From positions 1 to 35,971 of the forward strand of contig JAAUZD010000048.1 of the NCBI GenBank assembly GCA_014804785.1: a DNA stretch of 35,971 bases, in the 5' to 3' direction. A program made the position numbers and the translations under genes. The stretch is from Lachnospiraceae bacterium. GTDB lineage: Bacteria; Bacillota; Clostridia; Lachnospirales; Lachnospiraceae. This document shows, piece by piece, positions 1 through 35,971 of the stretch. The notes under the pieces were generated by a model. That model ran no database searches and was not told the DNA's origin. It worked only from the letters and a program-made list of their open reading frames with translations. Within the stretch, counting starts at the first letter, position 1; each line of letters starts with the position of its first letter.

Positions 1-36
1 CTCGACTTTATCTTCAGGCTGTAATGTGAATTTCAT
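1..36 (-). CDS. 5' end of an unidentified leftward gene (partial)
   Basis: Only the first 12 codons lie in the window (MKFTLQPEDKVE). The ATG is at 36-34 on the minus strand, and a clear Shine-Dalgarno (CGGAGGTG) sits just upstream at about 43-50, so the start is credible. It is transcribed in the same direction as the two glycosyltransferase-type genes at 111-1754 but seems to have its own promoter region (70-100). The residues are too few to name a family; given the neighbours it could belong to the same surface-glycan or flagellar region, but that is only context. Confidence 0.6.
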   Translation of the reverse strand, partial: MKFTLQPEDKVE

Positions 37-57
37 TAGTTACACCTCCGTATCATG

Positions 58-100
58 TATGTATACATAATATCACATTACACGCATAATGTATAGTCAA
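58..100 (-). promoter_or_regulatory. Possible promoter and palindrome upstream of the partial leftward gene
   Basis: On the minus strand TTGACT (100-95) is followed after 19 bp by TGATAT (75-70), a weakly spaced sigma-A-like pair. Immediately downstream, 58-69 is a perfect 12-bp palindrome (TATGTATACATA) that would overlap the transcription start and could be a repressor site. The spacing is longer than ideal, so the promoter call is tentative. Confidence 0.35.
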
Positions 101-110
101 TTAGAATGTA

Positions 111-671
111 TTATACTAGGTTTTCGAGATTGATCTGATATTTGATATCAGGCTGTGTTTTTAGCCATTCTTCGGGACTCTCCAGGGAACCGTTGTCCAC
201 ACAGATTATTTCATAAGCAGAGGCGGGGCAATAGTTCCGGATAGAGGTAATACAGTTCATGGTATAGGCCAGCTGATTAAAGTTGAGAAGAATGATTGAA
301 ACTCTAGGAACGACTGTGCCGGTTTCGTTGACAAAACGAAGAAAATGTTCTTCGATGGCAGAGTAGTCATCTTTGTTATCTTTACAGTGAAATAAAGCGT
401 TTTCATAACACAAGTATGCTTTGTTATATTCAGAATATGATTCGTATACCATTCCTAACATGAAATAAAGTTCATGGTTGACCGGATTGATCTTTAATCC
501 ATCCTGGATACACGGAAGTGCGGCATGAAAGTCTCCAAGACCTATGTAAATAGAGGCTTCTAAAATAGCAATTGTATCTGTATAAGTAGGGTTAGAGGCA
601 ATATACTCTTTGAGTAGATCAAAGGCTTTTATGTAATCTTGCTGTTCAATCGTGTGTCTTATAATGTCCAT
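111..671 (-). pseudogene. Truncated TPR-glycosyltransferase family 2 remnant
   Basis: This is a 186-residue product. Residues about 1-115 form helical tetratricopeptide-type repeats (for example LKINPVNHELYFMLGMVYES and EYNKAYLCYENALFHC). Residues about 122-186 are the start of a GT-A family 2 glycosyltransferase, with PRVSIILLNFNQ and the EIICVDNGS nucleotide-binding strand. The protein stops at ENLV, just where such enzymes continue with the glycine-rich acceptor segment and the DxD metal site. Full-length relatives normally need about 200 more residues, so this is probably a decayed 3'-deleted gene and catalytically dead. The start ATG at 671 has an AAAGGATT ribosome site matching that of the upstream gene at 1754, 48 bp away, so both were probably co-transcribed. 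A TPR-only function cannot be excluded. Confidence 0.7.
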
Positions 672-719
672 GGTTGTAATCCTTTCTATAAATTAGAGGT
701 AGAGAAAGAAAAATAATAG

Positions 720-1754
720 TTAACGGTTATATTTCCAGTATTCTTTCGCGATATCTGTCAGTTTTAGGAAGTCTGAGTGGTTAAGCGGCTGCCAGAGCAG
801 ATTGAGCAGTATTTTGTGAAAATCAGTCAATTTTTCCGCGTAAGGATTAGAACGAAAATCAGGAACGTATTCAAGAACCAATTTTCTGGATAATTGAAAA
901 AGAGAAAAAGGAGGAGTATCAAAGCGCATGGTTAATACTTTCATAAACAGAAAATAACATGAATCCAGAAAAAGAAATTCTAATTCATCTTTATAGTTTT
1001 TAAAAAAATCCCTTTTGTGCCATTCATCCCACAATATAAGACTGATCGTCAACATGTCGGGGTGATAATCAGCATTTTTAGTAAGAACAGTAGAGGAACG
1101 GTTGACAAAATAATGATACAAATACTCTTCTAAGATATAAACTCTATTGGCATAAAGGTACAATAAGCTAGTAAAGAGATGGTCTTCATAAGCAATATTT
1201 TCAGGGAAAATGATTTGATTATTTATAAGAAAGCTAGTTCGGATTAATTTGCTGCAGGCAGAAAAATTCATGCTTGCGGTAATAATAAATGGTTTCCTTT
1301 CCGAAACTGTATTGATGACAATCAATCCGCTCTCGGAACCATTTTTGCGTTGGGCGGAAAAGGTTAATGTTGGAGAAGAATCGCGTATTTGATCGCAAGA
1401 TACAAAATCACACTGGCACTGGATGGCAATGGAAAGTAACTTTTCAAAGTAATCAAGCTCCACCCAGTCATCAGAATCAATAAAAGAAATCCAGTCTGCA
1501 GAAGCATAGGAAATCCCAATATTTCTGGCAGTACCCTGCCTGCCATTTTCATTACAATGTATCAGCATGATATTATCAGGATAACGCTGCTCCCAGGTTT
1601 GTAAATGCGCCCATGTGTCATCGGTGGAAGCATCATCCACACAGATAATTTCCAAGGCATCTACTCCGATTGTCTGTGATGTGATGGTGGTCAGACAGCG
1701 GTCAATATAGGGAGCTACATTGTAACAGGGGATGATAACACTAATATATGCCAT
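720..1754 (-). CDS. Family 2 glycosyltransferase
   Basis: This is a 344-residue GT-A fold enzyme that should transfer a sugar from a nucleotide-sugar donor to a surface glycan, polymer or protein. Visible motifs are the N-terminal ISVIIPCYN strand, EIICVDDAS with the nucleotide-binding Asp pair at residues 40-41, the NGRQGTARNIGI segment, and the metal-binding FIDSDDW at about 91-97. The C-terminal 150 residues are the variable acceptor-side region and show no transmembrane helix. The ATG at 1754 is preceded by AAAGGATT. It is first in a leftward operon with the truncated glycosyltransferase at 111-671. Together with glf, the CgeB-type enzyme and the FliD-like gene nearby, it suggests a surface-polysaccharide or flagellin-glycosylation locus. 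The sugar specificity cannot be read from sequence. Confidence 0.85.
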   Translation of the reverse strand: MAYISVIIPCYNVAPYIDRCLTTITSQTIGVDALEIICVDDASTDDTWAHLQTWEQRYPDNIMLIHCNENGRQGTARNIGISYASADWISFIDSDDWVELDYFEKLLSIAIQCQCDFVSCDQIRDSSPTLTFSAQRKNGSESGLIVINTVSERKPFIITASMNFSACSKLIRTSFLINNQIIFPENIAYEDHLFTSLLYLYANRVYILEEYLYHYFVNRSSTVLTKNADYHPDMLTISLILWDEWHKRDFFKNYKDELEFLFLDSCYFLFMKVLTMRFDTPPFSLFQLSRKLVLEYVPDFRSNPYAEKLTDFHKILLNLLWQPLNHSDFLKLTDIAKEYWKYNR

Positions 1755-1795
1755 AGAAAATCCTTTCTGTCAATAGTCGGTTTGATTTAACAAAT

Positions 1796-1824
1796 ATTAT
1801 AGCATGTCAAGGAGGGAATTAAAA
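1796..1824 (-). promoter_or_regulatory. Extended -10 promoter for the leftward glycosyltransferase operon
   Basis: On the minus strand TGC-TATAAT (1804-1796) is an extended, perfect -10 box. The position 17 bp upstream (1824-1819, TTTTAA) is a poor -35, which the TGn extension could offset. It lies about 40 bp upstream of the ATG at 1754. Confidence 0.6.
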
Positions 1825-1874
1825 GAAGTTTAAAATTCAGATGCAGTATATGTGTTATAAAATATTTAGCAGAA

Positions 1875-1934
1875 CACAATATAATGTATTTGTTTTATTT
1901 GAATTTACTGTATAATACAACATATTGTATTGTG
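1875..1934. repeat. AT-rich dyads in the divergent intergenic region
   Basis: The 422-bp gap between the divergent genes at 1754 and 2177 holds no gene. At 1915-1930 is a dyad ATACAA-CATA-TTGTAT with perfect 6-bp arms. A second, wider pair, CACAATA (1875-1881) and TATTGTG (1928-1934), flanks it. The dyads lie between the two divergent promoters (1796-1824 and 1973-2001), a typical place for a shared regulator site. No DNA-binding protein can be assigned. Confidence 0.4.
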
Positions 1935-1972
1935 CATTTTGCTATCTTTTTATTTTAGAAATAAAAAATGAA

Positions 1973-2001
1973 ATGACAAATATACGGTATCGTGCTATAC
2001 T
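1973..2001 (+). promoter_or_regulatory. Sigma-A promoter of the Rpn-type gene
   Basis: ATGACA (1973-1978), a 17-bp spacer and TATACT (1996-2001), with a TGC extension directly before the -10. It leaves a leader of about 170 nt before the ATG at 2177. The same architecture recurs at 3247-3275 and 4931-4959. Confidence 0.7.
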
Positions 2002-2121
2002 TTCATCAAAGCATATTTTTCAATATTCTATCACATTTCTGATCGTTAAAACATGAAACGATTTTATAAGCCAGTGGCGTCGAAGGAAATCATGCTTTTA
2101 TTCCAAGTAAAAATGAATAAG

Positions 2122-2164
2122 GCAGGAGAATCCGTATCGATGGGGAAATAGCGGTATCTCCTGC
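2122..2164 (+). promoter_or_regulatory. Two-part hairpin directly upstream of the Rpn ribosome site
   Basis: GCAGGAGA (2122-2129) pairs perfectly with TCTCCTGC (2157-2164). Inside it CCG (2132-2134) pairs with CGG (2152-2154), with an AT/TA internal loop and a loop of about 17 nt. The 3' arm ends one base before the AAAGGAGG ribosome site (2165-2172), and the 5' arm itself contains GGAG. It has no U-tract, so it is not a terminator. It could act as a translational control element or be a conserved leader motif; no known family was recognised. Confidence 0.5.
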
Positions 2165-2176
2165 AAAGGAGGTACT

Positions 2177-3214
2177 ATGGGAAGTCGGGATATCAGACTG
2201 AAAACTTATCTGGAAGATACCAGAAGATATGCAGATCTTTGGAACGGCGGTGTGTTTGAAGGCAGGCAAATGATCCATCCGGAAGAACTGGAGGAAATCA
2301 CACCGGTTTTGCCTAAAGCGAACAAGAAGGTTGTATTAGAGAGAACACGTGATTTGGTCATGATGCAGAGCAGAAAAGGACAGAGGCTTGCAGTTTTTGC
2401 TTTAGAAAATCAGACGGAGATTGATTATGGTATGCCGGTTCGTATCATGCTGCAGGAAGCGCTTGAATATGACCGTCAAATTAGGAATATAATGCATGAA
2501 AATGAAAAGAAGAACAGAGAGTATCAGGAGGGTAAGGGGAGCAAGGTGTATCATGACGATGGAGAATACTTGTATAAGGTACGAAAAGAGGACAGACTTT
2601 ATCCCGTAGCAACCCTGATTGTATATTGGGGAGAAGAAATGTGGAAAGGGGCCCGGAGTCTTCACGAAATGATTCATTTTAATGCACTGGGGCAACCGGA
2701 GGAATTAGAACTTAAAAGGCTGGTGCCGGAGTATCCGCTACATTTTCTTGATTTGACAGAGTTTCATCACTTTGAATACTTTAAGACAGAACTTAGACCG
2801 CTTTTTGAACTGTATCAGAGGCGAAACAGCCAAAAGAATTTTATGAACTATATAAAAATGGATGGTATGTGTCAAAGTATGGATGAAGAAAGCTGGTATA
2901 TGCTCAGTCAGATGACGCATTCAAAGGATTTGAGTAAACTTATTGAAGAAAAGAAACAGAGGAAGGGTAAAGGTAAGGCTATGTGTAAGGCAATAGAAGA
3001 TTTGAAGAATGAAGGAAGAGCAGAAGGAAGAGCAGAAGGAAGAGCAGAAGGAAGAGCAGAATCCATCATAGATCTTCTGGAAGACTGTGGAACTGTTTCA
3101 GATGATTTAAGGAGACGGATCATGGAAGAGAGTAATGTTAAGGTTTTAAAAAGCTGGCTCAAACTGGCAGTGCGTGTGAAAAACGTTGAAGAGTTTGCCG
3201 CTTACATAAGTTAA
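2177..3214 (+). CDS. Rpn-family PD-(D/E)XK nuclease (putative transposase-like)
   Basis: This 345-residue protein matches the type annotated as Rpn family recombination-promoting nuclease (YhgA-like), common in many copies in Lachnospiraceae. The likely catalytic core is Asp59 (RTRDL) followed by FALENQTEIDYGMPVRI, where Glu77-Asn-Gln79 fits the ExQ form of the PD-(D/E)XK motif, then MLQEALEYDRQI. Residues about 265-310 are a charged linker containing four GRAE repeats encoded by a perfect 12-bp tandem repeat, then a short helical tail. The AAAGGAGG ribosome site at 2165 supports the start. It has its own promoter and stands alone between glycan genes, as expected for a mobile or accessory gene. 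Rpn proteins have been linked to recombination and to phage defence; the role here is inferred. Confidence 0.75.
   Translation: MGSRDIRLKTYLEDTRRYADLWNGGVFEGRQMIHPEELEEITPVLPKANKKVVLERTRDLVMMQSRKGQRLAVFALENQTEIDYGMPVRIMLQEALEYDRQIRNIMHENEKKNREYQEGKGSKVYHDDGEYLYKVRKEDRLYPVATLIVYWGEEMWKGARSLHEMIHFNALGQPEELELKRLVPEYPLHFLDLTEFHHFEYFKTELRPLFELYQRRNSQKNFMNYIKMDGMCQSMDEESWYMLSQMTHSKDLSKLIEEKKQRKGKGKAMCKAIEDLKNEGRAEGRAEGRAEGRAESIIDLLEDCGTVSDDLRRRIMEESNVKVLKSWLKLAVRVKNVEEFAAYIS
3011..3058 (+). repeat. Four perfect 12-bp tandem repeats inside the Rpn gene
   Basis: GAAGGAAGAGCA is present four times without a mismatch, encoding (EGRA)4. Because the unit is a multiple of three, slippage would change the length of the charged linker without breaking the frame. 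Confidence 0.95.
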
Positions 3215-3246
3215 AAGATTTAAATCTGTCTTTTAAAAGATTTTGC

Positions 3247-3275
3247 ATGACAAACGTCTGTTAACATGTTATACT
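3247..3275 (+). promoter_or_regulatory. Extended -10 promoter of the CgeB-type glycosyltransferase
   Basis: ATGACA (3247-3252), a 17-bp spacer and TATACT (3270-3275) preceded by TGT. It sits about 50 bp upstream of the ATG at 3324 and rules out in-frame start candidates further upstream, which would overlap the promoter. Confidence 0.75.
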
Positions 3276-3323
3276 TTAGCGTGTGCGATAGGAAGTTCAT
3301 GGTGTGTCAGAGAGGAAGGAAGC

Positions 3324-4517
3324 ATGATAAAGCGAGTTTTGATTTACCATTGGGGTGCGCTGGGCGATAATGCTTTTGTAGAGAGTCTGCGCAGTATAGG
3401 AATGGAGTGCATTCTGTTCTCAAGAAAAATGGAAGATTATCATGCGGATGGCGAGTATGCAAAAGAAATGTTGGCGCTCATTCATGAAAAATGTGTGGAA
3501 GCTGTTTTTAGTTATGATTATTTCCCCTTGATTTCCATGCTTTGTAATATGAATCATATTCCCTATGTATCATGGGTTTATGATTGTCCGATGAATACTT
3601 TGATGTCTGGAACGCTTGGAAATGAATACAACTACATTTTCTGCTTTGATGCATGGTATACGGAAAGAATACGGGAACTAGGTGCGAAGCATATTTATCA
3701 TTTCCCGTTGGCTGTAGAAAACAATGTTTTGGCAATGCTTAGAAAGAAAGAAATTGAAATGCCAGAGCTTAGCGAAAAATATAAGTGTGCTATTTCCTTT
3801 GTGGGAAATATGTATAATGGAGAAAAGAATCGTCTGCGGAGAGCAGAACTTACAGAATACACACACGGATATGTGGAAGGGCTGATCAAGTCGCAGATGC
3901 TCATTTATGGTTATAATTTGCTTGCTGATTCGCTTCAGCCGCAGGTTGTTGAAGAAATCGTTGATAAATGCGAACTAAAGCTGGGTGATAATTACATAAG
4001 CAATTCTATGCAGATGGCAGCAGATGCCATTGGTATCGAGGTAACGGCAAGGGAGAGGGAGCAGGTAATTAAAGTGCTTAGTGACAGGCATCCCTTGACT
4101 TTGTATAGCAGTTACTCTGTGGAGAAAACGGTTCGTGGTCAGCATTTACAAGAAAAGGGTTATGCGGATTACGAGAGCGAGATGCCGTTTATCTTTCATA
4201 ATAGTAAAATCAACCTTAATATTACATCGAGGACAATCCAGTCAGGAATACCAAAACGGGTACTGGATATTCTTGCCTGCGGTGGATTTTGTCTGACGAA
4301 TTATCAGCCGGAAATCGCAGAATATTTTGAGGACGGTGTTGATCTGGTAATGTATTCAGGCATGGCAGATCTTGTAGCAAAAGCAGAATATTATTTGGAT
4401 CATGAGGAAGAGCGGATTGCGATTGCTGAAAATGGCAGCAGGAAGGTTAGGGAAGAATTTGATCTGATAAAGAGAGCTGCCCAAATGTGGGAAATGGTGA
4501 TGGAATCCTGCAAATGA
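3324..4517 (+). CDS. DUF3880 / CgeB-type glycosyltransferase
   Basis: This is a 397-residue protein. The N-terminal half (MIKRVLIYHWGALGDNAFVESLR, then VSWVYDCPMNTL and FCFDAW) resembles the DUF3880 Rossmann domain. The C-terminal half carries the GT-B signature of the CgeB / glycosyl-transferase-1-2 group: FHNSKINLNITSRTIQSGIPKR, VLDILACGGFCLTN and the acidic EIAEYFEDGVDLVMY that contacts the nucleotide sugar. Such enzymes act in spore-coat glycan and flagellin or surface glycosylation. The start at 3324 follows AGAGGAAGGA at 3311-3320; an upstream in-frame TTG is rejected because it overlaps the promoter. It is monocistronic by spacing. Donor and acceptor are unknown. Confidence 0.8.
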   Translation: MIKRVLIYHWGALGDNAFVESLRSIGMECILFSRKMEDYHADGEYAKEMLALIHEKCVEAVFSYDYFPLISMLCNMNHIPYVSWVYDCPMNTLMSGTLGNEYNYIFCFDAWYTERIRELGAKHIYHFPLAVENNVLAMLRKKEIEMPELSEKYKCAISFVGNMYNGEKNRLRRAELTEYTHGYVEGLIKSQMLIYGYNLLADSLQPQVVEEIVDKCELKLGDNYISNSMQMAADAIGIEVTAREREQVIKVLSDRHPLTLYSSYSVEKTVRGQHLQEKGYADYESEMPFIFHNSKINLNITSRTIQSGIPKRVLDILACGGFCLTNYQPEIAEYFEDGVDLVMYSGMADLVAKAEYYLDHEEERIAIAENGSRKVREEFDLIKRAAQMWEMVMESCK

Positions 4518-4551
4518 GAGACTTCCTCTTTCTATGGTTTTTTACCGGTAC

Positions 4552-4599
4552 TTCCATATATGGAACTAATAGGGATGTATAATAAGGTATAATAATACC
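4552..4599. promoter_or_regulatory. Paired palindromes and -10 box upstream of the first XRE regulator
   Basis: TTCCATATATGGAA (4552-4565) is a perfect 14-bp palindrome, and GGTAT-AATA-ATACC (4586-4599) is a second dyad that contains a consensus TATAAT (4588-4593). The arrangement, with an operator over the -10 and another in the -35 area, suggests autoregulation by the HTH protein that starts at 4619. No good -35 hexamer is visible. Confidence 0.5.
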
Positions 4600-4618
4600 A
4601 TATTTGGGAGGACAAAAG

Positions 4619-4861
4619 ATGAATGCACAAGACATGTTAGTGGAAAGAATCAACAATTTATGTAAGGAAAGACGGTTGACGTATTACGCATTATCCTATG
4701 CATCTGCTGTACCGATGACGACGTTGATGCATATTGTAGATAAGTCTACGGCAAATCCTGGAGTAATGACGATAGGAAAGCTGTGTGATGGATTTGGAAT
4801 CACTTTGAGAGAGTTCTTTAACGCTCCGGAATTTGACGGAATAGAGCATGTTGACATGTAA
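4619..4861 (+). CDS. Small XRE-family HTH regulator
   Basis: This 80-residue protein is essentially one Cro/C1-type helix-turn-helix: RINNLCKERRLTYYALSYAS (helices 1-2), VPMTTLMHIVDKSTANPGVM (recognition helix and turn), then IGKLCDGFGITLREFFN. There is no dimerisation or peptidase domain. It should bind DNA as a local regulator. The ATG at 4619 has GGGAGGAC at 4606-4613; an upstream TTG at 4604 lies inside this ribosome site and is rejected. Two palindromes lie directly upstream. A second XRE-like gene follows at 5009, so the pair may control glf and neighbouring glycan genes. Confidence 0.85.
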   Translation: MNAQDMLVERINNLCKERRLTYYALSYASAVPMTTLMHIVDKSTANPGVMTIGKLCDGFGITLREFFNAPEFDGIEHVDM

Positions 4862-4930
4862 AAGGTATCTATGTTATGTATGAAAATTAGTACTTTAGTA
4901 CATGTTAATACAAAGTTTATATTTTTTTAA

Positions 4931-4959
4931 GTGACTAGATTTTAAGGGTGTGCTATACT
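4931..4959 (+). promoter_or_regulatory. Extended -10 promoter of the second XRE gene and glf
   Basis: GTGACT (4931-4936), a 17-bp spacer and TATACT (4954-4959) with TGC in front. The start of transcription would be near 4966, about 43 bp before the ATG at 5009. It probably drives the two-gene unit 5009-6492. Confidence 0.7.
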
Positions 4960-5008
4960 TACCCTAGAAATATAGTGGCGTCAGATGCCGTGTTAAGGAG
5001 GTTTTGTA

Positions 5009-5344
5009 ATGACAAAAGCAGAAATTTTGAAACAGGAGATACTCAAACAGTATAAAAGTGTGAGACAATTTGCTATTGAGATGGAAATTCCCTATAGCAC
5101 GCTGGTAACTGCACTGGACAGAGGAATCGAAGGAATGGCATACGGTACAGTGATTCGTATGTGTGATAGATTAAGTCTGAATCCTGTAGATTTTTCAACT
5201 CTTGAAAAAGGGGAAGTGCTTGGCGAAAAGATTTTGGAAAACAGAGTTATGCAATATTATATTCAGCTCAACAAGAAAGGCCGCAAGAGAATTCTTGAAA
5301 TGATGGAGGATTATGTCCAGCTTGAAAAATATAGGGAGCAGTAA
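5009..5344 (+). CDS. XRE-like HTH regulator co-transcribed with glf
   Basis: This 111-residue protein has an N-terminal helix-turn-helix: ILKQYKSVRQFAIEMEIPYS, then TLVTALDRGIEGMAYGTVIR and MCDRLSLNPVDF. The short helical C-terminal segment LNKKGRKRILEMMEDYVQLEKY resembles the tail of clostridial phage-type repressors. The start is fixed by TAAGGAGG at 4994-5001. The gene ends 5 bp before glf, whose ribosome site (GGGAG) lies inside its last codons, so the two are translationally linked. A role in controlling glf or a prophage-derived origin are both possible; the targets are not visible. Confidence 0.8.
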   Translation: MTKAEILKQEILKQYKSVRQFAIEMEIPYSTLVTALDRGIEGMAYGTVIRMCDRLSLNPVDFSTLEKGEVLGEKILENRVMQYYIQLNKKGRKRILEMMEDYVQLEKYREQ

Positions 5345-5349
5345 TCTGT

Positions 5350-6492
5350 ATGGACAGGCATTTTGATTATCTGGTTGTGGGAGCCGGGCTTTTTGGCTCG
5401 GTTTTTTCACATGAAATGACTAAAAATGGAAAAACCTGCATTGTGATTGAAAGGAGAAATCATATTGCAGGGAATATTTATACCAGTTTAAAACGCGGAA
5501 TCCATATCCATGAATACGGAGCACATATTTTTCATACCTCGAACCGCGCGATATGGAATTATATGAACGAATTTGCAGAATTTAATCATTTTGTAAATTC
5601 GCCTATGGCTGTATATAAAGGTGAGATTTATAACCTTCCTTTTAATATGAATACGTTCAGCAGGCTCTGGGGAATTAAAACGCCGGAGGAGGCACAGACA
5701 ATCATCAGAAAACAGATTGAGCAGTTAGCGATTGAGGAACCGCGCAATCTGGAAGAACAGGCGTTATGTTTAGCTGGGTGCGATGTATATGAAAAGCTGA
5801 TTAAGGGATATACAGAAAAGCAGTGGGGACGGGAATGCAGAGAACTTCCGGCATTCATTATAAAGAGAGTTCCACTTCGATTTACCTATGATAATAATTA
5901 TTTTACGGATAGATATCAGGGAATACCCGTCGGGGGTTATACGGCAATTGTTGAAAAGCTGCTTGAGGGAATAGAAATCAGATTGAATACGGAGTATCGT
6001 GATTTTGTAAGATGCCAGCGGGAAGCTTCCATGCGTGGGGAAAGTTTTATTTCTTACGACAAGGTGCTGTACACAGGTATGATAGATGAGTATTTTGATT
6101 TTTGCAAGGGTAATCTGGAGTATCGTTCGTTGCGGTTTGAACAGGAAGATATGCCGGATATCGAAAATTATCAGGGTAATGCAGTGATTAATTATACGGA
6201 AAGAGAGATTCCTTATACAAGGGTCATTGAACACAAGCATTTTGATTTTGGTAAAGGGGAAGGGACTGTCATCACAAGAGAATATCCCGCGGAATGGAAG
6301 CCGGGAGATGAGCCTTATTATCCGGTAAATGATGAGCGTAATAATGGGCTTTTTGCTGAGTATCAGAAGATGGCGCAAAAGGAAAAAAATGTATTGTTCG
6401 GAGGAAGATTGGGACAATACCGCTATTACGATATGGACAAAGTGATTGAAGCGGCGCTTGAGATGGTAAAAGAAGAACTGAAAAAGGAGTGA
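5350..6492 (+). CDS. glf: UDP-galactopyranose mutase
   Basis: This 380-residue flavoenzyme interconverts UDP-galactopyranose and UDP-galactofuranose, the donor for galactofuranose-containing surface glycans. The FAD-binding Rossmann motif is DYLVVGAGLFGSVFS (glycines at 11, 13 and 16), ending in CIVIERRNHIAGN. Family motifs follow: HEYGAHIFHTSN, YNLPFNMNTFSRLWG, YTEKQWGRECRELP, RVPLRFTYDNNYFTDRYQGIPVGGYTA, and GGRLGQYRYYDMDKVI near the C-terminus. Length is typical of bacterial Glf. It follows the small XRE gene by 5 bp and ends inside the stem of a strong terminator. Its presence implies that galactofuranose is used by the neighbouring glycosyltransferases. Confidence 0.95.
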   Translation: MDRHFDYLVVGAGLFGSVFSHEMTKNGKTCIVIERRNHIAGNIYTSLKRGIHIHEYGAHIFHTSNRAIWNYMNEFAEFNHFVNSPMAVYKGEIYNLPFNMNTFSRLWGIKTPEEAQTIIRKQIEQLAIEEPRNLEEQALCLAGCDVYEKLIKGYTEKQWGRECRELPAFIIKRVPLRFTYDNNYFTDRYQGIPVGGYTAIVEKLLEGIEIRLNTEYRDFVRCQREASMRGESFISYDKVLYTGMIDEYFDFCKGNLEYRSLRFEQEDMPDIENYQGNAVINYTEREIPYTRVIEHKHFDFGKGEGTVITREYPAEWKPGDEPYYPVNDERNNGLFAEYQKMAQKEKNVLFGGRLGQYRYYDMDKVIEAALEMVKEELKKE

Positions 6493-6518
6493 TTCATTTC
6501 AAATGAATCACTCCTTTT
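6482..6518. terminator. Bidirectional terminator between glf and the FliD-like gene
   Basis: A perfect inverted repeat with 18-bp arms (6482-6499 and 6501-6518) is centred on one base. The A-run on one side and the T-run on the other serve both strands. The glf stop codon (6490-6492) lies inside the left arm, and the convergent gene ends three bases beyond the right arm. Confidence 0.9.
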
Positions 6519-6520
6519 GA

Positions 6521-7828
6521 TTAGCAATAGCCGTTAAAGAGCATTCCGCTGTAATTACTGGTCATATAGGGGTTAGCAAAATTATGACCTGGATTTTTGT
6601 ATGCGACAAGTCTTTTGTCCACATATTCCATGGGGTTCAAGGAAACCTGGTTGGTTTTCCTTAAGATGGAATTGGTAAAATCTCTGATTGTGGAAAAACG
6701 GGTTTTGTTTTCGTCGTTTAAGATGGAATGCTTGAAAGCATCGCAATCTATTGAAAGCTGTCCGTTTTTTTCGAAGGAAAAGCCTGCTTCTTCGAGATCT
6801 GCCTGATAATGGCGGGATATGTGGGACATTTCGTTTATAAGCTTCCCGCTTCGCGGGTGTGAATCAAGGTATTCAGCAGCAGCTTTGACGAAGGAATTAT
6901 AGCCGTATACCAAATTGTTGACATTTTCCGTGAGGGAATCTAAGTCTGTCTTTAAGCCGATTTCTGCTGTTTCACCTTCCGCGCTGCTGATACCGTTTAA
7001 TGTGATATCAAATATCTTGTCAATCGTAAAGTGATTAGAAGAAGCGGTACGCGGTTCGCCATCTAAAAGGAAGTGGGCATTAGAAGGCTGTCTTGACATA
7101 AAGTTGAGACCAAGATAGTCTACTGTACCGGAAAGTTTGCTGGTGGTTTCATCAGATATATGGAATATATAATCTTTGTCGCCACTCAATCCGCTGGATG
7201 TGGAGGTGAGACGAAGAGAAGATCTGCCTTTGTCGTCCTCAAAAACATCAGCATTTACGCCTATTTCGGCATTGGAGATAAGACGAGCAAGGCGTTCCTG
7301 CAGGTCGCGGTTGCTTTCTCCTCCACGGATGTTATATTGAAATTCATAATTCAGATCATTGATGTTAATGTTAAATGAATAAGCGCCCGGTGCAAGATCG
7401 GTCTTTTCTTCGGCAGGGAGAAACATTCCAAGGTTAAGCTGGCTGGAAGCTAAGGCGGTAACCTCTATATTAAAAGAAGGAGAAGTACCGCTTATATTGC
7501 TTTCACCTATGTAAGATGCGGTGGCAATATTCGGGTTGCTGGAATAGGCAGCCTTTTTGCCCAGCATTTTCGTCTCATCCAATCCGCCAAGTGATGCAAT
7601 TGTATTGCGGAGTGCTCTGGCATTTTCTTTTAAGCCTATTGCGAATGCCCGGGACTCATTGCTGGAATCCAGGAGATAAAGGGGAGATTCCTTGTTCAGT
7701 TTTACTATGGAATGGTAGATGTTGCGCAGTTCACTCTTCTTATGGGTATCATATTGAGTGGTTGATTTAGGCGCATAAGTAGTCAGATAGTGATTGTAAA
7801 CCGCATGGAGCGATGTGCCATATGCCAT
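6521..7828 (-). CDS. FliD-like flagellar filament cap / hook-associated protein
   Basis: This is a 435-residue secreted-type protein without a signal peptide, as for flagellar export substrates. It starts in a helical region (LTTYAPKSTTQYDTHKKSELRNIYHSI), as FliD does. The beta-rich middle (ATASYIGESNISGTSPSFNIEVTALASSQ; YSFNININDLNYEFQYNIRGGESNRDLQERLARLI; HFLLDGEPRTASSNHFTIDKIFDITLNGIS) matches the FliD D2/D3 pattern. The helical C-terminus (LTENVNNLVYGYNSFVKAAAEYL; FEKNGQLSIDCDAF) matches the FliD C-terminal domain. It lacks the usual N-terminal GLDxxxxV motif and is shorter than many FliD proteins, so it may be a secondary cap paralogue. AGAAAGGAGGGG precedes the ATG. Its own promoter and a leader of about 150 nt lie upstream. 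Confidence 0.7.
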   Translation of the reverse strand: MAYGTSLHAVYNHYLTTYAPKSTTQYDTHKKSELRNIYHSIVKLNKESPLYLLDSSNESRAFAIGLKENARALRNTIASLGGLDETKMLGKKAAYSSNPNIATASYIGESNISGTSPSFNIEVTALASSQLNLGMFLPAEEKTDLAPGAYSFNININDLNYEFQYNIRGGESNRDLQERLARLISNAEIGVNADVFEDDKGRSSLRLTSTSSGLSGDKDYIFHISDETTSKLSGTVDYLGLNFMSRQPSNAHFLLDGEPRTASSNHFTIDKIFDITLNGISSAEGETAEIGLKTDLDSLTENVNNLVYGYNSFVKAAAEYLDSHPRSGKLINEMSHISRHYQADLEEAGFSFEKNGQLSIDCDAFKHSILNDENKTRFSTIRDFTNSILRKTNQVSLNPMEYVDKRLVAYKNPGHNFANPYMTSNYSGMLFNGYC

Positions 7829-7861
7829 AGAATGCCCCTCCTTTCTTCCGTGAATTTAAAA

Positions 7862-7881
7862 CCGTCAACACCATTTGACGG
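7862..7881 (-). promoter_or_regulatory. Leader hairpin upstream of the FliD-like gene
   Basis: CCGTCAA (7862-7868) and TTGACGG (7875-7881) form a perfect 7-bp stem with a 6-nt loop in the transcript, some 20 nt before the ribosome site. On the transcript a little further upstream, ACAAGGAA (7900-7893) resembles a CsrA-type GGA site. The 327-bp gap 7829-8155 otherwise holds only this leader and two divergent promoters. Confidence 0.4.
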
Positions 7882-7982
7882 GAAAGTTCTTATTCCTTGT
7901 AATAGTAGCCTTTATATTAGTATATGCAAGGTGAGCAAGAAGCTTTCTGCATTAGGGCATAAAAACCTACTTTTATAAAATA

Positions 7983-8011
7983 ATTCTATCATGAGAAAGT
8001 ATGGAAGACAA
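7983..8011 (-). promoter_or_regulatory. Promoter of the FliD-like gene
   Basis: On the minus strand TTGTCT (8011-8006), a 17-bp spacer and TAGAAT (7988-7983) with a TGA extension. This is a sigma-A-type promoter; no sigma-D (GCCGATAA) element was seen. Confidence 0.65.
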
Positions 8012-8057
8012 TAGCTGTTTTAATAGGAAATTTGGGTGAAAAAATGACAAATTGCTG

Positions 8058-8086
8058 TTGACGGAAAGAGAAGGATATGTTATAGT
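8058..8086 (+). promoter_or_regulatory. Promoter of rpmG-secE-nusG
   Basis: TTGACG (8058-8063), a 17-bp spacer and TATAGT (8081-8086) preceded by TGT. It leaves a leader of about 60 nt before rpmG. Confidence 0.8.
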
Positions 8087-8155
8087 AATCAAACGAGATT
8101 AGATTTAGGTCTTTTTTTTATGCAAAAAATCCGGTAAAAGATTGGAGGAATAATC

Positions 8156-8305
8156 ATGCGTACAAGAATTACATTGGCATGTACAGAATGCAAGCAACGC
8201 AACTACAATACTACTAAAGATAAGAAGACACATCCGGACAGGATGGAGACCAAGAAGTATTGTAGATTCTGCAAGACTCATACATTGCACAAAGAAACGA
8301 AGTAG
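8156..8305 (+). CDS. rpmG: 50S ribosomal protein L33
   Basis: A 49-codon gene reading [20 protein letters not shown] and ending HTLHKETK. Cysteines at 9, 12, 36 and 39 form two CxxC pairs, so this is the zinc-binding (C+) form of L33, a large-subunit protein near the E site. ATTGGAGGA at 8141-8149 is the ribosome site. It is the first gene of the conserved rpmG-secE-nusG order. No second L33 copy lies in the window; a zinc-free paralogue elsewhere would be regulated by zinc in many Firmicutes. Confidence 0.95.
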
Positions 8306-8332
8306 TTTGCGGAGGGCTGAAAGGAGTTAAAG

Positions 8333-8542
8333 ATGGCAGATAAGACAGCAAATAAGACATCCAAAGAGCCAAGTTTCTTCAAAGGAGTCAAGGCTGAATT
8401 TAAGAAAATTTCATGGCCCGACAAAGATTCCCTTTTGAAACAGTCCATTGCGGTTGGTTGTATTTCAGTTGTGATGGGAATCGTAATCGCAGTATTGGAT
8501 TTCTTAATGCAATGTGGCGTAAGATTCCTGACAAGTCTGTAG
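8333..8542 (+). CDS. secE: Preprotein translocase subunit SecE
   Basis: A 69-residue single-pass form of SecE, the clamp subunit of the SecYEG protein-conducting channel. After a polar N-terminus (MADKTANKTSKEPSFFK), the amphipathic conserved helix GVKAEFKKISWPDKDSLLKQ precedes one membrane span (SIAVGCISVVMGIVIAVLDF). This is the short Gram-positive type rather than the three-span enterobacterial form. The gene lies 27 bp after rpmG and 15 bp before nusG, with GAAAGGAG upstream. Confidence 0.95.
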   Translation: MADKTANKTSKEPSFFKGVKAEFKKISWPDKDSLLKQSIAVGCISVVMGIVIAVLDFLMQCGVRFLTSL

Positions 8543-8557
8543 AGTGAGGGTGATTGT

Positions 8558-9076
8558 ATGGCAGAGGCGAACTGGTATGTAGTCCATACCTATTCCGGGT
8601 ATGAAAATAAGGTAAAAGCCAATATAGAAAAAACAATCGAGAACAGACATCTGGAAGATGAGATTCTGGAGGTTCGTGTGCCCTTACAGGATGTGGTAGA
8701 ATTAAAGAATGGCGCAAGGAAGACAGTCCAGAAGAAAATGTTCCCGGGATATGTTTTGATTAATATGGTTATGAATGATGACACATGGTATGTTGTCAGA
8801 AATACCAGAGGTGTGACGGGATTTGTAGGACCCGGAAGCAAGCCGGTTCCATTGACGGAAGCGGAGATGAAGCCTCTTGGAATTAAAACAGAAAATATTT
8901 CCGTGGATTTTGCAGAAGGAGATACTATTGCGGTTGTTGCCGGTGTGTGGAAGGATACCGTCGGTGTGGTACAAAGGATGGACTTCGGCAAGCAGACGGC
9001 AACCATCAATGTAGAGCTGTTTGGCAGGGAAACACCTGTGGAAATCAGTTTTGCAGAAGTAAGAAAAATGTCATAA
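8558..9076 (+). CDS. nusG: Transcription elongation/antitermination factor NusG
   Basis: A 172-residue protein that binds the RNA polymerase clamp and couples it to Rho or the leading ribosome. The NGN domain runs from ANWYVVHTYSGYENKVKANI through KKMFPGYVLINMVMNDDTWYVVRNTRGVTGFVG. The KOW domain (about 120-172) contains EGDTIAVVAGVWKDTVGVVQRMD and ends FAEVRKMS. Length and domains are standard. It is last in the rpmG-secE-nusG unit before a leader region that precedes rplK. Confidence 0.97.
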   Translation: MAEANWYVVHTYSGYENKVKANIEKTIENRHLEDEILEVRVPLQDVVELKNGARKTVQKKMFPGYVLINMVMNDDTWYVVRNTRGVTGFVGPGSKPVPLTEAEMKPLGIKTENISVDFAEGDTIAVVAGVWKDTVGVVQRMDFGKQTATINVELFGRETPVEISFAEVRKMS

Positions 9077-9114
9077 TGGACAAAAGCATTTGGCATGGAT
9101 TAGCAGGATATTTA

Positions 9115-9143
9115 TTGCAGGCATAAGCCGGCGTAAATATAGA
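9115..9143 (+). promoter_or_regulatory. Possible promoter of rplK-rplA
   Basis: TTGCAG (9115-9120), a 17-bp spacer and TATAGA (9138-9143) lie 39 bp after the nusG stop. The match is moderate. If used, it gives a leader of about 100 nt filled with three small hairpins. Confidence 0.45.
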
Positions 9144-9160
9144 GCAACTTTACAATTAGT

Positions 9161-9232
9161 CTGCATGTAAGAATGCAGGCTGTGGGAGCAGAGACAGTTC
9201 TGCGCCATACCACGATGCAAGGATATTTGCAT
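9161..9232 (+). promoter_or_regulatory. Structured leader of rplK (three hairpins)
   Basis: Three consecutive stem-loops can be drawn. The first is CTGCAT/ATGCAG (9161-9166, 9173-9178). The second is GCAGA/TCTGC (9188-9192, 9199-9203) with an outer GG/CC pair. The third is ATGCAA/TTGCAT (9215-9220, 9227-9232), ending just before the AGGAGG of rplK. None has a U-tract. Autogenous control of the L11-L1 operon by L1 is well known in other bacteria, so this may be the binding leader, but the fold has not been tested against known families. Confidence 0.45.
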
Positions 9233-9251
9233 TATAATAGGAGGTGCCACA

Positions 9252-9677
9252 ATGGCAAAGAAAGTAGAAGGATACATTAAGTTACAGATCCCTGCTGGTA
9301 AAGCTACACCAGCGCCCCCGGTTGGTCCTGCACTTGGACAGCATGGGGTTAATATCGTTGAATTTACAAAGCAGTTCAACGCAAGAACGGCAGATAAGGG
9401 TGATTTGATCATTCCTGTTGTCATCACAGTATATGCAGACAGAAGTTTCAGTTTTGTTACGAAAACTCCCCCTGCTGCAGTACTTCTTAAGAAAGCATGC
9501 AACTTGAAATCTGGTTCAGCAGTGCCTAACAAGACAAAGGTTGCAACCATTTCCAAGGCTAAGATTCAGGAAATTGCAGAGATGAAGATGCCTGACTTAA
9601 ATGCCGCAAGCTTAGAAGCTGCTATGAGCATGATTGCTGGTACAGCAAGAAGTATGGGAATTACAGTAGAGGATTAA
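9252..9677 (+). CDS. rplK: 50S ribosomal protein L11
   Basis: A 141-residue protein of the GTPase-associated centre. The N-terminal domain has [21 protein letters not shown] and [15 protein letters not shown]. The C-terminal RNA-binding domain runs from [15 protein letters not shown] through [25 protein letters not shown] to the terminal [16 protein letters not shown]. All the usual glycines and prolines that bind 23S rRNA are present and length is standard. A strong AGGAGG precedes the ATG, and the gene is followed by rplA after 76 bp. Confidence 0.97.
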
Positions 9678-9701
9678 TAGATATCCAAATAAAATTGTAG
9701 A

Positions 9702-9735
9702 GTGGGAGGCGATTGGGGATGCCCACGCCGATTGA
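9702..9735 (+). promoter_or_regulatory. Stem-loop between rplK and rplA (possible L1 site)
   Basis: GGCG-ATT-GGG-ATG-CCC-A-CGCC style pairing spans 9708-9729, giving a GC-rich stem with an asymmetric internal loop. An alternative stem pairs GTGGG (9702-9706) with CCCAC (9722-9726). It ends 17 nt before the rplA ribosome site. It is much more GC-rich than the flanks. A regulatory L1-binding role is plausible but not proven. Confidence 0.4.
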
Positions 9736-9753
9736 ACCATAGGAGGATTAATA

Positions 9754-10443
9754 ATGAAACATGGAAAGAAATATGTAGAGGCTGCAAAACAGATTGACCG
9801 CGCAGTGGCATATGAACCTGCAGAGGCAATTACACTGGTTAAAAAGACAGCAGTTGCAAAATTTGATGAAACAATTGAAGTGCATATCAGAACAGGCTGT
9901 GACGGACGTCATGCAGAACAGCAGGTTCGCGGCGCCGTAGTACTTCCTAACGGTACAGGTAAGACAGTCAAGGTGCTGGTATTTGCAAAGGGAGATAAGG
10001 TGAATGAAGCTGAGGCTGCCGGAGCTGATTATGTTGGCGGAGATGAACTGATTCCAAAGATTCAGAATGACGGATGGCTTGACTTTGACGTTGTTGTTGC
10101 TACACCGGACATGATGGGCGTTGTTGGACGTCTGGGTAAGGTTTTAGGTCCTAAAGGTTTGATGCCTAATCCGAAGGCCGGTACTGTTACGATGGATGTG
10201 ACAAAGGCAATCAATGATATTAAAGCAGGTAAGATTGAATACAGACTTGACAAATCCAATATTATTCATGTGCCGATTGGAAAAGCATCTTTTGAAGAGA
10301 CAAAGCTTCAGGAGAACTTTAGTGCACTGATGGAAGCAATCGTGAAAGCGAAACCTTCAGCACTGAAAGGACAGTATCTGAGAAGTATTACCGTTACTTC
10401 CACTATGGGACCTGGCGTGAAAGTCAGCGTTGCAAAATTCTAA
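9754..10443 (+). CDS. rplA: 50S ribosomal protein L1
   Basis: A 229-residue ribosomal stalk protein that also represses its own operon in many bacteria. Motifs visible are [16 protein letters not shown], the domain I strand [12 protein letters not shown], the domain [17 protein letters not shown], the conserved [21 protein letters not shown], and the C-terminal [20 protein letters not shown]. Length is standard. AGGAGGATT precedes the ATG. A terminator follows, so in this genome L11-L1 is separated from L10-L12 by an inserted gene. Confidence 0.97.
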
Positions 10444-10461
10444 TCTGAACTGGATGAAATA

Positions 10462-10491
10462 AGAACCGTTTCTCTTTTGGGGAACGGTTCT
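10462..10491 (+). terminator. Probable terminator after rplA
   Basis: AGAACCGTT (10462-10470) pairs with AACGGTTCT (10483-10491), extended inward by TCTC/GGGG pairs to a TTTT loop, a 13-bp stem. The following bases (ATTTGCAT) are a poor U-tract, so termination may be partial. Confidence 0.6.
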
Positions 10492-10493
10492 AT

Positions 10494-10521
10494 TTGCATA
10501 ATTGGCAGAATGTGTTATTCT
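10494..10521 (+). promoter_or_regulatory. Promoter of the CapA-family gene, close to its ATG
   Basis: TTGCAT (10494-10499), a 16-bp spacer and TATTCT (10516-10521) with a TGT extension. The -10 ends six bases before the ATG at 10528, so the start of transcription would fall at or next to the start codon. Confidence 0.5.
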
Positions 10522-10527
10522 GTCAAT

Positions 10528-11820
10528 ATGAAGAAAAGATCCAAGAAGCAGATAGCAAAAATGAATAAAAGAAGTGGCAGAACAAGGCGGAACGTCAGAC
10601 CGATGCTTGCCTTTGTATTGACGTTGTGCGGGGTGTTATCGGTTGGCATTGCGGGAATGATGATTGCCAGAATTCTTATATCAGGGGAAGGAGATGAGGG
10701 CGTGCCTGAAATTTTTGGGCATGTGGATTTCCGGATTCCCTCTGAAGAGATACAGCAGGAGCCAGAAGAAGAAATTGCTGAATCGCCCTCCCGCTATGCT
10801 GCAGAACTTTTGGATGAAGAATATAGAAGGGAAAACAATATTCTTGTATGGGAGAGCAGCGCGGAGGATACTGTGACTTTTGGGTTTGTGGGAGATTTTC
10901 TGCTGGATGATGAATATGCAATCATGGCAAATCTGTTAAGGCGGGGAGCAACCATAGAAAACGGGATATCAGAGCCTTTGCTTGCACAGATGAGGGATGT
11001 GGATATTCTGGTGGCAAATAATGAATTTCCTTTCACAGATAGAGGAACGCCTACCGAAGACAAGACCTTTACTTTCCGTGCAGACACAAGTACGGTATCT
11101 TATCTTGAGGATATGGGAGTGGATGTGGCAGTGCTTGCCAATAATCATATTTATGATTTTGGCGAAGTGGGACTTCTGGACACTTTGGACACCTTGAGGA
11201 GTGCAGGAATACCGCAGGTAGGGGCAGGCAGGAATCTTAAAGAAGCATCGGCGCCACTTTATTTCATTGTGAACGATATGAAGATTGCGGTGGTGGCAGC
11301 TACACAGATAGAAAGGCTGGACAATCCGGATACGAAAGGCGCCACGGAGGACAGTGCGGGTGTATTCCGGTGCTGGAATCCTGACAAGCTGTATGAGGTA
11401 GTGGCTGATGCGAAGGAGAACAGCGATTTCGTTATCGTTTATATTCATTGGGGAACAGAGAACCAGACGGATCCGGATTGGGCGCAGCTTGAGCAGGCAC
11501 CTAAGATTGCCGAAGCGGGTGCGGATCTAATCATAGGAGACCATTCTCATTGCCTGCAGGGAATCGCCTATTTTGGGGATACTCCGGTAATCTACAGCAT
11601 GGGAAATTTCTGGTTTAATTCAAAAACGCTGGACACGGGAATGGTAAAGGTGACCATAGACCAGCAGGGGCTTGAATCGTTCCAGTTCCTTCCCGCAATT
11701 CAGTCCGATTGCAGAACGGCTCTGGCATATGGCATAGATAAAGAAAGAATACTTGCCTATATGCGGGACCTGTCGCCTGATGTGCGTATTGATGAAGAAG
11801 GATTTGTGAGCAAAAATTAA
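10528..11820 (+). CDS. CapA-family (poly-gamma-glutamate synthesis type) membrane-anchored metallophosphatase-like protein
   Basis: A 430-residue protein. A very basic N-terminus (MKKRSKKQIAKMNKRSGRTRR) is followed by one membrane span (MLAFVLTLCGVLSVGIAGMM), then an acidic linker and an extracellular CapA domain. The domain has the strands and metal ligands of the calcineurin-like CapA fold: TFGFVGDFLLDD, DILVANNEFPFTD, VDVAVLANNHIYDFGEVGLLDTL, FVIVYIHWGTE, ADLIIGDHSHCLQG and PVIYSMGNFWFNS. CapA relatives handle anionic polymers such as poly-gamma-glutamate, but no capB or capC is nearby, so the substrate is open. Neither ATG candidate (10528 or 10561) has a good ribosome site; 10528 is preferred because the promoter sits just upstream. 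Its place between rplA and rplJ is unusual and breaks the usual ribosomal-protein cluster. Confidence 0.8.
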   Translation: MKKRSKKQIAKMNKRSGRTRRNVRPMLAFVLTLCGVLSVGIAGMMIARILISGEGDEGVPEIFGHVDFRIPSEEIQQEPEEEIAESPSRYAAELLDEEYRRENNILVWESSAEDTVTFGFVGDFLLDDEYAIMANLLRRGATIENGISEPLLAQMRDVDILVANNEFPFTDRGTPTEDKTFTFRADTSTVSYLEDMGVDVAVLANNHIYDFGEVGLLDTLDTLRSAGIPQVGAGRNLKEASAPLYFIVNDMKIAVVAATQIERLDNPDTKGATEDSAGVFRCWNPDKLYEVVADAKENSDFVIVYIHWGTENQTDPDWAQLEQAPKIAEAGADLIIGDHSHCLQGIAYFGDTPVIYSMGNFWFNSKTLDTGMVKVTIDQQGLESFQFLPAIQSDCRTALAYGIDKERILAYMRDLSPDVRIDEEGFVSKN

Positions 11821-11830
11821 AAAGATTTTA

Positions 11831-11859
11831 TTGACATGAGTCATATCATGTGGTATTTT
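11831..11859 (+). promoter_or_regulatory. Promoter of rplJ-rplL
   Basis: A perfect TTGACA (11831-11836), a 17-bp spacer and TATTTT (11854-11859), immediately after the CapA-family stop codon. It drives the L10 leader and rplJ-rplL. Confidence 0.8.
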
Positions 11860-11864
11860 AGTAA

Positions 11865-12002
11865 AGGTCGTTTGACCATGCCGAAGACAGTAGGTGCCCG
11901 GAAATGTTTTATACAGATGAGGGCGTAAGCGTACCGCCTACCGAGGAGAAGAGTTTATGTATGACAGATTCTGCCCTTCCGTCTTTGGAAGGGCATTTTT
12001 TA
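11865..12002 (+). ncRNA. L10 leader (autoregulatory 5' UTR of rplJ-rplL)
   Basis: The leader shows the hallmark pattern of the Firmicute L10 leader: AAGACAGTAGGTGCCCGG near 11884-11901 pairing with CCGCCTACCGAGGAG near 11936-11950, a purine-rich junction that binds L10(L12)4, and then an intrinsic terminator at 11972-12001. In the known family, L10 complex binding to the kink-turn-like site favours termination, giving feedback control. The assignment rests on the motif pair, position directly upstream of rplJ, and the attenuator hairpin. Confidence 0.85.
11972..12001 (+). terminator. Attenuator terminator of the L10 leader
   Basis: TGCCCTTCC (11972-11980) pairs with GGAAGGGCA (11987-11995) around a GTCTTT loop and is followed by six T residues. 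It stands 40 bp before the rplJ start, so it must be read through for expression. Confidence 0.9.
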
Positions 12003-12041
12003 ACTCCTATCGGCACCAAAATCTAACAGGAGGTAAAGAAA

Positions 12042-12608
12042 GTGGCAAAAGTTGAATTGAAACAACCTATCGTTGAAGAGATTTCCGCCAACATCAAAGA
12101 TGCGCAGTCTGTTGTTCTTGTTGATTATCGTGGACTTACAGTGGAACAGGATACAAATCTTCGTAAGCAGCTTCGTGAAGCAGGCATTACTTACAAGGTT
12201 TACAAGAACACAATGATGAACTTCGCATTTAAGGGAACTGACTGCGAAGGTCTTACACCTTATCTGGAAGGTCCCAGCGCAATTGCAATCTCCACAACAG
12301 ATGCAACAGCTCCCGCAAGAGTCCTCTGCAAATTTGCAAAGGAGGCACCCCAGCTGGAAGTCAAGGGCGGTATCGTTGAAGGCACAGCATATGATGCGAG
12401 CGGTATTGCAGAAATTGCAAAGGTTCCTTCAAGGGAAGAATTGCTTTCCAAATTGCTTGGAAGCATCCAGTCTCCTATTACAAACTTCGCTCGTGTCATG
12501 AATCAGCTGGCAGAAAAAGGCGGAGCAAGTGAATGCGAAGCACCTGTAGCAGCCGAGGAAGCGCCTGCACAGGAGGCACCAGTAGAAGAGGCACCTGCAG
12601 CAGAATAA
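12042..12608 (+). CDS. rplJ: 50S ribosomal protein L10
   Basis: A 188-residue stalk-base protein that binds L12 dimers. The N-terminal RNA-binding domain has KQPIVEEISANIKDAQSVVL, VDYRGLTVEQDTNLRKQLRE and YKVYKNTMMNFAFKGT. The central part has GPSAIAIS and VPSREELLSKLLGSIQSPI, and the L12-binding helix follows. Beyond this the protein has an extra tail of about 25 residues rich in Ala, Glu and Pro (for example APAQEAPVEEAPAAE), longer than the usual 165-175 residues. GTG is the start codon, placed by AGGAGG at 12028-12033. The leader and attenuator directly upstream make autoregulation very likely. Confidence 0.97.
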   Translation: MAKVELKQPIVEEISANIKDAQSVVLVDYRGLTVEQDTNLRKQLREAGITYKVYKNTMMNFAFKGTDCEGLTPYLEGPSAIAISTTDATAPARVLCKFAKEAPQLEVKGGIVEGTAYDASGIAEIAKVPSREELLSKLLGSIQSPITNFARVMNQLAEKGGASECEAPVAAEEAPAQEAPVEEAPAAE

Positions 12609-12683
12609 TCTCCTATCCCCACGGGATGGGAAACATTGAAACATTAAAATCGGAATCAACAATAAAAAATGGAGGAAATGAAA

Positions 12684-13061
12684 ATGGCAAAGTTATCCAC
12701 ACAGGAATTAATCGACGCTATCAAAGAGTTAACAGTATTAGAATTAAATGATCTTGTAAAAGCTTGTGAAGAAGAATTCGGCGTATCTGCAGCAGCAGGC
12801 GTTGTAGTTGCAGCAGCAGCTGGCGATGCAGGTGCAGCAGCAGAAGAGAAGACTGAGTTTGACGTAGAACTGACAGAGGTTGGTCCTAACAAGGTTAAGG
12901 TCATCAAGGTTGTTCGTGAAGCTACAGGTCTTGGACTGAAAGAAGCTAAGGACCTTGTAGATGCAGCTCCTAAGACATTAAAGGAAGGCGCATCCAAGGA
13001 AGAAGCTGATGATATCAAGGCTAAACTGGAAGCTGAAGGCGCTAAGGTTACATTGAAGTAA
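12684..13061 (+). CDS. rplL: 50S ribosomal protein L7/L12
   Basis: A 125-residue stalk protein that recruits translational GTPases. It has the N-terminal dimerisation helices ([31 protein letters not shown]), an Ala/Gly-rich hinge ([20 protein letters not shown]), and the C-terminal domain with [36 protein letters not shown] and the terminal EGAKVTLK. The start is taken as ATG 12684 because GGAGG (12670-12674) lies 9 bp upstream; an in-frame ATG at 12669 would overlap that ribosome site. It ends the rplJ-rplL unit before a strong terminator. Confidence 0.97.
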
Positions 13062-13088
13062 TTAAAGTGATTTTATTTTAAATCATAG

Positions 13089-13134
13089 AAACAGGCTGTG
13101 CATTTGCATTATGCAGTGTATAGCCTGTTTTTTT
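13089..13134 (+). terminator. Terminator after rplL
   Basis: AAACAGGCT (13089-13097) pairs with AGCCTGTTT (13122-13130), with an inner TGCAT/ATGCA stem, and runs into a seven-base T-tract. It separates rplJL from rpoBC, although readthrough is common at this site in bacteria. Confidence 0.9.
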
Positions 13135-13164
13135 CAAAAAATTACCAAAATGGAAAAATGTTTC

Positions 13165-13193
13165 TTGACTCAATTTTTCATTTGTAGTAGAAT
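13165..13193 (+). promoter_or_regulatory. Promoter of rpoB-rpoC
   Basis: TTGACT (13165-13170), a 17-bp spacer and TAGAAT (13188-13193). It leaves a leader of about 75 nt before the rpoB ATG at 13276. Confidence 0.85.
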
Positions 13194-13275
13194 GGATAGT
13201 GCACTATTGTGGTGTGTTATGCATTTTAGCAATATAGTTGCTTCATCAAATCATAAAGAACGGGGTGAATAGTTA

Positions 13276-16200
13276 ATGGAAAAGAACAGAATACGTTCCA
13301 TTGCCGCAGGCAAGAACATGCGTATGAGTTATTCACGGCAGAAAGAGGTTCTGGAGATGCCGAACCTGATTGAGGTTCAGAAGGATTCCTACAAGTGGTT
13401 TCTGGAAGAAGGCCTTAAGGAAGTATTTGATGATATTTCGCCGATTGCGGATTACAGCGGTCATTTGAGTCTTGAATTTGTTGACTTTGAGCTGTGTGAA
13501 GACGAAGTGAAGTATTCCATCGAAAAATGTAAGGAGCGGGATGCAACCTATGCGGCTCCCCTGAAGGTCAGAGTACGTCTCTATAATAAGGAGAAGGAAG
13601 AAATCAGTGAACACGAGATTTTCATGGGCGATCTTCCGCTTATGACGGAGACAGGAACATTTGTAATTAATGGTGCTGAACGTGTTATCGTAAGTCAGCT
13701 GGTTCGTTCCCCGGGCATTTATTATGCAATTAGTCATGATAAAATCGGTAAGAGATTATTTTCTTCTACGGTTATTCCTAACCGTGGCGCATGGCTTGAA
13801 TATGAAACGGATTCCAACGATATTTTTTATGTTCGCGTTGACAGAACCAGGAAAGTTCCGATTACTGTTCTCATAAGAGCGCTTGGCGTAGGCACGAATG
13901 ATGAAATCAGGGAACTGTTCGGAGATGAACCTAAGATTGAAGCCAGCTTTTCCAAAGACGTTTCTACGAATTACCAGGAAGGTCTTTTAGAGTTGTACAA
14001 AAAAATCCGCCCCGGTGAACCCTTAAGCGTTGAAAGTGCAGAAAGTCTTATCAATGCAATGTTTTTCGACCCCAGAAGATATGATTTGGCTAAAGTAGGC
14101 AGATATAAATTCAATAAAAAGCTTGCATTCAGGAATAGAATCAGACACCATATCCTGGCTGAGGATGTGGTGGATACACTTACAGGTGAGGTGCTGGCAG
14201 CGGCAGGTACCAAGGTGACTGTTGAACTGGCTGATCAGATTCAGAATGCAGCAATTCCATATGTGTACATTCAGACGGAGGAAAAGAATGTTAAGATTCT
14301 TTCCAATATGATGGTAGATATCACTAACTTCGTTGAGTGCAATCCCAGAGAGTTGGGCATCACGGAGCATGTTTATTATCCTGTGCTTGCACAGATCCTT
14401 GAAGAGTTCAGTGAGGATCCGGAGGCGCTTGCAGATGCTATCAAAAAGAACGTACACGAATTGATTCCTAAACATATCACAAAGGAAGATATTCTGGCAT
14501 CCATCAATTATAATATTCATCTTGAATATGGTATCGGCAATGATGATGATATCGATCACCTGGGCAACAGACGTATCCGCGCAGTGGGCGAACTGCTGCA
14601 GAATCAGTACAGAATCGGTCTTTCCAGACTGGAAAGAGTTGTCCGTGAGAGAATGACTACTCATGATGCGGAAGAAATATCTCCCCAGGTACTCATCAAT
14701 ATTAAACCGGTACAGGCGGCAGTGAAGGAATTTTTCGGTTCTTCCCAGTTGTCCCAGTTTATGGATCAAAACAATCCGCTGGGTGAATTGACGCATAAGA
14801 GACGTCTCTCCGCATTAGGTCCCGGTGGTCTGTCCAGAGACCGTGCCGGATTTGAGGTGCGTGACGTTCACTATTCCCATTATGGAAGAATGTGTCCTAT
14901 TGAGACGCCTGAAGGACCCAATATCGGTCTGATCAACTCCCTTGCTTCCTATGCAAGGATTAATGAATATGGTTTTGTGGAAGCACCTTATCGTAAAATA
15001 GACAAAACAGATCCGGTCAACCCAAGGGTTACAGATGAAGTGGTTTACATGACAGCGGATGAAGAAGATAACTATCATGTGGCACAGGCAAATGAAGCAC
15101 TGGATGAACAAGGGCATTTTGTAAGGAATACGGTGTCTGGTCGTTACAAAGAGGAGACATCCGAATATCCGAAGGCAATGTTTGATTATATGGACGTATC
15201 CCCTAAAATGGTATTCTCAGTGGCAACAGCGCTCATTCCCTTCCTTGAGAATGATGATGCGAACCGTGCGCTGATGGGCTCCAACATGCAGCGTCAGGCA
15301 GTTCCGCTTCTTACGACGGAGGCGCCTGTTGTAGGAACCGGTATGGAACCCAAGGCAGCTGTGGATTCAGGTGTCTGTGTGGTTGCCAAAAAGGCAGGTA
15401 CGATTGATTATGTTTCCTCAAATCTGATCAGAATGAGCTGTGATGATGGTGAAAAGATGGAATTCCGTCTGACGAAATTTTCACGAAGCAATCAGTCTAA
15501 CTGTTATAATCAGAAACCTATTGTATTTAAGGGAGAACACGTGGAAGCAGGACAGGTGATTGCAGATGGTCCGTCCACTTCCGAAGGAGAACTGGCATTA
15601 GGTAAGAACCCGCTGATCGGTTTTATGACATGGGAAGGTTACAATTACGAGGATGCAGTTCTTTTAAGCGAAAGACTGGTACAGGAGGATGTATATACTT
15701 CTGTACACATTGAAGAGTATGAGGCAGAAGCAAGAGACACCAAGTTAGGACCCGAAGAGATTACAAGGGATGTTCCGGGTGTCGGTGATGATGCATTAAA
15801 AGATCTGGATGAGAGAGGTATTATCCGAATCGGTGCCGAGGTTCGTGCCGGCGATATCCTGGTGGGCAAGGTTACTCCTAAGGGAGAAACAGAACTGACC
15901 GCAGAGGAGAGGCTGCTTCGTGCTATCTTCGGTGAAAAGGCAAGAGAAGTAAGGGATACTTCCCTTAAAGTACCTCACGGAGAGTATGGTATCATCGTGG
16001 ATGCAAAGGTGTTCACGAGAGAAAACGGCGATGAACTTTCTCCTGGTGTGAATCAGGCAGTTCGTATTTATATTGCACAGAAGAGAAAGATTTCTGTTGG
16101 TGATAAGATGGCTGGACGTCATGGTAACAAGGGTGTTGTTTCCCGTGTGCTTCCGGTAGAAGATATGCCTTATCTGCCGAACGGACGCCCTCTTGATATT

Positions 16201-17142
16201 GTTTTGAATCCGCTGGGTGTGCCTTCCCGTATGAACATTGGACAGGTATTGGAAATTCACTTGTCACTGGCAGCAAAAGCGCTTGGATTTAATGTAGCAA
16301 CGCCTGTCTTTGACGGCGCAAATGAAGATGATATCATGGATACATTGGATCTTGCCAATGATTATGTAAACTTAAGCTGGGAAGAGTTTGAGGCAAAGCA
16401 TAAAGAAGAACTTCTTCCGGAAGTGATGGAGTATTTATATACAAACCGCGACCACAGAGAGCTTTGGAAAGGAGTTCCGATTTCCAGAGACGGTAAGGTC
16501 AGACTCCGCGATGGCAGAACGGGTGAGTACTTTGATAGCCCGGTAACTATAGGACACATGCATTACTTAAAGCTCCATCATCTTGTTGATGATAAGATCC
16601 ATGCTCGTTCTACAGGTCCTTATTCCTTAGTTACCCAGCAGCCTTTAGGTGGTAAGGCGCAGTTCGGGGGACAGCGTTTTGGAGAAATGGAAGTATGGGC
16701 ATTAGAGGCATATGGTGCATCCTATACGCTTCAGGAAATCCTGACCGTGAAGTCCGATGATGTAGTGGGACGTGTAAAGACTTATGAAGCAATCATCAAG
16801 GGTGACAATATTCCTGAGCCTGGTATTCCTGAGTCCTTTAAGGTACTGCTCAAAGAATTGCAGTCTCTGGGGCTTGATGTGCGCGTTCTGCGTGATGACA
16901 ACACAGAAGTCGAAATCATGGAAGCCATTGATTATGGTGATACTGATTATCGCTATGAGATCGAGGAAAATGACAAGAACTATGATTACGAGAAAGAATC
17001 TCTCGGCGATCTGGGGTATCAGAAGCAGGAATTCGATGAGGACAGCGGAGAACTTGTGAGTGCAGATGAAGAGGAAGGCATGGAGGAAAGTTTTGATGAG
17101 GAAGAGTTCGAGGAAGTGCTCTCTTCTGAATCATTTGATTGA
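13276..17142 (+). CDS. rpoB: DNA-directed RNA polymerase subunit beta
   Basis: The 1288-residue beta subunit of RNA polymerase. The rifampicin-pocket segment begins near residue 487 ([30 protein letters not shown]) and keeps the residues equivalent to E. coli D516, H526, R529 and S531, so no classical resistance change is seen. Other landmarks are [20 protein letters not shown], the active-site region [33 protein letters not shown] and [21 protein letters not shown] near the C-terminus. The last 50-60 residues are a strongly acidic tail ([19 protein letters not shown]). GGGGTGA stands upstream of the ATG. It has its own promoter and is followed by rpoC after a short gap. Confidence 0.98.
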
Positions 17143-17193
17143 TAAAACAGCCGGAAGTTGTGCCAAGACGTTGAAAGGAGCATGGATATAGCG

Positions 17194-20100
17194 ATGTCAG
17201 AAACAAAGCAAGAAGTATACCAGCCGATGACATTTGATACTATCAGGATTGGTTTAGCATCACCTGAGAAAATCAGAGAATGGTCAAGAGGAGAGGTTTT
17301 AAAGCCTGAAACCATCAATTACAGAACATTGAAGCCGGAAAAGGATGGTCTGTTCTGTGAAAAGATTTTCGGTCCCAGTAAGGACTGGGAGTGTCATTGC
17401 GGTAAATATAAGAAAATAAGATATAAAGGTGTCGTCTGTGACCGCTGTGGTGTAGAGGTTACGAAAGCAAGCGTCCGCAGAGAACGGATGGGACATATCG
17501 AACTTGCTGCTCCTGTATCCCATATCTGGTATTTTAAAGGGATTCCCAGCCGTATGGGGTTGATTTTGGACTTATCACCCAGAGTTCTCGAAAAGGTATT
17601 GTATTTTGCATCTTACATTGTTCTGGATAAGGGTGATACTGAGTTGGAATATAAGCAGGTTTTATCCGAAAAGGAGTATCAGGATGCAAGGGAAGCCTGG
17701 GGAAACAGATTCCGTGTTGGCATGGGCGCAGAAGCAATCAAGGAATTGCTTCAGGCAATCGATCTTGAAACAGAGGCAGAGGAGCTTAAAACAGGTCTAA
17801 GGGAATCTACCGGTCAGAAGAGGGCAAGAATTATTAAAAGGCTGGAAGTAGTAGAAGCTTTCAGGGAGTCCGGAAATGATCCTTCTTGGATGATCATGGA
17901 TGCAATTCCGGTTATTCCGCCTGATTTACGTCCTATGGTACAGCTGGATGGCGGACGTTTTGCAACCTCAGATCTTAACGATTTATATAGAAGAATTATC
18001 AACCGTAATAACCGTCTTAAGAGACTGCTTGAATTGGGGGCGCCTGATATAATCGTCCGCAATGAAAAGAGAATGCTTCAGGAAGCGGTTGACGCGCTGA
18101 TTGACAATGGCAGAAGAGGAAGACCGGTAACAGGACCCGGCAACAGAGCCCTTAAGTCACTGTCCGATATGCTGAAAGGTAAATCGGGACGTTTCCGTCA
18201 GAACCTATTGGGTAAGCGTGTTGACTATTCAGGACGTTCTGTTATCGTGGTTGGACCGGAACTTAAGATTTATCAGTGCGGTCTTCCTAAAGAGATGGCA
18301 ATTGAGTTATTTAAGCCTTTTGTTATGAAAGAACTGGTAGCAAGAGGAATTTCTCAAAATATAAAGAATGCGAAGAAACTGGTAGAAAGACTTGATACAC
18401 AGGTCTGGGATGTGCTGGAAGAGGTAATCAGAGAGCATCCTGTTATGCTGAACCGTGCTCCTACACTGCACAGACTTGGTATTCAGGCATTTGAACCTAT
18501 TTTGGTAGAAGGTAAGGCAATTAAGCTGCATCCCCTTGTGTGTACAGCATTCAATGCCGACTTCGATGGTGACCAGATGGCTGTGCATCTGCCCCTTTCC
18601 GTGGAAGCGCAGGCAGAATGCCGATTCCTTCTTTTGTCACCTAATAACCTGTTAAAGCCCTCCGATGGCGGACCAGTTGCTGTTCCTTCACAGGATATGG
18701 TGCTTGGTATCTACTACCTGACCCAGGAAAGACCCGGGGCAATCGGCGAGGGCAGATTTTTCAAAAGCGTGAATGAAGCGATTCTTGCATATGAGAATGG
18801 TGCATGTACCCTTCATTCCAGAATTAAGGTCAGAATATCCAAGAAGAATGCAGAAGGCGAAGAAATATCCGGCATTGTGGATTCCACCCTTGGACGGTTC
18901 CTGTTCAATGAAATCCTTCCTCAGGATTTAGGATTTGTGGATAGAAGTAAACCGGAAAATTTCCTTTTGCCGGAAGTGGATTTCCATGTCGGTAAAAAAC
19001 AGTTAAAACAGATCCTTGAAAAGGTCATCAATACACATGGAGCTTCTGTAACCGCAGAGGTGCTGGATTTAATTAAGTCTACGGGCTATAAGTACTCAAC
19101 AAGGGCGGCAATGACCGTTTCCATTTCAGATATGACAGTGCCTGCACAGAAGCAGGAAATGTTAGACGAGGCACAGGCAACGGTAGATAAGATTTCCCAG
19201 AACTTCAGGCGTGGTCTGATTACAGAAGAAGAAAGATACCGTGCAGTCGTTGAGACATGGAATGAAACAGATAAGAAGCTGACAGATGTGCTGCTTGCAG
19301 GACTGGATAAGTATAACAACATCTTCATGATGGCTGACTCCGGCGCCCGTGGTTCCAATCAGCAGATTAAGCAGCTTGCAGGTATGCGTGGACTGATGGC
19401 GGATACAACCGGTAGAACCATTGAATTGCCTATCAAGTCAAACTTCCGTGAAGGACTGGACGTATTGGAATACTTCATGTCCGCACACGGTGCACGTAAG
19501 GGTCTGTCCGATACTGCCCTTCGTACCGCTGACTCCGGTTATCTGACAAGACGTATGGTTGACGTATCACAGGAACTGATTATCCGCGAAGTTGACTGTA
19601 TGGAAGGCAAGGAAGAAATCCCGGGTATGTGGGTGTCTGCTTTCATGGATGGAAAAGAGACAATTGAAGGTCTGAAAGACAGGATTACAGGAAGATATTC
19701 CTGTGAGGATATTAAGGATAGAGACGGAAACCTTATCGTAAAGCATAATCATATGATTACACCGAGCCGCGCAGCAAAGATCTTAAGCGTAGGTGTGGAT
19801 GAAAAGGGTGAGCCTATTGAGAAGGTGAAGATTCGTACGATTCTTACCTGCCGCTCACACATTGGTATCTGTGCAAAATGTTACGGCGCCAATATGGCAA
19901 CAGGCGAAGCAGTGCAGGTAGGTGAAGCTGTAGGAATCATTGCGGCACAGTCTATCGGTGAACCGGGTACACAGCTTACCATGCGTACCTTCCATACAGG
20001 TGGTGTTGCCGGTGACGATATTACCCAGGGTCTTCCCCGTGTAGAGGAATTGTTTGAGGCAAGAAAACCTAAGGGACTTGCGATTATCGCTGAATTCGGC

Positions 20101-20898
20101 GGTGTGGCAACGATTAAGGATACGAAGAAGAAACGTGAGATCGTCATTACGAACAATGAGACCGGGGAGTCAAAAGCATATCTGATTCCTTACGGTTCAA
20201 GAATCAAGATTGTGGATGGTGCCGTACTTGAAGCCGGTGATGAACTGACAGAAGGAAGCGTAAATCCTCACGATCTGTTAAAGATCAAGGGTATCCGTGC
20301 CGTTCAGGATTATATGCTCCGGGAAGTACAGCGTGTATACCGTCTGCAGGGTGTTGACATCAGTGATAAGCACATTGAAGTGATTGTCCGCCAGATGCTG
20401 AAAAAGATCAGGATTGAGAATAACGGAGATACAGAATTCCTTCCTGGAACACTGGTGGATGTGCTTGAATATGAAGATATCAATGAGAGATTGATTGCAG
20501 AAGGAAAAGAACCTGCAGATGGCAAGCAGGTTATGCTTGGAATCACTAAGGCTGCACTTGCTACCAATTCTTTCTTATCAGCAGCATCCTTCCAGGAGAC
20601 TACTAAGGTATTGACGGAAGCTGCAATTAAAGGTAAGAGTGATCCGCTGATTGGTCTTAAGGAAAATGTCATTATCGGTAAACTGATTCCGGCAGGTACG
20701 GGAATGAAACGTTACCGCAATACAAGACTTTCTACCGACAATGATCTGATGGGTACAATCGATTTGGATATGGAAGAGGGAGCAGAAATTTCTTTTGATG
20801 AGGGAGTCGATGCAGGTGATGAAGCAGTAGAAGAGATTGCAGAAGAAACCACAGAAGTTGTATCAGAAGAAGCAGCAGAAGAAATTACAGAAGAATAA
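17194..20898 (+). CDS. rpoC: DNA-directed RNA polymerase subunit beta'
   Basis: The 1234-residue beta-prime subunit. It begins [24 protein letters not shown], followed by the N-terminal zinc site ([20 protein letters not shown]). The catalytic NADFDGDQ is at about residues 454-461, with Mg-binding Asp at 456, 458 and 460. It is followed by the trigger loop/bridge region ([40 protein letters not shown]) and the second zinc site ([13 protein letters not shown]). The C-terminus is a Glu-rich tail of about 45 residues. GAAAGGAG lies 13 nt before ATG 17194; another in-frame ATG at 17182 is only one base from that site and upstream starts lack support. A strong terminator follows. Confidence 0.97.
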
Positions 20899-20956
20899 AT
20901 GTCTGGGTGAACTGACAGCAGATAAGCAGTGAAGCTTGGATGATGATTAGTAGATG

Positions 20957-21001
20957 AAATCTCCGTGTATACTATATATAGTAGGCACGGAGATTTTTTT
21001 A
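20957..21001 (+). terminator. Terminator after rpoC
   Basis: AAATCTCCGTG (20957-20967) pairs with CACGGAGATTT (20986-20996). The interior TACTATATATAGTA forms a continuing stem, and a run of T follows. The rest of 20899-21186 holds no gene; the rpl7Ae-like gene often found between rpoC and rpsL in Firmicutes is absent. Confidence 0.92.
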
Positions 21002-21098
21002 CCCGTCAAGACAATGCAGAGGAAGAGGATAAAACCGTCTTTGGTGAATGTGCTGTGAAATTGATATGATTTTTGCATAAAATTTACAAAGAAACATA

Positions 21099-21127
21099 TT
21101 GACAAGAAAAAAATGAACAATTATACT
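21099..21127 (+). promoter_or_regulatory. Promoter of rpsL-rpsG-fusA
   Basis: A perfect TTGACA (21099-21104), a 17-bp spacer and TATACT (21122-21127), about 60 bp before rpsL. Confidence 0.9.
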
Positions 21128-21186
21128 GATTTAGTGTGCATAACAATGCATACTAATAGGATTTTATAAACAGGAGGTGAAACAGA

Positions 21187-21606
21187 ATGCCAACATTTAA
21201 CCAGTTAGTCAGAAAAGGACGTCAGACATCAGTAAAGAAGTCAACGGCTCCCGCTCTTCAGAAAGGATGGAACTCCCTTCACAAGAAAGCAACCGATACT
21301 TCTGCTCCTCAGAAGAGAGGTGTTTGTACTGCTGTTAAGACAGCTACTCCTAAGAAGCCTAACTCAGCCTTAAGAAAGATCGCCAGAGTACGTCTTTCTA
21401 ACGGAATCGAAGTGACAAGCTACATTCCGGGAGAAGGTCACAATCTGCAGGAGCACAGCGTTGTTCTGATCAGAGGTGGAAGAGTTAAAGACTTACCAGG
21501 TACAAGATACCACATCATCAGAGGTACACTTGATACTGCGGGAGTTGCTAACAGAAAGCAGGCCCGTTCCAAATATGGCGCTAAGAGACCTAAAGCAGGC
21601 AAATAG
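21187..21606 (+). CDS. rpsL: 30S ribosomal protein S12
   Basis: A 139-residue decoding-centre protein, about 15 residues longer than the E. coli form because of a basic insertion around residues 22-40 ([20 protein letters not shown]), usual in clostridia. The streptomycin-related positions look wild type: [11 protein letters not shown] (lysines 56-57, the second equivalent to K43) and [12 protein letters not shown] (lysine 101, equivalent to K88). It ends in the basic tail [21 protein letters not shown] gives a strong ribosome site. First gene of the str operon. Confidence 0.97.
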
Positions 21607-22294
<688 letters not shown>

Positions 22295-22350
22295 TCGGAC
22301 GATATGCAGCTTTGGTGCTGTGCCCAGACTAATATAAGGAGGAAAAACCT

Positions 22351-24468
22351 TTGGCTGGAAGAGAATATCCATTAGATAGAACCAGAAACATTGGTATTAT
22401 GGCTCATATCGATGCAGGTAAGACGACTTTGACAGAGCGTATCTTATACTACACCGGTGTAAACTATAAGATTGGTGATACGCATGAAGGTACTGCTACC
22501 ATGGACTGGATGGAACAGGAGCAGGAAAGAGGTATCACAATCACATCAGCCGCTACGACATGTCACTGGACTTTGGAAGAGAACTGCAAGCCTAAGCCGG
22601 GGGCACTGGAGCACCGTATCAATATTATTGATACACCAGGACACGTTGACTTTACAGTTGAAGTAGAACGTTCCCTGCGTGTACTTGACGGCGCTGTTGG
22701 TGTGTTCTGTGCAAAAGGTGGTGTTGAACCTCAGTCAGAAAATGTCTGGCGTCAGGCTGACACTTATAATGTTCCAAGAATGGCTTTCATCAATAAGATG
22801 GACATTTTAGGTGCTAATTTCTACGGAGCCGTAGAGCAGATCAAAACCAGACTTGGTAAAAATGCAATCGTCCTCCAGCTGCCTATCGGCAAAGAAGACG
22901 ATTTTAAGGGAATTATTGATTTATTTGAGATGAAGGCTTACATCTATAATGACGACAAGGGAGAAGATATTTCTATCACGGAAATCCCTGACGACATGGC
23001 AGATGAAGCTGAATTATACCGTTCCGAACTCATCGAAAAAATCTGTGAATTAGATGATGATTTAATGATGATGTATCTGGAAGGTGAAGAACCCACTGTA
23101 GAGCAGATGAAAGCAGCTTTGCGGAAAGCAACATGTGAATGCACTGCTATCCCGGTATGCTGTGGTTCTGCTTACAGAAATAAGGGCGTACAGAAACTTT
23201 TGGATGCAGTTCTTGAATATATGCCTGCACCTACAGATATCCCTGCAATCAAGGGTACTGACTTAGAGGGCAATGAAGTTGAAAGACATTCATCTGATGA
23301 TGAACCGTTCTCAGCTCTGGCATTCAAGATCATGGCTGATCCTTTCGTAGGAAAACTTGCATTCTTTAGAGTTTACTCCGGTACAATGAACTCCGGTTCT
23401 TATGTACTGAATGCGACAAAAGACAAAAAGGAACGTGTAGGACGTATCCTTCAGATGCATGCTAACAAGAGAGCGGAACTGGATAAAGTTTATTCCGGTG
23501 ATATCGCAGCAGCAGTTGGATTTAAGTTCACTACTACAGGTGATACCATTTGTGATGATCAGCATCCGGTAATCTTAGAGTCCATGGAATTCCCTGAGCC
23601 CGTTATCGAGCTTGCAATCGAGCCTAAAACAAAGGCTGGACAGGGTAAGATGGGTGAAGCTCTTGCAAAACTTGCAGAAGAAGATCCTACTTTCCGTGCT
23701 CATACAGATCAGGAGACAGGTCAGACGATCATCGCCGGTATGGGCGAGCTCCATCTGGAAATCATCGTAGACAGACTTCTTCGTGAATTTAAGGTAGAAG
23801 CTAACGTAGGCGCACCTCAGGTTGCCTATAAGGAAACCTTCACAAAGACAGTTGAAGTTGATTCCAAGTATGCAAAGCAGTCCGGTGGACGTGGTCAGTA
23901 CGGACACTGTAAAGTTAAATTCGAGCCTATGGATGCCAACGGAGAAGAACTGTTCAAGTTCGAATCCACTGTTGTGGGTGGTGCTATTCCGAAGGAATAC
24001 ATCCCTGCTGTCGGCGAAGGTATCGAAGAAGCTGCTAAATGCGGTATTCTTGGAGGATTCCCAGTTCTTGGTGTTCATGCAACTGTATATGATGGTTCCT
24101 ACCATGAAGTTGACTCTTCTGAAATGGCATTCCACATTGCAGGTTCCATGGCTTTCAAGGATGCTATGCAGAAGGCAAGCCCGGTTTTACTTGAGCCCAT
24201 CATGAAGGTTGAAGTTACAATGCCTGAAGAGTACATGGGTGATGTTATCGGTGATATCAACTCCAGACGTGGACGCATCGAAGGTATGGACGATATTGGC
24301 GGCGGAAAGATGGTCAGAGCTTTTGTACCGCTTTCTGAAATGTTCGGTTACTCTACAGACCTTCGTTCCAGAACACAGGGACGCGGCAACTACTCCATGT
24401 TCTTTGAAAAATATGAGCCGGTGCCGAAGAACGTACAAGAAAAAGTCTTAGCAGCAAAGGCAAAATAA
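22351..24468 (+). CDS. fusA: Elongation factor G
   Basis: A 705-residue translocase GTPase. G-domain motifs are AHIDAGKTT (G1), [11 protein letters not shown] (G2), DTPGHVDFT (G3) and NKMD (G4). A short loop rich in Pro and Lys ([13 protein letters not shown]) stands between G2 and G3, longer than in E. coli. Domain IV has [15 protein letters not shown] and domain [20 protein letters not shown]. The start codon is TTG, fixed by AAGGAGG at 22336-22342. The last codons (EKVLAAKAK) are duplicated downstream after the stop. No clear terminator separates it from the tuf promoter. Confidence 0.97.
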
Positions 24469-24522
24469 AGCATATTGAGACTTTATCTTGCAGAAAAAGT
24501 ATTGGCAGCAAAGGCAAAATAA
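24438..24522 (+). repeat. Duplicated 3' end of fusA
   Basis: The last 31 bp of fusA (24438-24468, encoding EKVLAAKAK and the stop) recur at 24492-24522 with two mismatches. The offset is exactly 54 bp, so the copy stays in the fusA reading frame and again ends in TAA. It looks like a local tandem duplication whose second copy is now outside the gene. Confidence 0.9.
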
Positions 24523-24530
24523 GTAAGAGC

Positions 24531-24568
24531 AATTAGTGCTTGAAAATATTACTAATTTTTAATATAAT
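24531..24568 (+). promoter_or_regulatory. tuf promoter with overlapping dyad
   Basis: TTGAAA (24540-24545), a 17-bp spacer and a perfect TATAAT (24563-24568). A perfect 7-bp dyad AATTAGT (24531-24537) / ACTAATT (24551-24557) straddles the -35 and spacer. It could be a binding site, or a weak terminator for fusA since T residues follow. Confidence 0.8.
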
Positions 24569-24632
24569 CAATGATAGGCGATTATGTTACGAAACAAATT
24601 ATGTTTATCTCAATTAAAGGAGGACTTTAGAA

Positions 24633-25820
24633 ATGGCTAAAGCTAAATTTGACAGAACCAAAACCCATTGTAATATTGGTACCATCGGTCACGTTGACCA
24701 TGGTAAAACAACATTAACAGCAGCTATCACAAAGGTACTTGCAGAAAGAGTTGCTGGTAATGAAGCTACTGACTTCGAGAACATCGACAAGGCTCCCGAA
24801 GAAAGAGAAAGAGGTATCACTATCTCTACAGCTCACGTTGAGTATTCAACAGATAAGAGACATTATGCACACGTTGACTGCCCTGGACATGCTGACTACG
24901 TTAAGAACATGATTACAGGTGCTGCTCAGATGGACGGCGCTATCCTCGTAGTTGCTGCTACTGACGGTGTTATGGCTCAGACAAAGGAGCACATCCTTCT
25001 GTCCCGTCAGGTAGGTGTACCTTATATCGTTGTATTCATGAATAAGTGTGATATGGTTGATGATCCTGAACTGCTTGAATTAGTAGAAATGGAAATCACA
25101 GAACAGCTTGAAGAATATGAATTCGAAGGATGCCCGATTATTAAGGGTTCCGCTCTGAAAGCTCTGGAAGATCCTAAGAGCGAGTGGGGCGACAAGATCA
25201 TGGAACTTATGGATACAGTTGATTCCTATATTCCTGATCCTCAGAGAGAGACAGATAAGCCTTTCCTTATGCCTGTAGAAGACGTATTCACAATCACAGG
25301 TCGTGGTACAGTTGCTACCGGTAGAGTAGAGCGCGGTACTCTTCACCTCAATGAAGAAGTTGAAATCGTTGGTATCAAGGAGGAAACACGTAAGACTGTT
25401 GTAACTGGTATCGAAATGTTCCGTAAGCTGCTTGACGAAGCTCAGGCTGGTGATAACATCGGTGCACTGCTTCGTGGTGTTCAGAGAACAGAAATCGAAA
25501 GAGGACAGGTTCTTTCCAAACCCGGAACAGTTACCTGCCACACAAAATTCACAGCTCAGGTTTACGTCCTGACAAAAGATGAAGGTGGACGTCATACTCC
25601 TTTCTTCAACAACTACAGACCTCAGTTCTATTTCAGAACAACTGACGTAACTGGTGTATGTAACCTTCCTGCAGGTACAGAAATGTGCATGCCTGGTGAT
25701 AACGTAGAGATGACAATCGAACTGATTCATCCTATCGCTATGGAGCAGGGTCTTACATTCGCTATCCGTGAGGGTGGTAGAACAGTTGGATCAGGCCGTG
25801 TTGCTACGATTATTGAGTAA
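24633..25820 (+). CDS. tuf: Elongation factor Tu
   Basis: A 395-residue GTPase that delivers aminoacyl-tRNA to the ribosome. Motifs are [14 protein letters not shown] (G1), the switch [15 protein letters not shown] (G2), [13 protein letters not shown] (G3), NKCDMVDD (G4) and GSALKAL (G5), then domain II ([13 protein letters not shown]) and domain III ending SGRVATIIE. Length is standard. AAAGGAGGA precedes the ATG. It has its own promoter and a strong terminator, so it can be expressed above fusA. Whether a second tuf exists is not visible here. Confidence 0.98.
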
Positions 25821-25842
25821 TCAATAGAAACACAGTAAATTC

Positions 25843-25876
25843 AAGGCTTTCGGGGATTTCTCCGAAAGCCTTTTTT
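25843..25876 (+). terminator. Terminator after tuf
   Basis: AAGGCTTTCGG (25843-25853) pairs with CCGAAAGCCTT (25862-25872) around an 8-nt loop, followed by a T-tract. It marks the end of the conserved block and the border with the AT-rich accessory cassette. Confidence 0.95.
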
Positions 25877-25967
25877 ATTGGTATAATTAAATTATAAATG
25901 ATTAATGGCTTTATTTTGGCATTAAAAACTATCAATAAGCAAATAAGCTAAATGTCCTAATTGACAA

Positions 25968-26020
25968 TTGAATGCAGAAAATAATAATGCTATAATGGTT
26001 TCAAAATAGAACTAATTAGT
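25968..26020 (+). promoter_or_regulatory. Promoter and operator-like palindrome of the five-gene cassette
   Basis: TTGAAT (25968-25973), a 17-bp spacer and a perfect TATAAT (25991-25996) with a TGC extension. Fifteen bases after the -10 lies the perfect palindrome ACTAATTAGT (26011-26020), close to the expected transcription start, well placed for autorepression by the winged-helix protein at 26050. Confidence 0.75.
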
Positions 26021-26049
26021 ACTGTTTGAGAGAGCTGAAGGTGTAGGTA

Positions 26050-26310
26050 ATGAATGAAGTTTTAAGCTTTGTAAATAAAAAAACGAAAGTATTGCTAATA
26101 TTTAAAGAAAACCAATTAGAGATTGAGGGTAAAAGTATATGTCCTCTTAATCAACAAGAAATAGCGAGTCTGGTGCCTTGTGGAAAATTGAAAGTAAATC
26201 AGATTATTAAGGAATTGATCCAAGATGGTTATGTTGAGAGAATACATGCAAAAGGGCGCTATTTTATAACGACTAAAGGATATGAGTTGCTTGAAAAAAT
26301 GTCCTTATGA
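26050..26310 (+). CDS. Small winged-helix regulator of the cassette
   Basis: An 86-residue protein that reads as one winged helix: KKTKVLLIFKENQLEIEG, then CPLNQQEIASLVPCGKLKVNQIIKELIQDGYVERI (helix-turn-recognition helix) and a wing with HAKGRYFITTKGYELLEKM. It resembles MarR/ArsR-like transcriptional switches or control proteins of restriction-modification operons. No metal-site cluster is evident. GAAGGTG stands before the ATG. It is first in the operon, 36 bp before the methyltransferase, with a palindrome at the promoter, so the likely job is timing or repression of the cassette. Partners are inferred from position. Confidence 0.75.
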   Translation: MNEVLSFVNKKTKVLLIFKENQLEIEGKSICPLNQQEIASLVPCGKLKVNQIIKELIQDGYVERIHAKGRYFITTKGYELLEKMSL

Positions 26311-26346
26311 GAAATTGACTATAGATTGTAGGCAAAGAGGTAATGT

Positions 26347-27762
26347 ATGAATAAGAAGTGCCAGGTGTTCACGCCTGAAAATTATGTACGAGAATTACTA
26401 GACAGTGTTGGGTATACAGAACACTTATATGGGAAAAAGATATTAGAGAATTCTTGTGGTGATGGCAATATTCTGGTTGCAGTTGTTCAAAGGTATATAG
26501 ACGATTGCCGAGCAAATGGGTTGTCAAGAACACGAATTAAGAATGGGTTGGCAAGAGATATTTATGGAATTGAAATTGATCCAGAACAATATCATAAGTG
26601 TATTGGAAATTTGAACGAAGTATTGCAAAGGAACAATATAATTAGAGTAGAGTGGAAAATCTTTAATGCTGATTATTTGCGATGGAATGCTTTGCCACAA
26701 TTTCAATTTATTGTAGGTAATCCACCATATATAACATATAGTGAGTTAAAAAAAGATGAGCAAAAATATGTAAAAGAAACATTTGAAACTTGCGTAAAAG
26801 GAAAATTTGATTATTGTTATGCTTTTATCGAGAAAAGTATTAAATCATTAGCAAAAGATGGGAAAATGGCTTACTTGATTCCAAGTAGTATATTTAAAAC
26901 AGTATTTGGAGTAAATTTAAGAAATTATATGAAGCCATACATAACAGTTATCAAAGATTATACACAAGAAAAGGTATTTAATAATGCGCTGGTCAAGTCT
27001 TCAATTATGGTATTAGATAAGCAAAGGAAGCAAGGAGTATTACACTATAAGGATATGACTTTAGAAACGGAAATAGATATCTTGATAAATCAACTGACAG
27101 ATAAATGGTTTTTTACAGAGAATTTAGCAAATGGAATGCATCGATTTGGAGATTATTTCAAAGTGTCGCATGTGGTCGCAACATTACTGAACAAAGCTTA
27201 TGTAATCAAAGAAGAAGATTATCAAGAAACAGAGCAAGGATTTCTTTGTAATGGGCATCATATAGAAAGAGGTATAGTGAGAGATACAGCGACTCCTAGA
27301 TCTTTACGATATCAGAAGAATGAAAAAATTATATTTCCGTATATATATGATGAAGGGCATTTAGTAAGATTTGAAGAAGGAGAATTCGAAGCAAATTATC
27401 CGGAAGCAGCAGCGTATTTAAATGATTTTCGAGATGATTTGGACAAACGTCAAAAAGATATTAGTGCAAAATGGTATGAATATGGGAGGTCACAGGCACT
27501 TGCTGGATTAGACAGTGATAAATTACTTATCTCAACAGTTGTTACGGAGAATGTAGCTGTGTATAGACTTGCCAAGGAATGTATTCCATATGCGGGAATG
27601 TATATTGTTAGGTGTGAAGGCAATAATGAATATACGTTGGGGGATGCAGTACGTATTTTAGAGAGTAGAGATTTTAGGCAGTATGTGTTGGATGTGGGAA
27701 TACATATTAGTGGAAGTTCTTTAAGAATAACCTCGAAGGATGTTGAAGAGTATAAGTTTTAG
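26347..27762 (+). CDS. N6-adenine DNA methyltransferase (Eco57I/TaqI-like)
   Basis: A 471-residue class I SAM-dependent DNA methyltransferase. QVFTPENYVRELLDS near the N-terminus is typical of N6-adenine enzymes of type II/IIG and type I systems. Motif I is ILENSCGDGNIL (residues about 32-43, a variant of the usual DPxCGxG). IYGIEIDPEQYHKC supplies the acidic ribose-binding residues, and the catalytic NPPY is at residues 125-128 in FIVGNPPYITY. GKMAYLIPSSIFKTVFGVNLRNYM matches the post-catalytic strand. The C-terminal 200 residues should be the target-recognition domain; no nuclease motif is fused. The next gene starts 11 bp later with its ribosome site overlapping this stop. Target sequence unknown. 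Confidence 0.88.
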   Translation: MNKKCQVFTPENYVRELLDSVGYTEHLYGKKILENSCGDGNILVAVVQRYIDDCRANGLSRTRIKNGLARDIYGIEIDPEQYHKCIGNLNEVLQRNNIIRVEWKIFNADYLRWNALPQFQFIVGNPPYITYSELKKDEQKYVKETFETCVKGKFDYCYAFIEKSIKSLAKDGKMAYLIPSSIFKTVFGVNLRNYMKPYITVIKDYTQEKVFNNALVKSSIMVLDKQRKQGVLHYKDMTLETEIDILINQLTDKWFFTENLANGMHRFGDYFKVSHVVATLLNKAYVIKEEDYQETEQGFLCNGHHIERGIVRDTATPRSLRYQKNEKIIFPYIYDEGHLVRFEEGEFEANYPEAAAYLNDFRDDLDKRQKDISAKWYEYGRSQALAGLDSDKLLISTVVTENVAVYRLAKECIPYAGMYIVRCEGNNEYTLGDAVRILESRDFRQYVLDVGIHISGSSLRITSKDVEEYKF

Positions 27763-27773
27763 GAGGCAACTCA

Positions 27774-29912
27774 ATGGAAAAATTGAAATATATTGTAGAA
27801 GACAGTATACTGGCAGAACTGCTGGGAGTTCAAAACTTTTCCAATAAAGAATCTGCGATCTTGGAATTAGTAAAGAATGCTTTTGATGCAAATGCATTAA
27901 AAGTAAAAATTGTAATTAGGAAAGACAGTATTGAAATTGTAGATGACGGATGTGGGATGAATCGGGATGATTTGGCTCAAAATTGGATGCATATTGGCAA
28001 AAGCAGCAAAGGTTACGAAATTGATGGAACTAATGGGAAAAAGAGGGTTCAGGCAGGGTCTAAAGGTGTTGGTAGATTTGCTTTAGCGAGGTTAGGTGCA
28101 AGTGCAGAAGTCTATTCACATAAAAATGCTTGTAAATCAATAGTTTGGATAACAGATTGGAATTATAGCACTCTGGAAGAGGTTGAAGATTATTCACTTA
28201 TTGGAACAAAAATGTTAATTACAAAATTAAGGGATAAGTGGACTGAAAAAACTGCAAATAATTTGGCCGAATATTTAGGGAGAACTTATTGTGATGATGC
28301 AATGGAAATAGAATTATTTTTTGGAGATAAGAAAATATTAATAAATCGTGTGTTTGAAAAACCAGAAAAAGGTGTTAATTTTTCTGCAAAAATAACCTTG
28401 ACCTATTGCGCAGAAATAAAAAGCTTGCGCTGTAGTGTTGAGTCCGATGAGTTTACAGAGGAGGCTCAGAAGTACTGTAAAAATAACATTTACAGTTATA
28501 CAAATGATATTGATTTAAAAAAGGAATATTATGATAAGAGTTTTGATGAAGAAGTTATTAATCTTGATAATTTGCTTACAGAATTAGGTGATTTTTCTGC
28601 AGAATTATATTTTGGAATAGACAGAGTATTGGCAGGAGATGAAGAACGTTTCTTATACAAAAGAAAAGTATTATCCAATAGATATAATTACGGAATAATT
28701 TTATATAGAAATTCTTTTAGCATTTCGTCCTATGAGGGAAAAAAAGACTGGTTGGGTTTGGGAAAACGTTCAAGGAAATCACCAGCAGCCGCAACACATC
28801 CTACAGGTTCATGGAGAGTAAGAGAAAATCAAATCTCAGGAGTTGTGAATATTGATAAAAAAAGAAATTTTTATCTTCAGGATTTAGCAAATAGACAGGG
28901 GTTGGATGAAAATAATCATTATAAGCTGTTTGTAGAAATTATTCATACAGGTTTGGCTGAATTTGAACGTTATAGACAGTCACTAATAAGAGATATTAAT
29001 AAAAAGAATAAGCCAGAACCAAAAGATAAAGATTCTATAACTGCAAAAGTTGTAAAAAATCCAGAAACAATGAGGGCTTTAACTAAGGATGAGGAAGCAA
29101 GATTTGTAGATGAACTGGAAGGATTGCAAAAAGAACAAAGAGAATATAAAAAGAATATTGAGGATACAGAAAAAAGATATAAATATGATGTACGTATTTT
29201 AAATGTTCTTGCCACCTCGGGGTTAAAAGCAACATCCATAGCACATGAAATGAAAAACGATAGAAATAAAATCGATGGAAATTATGATTTTATTGTGAAA
29301 GCTCTTAAAACATATGATATGTGGGAAGAATTATGTGATCCAGATAATACTAGGGTTGCACATTTAAATGTTCCTGAATTGTTAAAAAAAAGTAGAGATA
29401 CTGGTGTGAAACTATTACAGTTTATGGATGTAATGCTGGAAGAAGTGGAGAAGAGGCAGTTTATTCCCGAGGAGTACAGTATAAAAGATCTATTAGATAG
29501 AGTTAAGGATAATTGGGAGAATGACTATGCATGGATAAATATTAATGTAGAAGTGACTAATCAAGTAAGATTTACTATTTCAGAAGATGTAATAACTGTC
29601 ATTTTTGACAATTTGATTTTAAATAGTATTCAGCAGAACGAAAAACGAAATAGATTAGAAATAAAAATTGAGGTTACTATGTCAGCTGATATGTTATTTG
29701 TTTGCTATAGGGATAATGGAGTTGGACTACCAGACAAATACAAGAAGAATCCGATGAAAATTTTGGAACCACATGAGACTTCGCGGAAGAAAGGACATGG
29801 ATTAGGAATGTGGATTGTTAATAATACTTTAAATATGTCTGGTGGAGAGGTGCTTGATATAATAAGTAATAGCGGATTTGAAATTGATTTTACAATTGGA
29901 GGAAATTTGTAA
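27774..29912 (+). CDS. Dual-GHKL ATPase: MORC/paraMORC-like N-terminus plus histidine-kinase-like C-terminus
   Basis: A 712-residue protein with two separate Bergerat (GHKL) ATP sites. The N-terminal one has the N-box ELVKNAFDAN (Glu31, Asn35), VDDGCGMNRDD (Asp57-58, Gly59, Gly61) and GSKGVGRFALARLG (95-108), the arrangement of MutL/MORC/Hsp90-type ATPases. It is followed by a middle region resembling an S5-like domain. A charged coiled-coil stretch (about 430-475) leads to ATSIAHEMKND with His491, like a histidine-kinase H-box. Then come the second N-box NLILNSIQQN (about 613-622), RDNGVGLPDKY (about 646) and GHGLGMWIVNN (about 674). paraMORC ATPases are known from restriction-modification neighbourhoods; the phosphotransfer role of His491 is inference. 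It directly abuts the receiver-like gene. Confidence 0.82.
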   Translation: MEKLKYIVEDSILAELLGVQNFSNKESAILELVKNAFDANALKVKIVIRKDSIEIVDDGCGMNRDDLAQNWMHIGKSSKGYEIDGTNGKKRVQAGSKGVGRFALARLGASAEVYSHKNACKSIVWITDWNYSTLEEVEDYSLIGTKMLITKLRDKWTEKTANNLAEYLGRTYCDDAMEIELFFGDKKILINRVFEKPEKGVNFSAKITLTYCAEIKSLRCSVESDEFTEEAQKYCKNNIYSYTNDIDLKKEYYDKSFDEEVINLDNLLTELGDFSAELYFGIDRVLAGDEERFLYKRKVLSNRYNYGIILYRNSFSISSYEGKKDWLGLGKRSRKSPAAATHPTGSWRVRENQISGVVNIDKKRNFYLQDLANRQGLDENNHYKLFVEIIHTGLAEFERYRQSLIRDINKKNKPEPKDKDSITAKVVKNPETMRALTKDEEARFVDELEGLQKEQREYKKNIEDTEKRYKYDVRILNVLATSGLKATSIAHEMKNDRNKIDGNYDFIVKALKTYDMWEELCDPDNTRVAHLNVPELLKKSRDTGVKLLQFMDVMLEEVEKRQFIPEEYSIKDLLDRVKDNWENDYAWININVEVTNQVRFTISEDVITVIFDNLILNSIQQNEKRNRLEIKIEVTMSADMLFVCYRDNGVGLPDKYKKNPMKILEPHETSRKKGHGLGMWIVNNTLNMSGGEVLDIISNSGFEIDFTIGGNL

Positions 29913-30512
29913 ATGGAAACTATAAAATTATTGTATGTTGATGATAATACGGATCCGTATATCAGCCAGTATTTGTATGAAGAGTATGAGTATGAGGGTG
30001 TAAATATTGAGTATCTGCAACGTCCGTTTGAGGCAGAAGACACTTATGAAAGTTTATTATATGACAAGGATGTTCATTCTGCTGACATTATAATTATTGA
30101 TTCAATGTTATTTGAAAATGCTAATTTATCAAATCAGAAACTGGCAGGTGAAGAATTTGAAATAATATTGAGAAAAGTATTCCCTTTTAAGGAAGTTATT
30201 GTGGTGACACAGAATGATGTTGATGAAGAGTGTAGTGTTATAAAGAAATTTGACACTTCTTCTGGTAATTCTAGTAAAGATTTCTTTGGAAAAGAATGGA
30301 AACCTATATTAGATAAGGCAGTTGAAAGGGTTAAATTATGTAGAAAGTTATTGAAACGTATTGAAGAGAAAAATTATGTTGAGAAATATTTTTTTGAAGA
30401 GATCCAACAGTCTTTACAGGGAGAAAGCGGATACGATAAATTGACAGTAGCAGATGTTGATAGACTTATTGCTGCATTTGAGGGTGTGAAGAAAGATTAT
30501 GATAACAAATGA
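29913..30512 (+). CDS. Receiver-like (REC fold) partner protein
   Basis: A 199-residue protein with the receiver pattern. LLYVDDN gives the acidic pair Asp10-Asp11, and IIIIDSMLF gives a candidate phospho-acceptor Asp63. EVIVVTQND gives Thr99 at the end of strand 4, and SVIKKFD may give the strand-5 lysine. There is no C-terminal DNA-binding domain; residues about 140-199 are helical and charged. The ATG follows the kinase-like gene's stop with no gap and uses a GGAGG inside it, and its 3' end overlaps the HNH gene by 14 bp. It therefore looks like a dedicated relay between the dual-GHKL protein and the nuclease. The loops differ from classic response regulators, so it could be a pseudo-receiver. 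Confidence 0.68.
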   Translation: METIKLLYVDDNTDPYISQYLYEEYEYEGVNIEYLQRPFEAEDTYESLLYDKDVHSADIIIIDSMLFENANLSNQKLAGEEFEIILRKVFPFKEVIVVTQNDVDEECSVIKKFDTSSGNSSKDFFGKEWKPILDKAVERVKLCRKLLKRIEEKNYVEKYFFEEIQQSLQGESGYDKLTVADVDRLIAAFEGVKKDYDNK

Positions 30513-31146
30513 CTATAGAAATACAGAATATTGTCCAATGTTAGAAAACGTTGGGGAGAAGAAAAAAGCACTTGAAGAAAAGATAAGAAAAGCTCATCCA
30601 AGGCAAAAAATAATATATAATAAGGTGCACAATCGGAATACCTCCTTTAATAAAGAGTTTTGTGCTATATATAATTGTAAGTGCGCTTATTGTGGGGTTT
30701 CAATGGACATTCTTCCAGCAACACTTTTCGAGGTAGATCATTTTGTGGCAGAATCACTGTTTGATGAGAAAGAAGAAGCTGGAAAAGTAAACAATCTTGT
30801 GCTTGCGTGCTATCAATGCAATCGAAATAAAAAAGAGTTTGAGATTGGTGGCGAGTACATTGAGAAATTGAATACAGATAATGGAAAAATTGCTGATATA
30901 TTCTTGAGGGATGAAAAATATTATATAAGAATCAGGGACGATTATATTGCGGATGAAACTATAAATGGTTTCTATAATCAACTTCAATTGATTCATCAAA
31001 CGAGAAGATTAGATTACCTATTGACTAATATGCAAGGATTACATAGAAAATTAGAAGGTACAATACAAGGTGGAAGATTGGCAGAGGCGATATTGATACT
31101 GCAAAGAAAACGCAATAAATTTGTAGAAAAAGAGAATATTGAGTGA
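30499..31146 (+). CDS. HNH endonuclease
   Basis: A 215-residue nuclease of the HNH superfamily with a zinc-ribbon frame: CAYCG (Cys62, Cys65), LFEVDHFVAES (Asp80-His81, the catalytic pair), KVNNLVLACYQCNRNKKEF (Asn98/99 and Cys104, Cys107, Asn108). The N-terminal 55 residues are basic and helical (KKKALEEKIRKAHPRQK), probably contacting DNA; the C-terminal part is helical. It starts inside the receiver-like gene, so the two are translationally coupled. As the last gene of a methyltransferase operon it is the natural restriction or effector enzyme. The nucleic-acid target, and whether methylation protects against it, are not visible. Confidence 0.85.
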   Translation: MITNDYRNTEYCPMLENVGEKKKALEEKIRKAHPRQKIIYNKVHNRNTSFNKEFCAIYNCKCAYCGVSMDILPATLFEVDHFVAESLFDEKEEAGKVNNLVLACYQCNRNKKEFEIGGEYIEKLNTDNGKIADIFLRDEKYYIRIRDDYIADETINGFYNQLQLIHQTRRLDYLLTNMQGLHRKLEGTIQGGRLAEAILILQRKRNKFVEKENIE

Positions 31147-31477
31147 TACATAATCTCTACGGGAAAAAGAATAACACTAAAATACTACTTATTTTATGAG
31201 AAAGGGATAAGGGCTGTTGCGAAAGTAGATAAGTATTATTTGTGTAGAACAATATAAAGTAATAGCTTGAGTAGACCTTAGATAATCTTGAGTAAATTTA
31301 CACAAGACTTATTATTGTTTTACGTCACACTGTTTGCAGCTTTTGTGAATAAGAAAATGCGGATAAGCGAAAAATTTTACGAGATAGAATCAGCATAATC
31401 TGGTTGGAAAATATGTATATTGCTTGAATTAGAGCAAGGACTGAGCGAGTATACCGTACATTAATAAGGAGTTCCTG
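31147..31477. other. 331-bp AT-rich gap with possible IS end and a promoter
   Basis: No gene was found. GGGCTGTTGCGAAAGTAG at 31211-31228 resembles terminal sequences of several insertion-sequence families, but no partner end or transposase is present, so it may be a relic or chance. CTTGAGTA occurs at 31266-31273 and 31287-31294, exactly 21 bp apart. The second copy overlaps a candidate -35 (TTGAGT, 31288-31293), followed after 16 bp by TATTAT (31310-31315). No terminator hairpin for the upstream cassette is evident. Confidence 0.4.
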
Positions 31478-34444
31478 ATGAGAAGTGTAGCAGAACTGGA
31501 AAAAAGAATACATTATCTGGAAAAGGAAAATCAATATCTGAAAAAGCTGCTGGCAGATGCAGGGATTTCCTATTCTGAGAAAGAGATAAATGGCGGCGGT
31601 AATGAATATGATCCGAATCAGGGCTCAAGGATTATACCAAGAGATATTACAGAAACAGATGCAAAAGTGTTTTTTAGTATGTTTTGGGGACGCACGGATG
31701 TATATAGCAAACGTACCATAAAGAAATCTACTGGGGAAGTAAATTATTATACACAGTGCTATAACTTTTGGAAAAATGGCTGCCTAAGAATTGCCGGAAG
31801 CAAGATAAAATGTCAGGATTGTCAGAGACAGGCATATAAGGAGTTAAAGAAAGAGCAGATTATTGACCATTTAAGGGGAAATTCAGAGGATGCTACAGAT
31901 GTCATAGGTGTTTTCCCGCTTTTGACAGATGATACTTGCAGATTTATTGTCTTTGATTTTGATAATCATGAAAAGGGTGCGGAAAAAAACGATTTTGCCA
32001 ATGCTGACGATCTGTGGAAAGACGAGGTAGACAGTCTGAGAAGAATATGTGATATAAATGGAATAGATGCGCTGGTAGAGCGTTCACGTTCGGGGAGAGG
32101 CGCACATTTGTGGATATTTTTTCAAAAACCGATAGAAGCTGGTCTTGCAAGGAAATTTGGAAATACGTTGTTAAATAAAGGCGCAGAATCTGTAAACTTA
32201 AAGTCGTTTCGTTTTTATGACCGTATGCTGCCAATGCAGGATCATCTTCCAGAAGGCGGAGTAGGTAATCTGATTGCATTGCCATTACAGGGACAGGCAT
32301 TAAAAGAGGGGAACAGTGCATTTATAGATGAACACTGGAATGCATATCCCGACCAGTGGGAAGTGCTGTTAAATAAGAAAAAGCTTTCAAAAGAATTTAT
32401 AGAGGATAAGATAGAAGAATGGACAGAGGGAAATTTTGTTACTGCTGCAGACTGCAAAGATATTTTTGAAGGCGATAATGAAAAACCGTGGGACAAAACA
32501 AAGCATTTTCATAAGGCAGATGTGGAAGGAATATTGCAGATTGCACTGTCAAATGGCGTATATGTGAATACAGAAAATTTACAGCCAAGAATACAGAATC
32601 AAATCAGGAGAATGGCTGCGTTTTCCAATCCTGTCTTTTATAAAAATCAGGCTATGGGATTGTCTAATTTTGAAAATTACAGATATATTTATCTTGGAAG
32701 TGACGAAGGTGAATACATTAAAGTTCCAAGGGGTATTTTGGAAAATATAACCGATGAATGTGAAAATGCTGATATTGAATACGAAATAGAAGATAAGCGG
32801 AGCATAGGGCATCCGATTCATGTGGAGTTTATTGGGGAACTGAAAGAATCACAGATACCCGCCGTGGAAAGGCTTCTTCAAAATGATAATGGAATTCTTA
32901 ATGCAGCCACAGCATTTGGAAAGACGGTGGTGTGCTGTAATGTTATAGCGAAAAAACAGGTAAGCACACTTATTCTTCTCCAGTCCTCAGCACTGATGGA
33001 ACAATGGCGGGAAGCACTGGAAAAGTTTTTATCTATTGATGAGGAACTGCCGGAGTATGAGACACCTACAGGGCGTAAAAAGAAACGAAAAAGTCTCATA
33101 GGGAAATTACAGGGCGCTCATGATTCTACTACAGGGATTATTGATCTTGCCATGGCTGGTTCAGTCTGTAAAAACGGTGAATACCACAGGCGGTTAAAAG
33201 AGTATGGACTCATATTGGTGGATGAGTGCCATCACGCCGCTTCAGATACCATAGTGGATATTTTACAGGAAGCAAATGCCAAATATGTATATGGAGTAAC
33301 GGCTACACCATTTAGGGGTGACGGTTTGGAAAAAATAAATTATATGCTCCTTGGACCAATCCGTTACAAATACACCTCAAAAGACAGGGCAAAGGAGCAG
33401 GGAATAGAGCATCTCGTTTATCCACGGTTTACAAGGGCAGTTGCTCCAAGATTTTCACAGGATAAAATGCATCCAAATGAGGCATATGAAATTATTCGCA
33501 ATAACGAAGGCAGAGACGAATTAATCATAAGGGATGTAAAACAATGTGTAGATGATGGAAGAACGCCTGTGGTTCTTTCCAAATATGTGGAACATTCACA
33601 GAGGTTGTATCAGCGTCTGATAAGCTATGCAGACAAAGTCTTTTTATTGTCCGGCAGTAATTCAAAGAAAGAGCATAAAGAAATTTTAAAACAGATGAAT
33701 CAGGTTACACCGGAGGAGAGTATGATACTTGTGGCAACAGGTAAACTGATAGGAGAAGGATTTGATTATCCCAGGCTGGATACGCTGATCATGGCAACTC
33801 CGGTAGCATGGAAGGGAGTGGTGGAGCAGTATGCCGGACGTTTAAACAGGGATTATGATGGAAAGAAAAACGTGATTATATATGATTACGTGGATAGCCA
33901 TATATCCATGTTTGACAGGATGTACCATAAGAGGCTTAAGGCGTACAAACAGATTGGGTATGATATTTTTTCTGGGATTGGAGCACAGAAACAAACGACC
34001 AATGCAATTTTTGACATAGATAATTACACCGACATCTATCAGAATGATTTGCTTACCGCAGAGAAAGAAATTATCATTTCCAGTCCGGCAATCAGTGGCA
34101 AGAAAGTGTATGAGATGATTCATTTACTCAAGGAAAAGCAGGAGGCGGGAATTAAAATAGTTATTATCACATGGAAACCGGACTGCTATGGATATGGAGA
34201 CAGTGCATACTGGCAGGAATTGCAGGAACAGATGCGAAAGGCAGGATTTGAAATGAACCTCGTGGAGAATTACTGCGAGCATTATTGCATTATAGACTAT
34301 CAGGTAGTTTGGTACGGAAGTATGAATTTTCTGGGGAAAGAAGATGCAGAAGATAATCTGATGCGTATTGTAGACGGGAAAATTGCAAATGAACTGCTTG
34401 AAATGACATTTGGAAATGAAAAGTATCAGGGTGAAACAATGTAA
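31478..34444 (+). CDS. Primase-like / SF2 helicase / PLD-like fusion (TOTE-conflict-system type)
   Basis: A 988-residue multidomain protein. Residues 1-30 are a coiled coil (LEKRIHYLEKENQYLKKLLA). A Cys cluster (QCYNFWKNGC, KCQDC) precedes an archaeo-eukaryotic-primase-like domain with FDFDNH (Asp160, Asp162) and SGRGAHLWIFF (His210). The helicase core has AATAFGKT (Lys482), LVDECHH (Asp582), GVTATPFRGD and GEGFDYPRLDT, and the arginine finger QYAGRLNR (Arg788). The C-terminal 130 residues are phospholipase-D-like: EHYCIIDYQVVWYGSMN keeps His935 and Asp940 but has Cys where the HKD lysine is expected, so nuclease activity is doubtful. AAGGAG precedes the ATG. Such fusions are linked to mobile elements and biological conflict; association with the upstream cassette is by position only. 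Confidence 0.82.
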   Translation: MRSVAELEKRIHYLEKENQYLKKLLADAGISYSEKEINGGGNEYDPNQGSRIIPRDITETDAKVFFSMFWGRTDVYSKRTIKKSTGEVNYYTQCYNFWKNGCLRIAGSKIKCQDCQRQAYKELKKEQIIDHLRGNSEDATDVIGVFPLLTDDTCRFIVFDFDNHEKGAEKNDFANADDLWKDEVDSLRRICDINGIDALVERSRSGRGAHLWIFFQKPIEAGLARKFGNTLLNKGAESVNLKSFRFYDRMLPMQDHLPEGGVGNLIALPLQGQALKEGNSAFIDEHWNAYPDQWEVLLNKKKLSKEFIEDKIEEWTEGNFVTAADCKDIFEGDNEKPWDKTKHFHKADVEGILQIALSNGVYVNTENLQPRIQNQIRRMAAFSNPVFYKNQAMGLSNFENYRYIYLGSDEGEYIKVPRGILENITDECENADIEYEIEDKRSIGHPIHVEFIGELKESQIPAVERLLQNDNGILNAATAFGKTVVCCNVIAKKQVSTLILLQSSALMEQWREALEKFLSIDEELPEYETPTGRKKKRKSLIGKLQGAHDSTTGIIDLAMAGSVCKNGEYHRRLKEYGLILVDECHHAASDTIVDILQEANAKYVYGVTATPFRGDGLEKINYMLLGPIRYKYTSKDRAKEQGIEHLVYPRFTRAVAPRFSQDKMHPNEAYEIIRNNEGRDELIIRDVKQCVDDGRTPVVLSKYVEHSQRLYQRLISYADKVFLLSGSNSKKEHKEILKQMNQVTPEESMILVATGKLIGEGFDYPRLDTLIMATPVAWKGVVEQYAGRLNRDYDGKKNVIIYDYVDSHISMFDRMYHKRLKAYKQIGYDIFSGIGAQKQTTNAIFDIDNYTDIYQNDLLTAEKEIIISSPAISGKKVYEMIHLLKEKQEAGIKIVIITWKPDCYGYGDSAYWQELQEQMRKAGFEMNLVENYCEHYCIIDYQVVWYGSMNFLGKEDAEDNLMRIVDGKIANELLEMTFGNEKYQGETM

Positions 34445-34628
34445 GGAAATGGTAATAAAATACAATAAGCAGTCTTTTGATGGAAAAAGTAATAAACGTA
34501 AAGCCCACCGAATAATGCAAAATATATGGATTTCTTTGCTTAACATTATAGCTTCGTTTCAGGAAGCCACTGCAAAACGAAAGAAGATGTAAAAGAATAG
34601 GTATATGAAAGTCATTGATTGATTTTTT

Positions 34629-34679
34629 ATTCGAGTGAAAATGATTAAAAATTTGTAAATTACTCGAATTATACTCGAA
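34629..34679. promoter_or_regulatory. Three phased TCGA-core operator boxes before the AlbA-type gene
   Basis: ATTCGAGT (34629-34636), its inverse ACTCGAAT (34662-34669) and ACTCGAA (34673-34679) begin at offsets of 33 and 11 bp, that is whole turns of the helix. TATACT (34670-34675) overlaps the last two boxes, so a bound protein would block the promoter. No good -35 is seen. The rest of 34445-34701 holds no supported gene or terminator. Confidence 0.5.
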
Positions 34680-34701
34680 AGGAAAAAATGGAGAAAATTT
34701 T

Positions 34702-35971
34702 ATGATTCCAATAAAAATAGAAACCCTGCTAGAAGGGCGCAAAGTAGAACAAAATCGGATAGAATACAAAGAAGGCTTTAATCCATCAGAAATTGTGCAT
34801 ACAATATGCGGATATGCGAATGATATCGCAGGGGTGGACGGTGGATATCTTGTGATTGGTGTAAAAACAGAAAACGGGATTCCGATTTTGCCGCCGGTAG
34901 GTGTACCGGACGAGTTACTTGACGACATTCAACTGAAAATATTTCAATACTGTAACAAAATTGAGCCTCGTTATATTCCAAAGATTGAGATTGTGGAATA
35001 TCAAGGGGTAAATTTGGTATATTTGAAGTGTGCAGCGGGTGATGCGGGACCATATCAGGCACCTGTGGATGTTTATTCTAAAAAGGAAGCGAGGAAAGAG
35101 CAGGACCGCACAATAAAATATTGGATTCGTCCGGCATCACTTACAGTAGAAGCCAAACAAAGCGAGATAGCGGAACTTTTTGAAAAATTTGCGTCCATAC
35201 CATTTGTTGACCGCATTAATAATCGGGCATCTATGGAGCATATACGCAGGGGATATCTTGAGGATTTTATCAGAGAAAGCAATAGTTCACTGGTAGAGGA
35301 ACTTAATATACGTTCTTTGGAGGACTTATTAGTATCCGAGGAAGTGGCAGAAGAAAAAGACGAGGGAATTGCAATTAAAAATATTGGATTGCTTATGTTT
35401 GGGGAAAGACCGGACAAGCTGATTGCAGGAAGTAAAATTGAATTGGTGCGTTTTCATGATAAGGAAGCGGAGGCATCTGATTTTACAGAGAAGACATTTT
35501 ACGGTCCGATATGGAAACAGGTAAGGGATGCGTTAGACTACATTAAAACAAATTTGATTGAAGAAAAGGTTGTGAAGATTGATGGAAGGGCAGAGGCAGA
35601 CCGATTTTTCAACTATCCATATAATGCGTTAGAAGAAGCGCTTGTAAATGCGGTTTTACATAACTTCGCATAACACAAAAACTACAAAGAGGATGTGCCG
35701 GTAGAGATTCGAATTTATTTAGACCAGATTCAAATTATCAATTTTCCCGGACCGGATCATTATATTGATATGAAAAAGTTTGCGGCGGGGAAAGTCAGGG
35801 CAAGAAGATACAGAAATCCTAAGATTGGAGAATTTTTCAAGGAAATTGATCTGTCTGAGAAGAAATCGACGGGCATATCAAAAATTTTGCGTGAATTAAA
35901 AAGAAATGGTTCGCCCATGCCAGAGTTTGAAACGGATGCGGACAGAACTTATTTGATTACTACAATAAGGA
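34702..35971 (+). pseudogene. AlbA_2 / divergent-AAA (RecG-like) DNA-binding protein, interrupted by a stop (partial)
   Basis: The first 323 codons read as an AlbA_2-type protein: NRIEYKEGF near residue 20, IVHTICGYANDIAGVDGGYLVIGV (the conserved N/A-G-G-L core), YWIRPASLTVEA, and the later IKNIGLLMFGERPDKLIAGSKIELVRF. The frame stops at TAA 35671 inside EALVNAVLH-NFA-stop. After the stop the same frame continues open to the window end with the expected family sequence (HKNYKEDVPVEIRIYLDQIQ, then FPGPDHYI and EKKSTGISKILRELKRNG). Thus a 15-bp insertion (35662-35676) has interrupted an otherwise full-length gene. Family members act as transcription regulators or in defence. GGAG at 34690 supports the start. 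A sequencing error of 15 bp is unlikely. Confidence 0.8.
35659..35676 (+). other. 15-bp in-frame insertion carrying a stop codon
   Basis: Between the conserved His codon (35659-35661) and the Lys-Asn-Tyr codons (35677 on) lie AAC TTC GCA TAA CAC, absent from the expected family alignment. CATAAC occurs twice, ten bases apart (35659 and 35669), so a short duplication or element footprint is possible. The core ATAACTTCGCATA differs by one base from one arm of loxP, noted only as a curiosity. Confidence 0.6.

Follow-up and report, generated by a model that had tools for sequence, protein, structure and literature searches.

A conserved methyltransferase, ATPase-kinase, receiver and HNH nuclease cassette as a candidate phosphorelay-gated restriction system

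The window analysed here, a 35,971-nucleotide stretch of a Lachnospiraceae genome, carries a discrete cassette at 25966-31149 that encodes, in order, an N6-adenine methyltransferase, an ATPase-kinase (GHK, 712 aa), a single-domain receiver and an HNH nuclease, with a winged-helix gene in front as an optional addition. Across relatives the ATPase-kinase, receiver and HNH nuclease are inherited together, and the methyltransferase has been exchanged repeatedly. We consider it reasonably probable that these four genes form a restriction-like defence cassette, in which GHK would sense unmarked sites and a relay from His491 to Asp63 would switch on the HNH nuclease.

Layout of the cassette

The genome of [Clostridium] aminophilum KH1P1 (L030) shares a single block of DNA with the window, 89% identical over 5,214 bp from 25966 to 31149; the similarity stops at both cassette ends, and the flanking sites differ between the two genomes. 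The sequence-only reading of the window had proposed five linked genes at 25968-31146, an extent very close to this block, and the five open reading frames are all there on the + strand with exactly the spacings it gave: an 11-bp gap, a zero gap and a 14-bp overlap. The genes overlap or nearly touch. That reading had also counted the winged-helix regulator as part of the operon, a role that we rule out as a core one because among 80 fetched relatives the gene was seen only in the very close L030 and L090 (L027 and L090 are one record). A consensus scan marked promoter-like sites at the cassette's left edge, where the similarity to L030 and L027 starts; taken alone they are weak, the scan of the region having returned 36 sites against 28.8 expected. 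The features are as follows.

25961..25996, + strand: promoter-like sites at the cassette left edge (consensus scan)
25961-25988, + strand: promoter-like TTGACA/AATAAT (consensus scan)
25968-25996, + strand: promoter-like TTGAAT/TATAAT (consensus scan)
26050..26310, + strand: winged-helix protein, 86 aa, optional accessory regulator (HTH matches below curated cut-offs)
26347..27762, + strand: N6-adenine DNA methyltransferase, 471 aa, NPPY motif (Pfam Eco57I, N6_Mtase)
27774..29912, + strand: ATPase-kinase GHK, 712 aa (Pfam HATPase_c_3 and HATPase_c)
GHK residues about 7-405, + strand: MORC/Hsp90-type GHKL+S5 module (structure matches)
GHK residues about 438-712, + strand: histidine-kinase transmitter, joined to the ATPase module via a long helix (motifs, fold)
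29085..29453, + strand: DHp-like helices, residues 438-490, 497-513 and 533-560 (AlphaFold secondary structure)
29244-29246, + strand: His491, presumed phosphoryl acceptor (alignment, conservation)
29460..29909, + strand: catalytic ATP-binding (CA) domain of the kinase half
29913..30512, + strand: single-domain receiver, 199 aa, Asp10/11, Thr99, C-terminal helical tail (conservation, fold)
30099-30101, + strand: receiver Asp63
30499..31146, + strand: HNH endonuclease, 215 aa (Pfam HNH above cut-off)
30739-30741, + strand: HNH residue H81

Catalytic parts and their conservation

Profile searches bear out the methyltransferase, dual-GHKL and HNH assignments made from the sequence alone. Pfam recognises an N6-adenine methyltransferase (Eco57I 1.7e-19, N6_Mtase 5.8e-15), two GHKL domains in the dual-GHKL protein (HATPase_c_3 8.6e-22, HATPase_c 1.1e-17) and an HNH domain (5.6e-07, above the cut-off), and the residues singled out beforehand (NPPY, His491, the N and G boxes, Asp10/11, Asp63 and Thr99) are correctly placed and conserved across relatives. 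The methyltransferase profile matched the solved adenine methyltransferases 7lni (1e-22), BseCI (7.8e-16) and TaqI (3.2e-08), and 74 of the 75 methyltransferases of relatives carry NPPY, the sole miss (L107) being a split open reading frame. An identity profile along the methyltransferase displayed no sharply separate variable region, and a specificity domain as its variable part was dropped on this ground.

The first half of GHK combines GHKL and S5 with intact ATP-binding motifs, as in the paraMORC/MORC proteins of restriction-modification (R-M) operons: residues 7-409 of the model match MORC3, Hsp90 and MutL structures, and E31, N35, D38, D57, G59, G61, K97, G98 and G100 are each found in 70 of 70 proteins. 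The second half of the model matches histidine kinases and carries all of the H, N, G1 and G2 boxes of two-component kinases. His491 aligns with the histidine of ZraS and of 2c2a and is invariant (70/70), followed by E in 66 proteins, D in three and Q in one; N613, N617, G649, G674, G676 and G678 are invariant in the same 70. The predicted structure has DHp-like helices either side of His491, in agreement with the transmitter proposed in the sequence-only reading, and the least certain stretch of the AlphaFold model (pLDDT <50 at 483-499) lies around this residue. Judged by these motifs, the kinase half looks catalytically intact.

The window's receiver has no meaningful match in Pfam. PF00072 matches seven of 12 close-family receivers (E up to 1; best 1.9e-05), and the receiver model matches receiver structures. 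The acidic pair, Asp and Thr/Ser of two-component receivers are all present: in 71 receivers whose identity to the window's falls as low as 10%, Asp63 is invariant, position 10 carries D (70) or E (one), position 11 carries D (51), E (19) or N (one), and position 99 carries T (63) or S (eight). The fifth hallmark, a Lys after strand 5, does not align as conserved: K stands at position 112 in 31/71, where the alignment is uncertain; in the window model K111/K112 stand at the end of strand 5. From these residues, the receiver also looks catalytically intact. Neither Pfam nor the model revealed a DNA-binding output domain in its ~200 residues.

In the HNH proteins, N99, N108, C62 and C104 are conserved in 78/78 and H81 in 77/78, and no separate recognition domain was seen within their roughly 200 aa; the nearest PADLOC families are PtuB. 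One locus, L052, encodes receiver and HNH in one open reading frame, the only such case in the four ORF sets scanned. We kept this fusion as a hint only rather than as proof: the adjacent GHK is split over two reading frames, and in this metagenome bin, with a broken GHK beside it, the fusion may be a product of decay.

Linkage and distribution among relatives

A scan of species genomes returned at least 516 relatives, and linkage was counted in the best 80 of these, that is, the nearer ones: 73 have an intact GHK, and in 67 of these the sequence continues for 1.5 kb or more beyond it. In all 67 the receiver gene adjoins GHK on its 3' side (66 by script, L104 by reading frame), and HNH follows downstream in 66, the exception (L077) being a split HNH. 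A methyltransferase matching the profile lies within four genes in 57 of the 59 loci with room on both sides, upstream in 35 and downstream in 22; the two exceptions are L048, with type I M and S genes after HNH, and L092. Homologues of the dual-GHKL protein thus keep the company that the sequence-only reading had expected of them, and the parts of the cassette form one conserved unit. The phosphorelay that would decide when the HNH nuclease fires, put forward in that reading as inference, becomes more likely.

The family occurs in phyla that include Bacillota, Bacteroidota, Spirochaetota, Campylobacterota, Actinomycetota and Melainabacteria. In the Lachnospiraceae sample GHK was detected in 12/299 genomes, and each of the 11 relatives besides the window carries receiver and HNH with the order unchanged; nine of them have the orthologous methyltransferase, L019 has a different one downstream, and in L025 none was seen. 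A reverse search found the window-type methyltransferase (>700 bits) in 10/299 Lachnospiraceae genomes, all among the 12 with GHK and with the next match at 176 bits, using a profile built from those same ten sequences. Across 398 Bacillota genomes the A5 profile recovered the window's own protein as the sole full-length one, together with a partial protein with a stop in G519 and other matches that are mostly confined to the kinase half. A full-length protein (>700 bits) was found in 3/198 genomes of the class to which L080's genome belongs, the centre genome being one of the three. Intermediate matches (about 125-275 bits) adjoin other methyltransferases and mostly longer receiver-like proteins. 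The close family is therefore rare outside Lachnospiraceae (12/299), though widely scattered.

On mobile elements, two of 72,556 plasmid records match, both with the whole quartet: L267 (Bacteroides finegoldii, 5965-11067) and L268 (Salipiger profundus, 5761-10949). Public records label their genes sensor histidine kinase, hypothetical protein, HNH endonuclease and N-6 DNA methylase, and thus overlook the receiver. There was no match among 50,697 phage records at E 1e-20. In IMG/VR, 106 of 130 pattern-matching stretches encode a relative, and 17 of 39 loci (L187-L225 of 80 kept) have GHK, receiver and HNH. On virus-like contigs such as L196, L198 and L206, which are probably prophages, a methyltransferase-like protein of 420-458 aa with an NPPF motif precedes kinase, receiver and HNH, which follow in this order. 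Distant GHK relatives (L179-L186, L205-L225) stand with other methyltransferases and are mostly followed by longer open reading frames (about 290-600 aa). Of ten such proteins scanned, five gave a receiver-type Pfam match, whether weak or clear, and such proteins may be fusions of a receiver with another effector. Two further loci, L060 and L064, are decayed cassettes with truncated GHK genes and no receiver, HNH or methyltransferase; in L064 a type I R-M-like set follows the truncated gene.

Separate inheritance of methyltransferase and cutting block

To describe how the four parts are inherited, we compared 45 loci carrying this methyltransferase type (>400 bits), with duplicates of L019, L020, L027 and L028 removed. 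Pairwise identities correlated strongly within the block (Spearman, GHK-receiver 0.85, GHK-HNH 0.79, receiver-HNH 0.77), as against 0.17-0.25 between the methyltransferase and the block proteins, the HNH-methyltransferase value being 0.17. The three cutting-block types change twice on the GHK, receiver and HNH trees versus 12 times on the methyltransferase tree. Types A, B and C were defined from GHK identity and length, which builds the two changes on the GHK tree partly into the definition; the receiver and HNH trees are independent of it. The 12 changes lie below all 200 shuffles (mean 19.5), so the exchange of methyltransferases is repeated and not random. AU tests reject clades on the methyltransferase tree for type A (p 2.9e-70) and type C (p 1.5e-41), and other methyltransferase types stand beside the same blocks too (e.g., L036, L042, L050).

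A natural pair illustrates the exchange at the level of DNA. Between the left edge and the end of the methyltransferase gene, L030 and L027 share 97.2% identity over 1,833 bp; the window and L027 are 86% identical in this stretch. The similarity of the pair ends just past the methyltransferase stop codon, where the following gene has its ribosome-binding sequence, and the proteins encoded from there on are only 26% (GHK), 17% (receiver) and 16% (HNH) identical. Methyltransferase and nuclease genes lie side by side, as in type II R-M systems, yet the correlation of 0.17, the 12 changes and the AU tests show that the two are not inherited as a matched pair. If a cutting block still functions after its methyltransferase has been replaced, it can hardly rely on its own recognition sequence, and we infer that the methyltransferase supplies the address and that the cutting block has little sequence specificity. 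As far as the literature searched shows, this separate inheritance is a new element.

Comparison with known systems

The closest published counterparts are the proteins with HATPase_c_3, HEF_HK and HATPase_c domains that Bellieny-Rabelo, Pretorius and Moleleki described in 2021 next to Response_reg_2 proteins; these authors noted R-M genes near the pairs, proposed a two-component-like system, and reported HEF_HK proteins in Firmicutes (PMC8011034). The general idea of a kinase-receiver pair beside R-M genes, which the sequence-only reading presented with no mention of this paper, was thus already in print. HEF_HK (PF19191) elements and the window both combine HATPase_c_3, DHp-like helices and HATPase_c in one protein, with an adjoining receiver gene and a DNA methyltransferase and nuclease nearby. 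Profiles of GHK and HEF_HK kinases align over their full length (hhalign probability 99.9, E 1.1e-35, 706 columns), with the HEF_HK His in register with His491.

Membership of the window proteins in these Pfam families was ruled out, since neither model matches the cassette. Twelve GHK members searched at E up to 1 contained no PF19191 match, and the three weak matches of this model in the window's own genome all lie outside the cassette; PF19192 matched neither that genome at E up to 10 nor 12 receivers, and the window receiver family compared with three PF19192 proteins reached an hhalign probability of 0.9% (three rows only). PF19192 was found in 0/299 Bacillota genomes, in a search that matched nothing anywhere and so does not imply absence, and in 3/198 genomes of the class of L080's genome. 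Three HEF_HK loci that we fetched (L114-L116) encode kinases of 995-1002 aa and receiver proteins of 528-581 aa, with a C5-type methyltransferase and a Vsr-like gene nearby (named by eye from the sequences), and profiles of the window-family HNH, receiver and N6-methyltransferase had no match in them. The window pairs an N6 methyltransferase with HNH, whereas the 2021 paper stresses C5-cytosine methylases, Vsr and HNH_2 (PMC8011034). The window family is a distant sister of the HEF_HK/Response_reg_2 pairs that those two Pfam models miss: an element of the same general kind that belongs to a different family, in which an N6-methyltransferase and HNH are strict partners. We found no description of such an N6-methyltransferase/HNH variant in the open-access literature, preprints excluded.

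The sequence-only reading had placed the cassette among paraMORC R-M neighbourhoods. Iyer, Abhiman and Aravind described paraMORC1 with HNH genes in 2008. Many MORC R-M operons include an SF2 helicase, and none lies inside the window cassette. In the available text of the 2008 paper 'response regulator' has no occurrence, and neither kinase transmitter nor receiver is mentioned (PMC2292703). For VcSduA (Shedu, with a GHKL domain, paraMORC3), experiments have shown that phage defence requires both the GHKL ATPase and its nuclease; as far as the available text describes it, that nuclease (DUF4263) is fused in the same chain, with no methyltransferase, kinase transmitter or receiver (PMC12137116). 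A figure legend of DefensePredictor names HATPase and REC (receiver) among the domains of predicted, unvalidated defence systems (PMC13092281).

HsdR, HsdS, PglX-type methyltransferase and PglZ are all missing from the cassette, the methyltransferase's PglX matches lying far below the cut-off. In type I and BREX systems specificity resides in the methyltransferase or its specificity subunit, which is the role that the cassette methyltransferase would have here.

Proposed mechanism and rival explanations

In the reading that we favour, the N6-methyltransferase would mark the cell's own DNA and thereby name the sites, and the MORC/Hsp90-like half of GHK would clamp or inspect DNA, or the methyltransferase on DNA. 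When unmarked sites are met, the ATPase half would release the kinase half, which would autophosphorylate on His491 and pass the phosphate to receiver Asp63; the phosphorylated receiver would then switch on the HNH nuclease encoded by the overlapping gene. A broader version, in which the cutting block is interchangeable, has no specificity of its own, accepts several methyltransferase families as plug-in parts and fires at unmarked DNA through a His-Asp phosphorelay, is a serious possibility that we hold more tentatively.

Ordinary type II R-M, with HNH recognising the methyltransferase's site alone and GHK and receiver controlling only amount or timing, seems unlikely to us. Such systems often carry a small regulator in front, which the winged-helix gene resembles, and the methyltransferase and nuclease genes are linked; the nuclease, however, would be expected to stay with its methyltransferase and travels with GHK and receiver instead, nearly the same methyltransferase stands beside the divergent HNH proteins of L030 and L027, and these small nucleases have no visible recognition domain. 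We give still less credence to a signal-transduction pair that controls R-M expression, which was suggested in general terms in 2021. The kinase boxes and the acidic pair, Asp and Thr/Ser of the receiver are all in place, and the authors speculate on R-M control (PMC8011034), but the receiver is a ~200-aa protein with no recognised DNA-binding output domain, its gene overlaps translationally with HNH, and most relatives seen lack the winged-helix gene.

Comparably improbable is a complex without phosphate transfer, its kinase half and receiver being there for dimerisation and docking. GHKL proteins often act by ATP-driven conformational change alone and the receiver's Lys hallmark shows no clear conservation, which would suit this alternative; yet docking needs none of the residues that are kept, namely His491, N613, N617 and the G1/G2 glycines in 70/70 and Asp63 in 71/71, nor the acidic residues found at 10/11 in every row except one and the T or S found at 99 in each, in receivers down to 10% identity. 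Least probable, with only a slim chance in our view, is abortive killing of the cell, in which infection or damage would be the trigger, HNH would destroy cellular DNA and the methyltransferase would hold HNH off. The proximity of HNH to PADLOC's PtuB group and the relatives on virus-like contigs, many of them probably prophages, point that way, but the adjacent methyltransferase in 57/59 loci favours discrimination between DNAs.

If the phosphorelay reading holds, this would be a restriction system whose cutting decision is a phosphorylation event. Restriction enzymes are usually viewed as acting directly at the recognised site; a kinase and receiver between recognition and cutting would make a threshold, a delay or a reset possible and would allow other signals to be integrated. 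The conserved four-gene unit offers a compact set of parts across several phyla, the proposed relay is addressable by two point mutants (His491 and Asp63), and the natural L030/L027 pair makes the location of specificity directly testable.

Genomic surroundings

Behind the cassette, at 31478-34444, lies a gene for a TOTE-type protein of 988 aa with an archaeo-eukaryotic primase domain (2.5e-77), an SF2 helicase and a PLD-like domain, a further predicted conflict gene; the term 'TOTE conflict' appears in no paper among the matches listed in the open-access literature. A Schlafen/AlbA_2 protein (1.5e-12) follows at 34702-35673, close to the contig end. Pfam scans for these two covered the window copies only. 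Both genes were ruled out as parts of the cassette, as L030 shares 25966-31149 only. In L028 a similar Schlafen/AlbA gene (36% identity) stands directly upstream of the cassette methyltransferase.

On its other side, the window cassette lies directly behind tuf, whose 3' end is at 25741-25822; the window, which ends with its contig at 35971, holds no second copy of this end. In two of seven same-genus stretches a repeat of the tuf end, about 60 bp or longer, lies 8.5-9 kb downstream: L279 has copies at 1108-1197 and 10184-10243 with an integrase-like reading frame between them, and L280 has copies at 1109-1190 and 9658-9815 with methyltransferase-like reading frames between them. The tuf 3' end resembles an integration hotspot, and in L024, from another genus, a related cassette also lies behind tuf.
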